A DNA stretch of 53,959 bases, taken from Massilia mucilaginosa. GTDB taxonomy: Bacteria > Pseudomonadota > Gammaproteobacteria > Burkholderiales > Burkholderiaceae_D. The position numbers were made by a program, and so were the translations under genes. This document shows positions 1-53,959 of this stretch, piece by piece (the first letter of the stretch is position 1; every line of letters starts with the position of its first letter). Location: contig NZ_WHJH01000047.1 of NCBI RefSeq assembly GCF_011682145.1, forward strand, positions 1-53,959, read 5' to 3'. The notes beneath the pieces were generated by a model. That model did not search any database. It had not been told where the DNA came from and saw only the letters and a program-made list of their open reading frames with translations.

Positions 1-707
1 TCGCGGCAACGTGCTTCTCCCAAAAAACGGTCGTGTTTTCCATGCTTGCTCCGGTATCAAATCGAAGTAGCAAGAATGCGGAAATTCGGATTAGCCAGCA
101 AGTCTGGGGTTTATGGAGCGCTTACGGCAATTCCCCCTCGCCGCAGTTACACACTGGCGCCCATGCCAGCAACCACAGGGCTAATGTCGCAAGGGTTTCT
201 GAACGCGCAATAGACGCGAAAGCCGTTGCGAATCAAATGGTTGCGGCAGAGCGTGCAATGCCGACGTCGCAGGTTTCTGAACGGATCGGCGGCGAGTGCG
301 CGGCCGGCGCCGGACCTCCAGCTTGGCCGGGCCGGCCCGGCGGCTGCGAGGTAACAAGTAACGCGCGTGCGCGCAAGGAGCCGGTCCAGCTCTCATCGTG
401 TTGTGGCGGCTGGTCGCCTGTGAGTGCGGTCGCGCGGACCAGTCTACAGAGGTGCGCTGACCAGCGTGGGCGGCCTTTCAGTGGCGCCGTGACGGCGCTA
501 GAACTGGCAGCGGCGGGCTTCCTGTGCCATCGGTATGGGCAAAGTGCCGGAAAGTGCCGGGAAGTGCAGCTTAACGCCGCACGGTGTCCGGGCTGGATGG
601 CACAGCGCAAGGTCGACCGTGATACATTCGATTAGCCAGCGCGCTACTTCGGGCAGGCCAGCGGCGGGAACTGAGGGCCGGAGGACGCAATGGCAAAGTA
701 AGATGCC
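1..707. other. Gene-poor accessory stretch downstream of the nuclease/PRT operon
   Basis: I see no convincing gene in these 707 bases. The open frames across it are GC-driven, lack recognisable motifs and have no good ribosome binding site. Small structures are present: an imperfect direct repeat containing TTTCTGAACG near 194 and near 272, and a short tandem repeat AAAGTGCCGG twice plus a partial third copy near 540-568. No integrase or transposase fragment could be recognised. The stretch may be decayed mobile DNA belonging to the same accessory patch as the operon at 708-2356, but that is inference. Confidence 0.4.
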
Positions 708-1424
708 TTAAGCAGTTGTGGCAGCAGGAAAAAACTTCTTGCGGCGCTCTTTGACGATGTCAGGTACATACCGATTTTTCTCAGTTCGGTTACCGAGGCC
801 CAGCAATTCATAAAGCGAGCCCCCTATTCCGGGAAGCACACTTTCTCCATCAGCGGCTTTTTCGCTATCCGTGACGAAGTGCACAAACTTAAACTTTGAG
901 CTAATTGCGTCAGGGAACTCTTGCGCTAAGCGATCTTCAGCACCCACTAGCATGACCGGGGACGCAACAAAGATTTCCGATGGATCGGCGAACGAAATTG
1001 CGCGAGTCAAGTTGGTCTTAACTACGCAGGCGCCAGAGATAATTGCCTTCACGACAACAAACGTCGAATGTTTGGGGTCGAAGTCCTCTTTATACTGTCG
1101 AGTAATTGGGGAGAGCGATACCCCGTTCTTGCTAATCTTGTCATTCCACAAGCAGATAAGGTGAAGGCGACTACCGAAGCCGCGCTGCTCTAGTTCCTCG
1201 ATCAGTCCACGTCCGAGAAAATCCGCATCCTCGACAGTGCAGACCACGCATATGTCGTTCTCAAGGCCTTTGTCAAGTTGAGGCGCCACACCGGCACCAA
1301 GGTGCTTACCAATCTGACGCATTTGATCACGATACTTCAGCGGATTATTCTGGATAGTGTGGAGCTCTTCCACCAGTTGTCGAGCAACCGGATCATGATT
1401 AGAGTAGGAAGTGAAAGTTCTCAT
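708..1424 (-). CDS. Degenerate uracil-phosphoribosyltransferase-like protein, second gene of a putative defence operon
   Basis: A 238-residue soluble protein with the layout of type I phosphoribosyltransferases of the uracil PRT kind. The hydrophobic strand FVVVKAIISGACV (residues 122-134) sits where these enzymes carry the PRPP-binding loop. A strand and helix ending in AQEFPD (167-172) follow, then VLPGIGGSLYELLGLG (196-211), which matches the C-terminal PGxGD-type region of uracil PRTs. The usual acidic pair of the PRPP loop is replaced by Lys-Ala, so it may bind a nucleotide ligand rather than catalyse. A basic tail (KERRKK) closes the protein. The start is fixed by GAGGAG 8 nt upstream and by a 4-nt ATGA overlap with the nuclease stop codon, so the two are translationally coupled. 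Base composition is AT-richer than the flanking housekeeping genes. Function as a sensor or regulator of the nuclease is inference. Confidence 0.6.
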   Translation of the reverse strand: MRTFTSYSNHDPVARQLVEELHTIQNNPLKYRDQMRQIGKHLGAGVAPQLDKGLENDICVVCTVEDADFLGRGLIEELEQRGFGSRLHLICLWNDKISKNGVSLSPITRQYKEDFDPKHSTFVVVKAIISGACVVKTNLTRAISFADPSEIFVASPVMLVGAEDRLAQEFPDAISSKFKFVHFVTDSEKAADGESVLPGIGGSLYELLGLGNRTEKNRYVPDIVKERRKKFFPAATTA

Positions 1425-2356
1425 GGCAGTAGCTCCTCAAAGCCATCAAATGTCGTCGGTTGTTTAAGTTCAATTAATGCCTGAAAGTCATTGAAGCGTT
1501 CATCAGCACAATCGAAATCTAACGCGCCATGTGTTCCAAAACCTGACCACGCAAAGAACCCTTGGGTGACATCGTACGTTAATCCCGATATTCCAGCAAG
1601 AGTATTGACAAACTGAGCACGCAGGTGTACTTGCTCAACGACTCCAACTCTTCTAAGCTGGTGAGGGAGATAGCGCTGTGCAACATCTAGCACATCGTCC
1701 ACGCTGCCGCCGTCCGGGAAATCGCCACAGGCCATCACGAGCACGCCTAACACACCAGCGAGTTGGTCATCAGTTGGATTGCGCGACCGCGCCAGACTGC
1801 CGAGTACGCTGTGAAAGGACGGGTTCTCAATTACCCAACGGTTTAGGGTCGGGCTATACGGGAAATGAATCACGCCGGAATGGGACCTGATTGCGGCCGG
1901 CACATCAGCACTGAGCTTAGCCGCAAGCGCGGTTGAGGATACGACGATACTTGTCTTGGGTGTTGGCTGTTGAAGAAAGTTCGCGAGACGATACTGGTAC
2001 GAAAAATCGGTTACAACCGGGTGCTCGCCTGCTGTCCAACTGATTGTTGCTGCGTTTTTCAGCTGGAAATAATTCGTTGCCATTGCGTCCCGAATCACCA
2101 CGTCATCTACAAAGCTCTGCGCCTGGCCACTCACGTGAGGCCATGGATCGGTTGTTGACGTACGAAGTGAAACGATCTCTGCAACCTTATACGCAAGAAA
2201 TAGATCCTCATATCGCGTTCCCTTCTTGCCATTCTGACCGCCACGATGCTTATTCGCTGCGTAGTTAGCGGCGGCTTGACCCAAACCGCACGCAATTATT
2301 GCCGCTGCGGTGGTTGAAGCCACTCCAGGAACATTTTGGGACGGTGGTTGAGTCAT
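1421..2356 (-). CDS. PD-(D/E)XK nuclease resembling Cap4/DUF4297, first gene of a putative defence operon
   Basis: A 311-residue protein whose residues 46-102 carry the pattern of a restriction-like PD-(D/E)XK nuclease of the Cap4/DUF4297/Mrr type: GTRYED with E50, then FVDDVVI with D84/D85, then YFQLKNA with Q98-x-K100. In that fold these residues bind the metal ion and cut DNA. The N-terminal 45 residues are low-complexity and include an Ala-rich helix. The C-terminal half (about 140-311) matches no family I recognise and probably senses or regulates. There is no ATPase or helicase motif, and no CD-NTase, HerA or SMC partner is adjacent. The upstream space to the tRNA-Thr terminator is only 56 nt and must hold the promoter; AAGG lies 6 nt before ATG. 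The location beside a tRNA 3' end and the low GC point to horizontal acquisition. Confidence 0.65.
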   Translation of the reverse strand: MTQPPSQNVPGVASTTAAAIIACGLGQAAANYAANKHRGGQNGKKGTRYEDLFLAYKVAEIVSLRTSTTDPWPHVSGQAQSFVDDVVIRDAMATNYFQLKNAATISWTAGEHPVVTDFSYQYRLANFLQQPTPKTSIVVSSTALAAKLSADVPAAIRSHSGVIHFPYSPTLNRWVIENPSFHSVLGSLARSRNPTDDQLAGVLGVLVMACGDFPDGGSVDDVLDVAQRYLPHQLRRVGVVEQVHLRAQFVNTLAGISGLTYDVTQGFFAWSGFGTHGALDFDCADERFNDFQALIELKQPTTFDGFEELLP

Positions 2357-2412
2357 CAGAACCTTGAAAGTTTCCGTAAGAAATTCCTACATGGTGCCTA
2401 CACGGCGCAGGA

Positions 2413-2443
2413 TAAAAAAAGCCCAGCCATATTTGGCCGGGCT
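2413..2443 (-). terminator. Intrinsic terminator of tRNA-Thr
   Basis: A 10-bp stem with one A-C mismatch (2420-2429 paired with 2434-2443) and a 4-nt loop is followed, reading on the minus strand, by a run of seven T. It lies 17 nt past the tRNA 3' end and insulates the tRNA from the nuclease operon. Confidence 0.8.
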
Positions 2444-2459
2444 AAGTTATTGATTTTAT

Positions 2460-2535
<76 letters not shown>

Positions 2536-2561
2536 GAAACTTTTACAGCTGCGATTATACG

Positions 2562-3086
2562 CTATTTGATGCGCGTGAGCGTCGGACGGCCACCTTTTTT
2601 AGGCGGATCGTTGTTGTCGTCCGGCGCCGGCGCGGTCGCCGGCACGCCCGTCGGCGCACTGTCCGCACCCGTGACCGGCACGCTCTGCAAGCCCACCGGC
2701 GGCACCTTGGCCAGCGCCGGCACGCTCGACAGCGGGCTGTCGGTCGGCTGGCTGGCCGCGTTCTCGGACGCCGTGCTGCTCACTTCGAACGCCATCCCCT
2801 GGCCGTTCTCGTTGCCGTAGATCGCCAGCACATTTTGCACCGGTACGTAAATCTCGCGCGAGACGCCGCCGAAGCGGGCGTGGAACTGGATCGCGTCATT
2901 GTCCATCTTCAGGCCCGAGGTGGCGCCGAAGCTGATGTTAAGAACGATTTCGCCTTTTTTGACGAATTCCATCGGCACCGTCGTAGCGGCGTCGACCTTG
3001 ACGGCGAGGTAGGGCGTGAACCCGTTGTCGGTGCACCACTCGTAAATGGCGCGCAGCAGGTAGGGCTTGGTTGAGATCTCGGGCAT
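2562..3086 (-). CDS. sspB: Stringent starvation protein B, ClpXP adaptor
   Basis: SspB delivers ssrA-tagged polypeptides from stalled ribosomes to the ClpXP protease in the cytoplasm. The 174-residue protein shows the conserved folded domain (about residues 1-105: TKPYLLRAIYEWC, IVLNISFGAT, IQFHARFGG, IYVPVQNVLAIYG). A long flexible Pro/Ala/Ser-rich linker follows, then a C-terminal ClpX-binding tail GGRPTLTRIK resembling the E. coli tail. The linker is the variable part of the family. It lies 106 nt downstream of sspA on the same strand, the usual sspAB arrangement, and the tRNA-Thr follows closely and may be read from the same transcript. Identification is secure. Confidence 0.95.
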   Translation of the reverse strand: MPEISTKPYLLRAIYEWCTDNGFTPYLAVKVDAATTVPMEFVKKGEIVLNISFGATSGLKMDNDAIQFHARFGGVSREIYVPVQNVLAIYGNENGQGMAFEVSSTASENAASQPTDSPLSSVPALAKVPPVGLQSVPVTGADSAPTGVPATAPAPDDNNDPPKKGGRPTLTRIK

Positions 3087-3192
3087 GTTCTGTCGTGGTG
3101 TGATACGCGGTGATCACGCCAGTCTACTGCGATTGGCCCGAAGGCGTCGTGACTGGCGTGATACGGAAGTTGCGGTAAGCGTCGGCCGCCGA

Positions 3193-3804
3193 TCAGCGGC
3201 GCATGACTTTCTCGGACGGGGTCAGCGCTTCGATGTAGGCCGGACGCGAGAAAATGCGCTCGGCGTACTTCATCAGCGGCGCTGCCGTCTTCGACAGTTC
3301 GATGCCGTAGTGGTCCAGGCGCCACAGCAGCGGGGCCACCGCCACGTCGAGCATCGAGAATTCGTCGCCGAGCATGTACTTGTTCTTCAGGAACAGCGGC
3401 GCGAGCGTGGTCAGGCGGTCGCGGATTTCGGCGCGGGCCTTGTCGTGGCTCTTGTCGTTGGCCTTGGCGCGCTCGCTTTCGAGCACGTGCACATGGACGA
3501 ACAATTCTTTTTCGAAGTTGAACAGCATCAGGCGCGCGCGCGCGCGCATCAGCGGATCGGCCGGCATCAGTTGCGGATGCGGGAAGCGCTCGTCGATGTA
3601 TTCGTTGATGATGTTCGATTCGTACAGGATCAGTTCGCGCTCGACCAGGATCGGTACCTGGCCGTACGGATTCATCGTCGAGATGTCTTCTGGCTTGTTA
3701 AACAGGTCCACATCGCGCACTTCGAAGTCCATGCCCTTTTCGAACAGGACCAGGCGGCAGCGTTGGGAAAACGGGCACGTGGTGCCGGAGTAGAGAACCA
3801 TCAT
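3193..3804 (-). CDS. sspA: Stringent starvation protein A (GST-fold RNA polymerase-associated regulator)
   Basis: SspA binds RNA polymerase and modulates promoter choice under starvation and acid stress. The 203-residue protein has the glutathione-S-transferase fold typical of the family: an N-terminal thioredoxin-like half starting MMVLYSGTTCPFSQRCR, the motif NPYGQVPILVE and ESNIINEYIDERFPHP, then an all-helical C-terminal half. Length matches the family. Two consecutive ATG codons are available and the first is used here. A run of alternating G and C near 3536-3550 encodes Arg-Ala repeats and is only coding bias. The gene follows the petABC genes on the same strand, separated by a hairpin at 3863-3885. 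Confidence 0.95.
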   Translation of the reverse strand: MMVLYSGTTCPFSQRCRLVLFEKGMDFEVRDVDLFNKPEDISTMNPYGQVPILVERELILYESNIINEYIDERFPHPQLMPADPLMRARARLMLFNFEKELFVHVHVLESERAKANDKSHDKARAEIRDRLTTLAPLFLKNKYMLGDEFSMLDVAVAPLLWRLDHYGIELSKTAAPLMKYAERIFSRPAYIEALTPSEKVMRR

Positions 3805-3862
3805 TTTTATAGTTCCTTAGAAACAAAGGGGGTGAAACGACGAGCGGATCACCCCGAAATGT

Positions 3863-3885
3863 GCCCGCTGAATGACTCAGCGGGC
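3863..3885 (-). terminator. Hairpin between petC and sspA, possible partial terminator
   Basis: A perfect 9-bp GC-rich stem (GCCCGCTGA/TCAGCGGGC) with a 5-nt loop lies between the petC stop and the sspA start. No strong T run follows on the minus strand, so it may only attenuate read-through from the pet operon into sspA. Confidence 0.45.
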
Positions 3886-3909
3886 AATGAATGAAGCGTG
3901 CAGCCTGCC

Positions 3910-4671
3910 TTACTTGACTTCTTTCCAGAACGATGCGCTCAGGCGCCATGCGAACAGGGCGAAGATCGACATCAGGAACAAGACCCACACGCCCAGGCTC
4001 TTGCGGGTGGCGGCGGCCGGCTCGGCCATCCACTCGAGGTAGGCAACCAGGTCGGCCGTCGCTTCGTCGAACTGGAGCGGCGTCATGGTGCCAGGCGTCA
4101 CTTGGGTAAAGCCAGCGAACTTGTGCACGGTTTTGCTTGCATCATGCGGATCTTTGACTTCATCCATCTTGACGGTGCGCACACCCTGCTGTTGCCACAT
4201 GACGTGCGGCATGGCGACGTTGGCCACCACCATGTTGTTCCATCCGGTCGGACGGGTATCGTCCTTGTAGAAGGTACGCAGGTAGGTGTACAGATAGTCG
4301 GGGCCGCTGCCGGCCGAGGAGGCCTTGGCGCGCGCGATCACGGACAGGTCGGGCGGTACCACGCCGAACCATTCCTTGGCGTCGGCCGGGCGCAGCGCGG
4401 TGGTCATCAGCGCGCCGACTTTTTCACCGGTAAACAGCAGGTTTTCCTTGATTTGCTCTTCCGTCAGCCCCAGGTCTTTCAGGCGGTTGTAGCGCATCGA
4501 GGAAGCCGAGTGGCAGTTCAGGCAATGGTTGACGAACAGCTTGGCGCCGTTTTGCAGCGAGGCCAGGGCCGGGCGCGCAGGCGCCTTGTCCAGCGGATGG
4601 GTGCCTTCGCTGGCCAACGCCAGGCCCGGCAGCAATGCCAGGATCGCGATCAGTTTTTTCGGAAAATTCAT
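3910..4671 (-). CDS. petC: Cytochrome c1 subunit of the bc1 complex
   Basis: Cytochrome c1 passes electrons from the Rieske protein to soluble cytochrome c on the periplasmic side of respiratory complex III. The 253-residue protein begins with a signal peptide (MNFPKKLIAILALLPGLALA). The haem c motif CLNCH is at C50-C53-H54. The region NVAMPHVMWQ holds a Met candidate for the distal haem ligand. A C-terminal transmembrane anchor (VWVLFLMSIFALFAW) ends in a short positive tail. An open frame continues 93 codons upstream, but it is the antisense-like GC shadow inside petB; the ATG at 4671 directly precedes the signal peptide. It is the last gene of petABC, 29 nt after petB. Confidence 0.95.
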   Translation of the reverse strand: MNFPKKLIAILALLPGLALASEGTHPLDKAPARPALASLQNGAKLFVNHCLNCHSASSMRYNRLKDLGLTEEQIKENLLFTGEKVGALMTTALRPADAKEWFGVVPPDLSVIARAKASSAGSGPDYLYTYLRTFYKDDTRPTGWNNMVVANVAMPHVMWQQQGVRTVKMDEVKDPHDASKTVHKFAGFTQVTPGTMTPLQFDEATADLVAYLEWMAEPAAATRKSLGVWVLFLMSIFALFAWRLSASFWKEVK

Positions 4672-4700
4672 GTAATGTCCTTTTGCTGTGATGTCGTCGA

Positions 4701-6113
4701 TTAGTGCGGATGGAACGTCACACGTTTCGGCACGGGCTTGAAGGTGCCCATCGAGCTCCACCAAGGCATCAACATGAAGAAACCGAAGTACAACAGCGTG
4801 CACACTTGCGATGCGGCCGTGAAGAAGGCGGTCGGCAACTGGGTGCCGAGGTAGCCCAGGGTCACGAACGACAGGCCGAACACCATGTACACATACTTGT
4901 GCCAGTCGGGACGGTAGCGGATCGACTTGACCGGCGACTTGTCCAGCCACGGCAGGGCGGCGATGATCATCACCGACGAACCGAACAGGACCACGCCCCA
5001 GAATTTCGCATCGAGCACCTGCGGCAGCATGCCGATGATGACCAGCAGCGCGAAACCGGCGATGGCGGCCTTGACGATGAACGGCAGGCGCGTCTTGACC
5101 CAGATGAAGGCCACGTACAGGGCGATCGCACCCATCAGCACATACATGAAGTCGGCCGTGGTGGCGCGCAGCACCGAGTAGAACGGCGTGAAGTACCAGG
5201 TCGGGGCGATGTGCGCCGGGGTCTTGAGCGAATCGGCCGGGATGAAGTTGTTGTACTCCAGGAAGTAGCCGCCCATTTCCGGGGCAAAGAACACCACCGC
5301 GCTGAAGATCAGCAGGAACACCGACACGCCGAACAGATCGTGCGCCGAGTAGTAAGGATGCGACGGGATCGAATCGAGCGGATGGCCGTCCGGACCCAGG
5401 GTTTCCTTGACTTCGATGCCGTCAGGATTGTTCGAACCGACTTCGTGCAGCGCGATCAGGTGGGCGGCAACCAGGCCCAGCAGAACCAGCGGGATCGCGA
5501 TCACGTGGAAGGCGAAGAAGCGGTTCAGGGTGGCGTCGGAAACAACGTAGTCGCCGCGGATCCACAGCGACAGGTCGGGGCCGATGAAAGGAATCGCACC
5601 GAACAGGTTGACGATCACCTGGGCGCCCCAGTACGACATCTGGCCCCATGGCAGCAGGTAGCCGAAGAAGGCTTCGGCCATCAGGCACAGGAAGATCGCA
5701 AAGCCGAACAGCCAGATCAGTTCGCGCGGTTTGCGGTAGGAACCGTACAGAAGGCCGCGCGTCATGTGCAGATAGACGATGATGAAGAAGGCCGAGGCGC
5801 CGGTCGAGTGCATGTAGCGCACCAGCCAGCCCCACGGTACTTCGCGCATGATGTATTCAACCGAACCGAAGGCCAGGTTGGCGTCCGGCTTGTAGTGCAT
5901 GGTCAGGAAGATACCTGTGACGATCTGCAATACCAGCACCAGCATCGCGAGCGAGCCGAAGATGTACCAGAAATTGAAGTTTTTCGGGGCGTAGTACTGG
6001 CCCCACTGGTCGTTCCAGAGTTTGGTCAGGGGAAAGCGGTCGTCCACCCAGCCCAGTGCCTTGTCGGCCACCGGCGCATTCGCGGGGAACTTGGTTTCTT
6101 TGAAAGCGGCCAT
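4701..6113 (-). CDS. petB: Cytochrome b subunit of the bc1 complex
   Basis: This is the membrane-embedded subunit of complex III with two b haems and the quinol oxidation and quinone reduction sites. The 470-residue protein shows the family landmarks: GSLAMLVLVLQIVTGIF, the haem-ligand helices containing RYMHSTGASAFF and FFAFHVIAIPLVLLG, the GYLLPWGQMSYW segment, and the Qo-site Pro-Glu-Trp-type region as PTWYFTPFYSVLRA. At least eight hydrophobic segments are visible. Length is typical for betaproteobacterial cytochrome b, longer than the mitochondrial form by a C-terminal extension. It starts 2 nt after the petA stop, so the two are tightly coupled. Confidence 0.96.
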   Translation of the reverse strand: MAAFKETKFPANAPVADKALGWVDDRFPLTKLWNDQWGQYYAPKNFNFWYIFGSLAMLVLVLQIVTGIFLTMHYKPDANLAFGSVEYIMREVPWGWLVRYMHSTGASAFFIIVYLHMTRGLLYGSYRKPRELIWLFGFAIFLCLMAEAFFGYLLPWGQMSYWGAQVIVNLFGAIPFIGPDLSLWIRGDYVVSDATLNRFFAFHVIAIPLVLLGLVAAHLIALHEVGSNNPDGIEVKETLGPDGHPLDSIPSHPYYSAHDLFGVSVFLLIFSAVVFFAPEMGGYFLEYNNFIPADSLKTPAHIAPTWYFTPFYSVLRATTADFMYVLMGAIALYVAFIWVKTRLPFIVKAAIAGFALLVIIGMLPQVLDAKFWGVVLFGSSVMIIAALPWLDKSPVKSIRYRPDWHKYVYMVFGLSFVTLGYLGTQLPTAFFTAASQVCTLLYFGFFMLMPWWSSMGTFKPVPKRVTFHPH

Positions 6114-6115
6114 GG

Positions 6116-6721
6116 TTATGCCTCGCCTTTCTCGTCTTTACCGATGATCAACTTGTCGCCCACGTACATGTGGCGCGGCACTTCGAGGTTGTCCGGCGCC
6201 GGCTTGTTCTTGAACACGCGGCCGGCCAGGTCGAAGGTCGAACCGTGGCAAGGGCACAGGAAACCGCCCGCCCAGTCGTCCGGCAGGTTGGGCTGGGCGC
6301 CTTCCGCGAACTTCGAGGTTGGCGAGCAGCCCAGGTGCGAGCAGATGCCGACCGCGACCAGGTAGTCGGGCTTGATCGAACGGTGTTCGTTGCGCGCGTA
6401 CTCGGGCGTGAGCATGTCCGGCGTACGCTCGGACTTCGGATCGGCGACCGCGTTGTCGGTCTTTTTCAGCGACGCCAGCATTTCCGACGAACGCTTGAGA
6501 ATCCACACGGGCTTGCCGCGCCATTCCACGGTTTTCATTTCGCCGACAGCCATGCCGGCAATATCCACTTCCACCGGCGCGCCAGCGGCTTTTGCCTTCT
6601 CCGACGGCTGGAATGTGCTTACCAAGGCTCCCGCCGTGGCCAAACCGACAACACCACCCGCCGCGCACGTAGCGGCGAGCATGACGCGTCGGCCCGGATC
6701 GACCTGCTTTTCGTTACTCAT
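6116..6721 (-). CDS. petA: Rieske iron-sulfur subunit of the bc1 complex
   Basis: The Rieske subunit carries the 2Fe-2S cluster that takes the first electron from quinol. The 201-residue protein has an N-terminal twin-Arg-containing membrane anchor (RRVMLAATCAAGGVVGLATAG, split here for description). The two cluster-binding boxes are CSHLGC (C127, H129, C132) and CPCHGS (C156, C158, H159), with C132 and C158 placed for the stabilising disulfide. It is the first gene of the petABC operon; a promoter with a perfect TATAAT lies about 70 nt upstream. Identification is secure. Confidence 0.97.
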   Translation of the reverse strand: MSNEKQVDPGRRVMLAATCAAGGVVGLATAGALVSTFQPSEKAKAAGAPVEVDIAGMAVGEMKTVEWRGKPVWILKRSSEMLASLKKTDNAVADPKSERTPDMLTPEYARNEHRSIKPDYLVAVGICSHLGCSPTSKFAEGAQPNLPDDWAGGFLCPCHGSTFDLAGRVFKNKPAPDNLEVPRHMYVGDKLIIGKDEKGEA

Positions 6722-6785
6722 ACCAACCCCAATCAGTCAAAATGCGAAATCTTAAAAAGCTACTTAGAGCTTCTAGCAACCTTAA

Positions 6786-6814
6786 ATTATAAGGGAAGAG
6801 GGGGGCGAGTTAAA
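6786..6814 (-). promoter_or_regulatory. Probable sigma-70 promoter of petABC
   Basis: On the minus strand a perfect TATAAT (6786-6791) is preceded, after a 17-nt spacer, by TTTAAC (6809-6814), a weak match to the -35 consensus. It lies 65-93 nt before the petA start codon. Confidence 0.55.
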
Positions 6815-6952
6815 GAAAAAATGTTGCTCGTGCGCCTGTCAAGAGCGAATCATCGCCAATTTGAAACGAATCGGCCGCCCGTTGCCGGCATTTCGCGCGC
6901 GCCGGCCCTGTTTGCGGGGCGATAGCGGTGCGCTGGGAACCGATGACACGGT

Positions 6953-6980
6953 TTGGTTTCTAACAGCGGTGCGGTATGAT
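6953..6980 (+). promoter_or_regulatory. Possible sigma-70 promoter of mscL
   Basis: TTGGTT (6953-6958), a 16-nt spacer and TATGAT (6975-6980) form a plausible promoter 36 nt before the mscL start codon. The match is moderate. Confidence 0.45.
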
Positions 6981-7016
6981 CGGGGATGGCTATTTCACAA
7001 TCCTAGGGTGGCAAGA

Positions 7017-7436
7017 ATGACGATGATGAGCGAGTTCCGGCAGTTCGCAATGAAGGGCAATGTGGTCGATCTCGCCGTCGGCGTGATCATCGGTGGTGCT
7101 TTCGGCAAGATTGTCGATTCACTGGTGCAAGACATCATCATGCCGCCCATCGGCCGCCTGTTCGGCGGGCTCGATTTCGCCAATTACTATATCCCGCTCA
7201 ACAACCAGGCCATGAACCTGACCCTGGTCGAAGCCAAGAAAGCCGGCGCGGTGCTCGCGTACGGCAATTTCCTCACCATCCTGCTCAATTTCATCATTCT
7301 CGCCTTCATCATCTTCCAGATGATCCGCCTGATGAACAAGCTGCGCCGCGCCGAGGAAGCGCCTGCGGTGGCGGCCGCGCCGACCCCCGAAGACGTGCTG
7401 CTGCTGCGCGAGATCCGGGATTCCCTGAAAAAATAG
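7017..7436 (+). CDS. mscL: Large-conductance mechanosensitive channel
   Basis: MscL is a homopentameric inner-membrane channel that opens under extreme membrane tension to release solutes during osmotic downshock. The 139-residue protein has the N-terminal amphipathic helix ([19 protein letters not shown]), transmembrane helix 1 ([13 protein letters not shown]), a periplasmic loop around residues 50-75, transmembrane helix 2 ([18 protein letters not shown]) and the C-terminal charged helix ending [10 protein letters not shown]. The open frame extends 52 codons upstream, but the family begins at this point, so the ATG at 7017 is chosen; ATG codons at 7023 and 7026 are alternatives. Convergent in position with the protease gene that follows 13 nt later. 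Confidence 0.94.
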
Positions 7437-7449
7437 ACAGGAGGGCGCG

Positions 7450-8598
7450 ATGCGGCGCTGCTGGTTGTTGTTTTCGCAAGTGGTGACGATTGCCCTGGCC
7501 CTGTACTTCGTGGCCGCGGCGCTGCGCCCGGACTGGCTGGCGTGGCCGGCGCGCCGGGTTGAACCGGCCAAGGTCGCCAGCAACGTGTCGGTGCTGCAGG
7601 CGCCCGGCGCGGCGCCGGCCTCGGGCAGCTATCGCGAGGCGGCCGGGCGCGCCATGCCGGCCGTCGTCAACATCCTCACGAGCAAGAACCAGGGACGCGA
7701 GCATCCGCTGCTGAAAGACCCGTTCTTCCGCCGCTTTTTCGGCGACCGCCTGCCGCCCGGGGAGCAGCAGGCCAGCCTCGGCTCCGGCGTGATCGTCAGC
7801 CCGGACGGCTATATTCTCACCAACAACCATGTGATCGAAGGCGCCGACCAGATCCAGGTGGTGCTGGCGGACGGGCGCAAGGCGCCGGCGCGCCTGGTCG
7901 GCACCGACCCCGAGACCGACCTGGCGGTGATCCGGATTGAGGCGCGCAACCTGCCCGCGATCGTGCTCGGCAACGACGACGCCGTGCGCGTGGGCGACGT
8001 GGTGCTGGCCATCGGCAACCCGTTCGGGGTCGGCCAGACCGTCACCCTGGGCATCGTGTCCGCGCTCGGGCGCAACAACCTGCACATCAACCAGTTCGAG
8101 AACTTCATCCAGACCGACGCCGCGATCAACTTCGGCAACTCGGGCGGCGCCCTGGTCGATACCAACGGCAACCTGCTCGGCATCAATTCGGCCATCTATT
8201 CGCAGAGCGGCGGCTCGGTCGGGATCGGTTTTGCGATTCCCGTCACCACCGCCAGGACCGTGCTCGACGCCATCATCCGCCACGGCGCCGTGGTGCGCGG
8301 CTGGATCGGCATCGAAACCCAGGACATCACGCCCGAGCTGGCCGACAGCTTCGGGCTGGCGCAGCAAAGCGGCACCATCATCGCCGGCGTGGTGCGCAAC
8401 GGCCCGGCCGACCGCGCCGGGCTGCGTCCGGGCGACATCTTGCTGGCGGTCGACGGCAAAGAGGCCGGCAACACCAACGACACCTTGAACCTGATCGCGC
8501 AGCTGGCGCCGGGCGGCAAGGCTACAATGACCGTGATGCGCAAGAACCGCCCGGCAAAGGTCGACGTCACCATCGGCAAGCGCCCGCGTCCGCAGTAA
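7450..8598 (+). CDS. Do-like periplasmic serine protease (DegS/AlgW type, one PDZ domain)
   Basis: A 382-residue envelope protease of the HtrA family, anchored by one N-terminal transmembrane segment (about residues 5-26). The trypsin-like domain (about 65-270) has the catalytic triad H127 in TNNHVIEGA, D157 in DPETDLAVI and S231 in NFGNSGGALVD. A single PDZ domain follows (about 285-375: GWIGIETQDI, AGLRPGDILLAVDGKE). One PDZ domain plus a membrane anchor is the DegS/AlgW arrangement, as opposed to the two PDZ domains of DegP. Family members cut regulatory or misfolded proteins in the periplasm. In betaproteobacteria such a gene is often found near petABC. No sigma-E or anti-sigma gene is adjacent, so the substrate is unknown. 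Confidence 0.9.
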   Translation: MRRCWLLFSQVVTIALALYFVAAALRPDWLAWPARRVEPAKVASNVSVLQAPGAAPASGSYREAAGRAMPAVVNILTSKNQGREHPLLKDPFFRRFFGDRLPPGEQQASLGSGVIVSPDGYILTNNHVIEGADQIQVVLADGRKAPARLVGTDPETDLAVIRIEARNLPAIVLGNDDAVRVGDVVLAIGNPFGVGQTVTLGIVSALGRNNLHINQFENFIQTDAAINFGNSGGALVDTNGNLLGINSAIYSQSGGSVGIGFAIPVTTARTVLDAIIRHGAVVRGWIGIETQDITPELADSFGLAQQSGTIIAGVVRNGPADRAGLRPGDILLAVDGKEAGNTNDTLNLIAQLAPGGKATMTVMRKNRPAKVDVTIGKRPRPQ

Positions 8599-8642
8599 GG
8601 ACTCCCGGGGACCTCGACACCCCCTTCTTTTTTGGATTGACA

Positions 8643-9332
8643 ATGCATTTGCGCGACCTGACGCAGTTTTTGAACGAATTAAGCGAAAATAACAACCGTC
8701 CCTGGTTCATCATGAACAAGCCGCGCTACGATATCTTGCGCGAAGAATTCCTGGCCGTCGTGACCGAACTGATTAGCGAACTGAGCAAATTCGACCGGCA
8801 GGTGGCGGCCTGCAATCCCAAGAAAGCCATGTTCCGGATCAACCGCGACATCCGCTTCGCCACCGACAAGCGCCCGTACAAGACGCGCTTTTCGGCCGGC
8901 ATCACGCCCAGGGATTTGCGGCGCCCGAGTGCCGGTGGCGGTTCCACCTACTATTTCCAGATCGACGGCAGCGGCAAGCTGCAGTTCGGGGTCGGCGAAT
9001 ACCTGCCGCCGGCGCCGCGCCTGAAGGCGATCCGCGAGCACATCGTCAACGATGCGACAGGATTTGCCAAAGTAATGAAGAATAGACAACTGCGCGCCAC
9101 CTACGGCGACCTGCTGGACGAAGACAAGCTGCAGCGTCCGCCCAAGGGCTTCGATCCGCAGCACGTGCATGTCGAGTATCTGAAGCTGAAAAGCTTTTTT
9201 GTCTGGACCGCGATCGACCTCAAGGTCAATCAGCCGGACCAGCTGGTGCCGGACCTGGCGCGCGGATTCAAAGATGCCTTCGCGCTGGTGACGTGGTTGC
9301 GCAGCGTGGAGATGAGCAATCCGGAAGAATAA
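8643..9332 (+). CDS. DUF2461 domain protein
   Basis: A 229-residue protein matching the DUF2461 family (TIGR02453) as I know it: LTQFLNELSENNNRPWFIMNKPRY at the start (the conserved Asn-Arg/Trp-Phe segment), then FRINRDIRFATDKRPYKT and a central strand set FQIDGSGKLQFGVGEY. The family has no established function. A TTG codon six bases upstream is possible, but ATG at 8643 is more likely. It lies 44 nt after the protease gene and 11 nt before the cupin gene, so it is probably cotranscribed with the latter. Confidence 0.85.
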   Translation: MHLRDLTQFLNELSENNNRPWFIMNKPRYDILREEFLAVVTELISELSKFDRQVAACNPKKAMFRINRDIRFATDKRPYKTRFSAGITPRDLRRPSAGGGSTYYFQIDGSGKLQFGVGEYLPPAPRLKAIREHIVNDATGFAKVMKNRQLRATYGDLLDEDKLQRPPKGFDPQHVHVEYLKLKSFFVWTAIDLKVNQPDQLVPDLARGFKDAFALVTWLRSVEMSNPEE

Positions 9333-9343
9333 AGGGAAACATC

Positions 9344-9673
9344 ATGGCCTTACAACATGCCGCCTCGGGCGAACTGATTCCACTGCAACGCGGCGACGAC
9401 GACATTGCCCATTTCACCTCGGTGGCGCTGGCCAAGACCGAGAACATGGAGCTGATCCGGCTGGTGCTGCCGAAGGACCGCGACATGCCGGTGCACAAGG
9501 TCGATGGCGAGATTACCTTGCTGTGCCTGCAGGGCGAGATCGTCTGCGATGCGTACGGCAAGAGCGTGCTGCTGCGCCCCGGCGAGATGCTGTACCTGCT
9601 GGGCGGCGTGCCGCATGGCTTGCGCGCGAACGAAGATGCGGTCGCGCTGTTGACCATCTTGCTCAAGCCCTGA
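9344..9673 (+). CDS. Small single-domain cupin protein
   Basis: A 109-residue protein forming one cupin barrel. The two cupin motifs are visible but weak: MPVHKVDGEITLLCLQGEI (His and Glu candidates for metal binding) and LLRPGEMLYLLGGVPHGLR (final His). Function cannot be deduced; such proteins range from enzymes to ligand sensors. The start ATG at 9344 is preceded by AAAGGGAAAC, a good ribosome binding site; the open frame runs further upstream only because it overlaps the DUF2461 gene end. Likely in an operon with that gene. Confidence 0.8.
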   Translation: MALQHAASGELIPLQRGDDDIAHFTSVALAKTENMELIRLVLPKDRDMPVHKVDGEITLLCLQGEIVCDAYGKSVLLRPGEMLYLLGGVPHGLRANEDAVALLTILLKP

Positions 9674-9735
9674 GGCCGGGGCGGTGGCAAGGGACGGGTT
9701 AAGATGGTACTGAGCACATTCCTTCGGAGAATCCC

Positions 9736-10452
9736 ATGGACCGCCACCGTTTTTTGATACTTGCGTTCGCCTTGAGCGTGATGCGGGCGGGAGCCGCTGC
9801 CGAGAGCGGCGACATCCACGTTTCCACGCTGGTCGGCAGCGACCCGGCCACCAGTGTCGCCGAACTGGTCATGGGCGAAGCCTATCGCCGTATCGGCCGG
9901 GTGCTGGTGGTGCACAAGCTGCCCGGAGAACGCACCCTGATGATGGCTAACGAAGGCCGGATGGATGGCGAGCTGTATCGAAAGGTCGGCATGGAGCGGG
10001 ACTATCCGAACCTGACGATCGTTCCCGTGCCCTTGCTGACCTATGAGATCGTCATCTTCACGCGCGGGACCGATTTCGTCGTCAACGGCTGGGAAAGTTT
10101 GCGGCCGTTCACGATTGGCTATGTGCGCGGTATCAAGATCGTCAAGGAAAATACGGCGGGCATGAAGACCGAAGCGGTGCCTGCCATGGGACAGGCTTTC
10201 CAGAAGCTGGCCATGGGCCGCACCGATGTCGTGGTCGGCAACCGCCTGTCGGGACTGGCTGCCGCCGAGACCCTCGGGATCGACGATGTGCGCGTGCTCT
10301 CGCCCGCACTGGCCTCGTTCCCGGTCTACCACTACGTGAACAAGAAGCACGCCGCGCTGGTGCCGGCACTGGTGGCGGCCCTGCAGGCAATGAAGGCGGA
10401 CAAGACCATCGACAGGCTGCAGAAACAGGGCGCGCGCGGCGCGCGGCCCTGA
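9736..10452 (+). CDS. Exported solute-binding-like protein (SBP_bac_3 type)
   Basis: A 238-residue protein with an N-terminal signal peptide (to about residue 22, cleavage near GAAAE). The sequence then follows the two-lobed periplasmic binding-protein pattern of the family 3 kind: STLVGSDPATSVAELVMGEAYRRIG, a segment near residue 75 with GRMDGELYR, and the second-lobe return TIGYVRGIKIVKEN. The FxxLAMGRTDVVVGN region is typical of the family. No permease or ATPase gene is adjacent, so it may be an orphan binding protein or sensor rather than part of a transporter. GGAGA lies 9 nt before the start codon. Confidence 0.75.
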   Translation: MDRHRFLILAFALSVMRAGAAAESGDIHVSTLVGSDPATSVAELVMGEAYRRIGRVLVVHKLPGERTLMMANEGRMDGELYRKVGMERDYPNLTIVPVPLLTYEIVIFTRGTDFVVNGWESLRPFTIGYVRGIKIVKENTAGMKTEAVPAMGQAFQKLAMGRTDVVVGNRLSGLAAAETLGIDDVRVLSPALASFPVYHYVNKKHAALVPALVAALQAMKADKTIDRLQKQGARGARP

Positions 10453-10508
10453 TGTGCGGCGGCGCGCAGTGCCCGTTCCGGGCAATCGGCGCCGCCTGAG
10501 GCCCTGCG

Positions 10509-11549
10509 TCAGGTCAATTCATCGCGCGGATCGCGCGCCAGCAATTGCGCCAGCATCGCCTGCGGCGTTCCGCCGTCGAACAGCACGCCGGCCACCGCGT
10601 TGGTGATCGGCATATCCACTCCCAGCGTGAGGGCCAGCGCCCGTACCGCCTTGGCGCACGGCACGCCTTCGGCCACGTGCCCGAGTTCGGCCACGATGGT
10701 TGCCAGGGCCTTGCCCTGCGCCAGCCCCAGCCCCACGCGCCGGTTGCGCGACAAGTCGCCGGTGCAGGTCAAAATCAGGTCGCCCATCCCGGTCAAGCCC
10801 ATGAAGGTTCCCGCAACCCCGCCCAGCGCCATGCCCAGCCGCGTGATTTCGGCCAGCCCGCGCGTGATCAGCGCCGCGCGCGCATTCAGGCCCAGCCCCA
10901 GTCCATCGGCCACGCCGGTGGCGATCGCCAGCACGTTCTTGACCGCGCCGCCCACTTCCACGCCGACCAGGTCGTCGCAGGAATACACGCGGATATTGCC
11001 GCCATGCACAGTGGACACCACCCGCTCGCGCAGCATCTCCGAGCGCGACGCCACTGTCAGCGCACACGGCAGGCCGCGCGCGACTTCCTGCGCGAACGAC
11101 GGTCCCGACAGCGCGGCGCCGGCCACCCCGGCGCCCAGCACCTGGCCGACCACCTGATGCGGCAACAGGCCGGTATCGCCCTCGAAGCCCTTGCAAAGCC
11201 AGACGATGTGCGAGATTGCGTGCGGTTTGAGTTGCAGCAGCAGCGGCCGCAGCCCGGCCACCGGACAGGCCGCGATCAGCAGCGGGGCCTGGTCCTCGGG
11301 CGTGCCGAGCACATGCGCCAGCGCGGCATCGAAGTCGGCCGTCACCCGCAGCCCGGGCGGAAACGCGCAGCCGGCCAGGTAGGCGCGGTTCTCGCGCTGC
11401 GCGCCCATCGCCGCCATGGCGCCGCCGTTGCGGCCCCACATCAGCACATCATGGCGCGCCGCCAGGGCGATCGCCACGGCCGTGCCCCAGGCGCCCGCGC
11501 CCAGCACCGTGATCTTGCGGTTTGAAACGTTGTGCGTGCTCGTTGGCAT
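10509..11549 (-). CDS. gpsA: NAD(P)-dependent glycerol-3-phosphate dehydrogenase
   Basis: GpsA reduces dihydroxyacetone phosphate to sn-glycerol 3-phosphate, the backbone for phospholipid synthesis. The 346-residue protein has the Rossmann motif [12 protein letters not shown], the family segment [15 protein letters not shown], the catalytic-lysine region [17 protein letters not shown] and the [12 protein letters not shown] signature. ATG at 11549 is chosen over a GTG 18 nt upstream because it lies 6 nt after the upstream gene's stop codon and fits family length. It is the last gene of a group running rhodanese-grxC-secB-SH3-gpsA; secB and gpsA are neighbours in many proteobacteria. Confidence 0.95.
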
Positions 11550-11554
11550 GGGGC

Positions 11555-11998
11555 TCAGGTGCCCCACACGTCGGCGGCGCGCATATAGCCGCTGATGCCG
11601 TCACGATGACGGACTTTGATCCAGCCCGAGGCCGGGGCATCGAGCAGTTCCAGCAGCACGCCCTTGTCGGCGGTCATCACCGGATTGGCGTCGGCGTCGG
11701 CCGTGCCGCGCACTTTGGCGTTGGCGCTGCGCACCACCACGGTGCGGCGCGGGCTCAGCGATTTGGCTTCGGCCCAGGCCAGGTCGCCGCCGGCGTCGCG
11801 CAGCTTGACCCAGTCGCCATAGGTGAGCACGACTTCGACCGGCATGCCGCGCGGCGCGATGAACAGCTTGGCGCCTTTGAGCGAGGGTGCGTCATACAGG
11901 ATCAGGCTGGCCGCGCCGACGCTCTTGAATTCGAGGGCGTGCGCGCAAGCCGGGGCCAGCACGAATGCGGCACTGAGAAGAAAACGGGGAATTGTCAT
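11555..11998 (-). CDS. Exported bacterial SH3-domain protein
   Basis: A 147-residue secreted protein with a signal peptide ([21 protein letters not shown]). Two small SH3-like beta domains follow: residues about 23-85 ([45 protein letters not shown], quoted separately) and about 88-147 ([37 protein letters not shown]). Bacterial SH3 domains often bind peptidoglycan or protein peptides in the envelope. ATG at 11998 is preferred over a start 48 nt upstream because it directly begins the signal peptide. It lies 5 nt before gpsA and, on its upstream side, 133 nt from a 160-bp inverted-repeat element. Confidence 0.85.
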
Positions 11999-12130
11999 TG
12001 CGTGGCCTTCGCCGTGAGAGTGCAGGGTGGCGGCCGCCAGCGGCAAGGGAGACCCGTGCCTGGACAGGACCCGCGCGCAGTCGATGGAGTCGATAGCGCG
12101 CGGGCGGCCCGGCCCACCCTGCGGCTTGCC

Positions 12131-12290
12131 TAGAGCCTATCTCGGCAGACCGGAGTCGCTGCTGGCGCGCCTGGCAGGCGGGGGCGGCGTTGCTCGTCGT
12201 TGCATGGCTAGCCATGCGGCCTCCTCGCGCCTTGCCCGCGCCGGCCATGCACTGCCACCAGCTTCCCCCGGTCTACCGAAATAGGCTCTA
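12131..12290. repeat. 160-bp inverted-repeat (MITE-like) element A
   Basis: The ends form a 23-bp imperfect inverted repeat (12131-12153 and 12268-12290, 21 of 23 matches, outermost bases TAGAGCCTAT). The interior holds a perfect 16-bp palindrome GCATGGCTAGCCATGC and the motif GCGCCTTGCC. The right end supplies the TAG stop codon of secB. Length, core motifs and position at a stop codon are shared with the element at 44811-44971. It encodes nothing. It could be a miniature transposable element or a structured 3'-end RNA module. Confidence 0.75.
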
Positions 12291-12761
12291 GTGTGCTGCG
12301 GTGTCGGCTGGGGCAGCGGCGGCTGCTTCAGCGAGCGCCTGGCGGCGCTGCTGGTAGAACACTTCGAAATTGATCTCTGCCAGATGCACAGGCGGGAAGC
12401 CGGCACGGGTGATCACGTCGGCGATATTGCCGCGCAGGTAAGGGTAAACGATGTTCGGGCAGCCGATTCCCAGCAGGGGATCCATCTGGTCCGCAGGAAT
12501 GTTGCGCGCTTCGAAGATACCAGCTTGCTTGCCTTCAACCAGGAACGCAACCTTGTCCTTGACCTTGGCGGTCACGGTGATGGTGACGGTCGACTCGTAG
12601 ATGCCGTCGGCGATGGCTTCGGCGCCAACGTCCAGCGACACTTCGATCGACGGCGCTTCTTGCTCGAGGAAGATGGCTGGGGAATTCGGCTGTTCCAGCG
12701 ACATGTCTTTCAGGTAGACGCGTTGGATTTGGAATACGGGTTGCAGATTTTCGTCAGACAT
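12288..12761 (-). CDS. secB: Protein-export chaperone SecB
   Basis: SecB is a homotetrameric cytoplasmic chaperone that keeps precursor proteins unfolded and hands them to SecA. The 157-residue protein matches the family along its length: [19 protein letters not shown], the acidic strand around [10 protein letters not shown], the segment [16 protein letters not shown] and [17 protein letters not shown]. An Ala-rich tail ([14 protein letters not shown]) ends at a TAG stop that lies inside the terminal repeat of element A. Upstream, a perfect 8-bp hairpin (12788-12806) sits between grxC and secB and may shape the mRNA. Identification is secure. Confidence 0.97.
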
Positions 12762-12909
12762 GGAACGCTTTCGTTGAGAAATTAACAGAACGGCGACACG
12801 CCGTTCCCTCTGTGCTTGGACTTCAAACGCGACGGCAATTGTAGCAAAATCATACGACTTGAAATAGTTTTGCGCAATCGATTACCGGCGACCCGGGACT
12901 ATATGCCGA

Positions 12910-13173
12910 TCAAACCCCTTTTAACAAGGGATCGAGTCGTCCTTGTTGATCGAGCGCATACAAATCGTCGAAACCGCCGACGTGCGTCTCGCCCACGTAA
13001 ATCTGGGGCACGGTGCGGCGTCCGGTCCTGTTCATCATGACCACTTTCTGGTCCGGGTCGAGGTCGACGCGGATTTTCTCGATATCGGTCACGCCCTTCG
13101 CTTCAAGCAGGCGCTCGGCGCGCACGCAATACGGGCAGGAGGCGGTATGGTAGAGCACTACATGGGCTGTCAT
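12910..13173 (-). CDS. grxC: Glutaredoxin 3
   Basis: A small cytoplasmic dithiol oxidoreductase that uses glutathione to reduce disulfides. The 87-residue protein has the active site C13-P-Y-C16 (SCPYCVRAERLL), the cis-proline TVPQIYV and the glutathione-binding GGFDDLYAL, all in their normal places. The start ATG at 13173 is chosen because it gives the usual glutaredoxin length; the open frame continues upstream into the rhodanese gene. It lies 13 nt after the rhodanese stop codon and upstream of secB, an arrangement common in proteobacteria. Confidence 0.95.
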   Translation of the reverse strand: MTAHVVLYHTASCPYCVRAERLLEAKGVTDIEKIRVDLDPDQKVVMMNRTGRRTVPQIYVGETHVGGFDDLYALDQQGRLDPLLKGV

Positions 13174-13186
13174 GGTGTTTCCTTTC

Positions 13187-13588
13187 TCACTTTGCAATCG
13201 GCAAGCCAGCGGCTTGCCATGCGGTCTGGCCACCGTCGAGGCTGAACACGTCGGTAAAACCGGCGCCTTCGAGGATCTTGATGGCCTTGTCGGCACGCGC
13301 GCCGGTCTGGCACACGACGACAACGGTTTTGCTTTTCGCCTTGTCGAGCTCGGCTATGCGGGATGACAAGTCTGCCAGCGGAATGTTTTTCGCGTCGCGC
13401 AAATGCCCGTTTGCAAATTCTTCCGCCGTGCGCACGTCCACCACCACGGTCTTGCCGCGGTTGATGAGCTGGGTCACCTGCAAGGTGGAAGCACGTTTTC
13501 CGCGTGGTTGCAGCGCCGGCCAGAGCAGGGCGCCACCCGACAGCACGACGATGCTGACGATAAAAATATGGTCAATAATGAATTTCAC
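13187..13588 (-). CDS. Membrane-anchored rhodanese-domain protein
   Basis: A 133-residue protein with an N-terminal transmembrane anchor (FIIDHIFIVSIVVLSGGALL) and one rhodanese domain (about residues 35-133). The active-site loop is CQTGARA with the catalytic Cys, preceded by VVDVRTAEEFANGHL, the CH2A-like box. Single-domain rhodaneses of this sort carry persulfide sulfur; the substrate here is unknown. It is the first gene of the rhodanese-grxC-secB group and is divergent from gpmA, with 147 nt between them. Confidence 0.88.
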   Translation of the reverse strand: MKFIIDHIFIVSIVVLSGGALLWPALQPRGKRASTLQVTQLINRGKTVVVDVRTAEEFANGHLRDAKNIPLADLSSRIAELDKAKSKTVVVVCQTGARADKAIKILEGAGFTDVFSLDGGQTAWQAAGLPIAK

Positions 13589-13735
13589 GGGGTTCCAATG
13601 GTTTAGGACAATCCGCGCATTATAAAATAGAAGCCGGATCTGCTATAACTTCACCTTTGCTGCATCGATAGTTAGCGCTGGCACTCACCATTTTCGCATC
13701 GCACCCCTTTTCCTCACTCTTTTGAAAAATTGCTT

Positions 13736-14482
13736 ATGTACAAAATTGTCTTCATGCGCCACGGCGAATCCACCTGGAACCTCGAGAACCGCTTCACCGG
13801 CTGGACCGACGTCGACCTGACCGAAAAAGGCGTGCGCGAAGCGCGCAGCGCCGGCCAGGTGCTCAAAGAGGCCGGCTTCACCTTCGACGTGGCCTACACC
13901 TCGGTGCTCAAGCGCGCCATCCGCACCCTGTGGCTGGCGCTCGACGACATGGACATGATGTGGCTGCCGATCAAGAACGACTGGCGCCTCAACGAGCGCC
14001 ACTACGGCGCCCTGCAGGGCCTGGACAAGGGCGAGACCGCCGCCAAGTACGGCGACGCCCAGGTGCTGGTCTGGCGCCGCAGCTACGACACGCCGCCGCC
14101 GGCGCTCGAAGCGTCCGACGAGCGCACCTCGTTCAACGATCCGCGCTACAACGGCGTGCCGAAAGACAGCATTCCCCTGACCGAATGCCTGAAAGACACC
14201 GTGGCGCGCGTGATGCCGGTGTGGGATGAGGAAATCGCCCCGGCCATCCGCGCCGGCAAGAAAATCCTGATCTCGGCCCACGGCAACAGCCTGCGCGCCC
14301 TGATCAAAATGCTCGACGGCATCAGCGACGACGACATCGTGGGCCTGAACATCCCCAACGGCCAGCCGCTGGTGTACGAGCTCGACGCCGACCTGAAACC
14401 GATCCGCCACTACTACCTGGGCGACCAGGATGCCATCGCCGCCGCCGTCGCGGCGGTTGCCAATCAAGGGAAGGCCAAGTAA
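13736..14482 (+). CDS. gpmA: 2,3-bisphosphoglycerate-dependent phosphoglycerate mutase
   Basis: GpmA interconverts 3-phosphoglycerate and 2-phosphoglycerate in glycolysis and gluconeogenesis. The 248-residue protein has the phosphohistidine motif R8-H9-G10-E ([10 protein letters not shown]), the substrate loop [15 protein letters not shown], the [15 protein letters not shown] segment and the second histidine in [16 protein letters not shown] at 13736 is preferred over an in-frame TTG six bases upstream because it gives the canonical MYKIV start. It is followed after 3 nt by envC. Confidence 0.97.
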
Positions 14483-14485
14483 GTT

Positions 14486-16006
14486 TTGTCTTTCAAGTTC
14501 AAGCAGTTAGCGGCCGGAGCCTTGTGTGCGCTCCTGGCCGTCGCCACGTGCGGCGCGGCTAGCGCGCCGGCTCCCCGCCAGACCGAACGCTCCAAGCAGA
14601 AAGTGCTGGCGGAGAAGACGCGCGCCGGCATCCAGCAAAAACTGGCCGAGCTCAAGCGCGAAGTCAGCAAGACCGAAAGCGAGCGCGAGGATGCGGCCGA
14701 CACCCTGGCCGAGTCCGAGGAAGCCATTTCCAACGCCAACCGCGTGCTGCGCGAGCTCGCCAGCGAACAGAGCGACACCAGCGCCACCGTGGCCGAACTG
14801 GCCGCCTCGCAAGAGCAGCTGGCCGCCACCATCGTCAGCCAGAAACAGCAACTCTCGCGCCTGTTGCGCGAGCAATACGTGGCCGGCAACGAAGACCGCA
14901 TCAAGCTGCTGCTGTCGGGCGACAATCCGAACCGCATCAACCGCGATTTGCAGCTGATGGCCTATGTCTCGAAAGCCCAGGCCAGGCTGCTCGCCTCGCT
15001 GCACGGCAACCTGGCCGCTGTCGCCAGCAACCGCGACAAGGCTGAAAACGCGCGCGAAGAACTCGACGAAATCGCCCAGGAAGAGCGCGAACAGAAAGCC
15101 GTGCTGGTCAAGGAAAAGGCGCGCCGCGCCGCCTTGCTCGGTTCGCTGTCGGAACGGCTCGCCGAGCAGCGCAAGGAAATCGGCGGCCTGGAACGCGACG
15201 AGCAGCGCATGGCCGGGCTGGTCGACAAGCTCTCCAAATTGATCAAGGAACAGGCCGAAGCGGCGGCCGCCGAGCAGCGCCGCCAGGAAGCGCTGGCCGC
15301 CGCGCGCGCCAAGGCCGCCGAGCAGGCCCGGGTGCTGGCGGCGGCCAAAAAAGCCGAACGCCGTGCCGAACGCGAGCGCGAACGGGAGCGCGAACGCGAA
15401 CGCCTGGCGCGCGAAGCGGCCAAAAAGCCGCCCAAGATCGACCCGCGCACCGGCGCCAGGACCCCGCCGGCTCCGGTCCCGGTACCGGTTCCGGTCCCGC
15501 TGGACCCGATCGACGACGACGACGCACCGGTGCTCGCGCAAGTGCCCGAGAAGCCGGAACCGGCGCCGCCGCGCAAACCCGACATCGCGCTCGCGCCGGC
15601 CATGCTCGACGGCGCTTTCGCCAGCCTGCGCGGCAAGCTGCGCGCGCCCGTGTCCGGCAAGCTGGCGGCCCGTTTCGGCGCCAAGCGCGGCAGCGGACCG
15701 AGCTGGAAAGGGATGTTCATCAAGGCCGCCGAAGGCAGCGAAGTGCGCGCCGTCGCTGGCGGGCGGGTCGTGTTCGCGCGCTGGATGCGCGGCTTCGGCA
15801 ACCTGATCCTGGTCGACCATGGCAGCGAATACCTCTCGATCTACGGCAACAACCAGGCCCTGCTGAAACGCGAGGGCGACGCCGTCAAAGGAGGCGACCC
15901 CATCGCCAGCGCGGGAAACACCGGCGGCAACGAGGAATCGGGGCTATACTTTGAAATCAGGCACAAGGGTGCGGCAGTCGATCCGGCGGGCTGGGTGAAT
16001 TTCTGA
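14486..16006 (+). CDS. envC: Murein hydrolase activator EnvC (coiled coil plus degenerate LytM domain)
   Basis: EnvC activates periplasmic amidases that split septal peptidoglycan during division. The 506-residue protein has a signal peptide (to about residue 26), long Glu/Lys/Arg-rich coiled coils (about 30-310), a Pro-rich linker with a PVPVPVPVP run (about 330-345), and a C-terminal LytM/M23 domain (about 390-506). Metal ligands of active M23 peptidases are absent: the first His site reads SWKGMF and the HxH site reads YFEIRH. This fits an activator without its own hydrolase activity. The only in-frame start at the signal peptide is TTG at 14486, 3 nt after the gpmA stop, with AAGGCCAAG upstream. 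gpmA-envC-ctpA is a common betaproteobacterial order. Confidence 0.92.
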   Translation: MSFKFKQLAAGALCALLAVATCGAASAPAPRQTERSKQKVLAEKTRAGIQQKLAELKREVSKTESEREDAADTLAESEEAISNANRVLRELASEQSDTSATVAELAASQEQLAATIVSQKQQLSRLLREQYVAGNEDRIKLLLSGDNPNRINRDLQLMAYVSKAQARLLASLHGNLAAVASNRDKAENAREELDEIAQEEREQKAVLVKEKARRAALLGSLSERLAEQRKEIGGLERDEQRMAGLVDKLSKLIKEQAEAAAAEQRRQEALAAARAKAAEQARVLAAAKKAERRAERERERERERERLAREAAKKPPKIDPRTGARTPPAPVPVPVPVPLDPIDDDDAPVLAQVPEKPEPAPPRKPDIALAPAMLDGAFASLRGKLRAPVSGKLAARFGAKRGSGPSWKGMFIKAAEGSEVRAVAGGRVVFARWMRGFGNLILVDHGSEYLSIYGNNQALLKREGDAVKGGDPIASAGNTGGNEESGLYFEIRHKGAAVDPAGWVNF

Positions 16007-16028
16007 CGGTATTACTATAGGTAGAAGA

Positions 16029-17531
<1,503 letters not shown>

Positions 17532-17556
17532 TGCAGCACAGTACGGCCCGCACGCG

Positions 17557-18315
17557 ATGAACGACAAGCAGCTGCTGCGCTATTCGCGCCATATCCTGCT
17601 CGACGAGATCGGCATCGAAGGCCAGCAGCGGGCGCTGGCGGCGAGCGCGCTCGTCATCGGCGCCGGCGGGCTCGGTTCGCCGGCGGCCCTGTACCTGGCC
17701 TCGGCCGGGATCGGGCGCATCGTGCTGGTCGACGATGACGAGGTCGATCTGACCAACCTGCAGCGCCAGATTCTGCACACCACCGAGCGGGTGGGGCAGC
17801 CCAAGGCCGAGTCGGGGCGCGCCGCGCTGCTGGCGCTCAATCCCGAGATCGAGGTGGTGGCCTTGCGCGAGCGGGCCGATGACGCACGCCTGGCCGAGCT
17901 GGTCGGGCAGGCCTCGGTGGTACTCGATTGCAGCGACAATTTTGCCACCCGTCACGCGGTCAACCGGGCTTGCGTGGCGCACACCGTGCCGCTGGTGTCG
18001 GGGGCGGTGATCCGTTTTGATGGGCAGATCAGCGTGTTCGATCCGCGCGCCAAGGAGTCGCCTTGCTACAGTTGCCTGTTTCCGCAAGACCAGCGCTTTG
18101 AAGACGTGGCGTGCAGCACCATGGGCGTGTTCGCGCCCTTGGTGGGCGTGGTCGGCGCGATGCAGGCGGCCGAGGCGCTCAAGCTGGTGATGCAGATCGG
18201 GCAATCGCTGGCGGGACGCCTGCTGCTGCTCGACGGGCGCGCCATGGAGTGGACCAGCATCGGCGTGGCGCGCAATGCGGGGTGCCCGGTGTGCGGGAGC
18301 GCCGGTTGCGTGTAA
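17557..18315 (+). CDS. moeB: HesA/MoeB/ThiF-family adenylyltransferase
   Basis: An E1-like enzyme that adenylates the C-terminal glycine of a small sulfur-carrier protein (MoaD for molybdopterin, or ThiS for thiamine). The 252-residue protein has the nucleotide loop GAGGLGSPAALYLASAG, the conserved DLTNLQRQIL segment with the Arg finger, DNFATRHAVN, and two CxxC zinc-binding pairs (CYSC and CPVC). The Cys in VACSTMGVFAPLVG lies where a catalytic Cys is found in this family. Which carrier it serves cannot be told from sequence; MoeB is the usual label. It sits 25 nt after ctpA. Confidence 0.9.
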   Translation: MNDKQLLRYSRHILLDEIGIEGQQRALAASALVIGAGGLGSPAALYLASAGIGRIVLVDDDEVDLTNLQRQILHTTERVGQPKAESGRAALLALNPEIEVVALRERADDARLAELVGQASVVLDCSDNFATRHAVNRACVAHTVPLVSGAVIRFDGQISVFDPRAKESPCYSCLFPQDQRFEDVACSTMGVFAPLVGVVGAMQAAEALKLVMQIGQSLAGRLLLLDGRAMEWTSIGVARNAGCPVCGSAGCV

Positions 18316-18535
18316 GCCTGCTAGCGCCTCCTTCAAACTCTGACCTCAAGACGGCTATAAATGAGGCGGTCAATGATGCTGCACCGTACGGATTAGCGCG
18401 CTTTTCACCCTCTCTCTTCCCCCCAACATAGTCATTTGTGCATTTGTCTTTCTGACATTGCTCTAGACCGTACTTTGCCGTGCTATTCTTGCGACCCAGC
18501 ACAATTCCAACCATCCCGTCCAGGAGATGCATCAC

Positions 18536-20659
18536 ATGAAACGTCCGCTCGTCCTTGCTGTCGCTGCCGCCCTGAGCTGGTCGGCGCACGCCGCCACCCA
18601 GACCATCCGCTACGAAATGCACGCCGAGAACGGCAAGCGCATCGGTGAACAGGTCGTCGAGCGCGACGACGATGGCCTCACCCGCGTACGCTTCATCTAC
18701 AAGGACAACGGCCGCGGCCCCGAGCTGACCGAGCAATTCCGCCTGGGCGCCGACGGCACCATGACCGACTACACGGTCAAGGGCAACTCGACCTACGGCG
18801 CGGTGGTGGACGACCGCTTCGAACGCAAGGGCGACAAGGCCAGCTGGAAATCGACCTCCGAAACCGGCGAAAAATCGATTGTCGGCCCGGCCATGTACGT
18901 GCCCCTGAACAGCTCGGCCGAAATGGCCTCGATCGCCATCGCCGCCCTGGCCGCCAGCCCGAGCGGCAGCCTGCCGCTGCTGCCTTCCGGCACCCTGACC
19001 CAGCGCAAGCTCGATGAAGTGGAAGTCTCCGCCAACGGCAAGACCCGCAAGGTGCAGCTGTTCGCCCAGACGGGCCTGGGCATGTCGCCGCAATTCTACT
19101 GGGCCACCACCGACGCCAGGCCGCGCCTGTTCGCGATGGTGATCCCCGGCTTCATGACCGCCGCCGAAGAAGGCTGGAACAGCGTCGGCAAGGTGCTGGC
19201 CGAACGCCAGAAACTGGCCGAAAGCAAAATGCTGACCGACCTCGCCAGCCAGCTCCAGCACAAGCTGACCGGTTTGACGGTGGTCAGGAACGCGCGCATC
19301 TTCGACAGCGAAAAAGCCACCGTCGGCGCGCCGTCCGACGTGTATGTGCTGCGCGGGCGCATCAGCGCGATCCTGCCGGCCGGCGCCCCGGTGCGCGGCG
19401 CGGTCAACGAAATCGACGCCGCCGGCCGCATCATGCTGCCCGGCCTGTTCGACATGCACGGCCACGTGGGCCGCTGGGACGGCGGCCTGAACCTGGCTGC
19501 GGGCGTGACCACGGTGCGCGACATGGGCAACGATAACGCGCAATTGCAGCAGATCCTCGACGAAGTCGCCGATGGCCGCCTGCTCTCGCCGCAAGTGGTC
19601 CCAACCGGTTTCCTGGAAGGCGAAAGCCCGTTCTCGTCGAACGGCGGCTTCGTGGTCAAGGACTTGCCGGCCGCTAAGAATGCGATCGACTGGTACGCCG
19701 AGCACGGCTATCCGCAGCTGAAGATCTACAACTCCTTCCCCAAGGCGATCCTGAAAGACACCGTCGCCTACGCCCACCTGCGCGGCCTGCGCGTGTCGGG
19801 CCACGTTCCGGTCGGCCTGCGCGCGCATGAAGCGCTGGACGCCGGCTACGATGAAATCCAGCACATCAACCAGGTCATGCTCAACTTCCTGGCCACGCCG
19901 GAAACCGAAACGCGCACCCTGGAACGCTTCATCCTGCCGTCCGAAAAAGTGGCCGGCCTGGACTTCGCTTCGCCCAGGGTCAAGCAATTCATCGCGCGCC
20001 TGAAAGCCAAGCAGATCGTGATCGATCCGACCCTGGCGACCTTTGCCTTCCTGAAGCAGCGCGACGGCGACCTGAACGAGCCCTTCGTGGCCGTGGCCGA
20101 GCACATGCCGCCGGATGTGAAGCGCGGCTTTTATGTCGGTACCATGAAGATCGCCGACGACGCGGCCCAGAAGCTGTACGAAAAATCCTACGCCAAGATG
20201 GTCGACTTCGTCGGCCTCCTGTACAAGGCGGGCGTGCCGATCGTGGCCGGCACCGACGAAATGGCCGGCTTCACCCTGCAGGCCGAGCTCGAACTGCTGG
20301 TCAAGGCCGGCCTCACGCCAGCCCAGGCGATCCAGGTCGCCACCCTCAACGGCGCGCGCTACACCCGCACCCTGGCCGACCGTGGCACGGTCACCCAGGG
20401 CAAGCTGGCCGACCTGGTGCTGGTCGACGGCGATCCGACCAAGCAGATCGGCGACATCCGCAAGGTGGCGGCGGTGATCACGCGCGGTTACGTGATCTAT
20501 CCGCATGAAGTCGACAAGGCACTCGGCATCGTGCCTTTCGTCAAGGATGCGCCGATGCTCAAGGCGCTCGCGCCGGTCTCGAGCAACCTGGCCGAGGGCG
20601 GCAATGATGGCGGCTGCATCGCTTCACGGGCAGTAGTGCCCGCCATCACCACTGATTGA
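18536..20659 (+). CDS. Exported metal-dependent amidohydrolase
   Basis: A 707-residue protein with a signal peptide (MKRPLVLAVAAALSWSAHA). The first 230 residues form a beta-rich domain of unknown role. The remainder is an amidohydrolase-superfamily TIM barrel with metal-site motifs LPGLFDMHGHVG, RVSGHVPVG, DEIQHINQ and IVAGTDEMAGF, and ends with the returning beta sandwich (KLADLVLVDGDPTKQIGDI). This resembles imidazolonepropionase-like and prolidase-like members, which hydrolyse cyclic amides or peptides. ATG at 18536 is preferred over ATG at 18527 because AGGAG (18522-18526) abuts the earlier codon but is 9 nt from the later one. No adjacent pathway gene hints at the substrate. Confidence 0.88.
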   Translation: MKRPLVLAVAAALSWSAHAATQTIRYEMHAENGKRIGEQVVERDDDGLTRVRFIYKDNGRGPELTEQFRLGADGTMTDYTVKGNSTYGAVVDDRFERKGDKASWKSTSETGEKSIVGPAMYVPLNSSAEMASIAIAALAASPSGSLPLLPSGTLTQRKLDEVEVSANGKTRKVQLFAQTGLGMSPQFYWATTDARPRLFAMVIPGFMTAAEEGWNSVGKVLAERQKLAESKMLTDLASQLQHKLTGLTVVRNARIFDSEKATVGAPSDVYVLRGRISAILPAGAPVRGAVNEIDAAGRIMLPGLFDMHGHVGRWDGGLNLAAGVTTVRDMGNDNAQLQQILDEVADGRLLSPQVVPTGFLEGESPFSSNGGFVVKDLPAAKNAIDWYAEHGYPQLKIYNSFPKAILKDTVAYAHLRGLRVSGHVPVGLRAHEALDAGYDEIQHINQVMLNFLATPETETRTLERFILPSEKVAGLDFASPRVKQFIARLKAKQIVIDPTLATFAFLKQRDGDLNEPFVAVAEHMPPDVKRGFYVGTMKIADDAAQKLYEKSYAKMVDFVGLLYKAGVPIVAGTDEMAGFTLQAELELLVKAGLTPAQAIQVATLNGARYTRTLADRGTVTQGKLADLVLVDGDPTKQIGDIRKVAAVITRGYVIYPHEVDKALGIVPFVKDAPMLKALAPVSSNLAEGGNDGGCIASRAVVPAITTD

Positions 20660-20923
20660 GCAAAGCTTGCGCGCGGCGGCACTGTCGATTTGTCCATCAT
20701 TGGAAAGCGCCGCCGCACTGCCTTACAATGAAACCGTCGATCCGCCCGATCGACAGCGCCGCCGGGTGTATCAAGGTAACTTGTATGACGTCCGGCAACG
20801 GAAGCTTCCACCTGCGCAATTATGACGGCGAGATGACGCAAAATAGCCCGCAGTTGGATAGCGACGGCGGGCCTTATTGGCCTTATACTCCGACTTCATC
20901 GTAGAACTTATTACAGACTGACT

Positions 20924-21391
20924 ATGAAACTCGCTGCAAAACTTTCTCTTCGCCAGCGCCATGCGCGCGGCATGCGCGCCCCTGGTTTCACCCTGGTCGA
21001 AATCATGGTGGTGGTGGTCATCATCGGCGTGCTTGGCGCGCTGGTCGTGCCGAAGCTGCTCAGCCGCACCGTCGAGGCGCGCATCACCGCCGCCAAGAGC
21101 GATATCGCCAGCCTGAACCAGGCGCTCAAGCTGTACAAGCTGGACAACCAGCGCTACCCGACCACCGAGCAAAGCCTGAACGCGCTGGTCGCCAAGCCGA
21201 GCAACGGTCCGAGCGCCAACGGCTGGAAGTCGGGCGGCTACATCGATAAATTGCCGAAGGACCCGTGGGGCAACCCCTACCAGTTCCTCTCGCCCGGCGT
21301 GCAGGGCGAAGTCGACGTGTTCTCGCTCGGCGCCGACGGCTTGCCGGGCGGTACCGGCGACGACGCCGATATCGGTTCCTGGGAACAGTAA
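20924..21391 (+). CDS. gspG: Type II secretion major pseudopilin GspG
   Basis: GspG is the main subunit of the periplasmic pseudopilus that drives substrates through the secretin. The 155-residue prepilin has a 21-residue basic leader ending in Gly, cleavage before F22, and Glu at +5 (G|FTLVE). The hydrophobic N-terminal helix IMVVVVIIGVLGALVVP follows. The C-terminal domain has the family's calcium-site region (SLGADGLPGGTGDDADIG) and PWGNPYQF. It is the first gene of the gsp operon, 264 nt after the amidohydrolase; no clear promoter could be picked by eye in that gap. Confidence 0.96.
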   Translation: MKLAAKLSLRQRHARGMRAPGFTLVEIMVVVVIIGVLGALVVPKLLSRTVEARITAAKSDIASLNQALKLYKLDNQRYPTTEQSLNALVAKPSNGPSANGWKSGGYIDKLPKDPWGNPYQFLSPGVQGEVDVFSLGADGLPGGTGDDADIGSWEQ

Positions 21392-21415
21392 GCCGGCCCG
21401 GGTCGCTTGAGCGTG

Positions 21416-21886
21416 ATGAAGGCACTGCGCGCCGCGCGCGGCTTCACCCTGATCGAGGTGATGGTCGTCATGGTCATCATGGGCATCGTGCTGGGCATGG
21501 TCTCGATCAATGCCATGCCGAGCCCGCGCCAGAACCTGGAGAACGAGGCGCGCCGCCTGGCCTTGCTGCTGCAGCTGGCGCGCGACGAAGCCATCGTGCG
21601 CAACCGCCTGGTGGCCTTCGAAGCCGATACCGAACGCTATCGCTTCCTGGTGCGTAACGAAGCGATCTGGGAACCGGTCACGCGCGACGACCTGCTGCGC
21701 GAGCGTCCCTTCAAGGGTGCGCCGGTGCAGCTGCTGCTCGACCCGCCGGTATCGGTCGGCGGCGGTCCGGTGCGCATCACCTTCGGGCGCGAGCCGGTCG
21801 ACAAGCCGTTCGTGCTGACCCTGGCGATCGGCGACGACCGGGTTGCCATCCGGGCCGACGGCATCGGCCACTTTGTCGTTGAGTAA
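21416..21886 (+). CDS. gspH: Type II secretion minor pseudopilin GspH
   Basis: A 156-residue prepilin-like protein with a 9-residue leader (MKALRAARG), cleavage before F10 and Glu at +5 (FTLIE), then a hydrophobic helix VMVVMVIMGIVLGMV. The C-terminal beta domain includes RFLVRNEAIWEPV. Minor pseudopilins sit at the tip of the pseudopilus. Start choice is uncertain: TTG at 21407, GTG at 21413 and ATG at 21416 are in frame; ATG is reported because it gives a typical leader length. It lies 24 nt after gspG and 13 nt before gspI. Confidence 0.9.
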   Translation: MKALRAARGFTLIEVMVVMVIMGIVLGMVSINAMPSPRQNLENEARRLALLLQLARDEAIVRNRLVAFEADTERYRFLVRNEAIWEPVTRDDLLRERPFKGAPVQLLLDPPVSVGGGPVRITFGREPVDKPFVLTLAIGDDRVAIRADGIGHFVVE

Positions 21887-21899
21887 ACCAGCTGAAAAC

Positions 21900-22292
21900 A
21901 TGATGCGCGCTCCTGACCGTTGTCCATCTTCCCGCCAGTCCGGCTTCACCCTGCTCGAAGTGCTGGTGGCGCTCGTCATCATCGGCACCGCGCTGGGCGC
22001 CTCGCTGCGCGCGGTGGGCAGCCTCACGTCCAACAGCGCCGGCCTGCGCGCCGCCATGATGGCCACCTGGTCGGCCGAAAACCGGCTGGTGCAGATCCGC
22101 CTGGCCAAGGAATATCCGGCCATCGGCAAGAACAGTTACGAATGTCCCCAGGGCGACCTCAAGCTGCTGTGCCAGGAAGAAGTGCTGGCCAGCCCGAATC
22201 CGCGCCTGCGCCGGGTCGAGGTCAGCGTGTTCGACAGCGCCAGTCCGGAACGCCGCATCATCAAGCTGGTCCAACTGGTGCTCAACGAATGA
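21900..22292 (+). CDS. gspI: Type II secretion minor pseudopilin GspI
   Basis: A 130-residue prepilin-like protein with a 15-residue leader ending in Gly, cleavage before F16 and Glu at +5 (FTLLE). The helix VLVALVIIGTALGASL and the family's SAENRLVQIRL segment follow. GspI initiates assembly of the GspI-J-K tip complex. Two adjacent ATG codons (21900, 21903) are available. Its stop codon overlaps the gspJ start codon by four bases (ATGA). Confidence 0.92.
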   Translation: MMRAPDRCPSSRQSGFTLLEVLVALVIIGTALGASLRAVGSLTSNSAGLRAAMMATWSAENRLVQIRLAKEYPAIGKNSYECPQGDLKLLCQEEVLASPNPRLRRVEVSVFDSASPERRIIKLVQLVLNE

Positions 22293-22969
22293 GTCGGCGC
22301 GGGCAGTACGGCAAACGGCAGCGGCAAGGTGGCTTCACCCTGATTGAACTGCTGGTGGCGATCAGTATCCTGGCCATCGTGGCGGTGCTCGGCTATCGCG
22401 GCCTGGACAGCATCGTGCGGGCGCGCGAAGCGCTCACCCTCCAGCTCGAATCGGCGCGCGGCATGCAGCTCGCCTTTGCCCAGATGCAGAGCGACTGCGA
22501 GCACCTGGCCACGCCAGGCCTGCTGCAGGGCCGTCCCTACCTGCTGTCCGCGCCCGACCGCCTGACCCTGGTGCGCAGCGTCTACAACGAAAACGACGCG
22601 GCCCGGATGCAAGTGGTCACTTACCGCATCGTCGAGCGCATGCTCACGCGGCGCGAAAGCAATGGCACGCGCGACCTAGTCCAGCTCGACGTGATGTGGC
22701 AGGCCGCCATCAGCAATGCCGACACCAGCCCGTCGGTCACCCTGCAATCGGGCGTGAGCGCGATGCAGATCATGACCTGGGAAAACAATGGCTGGCGCCA
22801 GAACACGCAGCCGCTGGCGCAGGCGGTCCCCACCCAGCAACAGCAGCAACAGCAGCAGCTGGCCCCGGTCGCGCCGCCCAGCCTGGCCCCGACCGGGCTC
22901 CAGGTGCAGTTGCAGGTCGACAATGTGGCGGCCGTGATGACCAAGTCCTTTCTGTTGGGGGGCATGTGA
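22289..22969 (+). CDS. gspJ: Type II secretion minor pseudopilin GspJ
   Basis: A 226-residue prepilin-like protein with a 15-residue leader ending Gly-Gly, cleavage before F16 and Glu at +5 (FTLIE), followed by the hydrophobic helix LLVAISILAIVAVLGY. The C-terminal part contains an eight-Gln run (about residues 184-191) encoded by CAG/CAA repeats and a Pro-rich linker before the last strand. The repeat could vary in length by slippage. Overlaps gspI by 4 nt and gspK by 1 nt. Confidence 0.92.
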   Translation: MSRRGQYGKRQRQGGFTLIELLVAISILAIVAVLGYRGLDSIVRAREALTLQLESARGMQLAFAQMQSDCEHLATPGLLQGRPYLLSAPDRLTLVRSVYNENDAARMQVVTYRIVERMLTRRESNGTRDLVQLDVMWQAAISNADTSPSVTLQSGVSAMQIMTWENNGWRQNTQPLAQAVPTQQQQQQQQLAPVAPPSLAPTGLQVQLQVDNVAAVMTKSFLLGGM

Positions 22970-23967
22970 TGCGCCGCCCCTATCCGCGCCGCCAGCAGGG
23001 CGTGGCCATCATCACGGCCCTGCTGCTGACCATGCTGTCGGTGACCATTGTCGCCAGCCTGTTCTGGCAGCAGCAGGTCCAGGTGCGCTCGATGGAAAAC
23101 CAGCGCCTGCACTTGCAGACCAAGTGGATCCTGCGCGGCGCGCTCGACTGGGCGCGCCTGGTGCTGCGCCAGGACGGCATCGACAACCGCAGCCTGACCA
23201 CCCTGAACGCGGTGTGGAACACGCCGCTGGCCGAAACCCGGCTCGACCAGTACATCGAGCGCGAGCGGGTCGAGGGCGAGGTGTTCGACGCCACCCTGTC
23301 GGGCCAGATCTCGGACGCCAACGCGCGCTACAACCTGCTCAACCTGGCCAACGGCCGCGATGTCGACAAGATCCACGTCGGCATCTACCAGCGCCTGCTG
23401 CAAAACCTGCAGCTCGACCCGGCCCTGGCCCAGCGCACCGCGCTGGCGGTGGCCGCCGGCGCGGTGGCGGAGGCAAAGAAACTCGACGAGAACGGCCAGC
23501 CGCCGCCGATCGACCCCGACGTGGTGACGGCCCCGGTCTCGAGCGACACGGCGCCGCTGGCCCTGACCCAGCTCGACGACCTGCTGTCGATTCCCGGCTA
23601 CACCGTCGAAACGGTCAACCGCCTGCGCCCGTTCGCCATCGTGCTGCCCGAAAAGACCAGTATCAACGCCAACACCGCTCCGGCCGAAGTGCTGGCCGCG
23701 ATCGTGGTCGGCATGTCGGTGTCGGAAGCGACCGCCCTGGTGGCGCGCCGCAAGACCGCGTATTTTCTGCATGACGACGGTTTCAAGGAACAGTTGTATG
23801 GCCACAAAGAAGACGTGATCAAGAAGACCTATAGTTTCAAGAGCGAATTTTTCCTGGTAAAAAGCCGGATCCGCCTGGACCGGGCCGCGCTCGACGCGGA
23901 AGCGCTGGTCAAGCGCGGGCTGGACGATCGTGTCACCACCACGACCGTCTGGGTACGGCAAAATTAA
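22969..23967 (+). CDS. gspK: Type II secretion minor pseudopilin GspK
   Basis: A 332-residue protein, the largest minor pseudopilin, capping the pseudopilus tip. The leader MRRPYPRRQQG precedes V12; Glu at +5 is missing (VAIIT), which is the known GspK hallmark. The SAM-like helical inserts are visible: ISDANARYNLLNLAN, DDLLSIPGYTVETVNRL and INANTAPAEVLAAIV. It overlaps gspJ by one base (TGATG) and is followed by gspL after 18 nt. Confidence 0.93.
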   Translation: MRRPYPRRQQGVAIITALLLTMLSVTIVASLFWQQQVQVRSMENQRLHLQTKWILRGALDWARLVLRQDGIDNRSLTTLNAVWNTPLAETRLDQYIERERVEGEVFDATLSGQISDANARYNLLNLANGRDVDKIHVGIYQRLLQNLQLDPALAQRTALAVAAGAVAEAKKLDENGQPPPIDPDVVTAPVSSDTAPLALTQLDDLLSIPGYTVETVNRLRPFAIVLPEKTSINANTAPAEVLAAIVVGMSVSEATALVARRKTAYFLHDDGFKEQLYGHKEDVIKKTYSFKSEFFLVKSRIRLDRAALDAEALVKRGLDDRVTTTTVWVRQN

Positions 23968-23985
23968 GAACGAAAGCGAGATGGT

Positions 23986-25203
23986 TTGACTACTTTATAT
24001 ATCCGGCATCCGGCCAGGGCTGACAGCGACGGGCCGCTGGCCCGCTTCGCGCTGGTCGCCGACGGTGGCGCCCTGATCCAGCAGGGCGAGGGCGTGCTGA
24101 AAGGCATGGGCGACCTGGTGGCGTCGAGCCGGCGCGTGGTGCTGCTGCTGGCCGCGGCCGATGTGACCTTGCTGCACATTAAGGTGCCGCCGCTGTCGGC
24201 GGCGCGCCTGCGCACCGCGCTGCCCAACCTGGTCGAAGAACAAGTGCTGGGCGACCCGGAAGAATGCGTGCTGGTGGCCGCGCCCGCCACCGCCGCGGAC
24301 GGCATGCGCCCCGTCGCCGTGGCCCAGCGCGCCTGGCTCGAAGCGCTGGTGCGCTCGCTGCTGGCCATGGGCGCGCGCTCGGTGTCGGCCTTTCCCGCCC
24401 AGCTGTGCCTGCCGCTGGCGCCGGGCAATGCCTCGGCCGCCATCGACGGCGCCGGCATCACCATCCGCCATGGCCAGTATCACGGCCTGGGGCTGGCGCT
24501 GGCCGGCGAGCCGGCGCTGGCTCTGCAAACGGTGCGTGCGCTGGCCGGCGACACGCCCCTGACCCTGTACGTGCCCGAACAGCAGCTGGGCGAATACCAG
24601 GCCCTGCTGGCCGAAGCTGGACCGGCCGTCACGCTCGAAGCCGAGCACTGGGCGCACTGGATCGCCGGCTCGAAAAGCACGGTGCTCGACCTGGTGCCGG
24701 GCCTGGGCGCGGCCGGCGCCCGCACGCGTGACTGGCAGCGCTGGAAGTGGCCGGTGCGCCTGGCCCTGCTGGCGGTGGCGGTCAACCTGGCCGGCATCAA
24801 TTACCAGTGGCTGCGCTTGAAGCGCGAAGCCGACAACACGCGCACGGGCATGGTGCAGATCTTCCGCGCCGCCTATCCGAAGGAGACCGTCATCAGCAAC
24901 AACCTGGAACGCCAGATGCAGCAGAAAATCGCCCAGGCGCGCGGCGCTTCGGGCCAGGTCGGCCCCGAGGAATTCACCTTCCAGGCCGCCGCCCTGGGCG
25001 AAGCCATGCGCACCCTGGGCAAGCCGCCCGAGCTGGCCTCGATCACTTTCCGCGAGCGCGCCATGACGGTCAAGCTCAAGCCCGAAGGCGCCGATCCGGC
25101 CCTGGCCGCCAACCTCCAGCCCGGCCTGCAAAAGCACAAGCTCGACGTCAGTGAAGTGGCCGCCGGCACCTTGCTGGTACGCACTTCGGGAGCGAAACCA
25201 TGA
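23986..25203 (+). CDS. gspL: Type II secretion inner-membrane platform protein GspL
   Basis: A 405-residue protein linking the cytoplasmic ATPase GspE to the periplasmic assembly. The N-terminal actin-like cytoplasmic domain (about 1-245) includes VVLLLAAADVTLLHIKVPP and the L-P-N-L-V-E-E-Q segment typical of the family. One transmembrane helix (WPVRLALLAVAVNLAGI, about 250-270) is followed by a periplasmic ferredoxin-like domain. The start is TTG at 23986; no ATG or GTG is suitably placed, and the ATG at 23981 is out of frame. Overlaps gspM by 4 nt. Confidence 0.9.
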   Translation: MTTLYIRHPARADSDGPLARFALVADGGALIQQGEGVLKGMGDLVASSRRVVLLLAAADVTLLHIKVPPLSAARLRTALPNLVEEQVLGDPEECVLVAAPATAADGMRPVAVAQRAWLEALVRSLLAMGARSVSAFPAQLCLPLAPGNASAAIDGAGITIRHGQYHGLGLALAGEPALALQTVRALAGDTPLTLYVPEQQLGEYQALLAEAGPAVTLEAEHWAHWIAGSKSTVLDLVPGLGAAGARTRDWQRWKWPVRLALLAVAVNLAGINYQWLRLKREADNTRTGMVQIFRAAYPKETVISNNLERQMQQKIAQARGASGQVGPEEFTFQAAALGEAMRTLGKPPELASITFRERAMTVKLKPEGADPALAANLQPGLQKHKLDVSEVAAGTLLVRTSGAKP

Positions 25204-25733
25204 GCGCCCTGACCGCGCTGACCGGTTTCAAGGACAAGCTGGCGCTGTACTGGATGGCGCGCACCGAGCAAGAGCGCAAGTTCCTGGCCATCGGCGGCGC
25301 CATTGCGCTGCTGGCGCTGGTGTACGGCGTGTTGCTGGCGCCCGCGCTGGAAGGCAGCGCGCGTCTGCGCAAGGAACTGCCCCTGCTCAAGCAGCAGAAG
25401 GCCCAGCTCGAAGCGCTGGCCAAGACCGCCGCCGAACTGGCCGGCCAGACGCCGCCGCAGGTCACGCCGATGTCGCGCGAGACGCTCAATGCCAGCTTGA
25501 GCGCGCGCGGCATCAAGCCCGAGCAGGTCAGCATGACGGGCGAGTACGCCAAGGTCCAGCTCAGCGCCGTGGCGTTTTCCAATCTGTACGCCTGGCTCGA
25601 GGCGCAGCGCCTTGAAAACCGGGTCAGCGTGCTGGAAGCGGCGATTACCGTCCCCACCACGGCTTCTGCCCCGGCCGGCCAGGTCGACGCCACCATCACC
25701 TTGCGCCAGAACGCGGATGCGGGTTCGCGATGA
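25200..25733 (+). CDS. gspM: Type II secretion inner-membrane protein GspM
   Basis: A 177-residue bitopic protein: a short cytoplasmic segment with TEQERKF, one transmembrane helix (FLAIGGAIALLALVYGVLL, about 30-48), a helical coiled region and a small periplasmic ferredoxin-like domain (about 95-177). GspM stabilises GspL in the platform. Sequence similarity within this family is low, so the call relies on size, topology and position between gspL and gspN, with ATGA overlaps on both sides. Confidence 0.88.
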   Translation: MSALTALTGFKDKLALYWMARTEQERKFLAIGGAIALLALVYGVLLAPALEGSARLRKELPLLKQQKAQLEALAKTAAELAGQTPPQVTPMSRETLNASLSARGIKPEQVSMTGEYAKVQLSAVAFSNLYAWLEAQRLENRVSVLEAAITVPTTASAPAGQVDATITLRQNADAGSR

Positions 25734-26509
25734 TGCGCGCCGTGCTATGGTTGGGCGCCATCGTGCTGGCCGTCGCCCTCACCGTGCTGGCGTTCGCGCC
25801 GGCCGCCTGGCTGGGCGACGTCATCGAGCGCCAGACCGGCGGGCGTTTGACTCTGGGGGATGCGCAGGGTACGCTTTGGCGCGGCTCGGCCTTTATCGGC
25901 GGCGCGCCCGGGCCGGGTGGCGCGGTCACGCCGCTGCTGCCGGGGCGCTTCGCCTGGACCCTGTCGCCCCTGGCCCTGCTCGGCTCGGTCGACATGAGCC
26001 TGGAAAACCCGCTGGCCTTGAGCCAGCCGGTGCGCCTGACCGGCAGCTGGTCGCAGTGGCAGGTCAGTCCGGCCGCGCTGCTGCTGCCGGCCGAAGGCCT
26101 GGCCGGCCTGGGCGCGCCGCTCAACACGCTGGCGCTGTCGGGCGACATGAAGCTGTCGTGGACCACCCTGGGCCTGGCCGCCCTGAATGGCGGCAAGGCC
26201 ATCGCGGTGGACGGGGTGACCACCCTGGAACTGAACGAAATGGGCTCGCGCATGGCCCCGATCAAGGTGCTGGGAAGCTACAAGATGACCATGGATTGGC
26301 AGGGTCAGCAGGCACAACTGAATTTGAAGACCGAACGCGGTGCCTTGTTGTTGGCGGGAAAGGGCAGCCTGAACCAGGGCCGCTTCCAGTTTTCCGGCAC
26401 GGCACAAGCCGCCGATGGATATGAAGAAACGCTGGGCAATCTCCTGAATTTACTGGGCCAGCGCCGAATGGTGGACGGCAAGAAAACTATCGCCTTAGAG
26501 TTTAAATGA
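25730..26509 (+). CDS. gspN: Type II secretion protein GspN
   Basis: A 259-residue protein with one N-terminal transmembrane segment (about 5-26) and a periplasmic beta-rich domain. The segments GRLTLGDAQGTLWRGSAF and PGRFAWTLSPLALLG are characteristic of the GspN family. GspN is dispensable in several systems and its role in the periplasmic assembly is unclear. It overlaps gspM and gspD by four bases each. Confidence 0.88.
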   Translation: MMRAVLWLGAIVLAVALTVLAFAPAAWLGDVIERQTGGRLTLGDAQGTLWRGSAFIGGAPGPGGAVTPLLPGRFAWTLSPLALLGSVDMSLENPLALSQPVRLTGSWSQWQVSPAALLLPAEGLAGLGAPLNTLALSGDMKLSWTTLGLAALNGGKAIAVDGVTTLELNEMGSRMAPIKVLGSYKMTMDWQGQQAQLNLKTERGALLLAGKGSLNQGRFQFSGTAQAADGYEETLGNLLNLLGQRRMVDGKKTIALEFK

Positions 26510-28752
26510 TGAAAAAACAGTCACTGAGCACTTTCCCTTCCCCGGCGCTGCGCCGCATTGCCGCCGGCGTCCTGCTGTGCTGCGCGGTCGCGGGAGCCCC
26601 GGCCCCCGCGCTGGCGGCCCCGGACGAGTCGGCCGCCCTCAATTTCGTCGGCGCCGACATCGAATCGGTCATCAAGGCGGTCGGCCATTACACCGGCATG
26701 ACCTTCATCATCGATCCGCGCGTCAAGGGCACCCTGACCGTGACGTCGGAAAAACCGGTCACCAAGGCCCAGGCCTTCGGCCTGTTGACCTCGGCGCTGC
26801 GCCTGCAGGGCTACGCCGTGGTCACCGGCGACGGCTACGCCAAGGTGGTGCCGGAAGCCGAGGCCAAGCTGCAATCGTCGCCGACCCAGGTCGGGGTGGG
26901 CGGCGCCAGGATCAAGGGCGACCAGATCGCCACCCAGATTTTTCACCTGAGCCACGAATCGGCGGCCAACCTGACCGCGGTCTTGCGCCCGCTCATTTCG
27001 CCGAATAATTCGATCATGGCCAATCCGGGCAATAACAGCCTGGTCATCACCGATTACGCCGACAACCTGCGCCGCCTGGCCAAGATCGTCGCCGCGCTCG
27101 ACGCCCCGGTGGCGGCCGACCTCGACGTGATTCCCGTGCGCCACGCGATCGCCTCCGACCTGGCCACCATGGTCAACAAGCTGATGGAGCCGAGCGCCGG
27201 TGGCGATTCGGGCCGCATCAGCGTGGTGGCCGATCCGCGCACCAACGCGGTGGTGCTGCGCGCGCCGTCGCCGGCGCGCGCCAGCCTGGCCAAGTCGCTG
27301 ATCGCCAAGCTCGACCAGCCGACCTCGGAAGCGGGCAACGTGCACGTGGTGTACCTGAAAAACGCCGACGCCACCAAGCTGGCGCAAACCCTGCGCGCGG
27401 TGGTCTCGTCCGACTCCTCGGCCCTGCCCCAGCAGCAGCAGGGCACCACCGGCGGCAGCGTGGCCAGCGGCGGCGGCGCCAGCAACAGCATGACCGGCGG
27501 GAACAACCAGAACAGCGGCGCCGGCAACAGCATGGCGCAGCAAAGCCAGACCGGCGGCGGCAGCGGCGGCAGCGGGGCCGGCTTCATCCAGGCCGACGCC
27601 TCCACCAACACCCTGATCATCACCGCCCCGGACGCGGTGTACCGCAACCTGCGCGCCGTCATCGACCAGCTCGACGTGCGCCGCGCCCAGGTCTACATCG
27701 AATCGCTGATCGTCGAAGTCAACGCCGAAAACGCGGCCGAATTCGGGGTCCAGTGGCTCGGCATCACCGGCACCGAAAACAGCAAGTACCGGGTCGGCGC
27801 GCTGCAGAACTCGACCAACGTGGCCGGCAACAACGCCCTGCTCAAGCTGGCCGCGGCCGGGCGCGCGGCCACGCCGGGCGCGGGCCTGTCGATCGGCATC
27901 TTCAAGCAGGTCGCGGGAGAACTGGGCCTGGGCGCGATCGCCCACGCGCTGCAAACCACCGGCAACGCCAACATCCTGTCGACGCCGAACATGCTCACGC
28001 TCGACAACGAACTGTCGACCATCAAGGTCGGCCAGAACGTGCCGATCATCACCGGCAGCTTCACCACCAACACCGGTGGCGCCGCCGGCGGCAACCCGTT
28101 CCAGACCATCGAGCGCAAGGATGTCGGCCTGACCCTCAAGGTGCGTCCGCAGATCTCGGAAGGCGGCACCATCAAGATGGCGATCTACCACGAGACCTCG
28201 AACGTCGACCAGTCCTCGCTGGCCGCGCCCTCGGGCGTGACCACCAATGTGCGCATCATCGAAAACAATGTGATCGCCGACGATGGCCAGATCATCGTGC
28301 TGGGCGGCCTGATCAAGGACGACACCAGCGACAACGAAGAACGGGTGCGCGGCCTGGCCGACATTCCCGTGCTCGGCAACCTGTTCAAGTACCGCAAGCG
28401 CGGCCGCACCAAGACCAACCTGATGGTGTTCCTGCGCCCGGTGATCGTGCGCAGCAAGGAAGACAGCAACGTCATCGCCACCGACCGCTACGATTTCATG
28501 CGCTCGGCCGGCCAGGCCGTGGGCGGACCGAAAGACAGTATCGTCATGCCCGACTACGGCACCCCGGTGCTGCCGCCCCTGACCAACGGCCAGCCGCCGC
28601 CGGGCGGCACCATGGCGCCGATGCTGCAGCGACCAAGCCAGGCGCCCGCCACGCCGGCCCCGGCGCCGGGCAGCACCACCGAGCGTCCCTTGTCCGCCCC
28701 GGCCACGATCAACCCGGCCGATGTGAATATGTATCGTCCGGCCACGAAGTGA
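26506..28752 (+). CDS. gspD: Type II secretion outer-membrane secretin GspD
   Basis: GspD forms the outer-membrane channel. The 748-residue protein has a signal peptide (about 1-38), an N0 domain ([20 protein letters not shown]), N1-N3 repeats, and the secretin core with the [10 protein letters not shown] gate motif and [11 protein letters not shown] Gly/Ser/Gln-rich linker (about residues 308-360) interrupts the N3 domain, as in many secretins. The C-terminal 90 residues are Pro-rich and contain no obvious pilotin-binding S domain. No pilotin gene was recognised nearby. Its stop codon overlaps the start of the mini-ORF at 28752. Confidence 0.96.
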
Positions 28753-28808
28753 TGAAGACGCGGACAACACAGAAGCGGATAACCCAGAAGCGGACAACCC
28801 AGCGATGA
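28752..28808 (+). CDS. 18-codon coupling mini-ORF between gspD and gspE
   Basis: The 52-nt gap between gspD and gspE is exactly filled by an 18-codon reading frame. Its ATG overlaps the gspD stop (TGATG) and its TGA overlaps the gspE start (ATGA). The DNA is three near-identical 15-bp units (GCGGACAACACAGAA and variants), so the peptide is a repeat of Thr, Gln, Lys and Arg ([12 protein letters not shown]...). I know of no such gene in other gsp operons. It may simply carry ribosomes across to gspE rather than make a functional peptide. Confidence 0.4.
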
Positions 28809-30250
28809 GCAATCTTTTACCTTACGCCTTCGCGCGCGACTTCGGCGTGCTGGCGCGCTCGCCCGACAATGGCGAGCATCCGATCGAAGTCTGGGTCTCG
28901 GGCGCCACCGCGCCGGCGGCGATCGCGGAAGTCTCGCGCCGCTTCGGCCGCATCGCGCTGCGCTCGATGGAACGGGCCGACCTGGAAGCGGCGATTGCCA
29001 GCGCCTACGCCGGCGCCGGCGGCGACGCCTCGCAGGTGGCCGACGAATTCGACGCCGATCTCGACCTGACCAAGCTGCTGCAGGACGTGCCGGCCATCGA
29101 AGACTTGCTCGAATCGTCCGACGACGCCCCGGTGATCCGCATGATCAACGCGCTGCTGACGCAGTCGCTGCGCGAAGGCGCCTCCGACATCCACATCGAG
29201 CCGTTCGAACAGACCTCGGTGGTGCGCTTTCGCATCGACGGTTCGCTGCGCGACGTGGTGCGTCCGCGCAAGGCCATCCACGCCTCGCTGATCTCGCGCA
29301 TCAAGATCATGGCGCAGCTCGACATCGCCGAAAAGCGCCTGCCGCAGGATGGCCGCATCACCCTGCGCGTGGGCGGCAAGCCGGTCGACGTGCGCGTCTC
29401 GACCCTGCCGACCGGGCATGGCGAACGCGCGGTGCTGCGTTTGCTCGACAAGGAAGCCGGCCGCCTCGACCTGTCGCACCTGGGCATGAACGCGGCCCTG
29501 CTGCCGCAGTTCGATGAACTGATCAACCAGCCGCACGGCATCGTGCTGGTCACCGGGCCGACCGGCTCCGGCAAGACCACCACCCTGTACGCGGCACTCT
29601 CGCGCCTGAACGCCTCGACCACCAACATCCTGACCGTGGAAGACCCGATCGAGTACGACCTGATCGGCGTCGGCCAGACCCAGGTCAACGCCCGCATCGA
29701 CATGAGCTTTTCCAAGGCCCTGCGCGCGATCCTGCGCCAGGATCCGGACGTGATCATGATCGGCGAGATCCGCGACCTGGAAACGGCGCAGATCGCGGTC
29801 CAGGCCTCGCTCACCGGCCACCTGGTGCTGGCCACCCTGCACACCAACGACGCCGCGGCGGCGGTCACCCGTCTGCTCGACATGGGGATCGAACCGTTCC
29901 TGCTGTCGTCGTCGCTGCTGGGCGTGATGGCGCAGCGCCTGGTGCGCAAACTGTGCGAGCACTGCAAGGTGCGCGACGAGGTCGAAACCCCGCAGGGCCG
30001 GTCGGTCCAGTGGAAGGCGGTCGGCTGCGACAAGTGCGGCCAGACCGGCTACCACGGCCGGGTCGGCGTGTACGAACTGCTGCAAACGAACGACAAGATC
30101 AGCGCCCAGATCCACAACCGCGCCTCGGAAGCCGAGATCCGCGTGGCGGCCCAGGCCAGCGGCATGAAAACCATGCGCGAGGATGGCCAGCGCTGGCTCG
30201 ACAACGGCACCACCACGCAGGCCGAATTGCTGCGCGTGACCAAGGACTAG
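28805..30250 (+). CDS. gspE: Type II secretion ATPase GspE
   Basis: The cytoplasmic hexameric ATPase that powers pseudopilus growth. The 481-residue protein has an N-terminal GspL-binding region, Walker [12 protein letters not shown], the Asp box [17 protein letters not shown], Walker [17 protein letters not shown] and the His box [13 protein letters not shown] tetracysteine zinc site is formed by CEHC and CDKC. Length and motifs are canonical. It starts by a 4-nt overlap with the mini-ORF at 28752-28808. Confidence 0.97.
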
Positions 30251-30260
30251 GCCGAACACC

Positions 30261-31481
30261 ATGCCCGCATTCCGTTATGAAGCCGTCGATGGCGACGGCA
30301 GCACCCGCAAGGGCGTGGTCAACGCCGACAGCGCCCGTTCGGCGCGCGCCGACCTGCGCCTGCAGGGCCTGACCCCGCTGATGGTCGACGCCATCGCGGC
30401 CCAGCTCGACGCCGCCGGCGTCGAGAAGAGCCGCGGCTTCGGCGAGCGCCTGTCGCAGGTCGAACTGGCGCTGTTCACGCGCCAGCTGGCCAGTCTGCTG
30501 GAGGCCGGCCTGCCGCTCGAACAAGCTTTTACGGCCCTGCTGGAACAGGCCGAGCGCCCGTATGTGCGCGACCTGGTGGCCTCGATCCGCTCGGAAGTGA
30601 TGGGCGGCGCGCCGTTTTCCGACGCGCTCTCGCGCCATCCGCGCGACTTTGCCGAGATTTACCGCGCGCTGGTGGCCTCGGGCGAGCAGATCGGCCACCT
30701 GGCGCGCGTGCTCTCGCGCCTGGCCGACTACATCGAACGGCGCAACGCGCTGGTGCAGAAGGTGCGCCTGGCGTTCACCTATCCGGCCATCGTCACCGTG
30801 GTGGCGTTCGCGATCGTGATCTTCCTGCTCACCTACGTGGTGCCGCAGATCGTCTCGGTGTTCGCCAACACCAAGCAAAAGCTGCCGCTGCTGACCGTCA
30901 TGATGCTGGGCGTGTCGAATTTCGTGCGCGCCTACGGCATCATCGTCGGCATCTTGCTGGTCGGGGCCTTCTGGATGTGGCGGCGCGCGCTGCGCAACCC
31001 GGTGCTCAAGCGGCGCTGGCATACCTGGCTGCTCACCGCGCCCATCTACGGCAAGTTCGAGCGCAGCCTGAACACGGCGCGCTTCGCCAGTACCCTGGCG
31101 ATCACCACCGGCTCGGGCGTGCCGATCCTGCGCGCGCTCGACACCAGCCGCGATACCCTGTCCAACGTCGCCATGAAGGAGCTGGTCGAGCAGGCCAGCG
31201 CCAGCGTGCGCGAGGGCGTCAGCCTGGCGCGCGCGCTGTCGGCGCAAAAGCACTTTCCGCCGATGCTGATCCACATGATCCGCGCCGGCGAGATCACCGG
31301 CGAACTGCCGGCCATGCTGGAACGGGCCGCCAATTCGCAGCAGCAGGACCTGGAGCGGCGCACGCTCACCATCGCCGGCCTGCTCGAACCGGTGCTGATC
31401 CTGGCCATGGGCGTGGTGGTGCTGCTGATCGTGCTCGCGGTGCTGATGCCTATTATTGAAATCAATCAGCTGGTGCGGTAA
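30261..31481 (+). CDS. gspF: Type II secretion inner-membrane platform protein GspF
   Basis: A 406-residue polytopic platform protein. Two homologous helical cytoplasmic domains (about 70-170 and 270-370: FTRQLASLLEAGLPLEQAF, FASTLAITTGSGVPILRAL) alternate with three transmembrane segments (near 170-192, 220-240 and 375-400). It couples ATPase rotation to pseudopilin insertion. It follows gspE after 10 nt and precedes gspC by 11 nt. Confidence 0.96.
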   Translation: MPAFRYEAVDGDGSTRKGVVNADSARSARADLRLQGLTPLMVDAIAAQLDAAGVEKSRGFGERLSQVELALFTRQLASLLEAGLPLEQAFTALLEQAERPYVRDLVASIRSEVMGGAPFSDALSRHPRDFAEIYRALVASGEQIGHLARVLSRLADYIERRNALVQKVRLAFTYPAIVTVVAFAIVIFLLTYVVPQIVSVFANTKQKLPLLTVMMLGVSNFVRAYGIIVGILLVGAFWMWRRALRNPVLKRRWHTWLLTAPIYGKFERSLNTARFASTLAITTGSGVPILRALDTSRDTLSNVAMKELVEQASASVREGVSLARALSAQKHFPPMLIHMIRAGEITGELPAMLERAANSQQQDLERRTLTIAGLLEPVLILAMGVVVLLIVLAVLMPIIEINQLVR

Positions 31482-31492
31482 AAAGGAATGTA

Positions 31493-32092
31493 ATGAAGCG
31501 TTTGCCAATAGTTTTCAGCCTGCTCGCCGTGGTTCTCCTGTCGGCCTCGATCGCCTACTGGGCCATGCAGTTCATCAAGGGCGAGCAGCGCCCGATCGTC
31601 GCCGCCGCCAGCGCGCCCGATCCGGTGCCCGCGCCGGATGCCGCCGCCACCCTGTTCGGCGGCCAGGCCGCCACCGTCGTGGTCAGCAATTACCAGCTGA
31701 CCGGCGTGATCTCGGCCGGGCGCGACAGCGCCGCCATCCTGGTGGCCGACGGCCAGCCGCCGCGCGCGCTCAAGGTCGGGCGCGAAGTCGCCCCCGGCGT
31801 GACCGTCAGCGCGGTGTTCCCGCGTTACGTGATGCTGTCCGAAGGCGGCGTCGAGAAGCGCATCGAACTGGCCACCGACGCCAAGGCCGGCCCCGAGATG
31901 GCGCCGCCGATGCCGGCCCCGCCGCCGGCCGACAACAGCGCCGCGAACCCGCCGCCGGCGCCGCCGCCGGACGCCGCGCAAGGGCTGTCGCCAACGCCGC
32001 CGGCGGCCAACGCGCCGCCGCCGCAGATGCCGGGGCCGAACCGCACCGTGGTCAGCCCCGGCAACAACGACAACCAGCCGCCGACCCAATAG
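31493..32092 (+). CDS. gspC: Type II secretion coupling protein GspC, lacking a PDZ domain
   Basis: A 199-residue protein with an N-terminal transmembrane helix (IVFSLLAVVLLSASIAYW) and the periplasmic homology region (about 52-120: NYQLTGVISAGRDSAAILVA, REVAPGVTVSAVFPRYVML). The homology region contacts the secretin GspD. The usual C-terminal PDZ or coiled coil is absent; instead residues 130-199 are Pro/Ala/Asn-rich. The gene closes the operon, whereas gspC opens it in many gammaproteobacteria. It is followed after only 7 nt by the PlpD-like gene. Confidence 0.88.
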   Translation: MKRLPIVFSLLAVVLLSASIAYWAMQFIKGEQRPIVAAASAPDPVPAPDAAATLFGGQAATVVVSNYQLTGVISAGRDSAAILVADGQPPRALKVGREVAPGVTVSAVFPRYVMLSEGGVEKRIELATDAKAGPEMAPPMPAPPPADNSAANPPPAPPPDAAQGLSPTPPAANAPPPQMPGPNRTVVSPGNNDNQPPTQ

Positions 32093-32099
32093 GGTGCCC

Positions 32100-34328
32100 A
32101 TGAAGCGACTGTGCGTGCTGGCCGCAGCCTGCGCCCTCGGCCTGCCCGCGGGCGCCGCCCTGGCGCAGGCTCCCGCCGCGTCCGATGGCGGCGCCGGCGC
32201 CAGTGTGGCGGCGCGTCCGCGCGTGGCGCTGGTGCTCTCCGGCGGCGGCGCGCGCGGCTTCGCCCACATCGGCGTGCTGCGCGTGCTGCGCGAGCTGCGC
32301 GTGCCGGTCGACATCGTGGTCGGCACCAGCATGGGCAGCGTGATCGGCGGCGCCTACGCGGCCGGCTCCTCGGTGGCCGACCTGGAACAGATGGCGCGCC
32401 ACACCGACTGGGACCGCGTGGTGGCCGACCGTCCGGCGCGCGAAGACCTCGCGTTCCGGCGCCGCGAAGAAGACGTGATGCTGCCGTCCCGCATCGAGTT
32501 CGGCCTGCACCGCGACGGCGTTTCGCTGCCGCCGGCGGCGGCCGGCAACGCCGCGCTGGAACTGGCCCTGGCGCGCCTGCTGCCGGCCGGCACGCGCGAC
32601 CGCCCGGTCAATCAACTCAGCCTGCCGTTTCGCTCGGTCGCCTCGGACCTGGTCACCGGCGACCTGGTCGACCTGGTCGACACCCCGCTGTTCCTGACCA
32701 TGCGCGCCTCGCTGGCGGTGCCGGGCGTGTTCGCGCCGGTGCGGGTCAACCAGCGCCTCGTGGTCGACGGCGGCCTGGTGCGCAACCTGCCGATCGACCT
32801 GGCGCGCAAGATGGGCGCCGACATCATCATCGCGGTCAACGTCGGCACCCCGCTGGCGCCCGAAAAGAACCTCGGCAGCGCGCTCGGCGTGGCGCAGCAG
32901 ATGATCAACATCCTGACCGAGCAGAACGTGCAGCGCTCGATCAAGGAACTCGGCCCGGACGATGTCCTGATCTCGCCGGACCTGAGCGGCACCAGTTTCC
33001 TGGACTTCCGCAATATCGACAACGCCATCAAGGGCGGCGAGGCGGCCACGCGGGCCCTGGCGCCGCGCCTGGCGGCGCTGGCGCTGCCCGCTGCCGGCTA
33101 CGCGCTGTTCGAAAACAACCGCCTGGCCACGCCGCCGCTATCGGACACGCCGCTGCTGCTGGCCGAGGTCAAGGTCGAGAGCAGCGGGCGCATCAACCCG
33201 AAAATCCTGCAAGTGCAGTCCGGCCTGGCGCAGGGCCAGACCCGCACGCGCGACCAGGTGCGACGCGCCGCCAACAGCCTGTACGGGCGCGGCGACCTGG
33301 AGCGGGTCGAAACCGATATCGACGACGAGGGCGGCCAGCGCGCGGTGGCGATCCGCGCCACCGAGGCCGGCTGGACCAACAGCCGCCTGCGCGTGGGGCT
33401 GGAACTGGCCAGCGACTTCGACGACGCCAACCGCTTTGCGCTCAAAGTGATGCACGTGCGTTCCTCGATGAACCCGTGGGGCGGCGAGCTGCGCACCACG
33501 GCCCAGATCGGCGACGAGCGCGGCATCGGCGTGCAGTTCCACCAGCCGCTCGGCCCCGGTTCGCCCTGGTACGTGGCGCCCGACGCCCAGTACGGTTCCA
33601 GCGCGTTCGACGTGTTCAAGTACGGCCGGCGCCAGAGCCGCGTCGCCTTTTCGCAGCGCTCGGTGAGCCTGGTGCTGGGGCGTGAACTGGGCAACTGGGG
33701 CGACGTGCGCTTCGGCGTGGTGCGCCAGAGCCTGGGTGTGCGCGCGGTGATTCCCGAGCAAAGCGGCGGCGCGCGCGCGGAGAATAACTATAGTTTCCTG
33801 CGCTACCGCATCGACACGCTCGACTCGCTCGGCTTTCCCAGCCGCGGCAATTTTCTCGACGCCCAGCTGGCCGGGCGCGGCCGCGACGCCGACGGCGCCG
33901 GTGCGCTGGCGCAGTTTTCCGTGCTCGGCCTCTCCGCCTTCCGCACGCGCGACTGGGCCGGCCATGTGTACGGCGAATACGCGATCGCCAGCAGCGGCGC
34001 CGCGCCGCTCAGCCTGGGCGGATTCTTGCGTTTGTCGGGCTCGCTGCCGGAATCGGTGGAAGGCAACCGCATCGTTTTTGGACGGCTGGTCATGGCGCGC
34101 CGCATCGGTGCCTTGCCGGTGACCCTGGGCGGCACCGTGCGCGCCGGCTTTTCGCTGGAAGCGGGCGGTGCTTTCGACCGCCAGATCGTGCAGGGCGACG
34201 CCGCCTTCAAGCAAGCCGTCAGCGGTTTTCTGTCGGTCGACACGCGCTTCGGCCCGGTCTACGTGGGCGCCGGCAAGACCATCCACGGCGGCGGCACCGC
34301 CTATCTGTTCCTCGGGCCGATCTGGTAG
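32100..34328 (+). CDS. PlpD-like patatin phospholipase with POTRA and outer-membrane barrel (type Vd)
   Basis: A 742-residue protein. The signal peptide ends near residue 23. The patatin lipase domain (about 40-330) has the oxyanion motif GGGARG (48-53), the nucleophile GTSMG with S77 and the catalytic Asp in VVDGGLVRN (D223). A POTRA-like domain follows (about 355-415: LLLAEVKVESSG, GRGDLERVETDI). The last 320 residues form a BamA/TamA-type barrel ending in an aromatic residue (YLFLGPIW). This is the architecture of P. aeruginosa PlpD, in which a barrel delivers the lipase to the surface. It lies 7 nt after gspC, so it is probably cotranscribed with the gsp operon. It may alternatively stay in the periplasm. 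Confidence 0.9.
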   Translation: MKRLCVLAAACALGLPAGAALAQAPAASDGGAGASVAARPRVALVLSGGGARGFAHIGVLRVLRELRVPVDIVVGTSMGSVIGGAYAAGSSVADLEQMARHTDWDRVVADRPAREDLAFRRREEDVMLPSRIEFGLHRDGVSLPPAAAGNAALELALARLLPAGTRDRPVNQLSLPFRSVASDLVTGDLVDLVDTPLFLTMRASLAVPGVFAPVRVNQRLVVDGGLVRNLPIDLARKMGADIIIAVNVGTPLAPEKNLGSALGVAQQMINILTEQNVQRSIKELGPDDVLISPDLSGTSFLDFRNIDNAIKGGEAATRALAPRLAALALPAAGYALFENNRLATPPLSDTPLLLAEVKVESSGRINPKILQVQSGLAQGQTRTRDQVRRAANSLYGRGDLERVETDIDDEGGQRAVAIRATEAGWTNSRLRVGLELASDFDDANRFALKVMHVRSSMNPWGGELRTTAQIGDERGIGVQFHQPLGPGSPWYVAPDAQYGSSAFDVFKYGRRQSRVAFSQRSVSLVLGRELGNWGDVRFGVVRQSLGVRAVIPEQSGGARAENNYSFLRYRIDTLDSLGFPSRGNFLDAQLAGRGRDADGAGALAQFSVLGLSAFRTRDWAGHVYGEYAIASSGAAPLSLGGFLRLSGSLPESVEGNRIVFGRLVMARRIGALPVTLGGTVRAGFSLEAGGAFDRQIVQGDAAFKQAVSGFLSVDTRFGPVYVGAGKTIHGGGTAYLFLGPIW

Positions 34329-34340
34329 CCGCCGGCGAGC

Positions 34341-35075
34341 CTAAGCGCGCCGCAGCGCGGTAAACGCACTCGACTCCCACGATTGAAAGCCGAGCAGCAG
34401 GGTCACGCCGTCGCGCTCGTCGCGGGCCAGGCGGCGGTCGGCCTGGTGCAGGCGCGCCAGCTCGGCCGCCAGCTGCTGGATTTTCAGCAGCAATTCGCGC
34501 GAACTGCCCAGCGACAGGCGCGCGGGCAGGCACAGCAAGGTTTCGCCGGCGCCGTCGAAGCGCCCGCTGAAATAGTCTTCCACCACATGCTCGCGGAAAT
34601 ACTGCTGCACCGGCCCGTCCGGCAGCCAGCGGAAGGTGGTCGAGACGCGCATGCTGTAGCGGTTCAGGGGTTTCAGTTCGATCAGGCCGAGACGGTCCAG
34701 TTCGACCATCAGGCCGATGCATTCGGGCTCGCTCAGCTGGTAGGTTTCGATGATCTGGTCGAGCGTCCAGTTGCCCAGGCAGCAGATGGCGACCAGCAAC
34801 AGGCGCGGATTGGCCATCAGCGACTTTTCCTGGGTCGGGGTGAGGGTGTCGGCCTGCGGACGGGCGTCGGCGGCGCGGCGCAGCACGTCTTCGAGCGGCA
34901 CCCCGGCCGCCTTGCAGATTTGCGCCAGGCGCGACAGCGCCATATCTTTCTGGCCGAACATGCGCTTGACGCTCGACTCGCTCATGCCGATGCGTGCGGC
35001 CAGCGCCTTGTACGTGATGCCCGCCGCGCGCAACTCGGCGCGCAGCACTTGTATGACCAGCTCAGGTGAGCTCAT
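34341..35075 (-). CDS. XRE-like helix-turn-helix transcriptional regulator
   Basis: A 244-residue cytoplasmic protein. An N-terminal lambda-repressor-like helix-turn-helix (about 5-60: ITYKALAARIGMSESSVKRM, LAQICKAAGVPLEDVL) is followed by a helical effector domain with a winged-helix-like section (WTLDQIIETYQLSEPECIGLMVELDRLGLIELK, shown here in two overlapping halves of the same region). Similar proteins are common single-gene regulators in Burkholderiales, but I know no target. It is divergent from the small outer-membrane protein gene at 35219; a 13-bp palindrome lies between them. Confidence 0.85.
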   Translation of the reverse strand: MSSPELVIQVLRAELRAAGITYKALAARIGMSESSVKRMFGQKDMALSRLAQICKAAGVPLEDVLRRAADARPQADTLTPTQEKSLMANPRLLLVAICCLGNWTLDQIIETYQLSEPECIGLMVELDRLGLIELKPLNRYSMRVSTTFRWLPDGPVQQYFREHVVEDYFSGRFDGAGETLLCLPARLSLGSSRELLLKIQQLAAELARLHQADRRLARDERDGVTLLLGFQSWESSAFTALRRA

Positions 35076-35121
35076 GCGATTCCTTTAAGGGCAAAATGTA
35101 GTGTTATCCGATACTCAATGT

Positions 35122-35134
35122 ACCGAATTTCGGT
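35122..35134. promoter_or_regulatory. Candidate operator palindrome ACCGAATTTCGGT
   Basis: A perfect inverted repeat with 6-bp arms around one central base lies 47 nt before the regulator gene and 84 nt before the barrel gene. Its position between two divergent genes, one of them a DNA-binding regulator, makes it a candidate autoregulatory site. Confidence 0.35.
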
Positions 35135-35218
35135 GCTTCGCACAAGAAGATAGTACTTTTTGAGGAAAAGCAGGACACTGGCTTCATTCCCCTCACGCTG
35201 TATAGCGAAAGTGAACCG

Positions 35219-35794
35219 ATGCCGAAAACCCCGCTGCTTGCCGCCATCCTGCTGACCGTGTTCAGCGGCGCCGCCAGCGCCGCCAGCTACGGCGATACCA
35301 GCCCGATCTATGTGGGCGGCGCGGCAGGGCGCATGCAGTTCAGCGCGCCTTGCGGTGCGGGGGATGGGTGCAAGGGACAGGACAATGGCAGCGGCAAGCT
35401 GTTCGCCGGTTTCAATTTTGCGCCGTTCAGCGCGTGGCAGGGTTCCGAGCTGACCAGTTCGGTCGAGCTGGTGGGCTACCGCAGCGGCAAGATGAGCCTG
35501 GCGCGCGAGCATGGCGCGGCGTCGCTGCGGGGAGCGGGGCTGTCGTACCGGATCAGTTCACGCGAGACCGATGCGCTGTCGGTGCACGCCAGGGCGGGGC
35601 TGGCGCGCTTGTCGGGCAAGTTCGATGGGGCGTCAAACGCCTCGACCGGGGTGACGGGCGGGCTGGGGATGGCCTATGCGCTCGACAAGCATCTGTCGCT
35701 GACGGCCGATTACGATGTGCTCAGGGCGGGTTTCGGCGCGCTGGCACGCACGCAAGTACATTTACTGACCTTAGGCGCGGCCTACAAGTTCTAG
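35219..35794 (+). CDS. Small outer-membrane beta-barrel protein
   Basis: A 191-residue protein with a signal peptide (MPKTPLLAAILLTVFSGAASA) and alternating hydrophobic strands that end in LLTLGAAYKF, a C-terminal aromatic as needed for outer-membrane insertion. Size and strand pattern suit an eight-stranded OmpA/OmpX-like barrel (PF13505 type). Two Cys (CGAGDGC) may form a loop disulfide. The stop codon lies inside copy 1 of the 64-bp direct repeat, so the repeat includes the gene's last bases and its terminator hairpin. Confidence 0.82.
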   Translation: MPKTPLLAAILLTVFSGAASAASYGDTSPIYVGGAAGRMQFSAPCGAGDGCKGQDNGSGKLFAGFNFAPFSAWQGSELTSSVELVGYRSGKMSLAREHGAASLRGAGLSYRISSRETDALSVHARAGLARLSGKFDGASNASTGVTGGLGMAYALDKHLSLTADYDVLRAGFGALARTQVHLLTLGAAYKF

Positions 35795-35852
35795 GACGCG
35801 CGCACCAGATGGCCTGATCGCGGGCGCCCGCCAGGGCGCCCGCTGGCGGCCC
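35789..35852. repeat. 64-bp direct repeat, copy 1 (with terminator hairpin)
   Basis: Matches 37083-37146 at 61 of 64 positions. It starts in the last two codons of the barrel gene and includes a 10-bp perfect hairpin (35820-35829/35834-35843, loop GCCA) that serves as a terminator without a clear T run. The two copies bound the toxin cassette. Confidence 0.9.
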
Positions 35853-36128
35853 TTGCCTTGATCGTTTGATATCCTCGCTGTACTCAACATGCCCGTCCCC
35901 GTCGTCGATGCGCTACTGCGACAAGCTCCCGATCGGAATCGACGCTAGCATCGGTGATTCGGCGCTTGCCTCGCCACCCGGCGTTGCCGACAACCCACCA
36001 CACATCACCTATGGACCCATCAGAATCACCAAGGCGGGCTGTCTCGAAGAGCTCGCCAGCAATACCCGTGTTGGTACAAACTTCCAGTGGTGGATGAACG
36101 ATTTTCCTTGCTGGTCCAGCTGGGGGGC
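35853..36128. other. Cassette segment without a recognisable gene
   Basis: An open frame of 88 codons (35866-36132, plus strand) crosses this stretch but has no good ribosome binding site, no motif and ends inside the inverted-repeat element. It may be the remnant of a longer gene cut by that element. Nothing else is visible. Confidence 0.3.
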
Positions 36129-36328
36129 GTAAGCCGGAACCGCCGAAAATTCCGCGCCGCTGTGTGTCGCTCGTCAGCTTGATCCATACCTCAGCTTGAC
36201 GTCAGGCACATGGTGAAAATCACGCCAACTTAAGGTCGGTTTTGGCATTGTCTGACACCACCGTGCCGACTTCCCAGGCTTCAACCGGACCTGGCAGGGG
36301 CGCGGAATTTTCGGCGGTTCCGGCTGAC
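36129..36328. mobile_element. 200-bp element with 30-bp terminal inverted repeats
   Basis: The left end (36129-36158, starting GTAAGCCGGAACC) and the right end (36299-36328) are inverted copies matching at 29 of 30 positions. The interior of about 140 bp has no open frame of note. Ends beginning GTAAG resemble those of the IS66 family, so this may be an IS66-derived miniature element or a deletion remnant. No 8-bp target duplication is visible at its borders. Confidence 0.7.
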
Positions 36329-36333
36329 ATTCC

Positions 36334-36594
36334 CTACTTCAGGTCATTTTCATAGCTGGCATCAGCTTCCGGCGGTGGGGTTCCAAACGCTTCTGCGAAT
36401 TCGTGCTGAATGTAGTCTTGCAGGCGCTGCAAAGCGTCGCGATCTTCGTACAGTTCGGCCAATGCGTCTTCATCGATGCTTTCAGTGTCTACTGCATCCA
36501 TTTTCGACATGCGCGCAGCGATAGCCTGGCGCAGCACTACTGCGTCACCCATCAGCAGCGATAGCGAGATCCCCGATTTTGTCGTATTAATCAT
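36334..36594 (-). CDS. Small acidic helical protein, probable immunity/antitoxin to the Tse2-like toxin
   Basis: An 86-residue acidic protein with no signal peptide, predicted largely helical (AVVLRQAIAARMSKM, DEDALAELYEDRDALQRLQDYI). In size, acidity and two-helix layout it recalls Tsi2, the 77-residue helical immunity protein of Tse2, but no residue-level homology is claimed. Its ATG lies 2 nt after the toxin stop codon with no strong ribosome binding site, so its synthesis is probably coupled to the toxin. An antitoxin encoded second in the operon fits the toxin-immunity order of tse2-tsi2. Its right flank is the 200-bp element. Confidence 0.55.
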   Translation of the reverse strand: MINTTKSGISLSLLMGDAVVLRQAIAARMSKMDAVDTESIDEDALAELYEDRDALQRLQDYIQHEFAEAFGTPPPEADASYENDLK

Positions 36595-36596
36595 AT

Positions 36597-36974
36597 TTAA
36601 CTCACTTTATGGCAGTGCATTACAAGCTCTTGAAGCAAGCCGATGAACTTCGCAAACGGCATGCTCTTCGCTGGCGCCAGCATATAATGGCCGTCGTGTC
36701 CCGGGCGAAGGTCTTTTACCAACTTTACCCCGGATGGCAGCGGGGTATTCACAGGAATTTTCCAAGTATTTTTGCGCTTGGGGTCAAATTTTGTGTTTAA
36801 AGAAATGCCGTTACCATTGGCGATGATGGTTTGTATGCCGTTGGTCGTTATGATCGCAACGTCATGGAATGGGCGGACGTTATCCAGTCTCGGCCCCGAT
36901 GCATTTCCATTGCGGAAGAAATCGTGCGTTAAAAAAGTGGCCTCTTCAATGTACAGAAATTGCGGCTCTAGCAT
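36597..36974 (-). CDS. Tse2-like ADP-ribosyltransferase-type toxin
   Basis: A 125-residue protein whose C-terminal half matches the Tse2 toxin pattern. WKIPVNTPLPSGVKLVKD (71-88) then GHYMLAPAKSM (95-105) correspond to the IPxxTxxPxxLK...D and HYxIxPAKxM stretches of P. aeruginosa Tse2 as I remember them. The middle part has NGNGISLNTKF, comparable to the GTSxFD region. Tse2 toxins act in the cytoplasm and cause growth arrest. There is no signal peptide. AGAGAGGGAAA lies 5 nt before ATG. No type VI secretion gene is in the window, so it could act as an intracellular toxin-antitoxin module rather than an effector. GC content is well below the flanking genes. Confidence 0.7.
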   Translation of the reverse strand: MLEPQFLYIEEATFLTHDFFRNGNASGPRLDNVRPFHDVAIITTNGIQTIIANGNGISLNTKFDPKRKNTWKIPVNTPLPSGVKLVKDLRPGHDGHYMLAPAKSMPFAKFIGLLQELVMHCHKVS

Positions 36975-37023
36975 TGATATTTCCCTCTCTATTGTTGCAA
37001 ATAAAGTAGTTAATTAGTTTGTA

Positions 37024-37029
37024 ATTATA
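37024..37029 (-). promoter_or_regulatory. Probable -10 element of the toxin cassette
   Basis: A perfect TATAAT on the minus strand lies 50 nt before the toxin start codon, in an AT-rich stretch. No good -35 is seen at the usual distance. Confidence 0.45.
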
Positions 37030-37082
37030 GATGGGGACCGCCCTTCCTGGTTGGTTAAACCGTAGCTGGGGAGAACCTGCAA

Positions 37083-37146
37083 TTCTAGGACGCGCACACC
37101 AGATGGCCTGATCGCGGGCGCCCTTCAGGGCGCCCGCTGGCGGCCC
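37083..37146. repeat. 64-bp direct repeat, copy 2 (with terminator hairpin)
   Basis: The second copy differs from 35789-35852 at three positions, two of them in the hairpin loop (TTCA here against GCCA), while the 10-bp stem (37114-37123/37128-37137) is intact. Here the hairpin serves as the terminator of the hslVU-side operon, which ends at 37153. Confidence 0.9.
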
Positions 37147-37152
37147 CCGGAT

Positions 37153-37347
37153 TTACTCCGTGTACTCCAGCACCGGTGTCGTCAACGCTTCCATATACAG
37201 TGCACAGCAATTGCGCAATTCTTCCAGCGTCCCGCCCGATGGCGCTTCTGGCAAGATACTCGAGCTGATCACCTTGCCATCATCATAATACACCGAATAA
37301 ACCGCCAGTTGCCCTGCCTTGTCCATGACCCGGTAATTCCAGGTCAT
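37153..37347 (-). CDS. Small hypothetical protein downstream of hslU
   Basis: A 64-residue protein (starting MTWNYRVMDKAGQLAVYSVYY) with three or four predicted beta strands followed by a helix (TLEELRNCCALYMEAL). I do not recognise the family. It overlaps the preceding small gene by four bases (ATGA), so it is translationally coupled and probably real. The hairpin in repeat copy 2 ends the transcript just beyond it. Confidence 0.6.
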   Translation of the reverse strand: MTWNYRVMDKAGQLAVYSVYYDDGKVISSSILPEAPSGGTLEELRNCCALYMEALTTPVLEYTE

Positions 37348-37544
37348 TCGTCCTCCGGCACCAGCTTGGCCTTCTTGAGCGCGCGCTTGGCCGCCTGGCG
37401 TTCCTGCGCCGGCCCCTTGGCGTGCGGTCCGGCGGCGCGCAGCTTGGCTGCCACGGCCACCGGGTTGCGCACCTTGGCAACCTGCTGCGTCGGCTTGACG
37501 GTGATGCGCATCTTTTGCCGTGTCGCCAGTGCCTTGTTCGCCAT
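37344..37544 (-). CDS. Small basic hypothetical protein downstream of hslU
   Basis: A 66-residue, strongly basic, Ala/Lys-rich protein (MANKALATRQKMRITVKPTQ, tail RALKKAKLVPEDE). Composition suggests nucleic-acid or ribosome association, but there is no recognisable domain. GAGGCG lies 4 nt before the start codon. It is 11 nt after the hslU stop and overlaps the next small gene, so both appear to be satellites of the hslVU operon. Confidence 0.6.
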   Translation of the reverse strand: MANKALATRQKMRITVKPTQQVAKVRNPVAVAAKLRAAGPHAKGPAQERQAAKRALKKAKLVPEDE

Positions 37545-37555
37545 CGCGCGCCTCC

Positions 37556-38908
37556 TTACAGCACGTAGCGCGACAGGTCTTCGTTGTCGGCCAGTTTGTC
37601 CAGACGCTCGTTGACGTACGCGGCATCGATCGCCACCACGCTGCCGCCGGTTTCGCTGGCGGTAAACGACACTTCTTCGAGCAGCTTTTCCATCACCGTG
37701 TACAGCCGCCGCGCGCCGATATTCTCGGTGCGCTCGTTGACCGAAAACGCAATCTCGGCCAGGCGCGTGATGCCGTCCGGCGCAAACTCGACCTTGACGT
37801 CCTCGGTCGCCAGCAGCGCTTCGTACTGCTTGGTCAGGCAGGCATCGGTGCTGGTCAGGATGCATTCGAAATCGGCAATCGACAGCGATTCGAGCTCGAC
37901 CCGGATCGGAAAGCGCCCCTGCAATTCGGGAATCAGGTCCGACGGCTTGGCCAGGTGGAACGCGCCCGAGGCGATGAACAGGATGTGGTCGGTGCGGATC
38001 ATGCCGTACTTGGTGTTGACCGTGGTGCCCTCGACCAGCGGCAGCAGGTCACGCTGCACGCCGGCGCGCGAGACATCGGCCCCGCCCATTTCGGAGCGCG
38101 AGGCGATCTTGTCGATCTCGTCGAGGAACACGATGCCGTTCTGCTCGACGTTGGCGATCGCCTTTTGCTTGAGCTCGTCGTCGTTGACCAGCTTGGCCGC
38201 TTCTTCGTCGATCAGCAGCTTCATCGCTTCGCGGATCTTGATCTTGCGCGGCTTCTTGCGCGCCGCGCCGATGCCGGAAAACATGGACTTGATCTGCTCC
38301 GTCATTTCTTCCATGCCGGGCGGGGCCATGATTTCCATCTGCGGACCGGGTTCGGCCACGTCGAGCTCGATTTCACGGTCATCCAGCTCGCCTTCGCGCA
38401 GGCGCTTGCGGAAGGTCTGGCGGGTGCCGTCGCCTTCCTTGGTTTCAAGCGGCGGCGGCGTGACGTTGAAGCCGAAGTCGCGCGCCGGCGGCACCAGGAT
38501 GTCGATGATGCGGTCTTCGGCCGCGTCTTCGGCGCGCTGGCGCACTTTTTTCATTTCGCTGGAGCGGGTCTGCTTGATGCCGATGTCGATCAGGTCGCGG
38601 ATGATGGTGTCGACGTCGCGCCCGACGTAGCCGACTTCGGTGAACTTGGTCGCTTCGATCTTGATGAAGGGCGCGTCGGCCAGCTTGGCCAGGCGCCGCG
38701 CGATCTCGGTCTTGCCCACGCCCGTGGGCCCGATCATGAGGATGTTCTTGGGCGTGATTTCATGGCGCAGCGGCTCGGCCACCTGCTGGCGGCGCCAGCG
38801 GTTGCGCAGGGCGATGGCGACCGCGCGCTTGGCCTTGCCCTGGCCGACCACGTGCTTGTCGAGTTCGGAAACGATTTCGCGGGGCGTCATATTCATGGTG
38901 CTTGGCAT
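37556..38908 (-). CDS. hslU: HslU, ATPase of the HslVU protease
   Basis: HslU is the AAA+ unfoldase that feeds substrates into the HslV proteolytic chamber. The 450-residue protein has Walker [10 protein letters not shown], the pore loop [11 protein letters not shown], the substrate-binding I domain (about 115-240), Walker [13 protein letters not shown], and the family C-terminus ending DLSRYVL, which inserts into HslV. ATG at 38908 ([13 protein letters not shown]) is chosen over an upstream ATG because GGGGAAG lies 4 nt before it. It is 11 nt downstream of hslV in the usual operon. Confidence 0.96.
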
Positions 38909-38919
38909 GGTGCTTCCCC

Positions 38920-39456
38920 TTAATCCAGTGTTTCGATGATGTGCGACATGTTCGTATAGATGCACAGCTGGCCGGCGATGGTCAGCGATTTTTTGACGAT
39001 CTCGGCCGGCGACAAATCGGTGTTCTCCTGCAGGGCCTTGGCGGCCGACTGGGCGTAGGTGCCGCCCGAGCCGATGGCGCCGACCCCGTCTTCGGGTTCG
39101 AGCACGTCGCCGTTGCCGGTGATGACCAGGGTCGATTCATGGTCGGCCACCAGCAGCATGGCTTCCAGGCGGCGCAGCACGCGGTCGGTGCGCCAGTCCT
39201 TGGCCAGTTCCACCGAGGCGCGCAGCAGGTTGCCCTGGTGCTTTTCGAGCTTGCCTTCGAAGCGGTCGAGCAGGGTGAAGGCGTCGGCGGTGCCGCCGGC
39301 GAAGCCGCACAGGACCTTGCCCTGGTACAGCTTGCGCACCTTGCGGGCCGTGCCCTTCATGACGATGTTGCCGAGCGTGACCTGGCCATCGCCGCCGATC
39401 GCGACTTGCTTGCCGCGCCGTACGCACAGGATGGTGGTGCCGTGAAATTGTTCCAT
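38920..39456 (-). CDS. hslV: HslV, peptidase of the HslVU protease
   Basis: HslV is the proteasome-like threonine peptidase that forms a double hexamer. The 178-residue protein begins [15 protein letters not shown]; removal of the first six residues would expose Thr as nucleophile (mature TTILCVRR). Conserved [31 protein letters not shown] (the two halves of one segment) and [15 protein letters not shown] follow. The propeptide is longer than the single Met of E. coli, as in other betaproteobacteria I know. It heads the hslVU operon. Confidence 0.96.
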
Positions 39457-39586
39457 TGTCGTTGCCTCTCAGTGATGGAGCGGCCGGCCGGGAGAGGGCT
39501 CCCGCGCGGCTGCATGCCTCCCAGAAATGGGGATGCTCACGGAAATTGCAAGACAGCTACCGGCAAGCTGCGCCGGCCAGCCATGG

Positions 39587-40918
39587 TCAGTACTTGTGCG
39601 GGAACAGCTTGGCCACTTCCGTGAAGCCCAGTAGTTTGAACAGTGCGGCGACCAAATGGTTCAATTCGCGCAGCTCGATTCTTTTCTCGGCCGCGATCGG
39701 GCGCAAGCGGTTGAGCAGGGCGGCGGCGGCCGAATAGTCGACCCGCGCCAGGCGCGAGCAGTCGAACAGCACCGTTTCGGCGCTGTCGGCGGCGTAGGCG
39801 TCGATGGCGTCGAACAGGCTCGCGGTCGCGCCTTCGATCACCGACGGCAGCATGAAGCCTTCGGTGGCCGGCGGGGTGTGCAGGATGCTGACCGAGGTGG
39901 CGGTGCTCAGGGATGGTTCGAACGAGGGCGGCGAAACCTCGTAGGTGACGCAGTAGTCCATCGCCGTTTCTTCGAAATCCTTTTCGCGGTCGAGCAGCTG
40001 GAACAGGGCCAGTAGCAGCAGCCACGGCGCTTCGCTGGCGTCGCGCTGGCCGATCTCGATGGTCGAGTGGACCAGCTCGGCCAGTTCGGCGGCGCCGGCC
40101 ACGATCAGTTCGCGGTCGCTGGCGCGCAGGCGGTTCATGGTTTCGAGCAGCAGGGCGCAGCCGTCCGGGGTGACGCTCTGGATGCGCGCGAATTCGAGGC
40201 GCAGCACCGGGTTTTCGCTGGCGCGCTGCAGCAGGCGTTCCAGGCGCGGGGCCACTTCGCCATCGAGCACGCCGCTGAAGACTTCGGTCGGGGTGACCCC
40301 GGCGAAGGTGCGCTCTTCCATGCCGGGAGGCATCAGCGGCGGCGACCACGACGGCGGCGAAGTTTCGAACTGGCTGGCGTAATCGATTGCAATGTTGTCG
40401 AAGTCCTCCTGGCGTCCGCCCACCTGGTACAGGTCGAACAGCATCCACCAGATGGTGCGGTCGTCCTTGCCCAGCTCGGCCAGGCTGTCGAGCAGCATGT
40501 GCTCGGTCACGGCCATCTGGTCGTTGGCGAACATGATGGCGATTTCTTCGATGACGGGGGCGGTCTGGGGCGCGACCAGCGCGTCCGGCAAGTCTTCGTC
40601 GGCCAGCAGCTCGGTGGTGGCCAGTTCCAGCATCGGCAGGGTGTCGCTGCCGGCGTCCTCGGCGGCCGGGGCCTTGGCCTTGCGCGGGCCGCTGCCCCAG
40701 GCCGGCTCGGGCGTGTTGAAGATGTCGTTCGACATGGCCGATTCGATCGCGTCGATCTTGGCCGCGGTGGCGCGCGCGATCTCGCGCTGGCGCGCGCGGT
40801 CGGCGTCGGTGTCGGCGGCCAGGCGCGACGGTTCGCCGACGCGCAGGCGCGAGTCCGGCGCATTCTTGCCGCCAGGCTGCTCAGTTTTCTTCTTGTTGAA
40901 GATGGAGAAGATACCCAC
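39587..40918 (-). CDS. STAS-domain protein with an internal duplication
   Basis: A 443-residue cytoplasmic protein. The N-terminal 100 residues are charged and low complexity. Two related halves follow, each with a helical hairpin ending in a similar block: DFDNIAIDYASQFETSPPSW near 170-190 and DFEETAMDYCVTYEVSPPSF near 320-340. Each is followed by a STAS-like fold (about 215-300 and 355-443: VLFDCSRLARVDYSAAAALL in the second). STAS domains act in anti-sigma antagonists and other switches. The phosphorylatable Ser of SpoIIAA is replaced in the second copy's region by Asp-Tyr-Ser, so a phospho-switch is possible but unproven. No anti-sigma gene is adjacent. Confidence 0.7.
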   Translation of the reverse strand: MGIFSIFNKKKTEQPGGKNAPDSRLRVGEPSRLAADTDADRARQREIARATAAKIDAIESAMSNDIFNTPEPAWGSGPRKAKAPAAEDAGSDTLPMLELATTELLADEDLPDALVAPQTAPVIEEIAIMFANDQMAVTEHMLLDSLAELGKDDRTIWWMLFDLYQVGGRQEDFDNIAIDYASQFETSPPSWSPPLMPPGMEERTFAGVTPTEVFSGVLDGEVAPRLERLLQRASENPVLRLEFARIQSVTPDGCALLLETMNRLRASDRELIVAGAAELAELVHSTIEIGQRDASEAPWLLLLALFQLLDREKDFEETAMDYCVTYEVSPPSFEPSLSTATSVSILHTPPATEGFMLPSVIEGATASLFDAIDAYAADSAETVLFDCSRLARVDYSAAAALLNRLRPIAAEKRIELRELNHLVAALFKLLGFTEVAKLFPHKY

Positions 40919-41148
40919 GTCGTTCCCTGTCTCGTTCTACGCTGCGCACTGCGCCAACGGCGCCGGGCGCACCGACCGCAGCAAGCGCCCTGATTGATCT
41001 GTCTGCGGAACCAGCCGCAGCGCCAAGCCGCACGGTAGCATGCCGGCCCGGAGCGCGCCAGCCACCCATGCTGTCCGCTGGACTGGACAATCCGACATAG
41101 TGTAGCCGATAGGCAAGCTTCGAGTCGGATTGGCGGGAGCGGCAAAAC

Positions 41149-41180
41149 AAAAAAGCATGCGGGGGCGAACCCGCATGCTT
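41149..41180 (-). terminator. Intrinsic terminator of dksA
   Basis: An 11-bp perfect stem (41153-41163/41170-41180, AAGCATGCGGG) with a 6-nt loop is followed on the minus strand by a run of T. It lies 26 nt past the dksA stop codon. Confidence 0.85.
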
Positions 41181-41205
41181 CTTCGGAGGTGGCGTGCGGC
41201 GAGGC

Positions 41206-41655
41206 TCAATCGCCGTACAGTTTTTGTTTCAGCTCGCGGCGCTGCTGCGCTTCGAGCGAGAGCGTCGCGGTCGGGCGCGCGATCAGGCGCGGAATGCCGA
41301 TCGGCTCGCCCGTCTCTTCGCACCAGCCGTAGTCGCCCGCGTCGATGGCGGCGATCGACTGCTGCACCTTCTTGAGCAGCTTGCGCTCGCGGTCGCGCGT
41401 GCGCAGTTCGAGCGCGTGTTCTTCTTCGATCGTGGCGCGGTCGGCCGGGTCGGGCACGAGCACGGTTTCGCGCAGGTGCTCGGTGGTCTCGCCGGCATTC
41501 TTGAGCAGGTCTTTTTCGAGCTGCTGCAAACGGGCCTTGAAAAACGCCAGCTGCGCCGGATTCATGTAGTCCTTCTCACCCATGGCCCGAATTTCGTCTT
41601 CGGAGATGAGATGGCCTTCCGTATTGACGGCGGTCGATTTAGTTGTTTTAGTCAT
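41206..41655 (-). CDS. dksA: RNA polymerase-binding regulator DksA, single-cysteine form
   Basis: DksA binds the RNA polymerase secondary channel and, with ppGpp, controls ribosomal and amino-acid promoters. The 149-residue protein has the coiled-coil tip acidic motif DPADRATIEEE and a DRERKLLKK stretch. The zinc-finger region reads WCEETGEPIG...TATLSLEAQ: only one of the four zinc-binding Cys remains, so zinc cannot be held as in E. coli DksA. This low-Cys form is, as far as I recall, usual in Betaproteobacteria. It has its own terminator, with cobW 196 nt upstream on the same strand. Confidence 0.93.
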   Translation of the reverse strand: MTKTTKSTAVNTEGHLISEDEIRAMGEKDYMNPAQLAFFKARLQQLEKDLLKNAGETTEHLRETVLVPDPADRATIEEEHALELRTRDRERKLLKKVQQSIAAIDAGDYGWCEETGEPIGIPRLIARPTATLSLEAQQRRELKQKLYGD

Positions 41656-41851
41656 GACTTCACTTACCTTCGATACGACGGTGGTTTCATTTTATCAGCT
41701 AACCCGGCTGCGGCACCGGTAAAGCGGCGGTGCTGCGGCCGAAGCGCCTACCTTGACGGCTTGCTGAACTGCCGCCTTGTTCGTAACTCCCCGCACCGGG
41801 ATGGCTTTTACTGATGGTGCGATAAAGCGGGCATCTTAAAACCCGGATAGT

Positions 41852-42895
41852 TTATACCAAACATTGTTCCAAACCGCTGACAAAGACATCTTTCGGTAAA
41901 TTTTTGCCAATAAAAACCATTTTGCTGCCACGTTCCTCGTTTTCGCCCCATTTTGCGCCCAGATCGCTGCCCATCATCTGGTGCACGCCCTGGAATACCA
42001 CCTTGCGCTCGGCGCCCTGCATCAGCAGCACGCCCTTGTAGCGCAGCATGCGCGGACCGAAGACATTGACCAGGCTGGCCAGGAATTCGTCGAGCTTGGC
42101 CGGGTCGAACGGGCGCTCGCTCTTGAAGACGAAGGCGGCGATGTCGTCGCTGTGGCGGCCGTGATGGTGGTTATGGTCGTGATCGTGGCGGCAGGCGTCG
42201 GTGTGCACATGATCGTGCTCGTGCTCGTGCGCTTCCTCGGCCTTGAGGAAGTCCGGGTCGATTTCCAGCTTGTCGTTGAGGTTGAAGCCGCGGATGTCGA
42301 GCACCTCGGCCAGCGGCGCGCGGCCGAAGTCGACCTGGCTGATCGGCGCGCGCGGGTTGATGCGCATCAGGCGCGCCTTGAGCGCGTCGAGCTGGGCCGT
42401 ATCGACCAGGTCGGTCTTGGAGATCAGCAGCTTGTCGGCAAAACCGACCTGGCGCTGGGCTTCCTCGTAGTCGTCGAGCTGGGTCATGGCGTGGCGCGCG
42501 TCGACCACGGTCAGCACGGCGTCGAGCATGTAGTGCACGCCGACTTCCTCGTCCATGAAGAAGGTTTGCGCCACCGGCCCCGGATTGGCCAGGCCGGTCG
42601 TTTCGATGATGATGCGGTCGAAGTGCAGCTCGCCCGCTTCGCGCTTTTGCGCCAGGCTGGTCAGCGCAACGATCAGGTCGCCGCGCACGGTGCAGCAGAT
42701 GCAGCCATTGTTCATCTCGACGATCTGCTCGCTGCTGTCCTGCACCAGGATTTCGTTATCGATGTTTTCCTGGCCGAACTCGTTCTCGATGACGGCAATC
42801 TTCAGCCCGTGGTCTTCCTGCAGGATGCGATTGAGGAGCGTGGTTTTGCCGGCGCCGAGGAAGCCGGTCAGGATGGTGCTGGGAATTAAGGCCAT
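41852..42895 (-). CDS. CobW/COG0523-family GTPase, probable zinc metallochaperone
   Basis: A 347-residue G3E-family GTPase. Walker A is GFLGAGKTT (11-19), the family's metal-binding motif is CICC (65-68), Walker B-like is IIIETTGLANP and the base-specificity motif is SKTDLVD. A His-rich loop (about 223-249, with thirteen or more His) precedes the C-terminal CobW domain. The motif CxCC plus a His-rich loop fits the zinc-handling members of COG0523 rather than cobalamin synthesis, since no cobalamin gene is nearby. ATG at 42895 begins the canonical MALIPSTILTGF; the frame extends upstream but without family similarity. It is upstream of the zinc-independent dksA. Confidence 0.9.
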   Translation of the reverse strand: MALIPSTILTGFLGAGKTTLLNRILQEDHGLKIAVIENEFGQENIDNEILVQDSSEQIVEMNNGCICCTVRGDLIVALTSLAQKREAGELHFDRIIIETTGLANPGPVAQTFFMDEEVGVHYMLDAVLTVVDARHAMTQLDDYEEAQRQVGFADKLLISKTDLVDTAQLDALKARLMRINPRAPISQVDFGRAPLAEVLDIRGFNLNDKLEIDPDFLKAEEAHEHEHDHVHTDACRHDHDHNHHHGRHSDDIAAFVFKSERPFDPAKLDEFLASLVNVFGPRMLRYKGVLLMQGAERKVVFQGVHQMMGSDLGAKWGENEERGSKMVFIGKNLPKDVFVSGLEQCLV

Positions 42896-43046
42896 GTTGT
42901 CGTCAGTCAGTGTGCGGCCCGGGACCGGGCGAATAATCGAGCGATTATGCCGGATTTCGCCAATTGCTTCCAACTACCGCCATGCGGCTTGATGCGGATC
43001 ATGCCGCAAGGGCGTTTCCGGCCCGGTTTTCGGTCCTGCTTCGGGC

Positions 43047-44000
43047 TTACTTCGCCTTGGCGCGCGGGTGCGCCTGGTCGTACACGGCCGCCAGGTGCTG
43101 GAAGTCGAGCGCGGTGTAGACCTGGGTCGAGGTGATGCTGGCGTGGCCGAGCATGTCCTGCACCGCGCGCAGGTCGCCCGACGATTGCAGCACGTGCGAG
43201 GCGAACGAGTGGCGCAGCATGTGCGGATGCACGTGCACCGGGGTGCCGGCGTCGATCGCGTGCTGTTTCAGGCGCAGTTGCACCACGCGCGGCGAGACGC
43301 GCGTGGCGCGCTCCGACAGGAACAGGGCGGCGCTGCCGTCGGCGGGCGGCGGGCGCACCGCCAGCCAGGCCGCCAGCGCGCTGCGCGCATGGCTGCCGAC
43401 CGGCACCGTGCGCATCTTGTTGCCCTTGCCGGTGACCAGCACGTCGCCCGAGGCCAGGTCGATCCAGCCGAGCGACGGCGCCTGGCCGTCGCCGCCCTTG
43501 GTGTACGTGACGTCGAGCCCGGCCAGCTCGGCCACCCGCAGGCCGCTCGAATACAGCAGCTCGAACATGGCGCGGTTGCACAGCTCGGCGCTGGTGAGGG
43601 TGGCGCGGCCGGGCGGTGCGCTCGAGACCAGCTGCACGGCGTCGTCCACCGCCAGCGCTTTCGGCAGCGGGGCCGGGCGCTTGGGGGCGCGCACGCCGTC
43701 GGTCGGGTTGGCCGCCAGGGTCATGTGTTCCGACAGCCAGCCGAAAAACCCGCGCCAGCTCGACAGCTTGCGGGCGATCGAGCGCGGTCCCAGTTCCTGG
43801 CTGTGCAGGATCGAGGTCAGGCGGCGGATGTCGGCCTGGCGCACCTGCTGCCAGGGCATGCCCTTGGCCAGCGTGTGCAACTGTTGCAGGTCGCGCCGGT
43901 AGGCGTCGATGGTGTGCGGCGAGAGCTGGCGCAGGGTGGCCAGCTGGTCGAGGTAGCGCCCGACCCAGTCGGTGCGCTCCGGCTCGGCCGGATGGTCCAT
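43047..44000 (-). CDS. xerC: Tyrosine recombinase XerC
   Basis: XerC with XerD resolves chromosome dimers at dif. The 317-residue protein has an N-terminal SAM-like domain (about 10-105) and the catalytic domain with R155 (SGLRVAEL), a lysine in GKGNKMR, H260 and R263 (PHMLRHSFASH), H286 (LGHAS) and Y295 (TQVYT). Length and all catalytic residues are intact. It directly follows the DUF484 gene (1 nt gap), the arrangement in which chromosomal xerC is commonly found, so it is not a mobile-element integrase. Confidence 0.94.
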   Translation of the reverse strand: MDHPAEPERTDWVGRYLDQLATLRQLSPHTIDAYRRDLQQLHTLAKGMPWQQVRQADIRRLTSILHSQELGPRSIARKLSSWRGFFGWLSEHMTLAANPTDGVRAPKRPAPLPKALAVDDAVQLVSSAPPGRATLTSAELCNRAMFELLYSSGLRVAELAGLDVTYTKGGDGQAPSLGWIDLASGDVLVTGKGNKMRTVPVGSHARSALAAWLAVRPPPADGSAALFLSERATRVSPRVVQLRLKQHAIDAGTPVHVHPHMLRHSFASHVLQSSGDLRAVQDMLGHASITSTQVYTALDFQHLAAVYDQAHPRAKAK

Positions 44001-44001
44001 C

Positions 44002-44664
44002 TCAGGCCCGCAGCGCGGCCAGCGCGGCGCTGGCGGTTTCGCCGATATGGACCAGGAAATCGGTGCCCATGCTGGCGCTGAAGCGTTCCGGATCGGGCGA
44101 GCCGAGGATCAAGAGGCCGAAGGCGCTGCCGTTGCTGCGCAGCGGCAAAATGACGGTCGACTGCACCGCGCCGGCGTCGGCCAGCCAGCGCACCGCTTCG
44201 AAGTCGTGGTTGCTGCCGCAGTAGGGCGCCAGCAGGCTGTTGGCGAACAGGCGCGCATCTTCCGACACGCCGTTGACGTACCAGTTGCCGGCATGCGCTT
44301 GGGCCAGGTTCCACAGGCGCAGGGTCGCTTGCGGCACGCCGAAGTGGGTGGCCAGGCCGTCGACCAGGGCGCGCGCCATGTCGCTGTCGTGGCGCGTCTT
44401 GAGCAGGGTCTGGGTCCAGCCGTGGAACTTGTTTGCGATGGCGGCGTTCGCTTCGGCCAGGCGGACCAGGTCCGCCATGCGCAGCTCCAAGGCCTTGTAT
44501 TTATCGCGCATCACTTCCATCTGGCGCTCCTGGAGCGAGACGGCCTTGCCGGTCAGCGGGCTCGACAGCTTGACCTCGCCCAGCAGCTTGGCGTGTTCCT
44601 GGAAAAAGGTCGGATGGCCGGCCAGGTAGTCGGCGACGGCGGTGGGGTCCAGTGTGGCGGTCAT
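44002..44664 (-). CDS. DUF484 family protein
   Basis: A 220-residue protein of the DUF484 family: N-terminal helices with LDPTAVADYLAGHPTFF, then a coiled segment (LQERQMEVMRDKYKALELRM) and a GAF-like beta sheet (about 95-215: ARLFANSLLAPYCGSN, VILPLRSNGSAFGLLILGSP). Function is unknown; it is regularly found beside xerC. ATG at 44664 is chosen because the DUF484 pattern begins there; the upstream in-frame extension covers the terminator and the repeat element and is not coding. Confidence 0.9.
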   Translation of the reverse strand: MTATLDPTAVADYLAGHPTFFQEHAKLLGEVKLSSPLTGKAVSLQERQMEVMRDKYKALELRMADLVRLAEANAAIANKFHGWTQTLLKTRHDSDMARALVDGLATHFGVPQATLRLWNLAQAHAGNWYVNGVSEDARLFANSLLAPYCGSNHDFEAVRWLADAGAVQSTVILPLRSNGSAFGLLILGSPDPERFSASMGTDFLVHIGETASAALAALRA

Positions 44665-44968
44665 GTGAGTCTTTACGTGAAGTCTTGGTGCGGGGAATCG
44701 TGTTGCTGGCGAAAAAACGTCCCGCAATTCTAACCGACAGCTTGCGCTCACACGCAAAAAGACGCCCGCAGGCGTCTTTTTTGCAGTGCGGGAAGGTCCC
44801 GGCGCGTGCTTAAGTAAGTGCACATAAATTCTTGTCATTTCCAGCTTCCATAAGCGGCGCCTTGCTGCGTTGCCCACCGCTAGCAGTGCTCGCACTGCGT
44901 CGCGGCGTGCGCCTTGCCAGGCATCCGCTTCTGTTCGCTATAAATGACAATAACTTCTGCGCACTTAC
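44665..44968. other. 304-bp intergenic region between the first porin and the DUF484 gene
   Basis: Contains the promoter region of the DUF484-xerC operon (no clear boxes picked), a bidirectional intrinsic terminator at 44756-44782 and most of the 161-bp inverted-repeat element B. No gene is seen. Confidence 0.7.
44756..44782 (-). terminator. Bidirectional intrinsic terminator downstream of the first porin
   Basis: An 11-bp stem (AAAAAGACGCC with GGCGTCTTTTT) and a 4-nt loop, with T runs on both strands. On the minus strand it would end the porin transcript after it has passed through element B. Confidence 0.85.
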
Positions 44969-44971
44969 TTA
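44811..44971. repeat. 161-bp inverted-repeat (MITE-like) element B
   Basis: The ends form a 30-bp imperfect inverted repeat (44811-44840 and 44942-44971, 26 of 30 matches, outermost bases TAAGTAAGTGC). The interior holds GCTAGC, a hairpin GCAGTGCTCGCACTGC and GCGCCTTGCC. The right end supplies the TAA stop codon of the porin at 44969. Compare element A at 12131-12290. Confidence 0.75.
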
Positions 44972-46252
44972 GAAGCGGTGGCGCACGCCGATCTGGATGG
45001 CGCGGCTGTCCTCGCCCGCGACTTTGGTGAAGCCGCCCGGCGAACCGGCCCCGCCCGGCGTGTACTGGCCGTCGTTCTGGTTCTTGATGTTCGACAGCAC
45101 CGTGTAGATATCGGTGCGGGCCGACAGGTTGTAGTCGTAACCGACCGCCATCAGGGTGGCATCGCTGTTCGACGCGGTACGGTCGTTCTGGCGCGCCGCC
45201 GAGGCCATGATGCGGCCCTGGCCCAGACGGTAGTGCAGGCCGAACTGGTAGCTGCTGGCATCGACCTGGCTGTTGCGGGTGATGTTGGTGGTGTAGATGC
45301 TGGTCAGGGCGGCGACGTTGGCAGCCGGCACGCCGGCGGCGCGCAGGCCCGGGGCGACCTGGCCGCTGAACACGGCGAGGTAGTCGGCCAGCAGGGCCGA
45401 ATTGCGGTTGACCTGGTCGTGGTAGCCGGCGAAGAACTTGAAGTCGCCGACCTTGACCGAACCGCCCACGGTGGTGGTGGTCAGGCTCTTGCGGCCTTGC
45501 AGGTCTTCACCCTGGTTGTGGCCCACGCCGACATCGACAACGCTGGTCTTGTAGGTGATCGCGCCGCCCATGAACTTGTTGTAGCGGCCCAGGTAGCCGG
45601 AGTTCTTGGTGCCGTACATGAGCGAGCCGCCGAAGCCGGACGGGGTGGCGATGCGGTACTGGATCGATTTCTGCGAGCGGATGTCCGCGCCCAGCGCGGT
45701 AAAGCCGGCGGTGCCGCCGGTGATGCCGCCCCAGGTGCCGCCGGTGCCGGTTTCGAACGCGTCAGCCGCGGCGAACACTTCGTAGCCAGGGGTGTACATG
45801 CGGCCGACCAGGATGGCGCCGAACGGGGTGACCACGCCGACCATGGCGGTACGGTCGAACAGGGCTTTCTCGGCGTTGACGGCAACGGCTGGCTGCAGGC
45901 CGGCGCGCAGGGTCGCCAGGGTCGACGCCAGGGCCGGGGTTTTAAAGGCATCCATGCCCTTGGTCAGGTAGAAGCCTTGATTCGGGTTGACCAGGCCGGG
46001 GCTCTGGGTACCGGTGTCGAGTTCGACGCGCGCTTCCAGATTGAAGATGGCCTTGTAACCACCGCCGATGTCTTCGGTACCTTTGAGACCGATGCGCGAA
46101 CCGTCCGCGATACCACTGACGAGTTTGGCCGATTCACCTTTGGTTTTCATAAAGCCGGCGTCGGCAATACCGTAAATGGTCACGCTGGACTGGGCCAGGA
46201 CCGGGGCTGCGAAACAGGTAGCGATTACACCAGCGATTAATTTTGTTTTCAT
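44969..46252 (-). CDS. Gram-negative porin (OmpC/PhoE-like, Burkholderiales type)
   Basis: A 427-residue outer-membrane channel. The signal peptide MKTKLIAGVIATCFAAPVLA is followed by QSSVTIYGIADAGF, the standard first strand of betaproteobacterial 16-stranded porins, and the protein ends IQIGVRHRF with the terminal Phe needed for assembly. GGAG lies 5 nt before the start codon. Just upstream is an 8-bp hairpin (46280-46287/46300-46307, AAAACGAA) in the leader that could affect translation. The stop codon belongs to element B. Confidence 0.93.
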   Translation of the reverse strand: MKTKLIAGVIATCFAAPVLAQSSVTIYGIADAGFMKTKGESAKLVSGIADGSRIGLKGTEDIGGGYKAIFNLEARVELDTGTQSPGLVNPNQGFYLTKGMDAFKTPALASTLATLRAGLQPAVAVNAEKALFDRTAMVGVVTPFGAILVGRMYTPGYEVFAAADAFETGTGGTWGGITGGTAGFTALGADIRSQKSIQYRIATPSGFGGSLMYGTKNSGYLGRYNKFMGGAITYKTSVVDVGVGHNQGEDLQGRKSLTTTTVGGSVKVGDFKFFAGYHDQVNRNSALLADYLAVFSGQVAPGLRAAGVPAANVAALTSIYTTNITRNSQVDASSYQFGLHYRLGQGRIMASAARQNDRTASNSDATLMAVGYDYNLSARTDIYTVLSNIKNQNDGQYTPGGAGSPGGFTKVAGEDSRAIQIGVRHRF

Positions 46253-46435
46253 TGTGTCTCCAGGAGATTATTTTGTCTAAAAACGAACGTGCGTACTAAT
46301 TCGTTTTAACCAATATGCCATCGTTTTTTAGCCTTGTACAGAAAGCCGGTCGCGCGCGCAAATGCTGGTTGCGAAAAAGACACAGACGAAGCAAAAACGT
46401 CAATATCGTCTTATCTGAAACACCACAGCATAACG

Positions 46436-46482
46436 CGAAAAACGCCAGGGGCGCCGATGTTGCCATCGCCGCCCCTGGTTTT
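46436..46482 (-). terminator. Intrinsic terminator of the second porin
   Basis: A 9-bp stem CCAGGGGCG/CGCCCCTGG (46445-46453/46470-46478), extended inward by a 5-bp inner stem CGATG/CATCG, is followed on the minus strand by a T run. Confidence 0.75.
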
Positions 46483-46524
46483 ATCCGACAAAATTATGTT
46501 GCATGCGATTTATATCGCACTGCA

Positions 46525-47586
46525 TCAAAAAGCGTGATTGACGCCCAATGCATAGATATTCATGCTCGATGGAATGGTCGGGCCTTTCTTGTTGGAGGCA
46601 TCGGCATACACATACGTGCGTGGCGACAGGCTGTATTCGTAGCCGATCGACATTTGCTTGGTCTTTTGCATGCCCTGGTTCAATGCGCCCTGGTTCTTCT
46701 GGCCATAACCGGCCAGGATTTTGCCCGCGCCCATCTTGTAATTGGCGCCAACCACCCACGAACGCGCTTCTTCGCTGTTAAAGAAGGTGTGGCCGCGGTC
46801 TTGCTGCACGCGCGTGGCCATCAGTTTCAGTTCCGGCGTGGCCATCACATAGCCGGCGACCGAGACCAGGCGCGATTCGACCGCATTGCGTTCGGCGGCC
46901 AGCATGATGGCGCCGGCGGCGCCAGTGTAGGTGGCCGAGACCGAGTACGGATTGGCCGACGCTTCCGAGCCGGGACGGTATTGCGGGTTGGCCAGGGTGC
47001 CGCGGCCGACGATGGCTGCCGAACCCGAGGCCGCTTCCTTGGTGCCGATGGTGGCATTGATCTGGAAGCCGTTGTACACGTTCGAGTTATAGAACAGGGC
47101 GTTGTTGAAGCGGTTGGTCGAATTGCCAACCGAGCCCAGCGGGTCCGAGGTATAGCCGGCCACCATCAGGTCGGTCTGGAAACCGGCCGGGCTCGGCACG
47201 CCGTGGAACGGCTCGAACTGGGTGCTCGTTTCCTGGAACGCGGTCAGGCCGCGCCCGAGGCGCACCATGCCGAAGGCGCCTTGCAGGCCGACCCGGCTCT
47301 GGCCCTGGAACAGGGGACGCTGGACGCCATTGCCGCCCTGCTCGATGGTGCCGGAGTCCGGTTCATAGCGAATTTCGAGCTGGAACAAGGCTTTCAGGCC
47401 GCTGCCGAGATCTTCCACGCCTTTGAAACCGAGGGTGTTATTGGCGCGCTTGCCGATGTTCAGCGATTGGTCGGTACGTTTGATCATGCCGGCATCAACG
47501 GTGCCGTAGATGACCACAGAAGATTGTGCTTGTGCAAAGCCGGCGCTTGCGCCCAGAACTGCCAGAGCGACCAGTGATTTTTTCAT
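46525..47586 (-). CDS. Gram-negative porin (second copy, divergent paralogue)
   Basis: A 353-residue outer-membrane porin with signal peptide MKKSLVALAVLGASAGFAQA and the first strand QSSVVIYGTVDAGM. It ends YALGVNHAF with a terminal Phe. It shares strand motifs with the adjacent porin (LGFKGVEDLGSGLKALFQLE against IGLKGTEDIGGGYKAIFNLE) but the loops differ strongly, suggesting different pore specificity. ATG at 47586 is preferred over GTG six bases upstream. The two genes have separate terminators and are probably separate transcripts. Confidence 0.93.
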   Translation of the reverse strand: MKKSLVALAVLGASAGFAQAQSSVVIYGTVDAGMIKRTDQSLNIGKRANNTLGFKGVEDLGSGLKALFQLEIRYEPDSGTIEQGGNGVQRPLFQGQSRVGLQGAFGMVRLGRGLTAFQETSTQFEPFHGVPSPAGFQTDLMVAGYTSDPLGSVGNSTNRFNNALFYNSNVYNGFQINATIGTKEAASGSAAIVGRGTLANPQYRPGSEASANPYSVSATYTGAAGAIMLAAERNAVESRLVSVAGYVMATPELKLMATRVQQDRGHTFFNSEEARSWVVGANYKMGAGKILAGYGQKNQGALNQGMQKTKQMSIGYEYSLSPRTYVYADASNKKGPTIPSSMNIYALGVNHAF

Positions 47587-48049
47587 GTACACGTCCTTAA
47601 AAGTGAATCAGTCGAATCCGCAAGTGCCTTGAGTTTTCAATTTTCTGAACACCCGGATCAAGAAGCCTTAATTGCCTGGCCATGTGCCACTGGCTGTTGT
47701 GGTCGATTATGAGGGGTAGAATTGGTTGAAAGCCAATCATTCCAGCGGTGCTGTTGTATTTATGAAACGTCCGTGCGTATTGATACGGGCAAGAACAAGC
47801 GCATTTTTATGAAATCCTTTCATGCGGTATCCCACATATTCTTACTAACAAGCTTTGTGCGAAATCAAGGAAGTCGCCATCAGCGGACATCGCGCCGCAT
47901 GCCTGACGTAGACTTTACAAGGTCGGCTGCACCCGCATCAGCCAGGCAATTGTTGTATATTGGCAACTCTACCGGCGCCATGCGGTGTAGCAGGCTCAAG
48001 GAATTGATCCCCTCCCGGAGCCCCTCCAACAAAGGTGATGGCAACAATC
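47587..48049. other. 463-bp intergenic region between divergent porin and Sel1-repeat genes
   Basis: Must hold both promoters and is noticeably AT-richer than the coding regions. No convincing -35/-10 pair, hairpin or small gene could be picked by eye. The only structure used is the Shine-Dalgarno stretch AAAGGTGAT (48031-48039) of the downstream gene. Confidence 0.5.
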
Positions 48050-49690
48050 ATGGCAAACCGCGAAGAACTAGCGCTCATCCGTGGCGCGCGCGCAGGCCGC
48101 GCCCAGGCCCAGCTTGAGCTGGGCACCCTGTATCTGTTCGGCAGCGCGGGCTTGCCCAAAAGCCTGCCGACGGCGCTGCACTGGCTCGACCGTGCCGCGC
48201 AGCAAGACTGTGCCGGCGCGTGCCAGCTGATCGGCAACCATATTCCCTTCGAGGTGGCGGTGCAGAGCCAGCGCGCGGTGGCGTGCTGGTTCGAGCACGC
48301 CTACGACGACGGCAACCTGCGCGCCGGCCTGGTGCTGGCCCAGCTGATACTGGGCGGGCATGGCGGCGGCACGCCCGGCTTGGCGCGGCGCGAGAAAGCG
48401 TTCGGCGCGCTCCAGGCCGGCGCGGCGGCCGGCCTGGCCGAAGCCCAGTGGCTGCTGTCGCAGCACCGGCGCCTGGCCGGCGCGCTGGCGGTGGCGCCCG
48501 AGGCCCCGGCGCCGTCGCCGGCGGCGCCATTGGCGCATCCGGCGCCAGCGGCGGCGGGTGCCGGGGCGGCGCCGCGCACGGCCGATGCGCGCTGGCTGCG
48601 GCAAGCCGCCGACAGCGGTTTGCCGCAGGCCCAGCTGTCGCAACTCGACATCGACTGGGAAGACGGGCGCCTGGGCGCCTACGCGGAGGGCGCGCTGCCG
48701 CTGGCGCGCGCCCTGGTGCGCCGGCTGGGCACGACCCCGCGCGCCGCCAGCGGGCTCGGTCCGGCGGACGTCACGCTGCTGTCGCGCTGCGCGCGCGCCA
48801 TGGCGGCCGAGGCCGAGGCTGGGCGCGCCGCTACTGGCCGTGCCGAGGCGGTCAGTGCGGAAGCCCGTCATTTCTTCGAGCTGGCCGCGGCCGAGCACGA
48901 TCCCCATGCCCAGTTCGCCGTGGGACTGTGGTGTGCGCGCATGCAGGTCGACGGCAAGCGCATTGCCGTGGGCGAAGGCTCGGCCAACTTCAAGAAAGCC
49001 ATCCGCTGGCTGACCCTGGCCGGCAACCAGGGCCTGGCCGAAGCCTGGTACGCGCTGTCGCGCATCTACATCAAGCCCGAGTTCTCCCAGCGCAATGTGC
49101 TCGACGCCCAGCGCTATCTGGAGCGGGCCGCCGAAATGGGATACCGCGACGCCCAGCTCGAGTGCGGCAACAGCGCCTGGCGCGCGCGCCGCGAGAATGA
49201 AAACAATGACGTGCGGGCGGTGTACTGGCTGCAGAAGGCGGCGCTGCAAGGTTGTCCGCTGGCGGCCACGGCGCTGCACAAGATCGCCCCGCGCTGCGAG
49301 GGCACGGCGTACACCGAAACCGGGGCCCTGGCCGCGTACGAGCTGGGCGGAGCACATCCGCTGCTGGCCGCGCGCCTGGAACTGGCCGCCCTGTTCGGGC
49401 TGACCCGCGCCGAAGCGTTATTGCTCGATGTAACGGCGGCTGACCAGGGGCATTGCCTGGTGATCGACATCCGCGGCAGTTACGGGCGCAGCAAGCGGCG
49501 CCTGGTGGTGATCGATTCGATGCACGAGCGGCACGCGCTCGACCGCATCGTGCGCCTGTTCGACGGCATCGATTGCGGGCCGACCGGGCCGGAGGGCAAT
49601 TACCGGCAGCGGCTGTACCGGCTCAAGACGCTGGTGCCGGAGTCCGAGCATGCGGAAGGGGAGGTGGAGGCGTACGAAATGGCGGCGTGA
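48050..49690 (+). CDS. Sel1-like repeat protein
   Basis: A 546-residue protein rich in Sel1/TPR-like repeats with the pattern AxxxLGxxYxxG...A..W: AQLELGTLYLFGS...TALHWLDRAA, LAQLILGG, AQFAVGLWCAR, AWYALSRIY, AQLECGNSAWR...VYWLQKAA. A Pro/Ala-rich linker occupies about 150-175 and a non-repeat C-terminal domain follows (about 460-546). There is no signal peptide. Such proteins scaffold protein complexes. The start at 48050 is preferred because AAGGTGAT, complementary to the 16S 3' end, lies 10 nt upstream; ATG at 48038 lies inside that motif. Confidence 0.85.
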   Translation: MANREELALIRGARAGRAQAQLELGTLYLFGSAGLPKSLPTALHWLDRAAQQDCAGACQLIGNHIPFEVAVQSQRAVACWFEHAYDDGNLRAGLVLAQLILGGHGGGTPGLARREKAFGALQAGAAAGLAEAQWLLSQHRRLAGALAVAPEAPAPSPAAPLAHPAPAAAGAGAAPRTADARWLRQAADSGLPQAQLSQLDIDWEDGRLGAYAEGALPLARALVRRLGTTPRAASGLGPADVTLLSRCARAMAAEAEAGRAATGRAEAVSAEARHFFELAAAEHDPHAQFAVGLWCARMQVDGKRIAVGEGSANFKKAIRWLTLAGNQGLAEAWYALSRIYIKPEFSQRNVLDAQRYLERAAEMGYRDAQLECGNSAWRARRENENNDVRAVYWLQKAALQGCPLAATALHKIAPRCEGTAYTETGALAAYELGGAHPLLAARLELAALFGLTRAEALLLDVTAADQGHCLVIDIRGSYGRSKRRLVVIDSMHERHALDRIVRLFDGIDCGPTGPEGNYRQRLYRLKTLVPESEHAEGEVEAYEMAA

Positions 49691-49728
49691 GGAGAAAGAA
49701 GGCGACCGGGAGTCGCCTCGCATTCAGG

Positions 49729-50589
49729 CTAAACCTCGATCTCGCCCTCAAACACCGTCACCGCCGGTCCGCTGAGCAGTACCGGCTGTCCATCGCCAGC
49801 CCAGGCAATCGACAACTCCCCGCCGCGCGCGCTGACGCGCACCGGTGAATCGAGCAGGCCGCGCCGGATGCCGGCCACCACGGCGGCGCAGGCGCCCGAG
49901 CCGCAAGCGAGCGTCTCGCCGGCGCCGCGCTCGTACACGCGCAGCTTGACATGGCCCCGGTCCAGCACCTGCATGAACCCCGCATTGACCTTGTTCGGAA
50001 AGCGCGCATGCGCCTCGATCAGCGGCCCGGTTTCCAGCACCGGCGCCAGCTCGACATCCTCGACCACCTGCACCGCGTGCGGATTGCCCATTGACACCAC
50101 CGACACGAACACCGTCTTGCCACCCTGATACTTGATCGGCAAGGGCCACAAGGTATCCTGTCCCTCGGCCCAGCCGCCCAGCCCGGCCGCATCGAAGGGC
50201 ACCCTGGCCGCCTCCAGCACCGGCGCGCCCATGTCGACCGTGATGCTGCCATCGGCTTCCAGGCGCGGCGTGATGATGCCCTTCATGGTTTCCACACGGA
50301 TGCTGGACTGCTCCGTCAAGCCCTTGTCGGTGACAAACTTGACGAACGCGCGCGCGCCGTTGCCGCACTGCTCGACTTCGCCGCCATCGTTATTGAAGAT
50401 GCGGTAACGGAAGTCGCAGCCGGCGCCCCGGGCTTTTTCGACCACCAGGATCTGGTCGGCGCCGATGCCGAAGCGCCGGTCCGCCAGGCGCTGCCACTGG
50501 GCGGGGGTGAAATCGACCTGCTGGCTGATGGCATCGATGACCAGAAAATCATTGCCGGCGCCGTGCATCTTGGTAAATTTGAGTTTCAT
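49729..50589 (-). CDS. dapF: Diaminopimelate epimerase
   Basis: DapF interconverts LL- and meso-diaminopimelate for lysine and peptidoglycan synthesis. The 286-residue protein has both catalytic cysteines, C75 in [10 protein letters not shown] and C229 in [10 protein letters not shown], and the KMHGAGNDF start. The two halves are the symmetrical domains of the fold. It follows the lipid A acyltransferase pair by 25 nt on the same strand and is probably the third gene of that operon. Confidence 0.96.
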
Positions 50590-50614
50590 GAGCGTCAGTA
50601 TAGCGGTAGAAAAG

Positions 50615-51487
50615 CTATTGTTTGAAGTACGGCGACGGTTCACCGGGCGGACGGGTCTTGAAGCGCTTGTGCGTCCAGAAATACTCGGCCGGCGCTTCGC
50701 GCACCCGGTCTTCGATGAAGGCATTCATGCGGCGGGCCGACTCGGCCATGTCATCGCCCGGATAATTCTCCCACGCCGGATAGAACGTCACCTTCCAGCC
50801 CGTGTAATTCGGCAAGAACGTTGCCACCACCGGAATCACCTGCGCCCCGGTGGCCGCCGCAATGCGCCCCGGTGCGGTCAGCGTGGCGGCGGGAACGCCG
50901 AAAAACGGCACGAACTCGGCATCCTTGTCGCCGAAATCCATATCCGGCAACATAAAGTAGGGCACATGCTCGCGCATGGCGCGCAGGATCGGCTTGACTC
51001 CCTCCTTGCGCGAAAACAATTGTACCGGACGAAAGCGCGAGCGTCCCTTGCGCAACACCTCGTCGAAGACCGCGTTTTTCTGCGGCACATAAATCGAGCA
51101 CAAACTGGTTTCCAGCATCACCGCCACGCCGGCCACGTCCAGGCTCACGAAGTGCGGACACAGCAAGATGGTCGGCTGGGCCGCGATCCGCGCCAGCGGC
51201 ACGCCGGGCTCGACCTTGATCAAACGGCGCAGGCGCGCTTCCGGCGCCCACCACAAAATGCCGCGCTCCCACACGCTGCGCGAATACGACTGGAAATGCT
51301 GGCGCGCCAGCACCACCCGCTGCGCCTCCGACAATTCCGGCATGCACATGCGCAGATTGGTCAGGGCGATGTGGCGGCGTTTGCGCAGCACCATGAACAG
51401 CAGGCTGCCCACGCCCGTGCCGACCCGTCCCAGCACGGGCAGCGGCAACCAGTGCATCAGCCAGACCAGGCCGACCAGGAGCTTCAT
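50615..51487 (-). CDS. LpxL/LpxM-type lysophospholipid acyltransferase
   Basis: A 290-residue inner-membrane-associated acyltransferase of the HtrB/MsbB family that adds secondary acyl chains to lipid A. An N-terminal hydrophobic segment (about 3-34) is followed by the HxxxxD catalytic box (CPHFVSLD) and the conserved [22 protein letters not shown] and [12 protein letters not shown] segments. The first codon overlaps the stop of the upstream acyltransferase gene by four bases. Acyl-chain specificity (LpxL or LpxM type) cannot be told. Confidence 0.9.
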
Positions 51488-52335
51488 GCGTCCACCTGCG
51501 CGTCGGGCGCAGGCACGCCGCTGGGCTGCTTGTAGCGGTTATAACTCCAGAAATACTGGGCCGGGCAGCGCGCGATCAGCTGCTCCATGGCACGGTTGAT
51601 CGTGCTCGCCTGCTCGGCCGGGCTGCCTGCCAGTTCCTGGCCGAAAGGCACGAAGCGCACGATGAACCCCTTGCCACCGGCACGCCGCTCGGCGTACACC
51701 AGGATGATCTCGGCATTGCCCAGCTGCGCCAGCTTGGCCGGCAGGGTCATGCTGTAGGCCGGGCGTCCGAAAAACGGCGCCCACACGCCTTCGCCCTGCT
51801 GCGGCACCTGGTCCGGCAGCACCCCGATCGGCTCGCCGCGCTTGAGGCACTTGGCCAGGATGCGCACGCCCGACAGGTTGGCCGGGGCCAGGTGCAGGTT
51901 ATTGCGCGCTCTAGCGCCCTCGATCAGCGGTTTCAGCGCCGCCTGCTTGGGCGGGCGGTACATCACGGTCAGCTTGGTGCGCAGCGCGATCTGCTGGGCG
52001 GTGATTTCGAAGCAGCCCAGGTGCGGCGTCAGGAACATGATGCCGCGTCCGCTGTCGATGACCGACTGGACGTAATCCCAGTTCTCGTCGGTGGCCATGC
52101 TGGCCACTTTGTCGGGCGGCGCGCACCACACGAAGGCCAGTTCGATGATCGACTTGCCGGACTCGGCGATGGCGGCCGACAGATGCTGGCCGAAGCCGGC
52201 CGCGCGCATATTGGTACGCATCAGCTTGCGGTAAGAAGGGGAGGCGAGATACACGAACCAGCCCAGGCCGGCGCCCATGACATGCAGGACCGGCAATGGC
52301 AGTTTCGATAAGGTACGGAAAAGGGGAACTAACAT
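51484..52335 (-). CDS. LpxL/LpxM-type lysophospholipid acyltransferase, first of a tandem pair
   Basis: A 283-residue paralogue of the following gene: N-terminal hydrophobic segment (LPVLHVMGAGLGWFVYLA), catalytic box HxxxxE (TPHLGCFE), VMYRPPKQAALKPLIE, VLPDQVPQQGEGVWAPFFG and PAQYFWSYNRYK. The Glu in place of Asp at the catalytic box is allowed in this family. Tandem lipid A acyltransferases suggest a hexa-acylated lipid A. It is divergent from metK, with 188 nt between them. Confidence 0.9.
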   Translation of the reverse strand: MLVPLFRTLSKLPLPVLHVMGAGLGWFVYLASPSYRKLMRTNMRAAGFGQHLSAAIAESGKSIIELAFVWCAPPDKVASMATDENWDYVQSVIDSGRGIMFLTPHLGCFEITAQQIALRTKLTVMYRPPKQAALKPLIEGARARNNLHLAPANLSGVRILAKCLKRGEPIGVLPDQVPQQGEGVWAPFFGRPAYSMTLPAKLAQLGNAEIILVYAERRAGGKGFIVRFVPFGQELAGSPAEQASTINRAMEQLIARCPAQYFWSYNRYKQPSGVPAPDAQVDA

Positions 52336-52415
52336 GGTTTTTGACTGTGGTTCAACAAACGGCTAGTTGCTTAGCCAAAATTTCTCAAGGAGCGTAAAAT
52401 ACCACGTATGCAGTA

Positions 52416-52470
52416 TCCGCCGAGTTAATAGACAACTTGCGAAGCGGAATATAAATGTCGCTAAAGCGTC
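52416..52470 (+). promoter_or_regulatory. Candidate SAM-II-class riboswitch aptamer upstream of metK
   Basis: By eye this matches the SAM-II pseudoknot fold. P1 is TCCGC (52416-52420) with GCGGA (52444-52448). The loop contains GAGTTAA (52422-52428) and CTTGC (52436-52440). The 3' strand ATAAATGTCGCTAAA (52451-52465) matches the conserved SAM-II 3' strand, with GCTAAA intact and TTGC able to pair with GC. The second pseudoknot stem is GAC (52431-52433) with GTC (52468-52470), differing in sequence from the usual CC/GG pairing but still complementary. Position before metK, whose product makes SAM, supports it. One conserved loop U is G here. Feedback control of metK is inference. Confidence 0.55.
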
Positions 52471-52517
52471 GCAGGCAACCCGGTTACTGCGACATCAACA
52501 CCACTCAGTAACAGGAG
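52455..52517 (+). promoter_or_regulatory. metK leader with mutually exclusive helices next to the Shine-Dalgarno
   Basis: Three 7-bp helices share strands: ATGTCGC (52455-52461) with GCGACAT (52489-52495); GTCGCAG (52468-52474) with CTGCGAC (52487-52493); GTTACTG (52483-52489) with CAGTAAC (52506-52512). The last abuts AGGAG (52513-52517), the metK ribosome binding site. The first overlaps the aptamer's GCTAAA strand and the second overlaps its GTC strand. This layout suits ligand-controlled access to the ribosome binding site. Confidence 0.45.
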
Positions 52518-52523
52518 CATTGC

Positions 52524-53690
52524 ATGTCAAACGACTATCTCTTCACGTCCGAATCCGTGTCCGAAGGCCATCCAGACAAGGTTGCCGACCAAATTTCCGA
52601 CGCCATCCTCGACGCCATCCTCGAACAAGACCCGAAAGCGCGCGTTGCCGCCGAGACCCTGTGCAATACCGGTCTGGTCGTGCTGGCCGGTGAAATCACC
52701 ACCCACGCCAACGTCGATTATATTCAGGTCGCGCGCGAAACCATCAAGCGCATCGGCTACGACAACACCGACTACGGCATCGACTACCGCGGCTGCGCCG
52801 TGATGGTCTGCTACGACAAGCAGTCGCCCGACATCGCCCAGGGCGTCGACGAAGGCGCCGGGCTCGACCTGGACCAGGGCGCCGGCGACCAGGGCCTGAT
52901 GTTCGGCTACGCCTGCGACGAAACGGCCGAGCTGATGCCGGCCGCGATCCACTACGCGCACCGCCTGGTCGAGCGCCAGTCGCAACTGCGCAAGGATGGC
53001 CGCCTGCCGTGGCTGCGTCCGGATGCCAAATCGCAAGTTACCCTGCGCTACGTCGATGGCCGCCCGGTTGGCGTCGACACCGTGGTGCTCTCGACCCAGC
53101 ACGCGCCGGAAGTGACGCACGCGCAGATCGAAGAAGCGGTGATTGAAGAAATCATCAAGAAAGTGCTGCCGGCCGAGTGGCTGCACAACACGCGTTACCT
53201 GGTCAACCCGACCGGGCGTTTTGTGATTGGCGGACCGCAAGGCGACTGCGGCCTGACCGGCCGCAAGATCATCGTCGACACCTACGGCGGCGCGGCGCCC
53301 CATGGCGGCGGCGCGTTTTCGGGCAAGGACCCGTCCAAAGTCGACCGTTCGGCGGCGTACGCGGCCCGTTACGTGGCCAAGAACGTGGTGGCGGCCGGAC
53401 TGGCGCGCCAGTGCCAGGTGCAGGTCAGCTACGCGATCGGCGTGGCCAAGCCGATCAACATCACGGTCTACACCGAAGGCACGGGCGTGATCTCCGACGA
53501 AAAAATCGCCGCGCTGGTGATGGAGCATTTCGACTTGCGTCCGAAAGGCATCGTCCAGATGCTCGATCTGCTGCGTCCGATTTACCAGAAGAGTGCGGCG
53601 TACGGCCACTTCGGCCGCGAAGAGCCGGAATTCACCTGGGAACGCACCGACAAAGTCGCCCTGCTGCGCGCCGAAGCCGGCCTGTCCTAA
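52524..53690 (+). CDS. metK: S-adenosylmethionine synthase
   Basis: MetK makes S-adenosylmethionine from methionine and ATP. The 388-residue protein has the full set of family motifs: [20 protein letters not shown], the ATP-binding [12 protein letters not shown], the RKI-type [19 protein letters not shown] and [19 protein letters not shown]. Length is normal and no residue of these motifs is missing. AGGAG lies 6 nt before the start codon. It is divergent from the lipid A acyltransferase operon; its leader holds the candidate riboswitch. Confidence 0.97.
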
Positions 53691-53701
53691 GCAACACCGC
53701 C

Positions 53702-53726
53702 GCAAACCGCCCCCAGCGCGGTTTGC
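53702..53726 (+). terminator. Hairpin downstream of metK
   Basis: A 9-bp stem GCAAACCGC/GCGGTTTGC is located 11 nt past the metK stop codon. No T run follows, so termination efficiency is uncertain. Confidence 0.5.
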
Positions 53727-53732
53727 ACCCCC

Positions 53733-53788
53733 AACCGGGGTCAGAGCTCTGACTAGAAATGTTTCAAGTCAGAGCTCTGACCCCGGTT
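53733..53788. repeat. Long palindromic intergenic repeat, copy 1
   Basis: A perfect 22-bp inverted repeat (53733-53754 and 53767-53788) with a 12-nt loop. Each arm contains the 12-bp palindrome TCAGAGCTCTGA. The same arms occur in copy 2, while the loop differs by two compensating positions. Confidence 0.9.
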
Positions 53789-53911
53789 GCCGTTTCGGGA
53801 TTATTCCCTGCTAAAAGCGCAAGAATCCGGTGAAGTAGCTTCCTGTGTTTTCGTTTTCCGTATTCCGTGATCGCCAGTGGCGCGCGTTTGTGCGCCCAGG
53901 AAAAATTCCTC

Positions 53912-53959
53912 AACCGGGGTCAGAGCTCTGACTCGAAATCTTTCGAGTCAGAGCTCTGA
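53912..53959. repeat. Long palindromic intergenic repeat, copy 2 (cut by the window end)
   Basis: The first arm (53912-53938) matches copy 1 and is longer, since the stem extends through CGAAA to a 2-nt loop TC. The second arm is truncated after TCTGA at the last base of the window. It lies 179 nt after copy 1 in the same orientation. Confidence 0.85.

Follow-up and report, generated by a model that had tools for sequence, protein, structure and literature searches.

A recurrent two-gene operon of a candidate PD-(D/E)XK nuclease and a uracil phosphoribosyltransferase-like protein: a possible mobile defence-type module

We analysed a 53,959-nt stretch of DNA from Massilia mucilaginosa (GCF_011682145.1, contig NZ_WHJH01000047.1, positions 1 to 53,959), hereafter the window. 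Close to one end of it lie two genes, gene 1 and gene 2, followed on the gene-1 side by a tRNA gene and two repeats (Table 1). An earlier note on this DNA, made from the sequence alone, had described the two genes as overlapping by ATGA, and the ORF coordinates agree with this. Only 707 bp of contig remain past gene 2, and the view of the locus stops there on that side. Between gene 2 and the contig end (window 1-640), the open frames look non-coding by eye and no convincing gene was seen. The ORFs beyond the tRNA-Thr presumably encode SspB- and SspA-like proteins and cytochrome bc1 subunits, which we take to be ordinary genes. The tRNA-Thr at 2460-2535 and the mobile-element context described below were both absent from the earlier note.

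Table 1. Features of the locus in window coordinates.
Feature	Position	Strand	Basis or remark
Gene 1, PD-(D/E)XK (Cap4/DUF4297-like) nuclease candidate, 311 aa	1421-2356	minus	E50, D84-D85, Q98-x-K100, Q121
Gene 2, UPRT-like protein, active-site loops altered, 238 aa	708-1424	minus	profile and alignment
ATGA start/stop overlap, gene 1/gene 2	1421-1424	minus	ORF coordinates
tRNA-Thr (TGT)	2460-2535	minus	3' end 103 bp upstream of gene-1 start
Probable attachment core, 48 bp = 3' end of tRNA-Thr	2460-2507	minus	exact repeat at G000:C397:15731-15778
18-bp repeat, probable integrase arm site	2386-2403	minus	second copy on C397, some 130 bp inward of the attachment-core repeat there

Gene 1 had been read in the earlier note as a Cap4-like nuclease because of a signature of E50, D84/D85 and Q98-x-K100. 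These residues lie at the positions named and are invariant in all 56 homologues found by protein search (E≤1e-3, query counted), together with K36, G39, G40, G46, Y49, Q78, W107, D117, Q121 and P300. A set of 48 divergent gene-1 rows still shares D84, D85, Q98, K100, W107, P153 and F165 without exception, and at least 90% of these rows keep E50 and Q121. We take the E - DD - QxK pattern to be the signature of the PD-(D/E)XK nuclease superfamily, and its catalytic residues are therefore present across the divergent family. The protein search with the divergent alignment, in which the best 8000 candidates were scored, returned at least 48 proteins, a figure that does not count the size of the family. 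Conservation is concentrated in the predicted nuclease part, where mean pairwise identity is 0.38 (residues 20-125) versus 0.30 in residues 126-311.

Profile matches to gene 1 come from its relatives. The window protein itself has no match in Pfam, PADLOC or NCBIfam at E≤10, and hence none to a Cap4-like profile at its curated cut-off; PDB profile searches with gene 1 found no nuclease. Pfam Cap4_nuclease (PF14130) matched one of the 48 rows at 9.5e-5, the best E-value of the 13 families matched at E≤0.1, and RPN13_C matched two (best 0.041). PADLOC LmuA (DUF4297) matched two of 64 mixed rows (32 gene-2 and 32 gene-1; best 0.0096). With the motif conservation, the Cap4_nuclease and LmuA matches support the nuclease class. 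One gene-1 row (alignment A6) also matched the Pfam effector-associated domain EAD2 at E 0.0066, too weak to use. A scan of viral contigs with gene-1 alignment A1 confirmed no relative, yet one contig of that collection (L057) carries gene 1, which shows that the scan was insensitive. Judging by its motifs, gene 1 probably encodes a DNA nuclease of the PD-(D/E)XK superfamily, in which the C-terminal region is the less conserved part.

For gene 2, protein search returned 378 homologues at E≤1e-3, query counted, and among the matches listed is a protein (P0109) whose source name starts 'Uracil phosphoribosyltra'. The C-terminal motif PGIGGSLYELLG (residues 198-209) is the region that the earlier note had likened to uracil phosphoribosyltransferases (UPRTs). 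In an alignment of 53 gene-2 rows, its P198, G199, G202, Y205, L208 and G209 are invariant, and so are V64-E65-D66-A67-D68, K126, C133 and T137-N138; 36 residues are kept in at least 98% of the rows. The window protein has no match in Pfam, PADLOC or NCBIfam at E≤10, and a PDB search with a narrow gene-2 alignment found nothing. A profile of the 53 diverse rows found the Sulfolobus UPRT (1vst group) at E 9.2e-4, with a best domain i-E of 0.095 and profile positions 15-199 aligned, which amounts to a weak similarity over most of the length. Thirteen Pfam families were matched by gene-2 rows, and UPRTase (PF14681) took more rows than any other (6/53, best 1.9e-4). PADLOC PRTase_III-A, a phosphoribosyltransferase (PRTase) model, matched 11 of the 64 mixed rows (32 gene-2 and 32 gene-1, which rows not being given by the tool; best 4.2e-5). 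Comparison of gene 2 with 19 UPRTs by hhalign gave a probability of 0.4% for the narrow alignment and 9.7% (E 0.0033) for the diverse one. When 477 proteins (the 19 UPRTs, 48 gene-1 rows and 410 decoys) were scanned with the gene-2 profile, the UPRTs outranked the decoys as a group (Mann-Whitney p 1.3e-13), but the top single score, above every UPRT, belonged to one of the 410 decoys. The proposed likeness to UPRTs is thus upheld by the Pfam and PDB matches but, as the hhalign values indicate, it is a distant one.

The active site sets the two families apart. A joint MAFFT alignment of the 53 gene-2 rows and 19 UPRTs held 60 columns conserved at 90% or more in the UPRTs and 55 in gene 2; in seven of them the residue is the same, and 17 columns, those of the signature loops among them, are fixed in both families on different residues. 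The RAG of UPRTs is EDA in gene 2, DPMxATG is VKSIISG, with loss of the acid, and GLGDAGD is GIGGxxY. We take these to be the pyrophosphate, PRPP and uracil loops, respectively. Accordingly, the gene-2 family has neither the PRPP-loop acid nor the RAG and GLGDAGD loops of an active UPRT. By its sequence, gene 2 is a distant relative of the PRTase fold and closest to UPRT in its loop layout. Since the signature loops are replaced but fixed, gene 2 should not make UMP, and its loops nonetheless appear to be under strong selection. The genome has a UPRT of its own (at C11); this, the replaced signature loops and the sporadic occurrence of the pair rule out ordinary housekeeping salvage as the role of gene 2.

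A search with gene 2 found 57 loci, 52 in the species-genome collection and 5 in viral contigs. Adjacency was counted in the 51 of these 57 whose contig extends 1 kb or more upstream of gene 2. Gene 1 lies directly before gene 2 in 44 of the 51, a count that takes in broken gene-1 copies (e.g. L014 and L037), and ATGA is found at the junction in 35 of the 51. The seven loci lacking an adjacent gene 1 are L019, L043, L050, L051, L053, L055 and L058, and in L050, L051 and L053 gene 2 itself is incomplete or fused. Six further loci did not enter the count, their contigs starting too close to gene 2; gene 1 is still visible in three of them. The earlier note had allowed that the pair might be a coincidence unique to this genome, and its recurrence in 44 of 51 related loci rules this out. 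Distance matrices of gene 1 and gene 2 from 37 loci and the window were strongly correlated (Mantel r 0.89; 0/5000 permutations as high, the largest reaching 0.41). The conservation across genomes that the note had proposed to check is therefore found both as adjacency and as co-inheritance. Gene 2 is the more conserved of the two, with a mean identity of 46% versus 33% for gene 1.

Hosts of the pair belong to Pseudomonadota, Cyanobacteriota, Myxococcota and Bdellovibrionota. It occurs in Beta-, Gamma- and Alphaproteobacteria and in cyanobacteria, while Myxococcota and Bdellovibrionota are each represented by one metagenome-derived locus (Nannocystis and Bacteriovorax). Two MAG contigs, assigned to Paceibacterota (L014) and Beijerinckiaceae (L020), are nearly identical to copies from Paraburkholderia and the viral collection and are possibly mis-binned. 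Within the genus and the family, the window's own genome is the only one with the pair (1/17 and 1/294 genomes). Both plasmid records with gene 2 also carry gene 1. On the gene-2 tree, four changes are needed for Pseudomonadota and two for Cyanobacteriota against shuffled means of 14.7 and 13.8, which points to a broad clustering of the family by phylum. Inside Pseudomonadota, rows from Chromatiaceae, Tahibacter and Xanthomonas group with betaproteobacterial rows, with supports partly below the tool's standard. The pair had no match in 50,697 phage records and neither protein matched PHROG at E≤0.01, which rules out a common phage gene. No DNA match was found in 20,395 E. coli records, a DNA search being blind to divergent relatives.

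Gene 2 also occurs alone. In L014 gene 1 is broken into two frames and in L037 only its two ends are left, gene 2 being intact in both; L019 and L043 hold no trace of gene 1. Four IMG/VR contigs (L054, L055, L056 and L058) have an intact gene 2, no trace of gene 1 and a tRNA-Tyr just upstream. In L054, L055 and L058, homology to loci with the pair starts only in the final 30 bp or so of gene 1. The stretches concerned are L054:765-897, L055:7863-7995, L056:775-907 and L058:3743-3875. These cases fit a gene 2 that is tolerated alone, as a harmless partner would be; the evidence is only suggestive because the loci were chosen by a gene-2 search, which could miss the reverse case.

The window pair lies in what appears to be an integrated element. 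The last 48 bp of the tRNA-Thr recur exactly at C397:15731-15778 of the same genome, where no tRNA gene was found. An integrase gene starts 135 bp from this copy (L061:6259-7596; phrog_1, E 1.4e-30), with a helicase/primase-like gene further in (L061:2121-3020; phrog_5482 and phrog_239), and the identical 18-bp repeat lies inside each element end. Another genome of the genus (G006) has the unoccupied arrangement, an intact tRNA-Thr followed at once by the sequence that flanks the C397 copy (identity 78% over 60 bp, 77% over 708 and 92% over 429). With about 1.5 kb per side compared, G006 was the only one of 16 relatives to match this flank, besides a 66-bp match in another. The C397 element (L061, L145) thus probably targets tRNA-Thr. 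The attachment repeats show that both contig ends fit one element, and nothing more; in such an element, the pair and the integrase would lie at opposite ends. It is likely a prophage, a label that falls short of proof because six of eight C397 proteins have no PHROG match.

Similar settings were seen at other loci. In the 33 of 57 loci scanned for tRNAs, a tRNA or tmRNA ends 192-568 bp upstream of gene 1 in five (L002, L004, L015, L025 and L045), and a second copy of the tRNA end was not found within these stretches. A 10-kb Geminocystis plasmid carries the pair and a tyrosine recombinase, and on a conjugative plasmid of Chroococcidiopsis the pair lies beside N-6 DNA methylase and helicase genes. 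On the latter (plasmid pA, L144), helicase, N-6 DNA methylase, DUF2513 and Rpn-family genes form a same-strand run around the pair (2252-17915), and a 5-kb DEAD/DEAH helicase gene comes after the run.

We then compared the neighbours of the pair, up to two ORFs per side within 3.5 kb, with PADLOC. The comparison covered 177 of 181 proteins from 53 loci, leaving out four neighbours of at least 1300 aa and the near-duplicate loci L055, L056 and L058. At E≤1e-5, 150 models were matched in 88 proteins and 127 in the other 89, the top 25 listed including HEC-02, AriA, Old, type III restriction, PglX, PglZ, BrxA, Dsr2 and DruE. These are counts of models and not of genes, since the models are redundant and a single ATPase may hit a large number of them. 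Three models were matched by a control set of 88 proteins, taken from 186 ORFs on either side of UPRT and other PRTase loci; the control is shorter in sum (18,723 residues versus 28,324 and 30,014), comes from fewer taxa and includes some proteins cut by locus ends. ORFs more than 6 kb away (6-10 kb; 145 of 192 scanned) matched 209 models. The co-occurrence with defence islands that the earlier note had proposed to test is supported, but the enrichment describes the whole region and not the pair alone. Sorted by similarity, the neighbours formed 11 groups, each spanning two or three loci. Most groups join close relatives; L009/L018 (62%) and L022/L028/L046 (38-81%) do not obviously do so. As no neighbour family occurs in more than three of the 53 loci, a fixed third gene is not seen.

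We read the pair as an undescribed two-gene defence-type module in which, most probably, a pseudoenzyme derived from UPRT would sense a nucleotide and gate a putative nuclease. In favour of such a module are the linkage and co-inheritance of the genes, their patchy spread, the defence-rich regions and the tRNA-Thr site. In the mechanism that we propose, gene 2, built on a UPRT scaffold with rebuilt catalytic loops, would bind a nucleotide-type ligand instead of making UMP. Probably co-translated with gene 1, it would form a complex with the nuclease and keep it inactive. Phage replication would alter the ligand and release the nuclease, which would then cut DNA, that of the phage and/or the host, and stop the infection. 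Nuclease activity, complex, ligand, direction of control and defence are all putative parts of this scheme, and we hold to a mobile defence-type module with a nuclease restrained until a phage changes the ligand only tentatively, at somewhat below an even chance. That gene 2 is specifically an immune sensor of a pyrimidine nucleotide, PRPP or a phage-made derivative, switching the nuclease on when the pool is distorted, is possible but doubtful. If true, two proteins would suffice for immunity, with no call for a cyclic-nucleotide synthase, a reverse transcriptase or an ATPase, and the monitoring of nucleotide pools would be linked directly to a nuclease in a small, testable system.

The roles could also be reversed, with gene 2 a toxic PRTase-fold effector acting on a nucleotide or derivative and the nuclease-fold protein a sensor of phage DNA, which we consider rather unlikely. 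Such a role for the PRTase has a precedent, proposed in passages of PMC9122126 and PMC12548924 for DprA with PRTase and for retron PRTases, and it would suit both the better conservation of gene 2 and the PRTase_III-A matches to the mixed rows. However, each of the 16 proteins examined from the 29 places found with the PRTase_III-A model retains a DD or TD in the loop, where gene 2 has neither, and none of them matches the gene-2 profile better than E 0.13. Moreover, it is gene 2 that persists intact where gene 1 is gone, and gene 1 retains its complete catalytic signature. The same loss of gene 1 while gene 2 remains is in line with a toxin-antitoxin (addiction) module, whose role would be to keep integrated elements and plasmids stable and not to act directly against phages. 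The overlapping two-gene operon and its presence on a 10-kb plasmid, on a conjugative plasmid and near tRNA genes also fit such a module. Typical antitoxins are short, DNA-binding proteins, whereas gene 2 is enzyme-like with 36 residues kept in at least 98% of 53 rows, and the surrounding regions are dense in defence-model matches; we therefore regard addiction as unlikely.

Least probable, and in our view improbable, is a modification-linked restriction system in which gene 2 would be an active transferase altering DNA or a nucleotide and gene 1 would cut according to that mark. The invariant residues of the new loops (E65, D66, D68, K126, C133, T137 and N138) do suggest a working pocket, and many of the nucleases in defence islands are parts of restriction systems. 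Against this, neither a DNA-recognition domain nor a methyltransferase is among the Pfam matches of the two families or the NCBIfam matches of the window proteins, and we know of no DNA-modifying enzyme on a UPRT scaffold. For a gene 2 that senses nucleotides and gates the nuclease, the same residues are the candidate ligand pocket.

The earlier note knew of no named system with this pair, and this still holds: PADLOC 2023 has no match to the window proteins and gives weak ones for their relatives, and no defence pair of a nuclease and a UPRT-like protein was found in the full text of open-licence PMC papers, a scope that excludes subscription papers and preprints. In PMC13092281, 42 E. coli defence systems are described; PD-(D/E)XK nucleases occur in many of them, and a PRTase is named in the legend of a figure. 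The system with this PRTase may overlap with our pair. Among the closest known systems are retrons of type III-A, which also place a PRTase fold in a defence operon and whose PADLOC model matches the mixed rows as given above. Unlike a retron, the pair is not joined at its loci by any recurring further gene, for example one for a reverse transcriptase. Rfam found only the tRNA and no retron ncRNA in window 1-3000, where the view is limited by the contig end, and the 16 model-found proteins differ from gene 2 in retaining an acidic loop and show no match to its profile. Together, these results rule out a retron for the family, and the best E-value of 0.13 in the reverse direction lends no support to close kinship with type III-A PRTases. 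By a motif scan only, the PRTase_III-A ORFs of nine loci (L148, L149, L152, L154-L157, L159 and L161) have neighbouring ORFs that contain an RT-like [YF]xDD motif, an arrangement that retrons should show. In the passages seen of PMC9122126, retron PRTase-fold proteins are regarded as probable effectors, the opposite of the role that we propose for gene 2. The same passages describe DprA with a PRTase in P2-like prophages, likewise a two-gene, prophage-borne set of a DNA-acting protein and a PRTase; by this description, its DNA partner is DprA and not a nuclease, which sets it apart.

PRTase-CE (PF24390) also links the PRTase fold to conflict systems, its name being, as we read it, that of a PRTase of conflict systems. 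It finds no support as the identity of gene 2: it is absent from the 13 Pfam families matched by gene-2 rows, and hhalign against three members gave a probability of 0.4%. With UPRT itself (Upp, PF14681), gene 2 shares the near full-length alignment to the Sulfolobus enzyme, P-G-x-G and the Asp before it, but its signature loops are replaced, it is paired with a nuclease and the genome has a separate UPRT. As to CBASS, no neighbour family, a CD-NTase included, recurs in more than three loci, and in the window the contig ends soon after gene 2. Partners of the cyclic-nucleotide, SMC or ATPase kind are known for Cap4-type nucleases. Gene 1 resembles the Cap4, DUF4297 and LmuA nucleases of CBASS, Lamassu and other systems in its E - DD - QxK residues and in the Cap4_nuclease and LmuA matches of its rows. 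It differs from them in that the window protein matches no model and that its partner is UPRT-like, with no fixed CD-NTase or SMC partner. A nuclease with a regulator is an arrangement of a known kind, and we rate the UPRT-derived partner as the new element: it is conserved, its loops are rebuilt, it occurs in no fewer than four phyla, and the defence models searched match it weakly.
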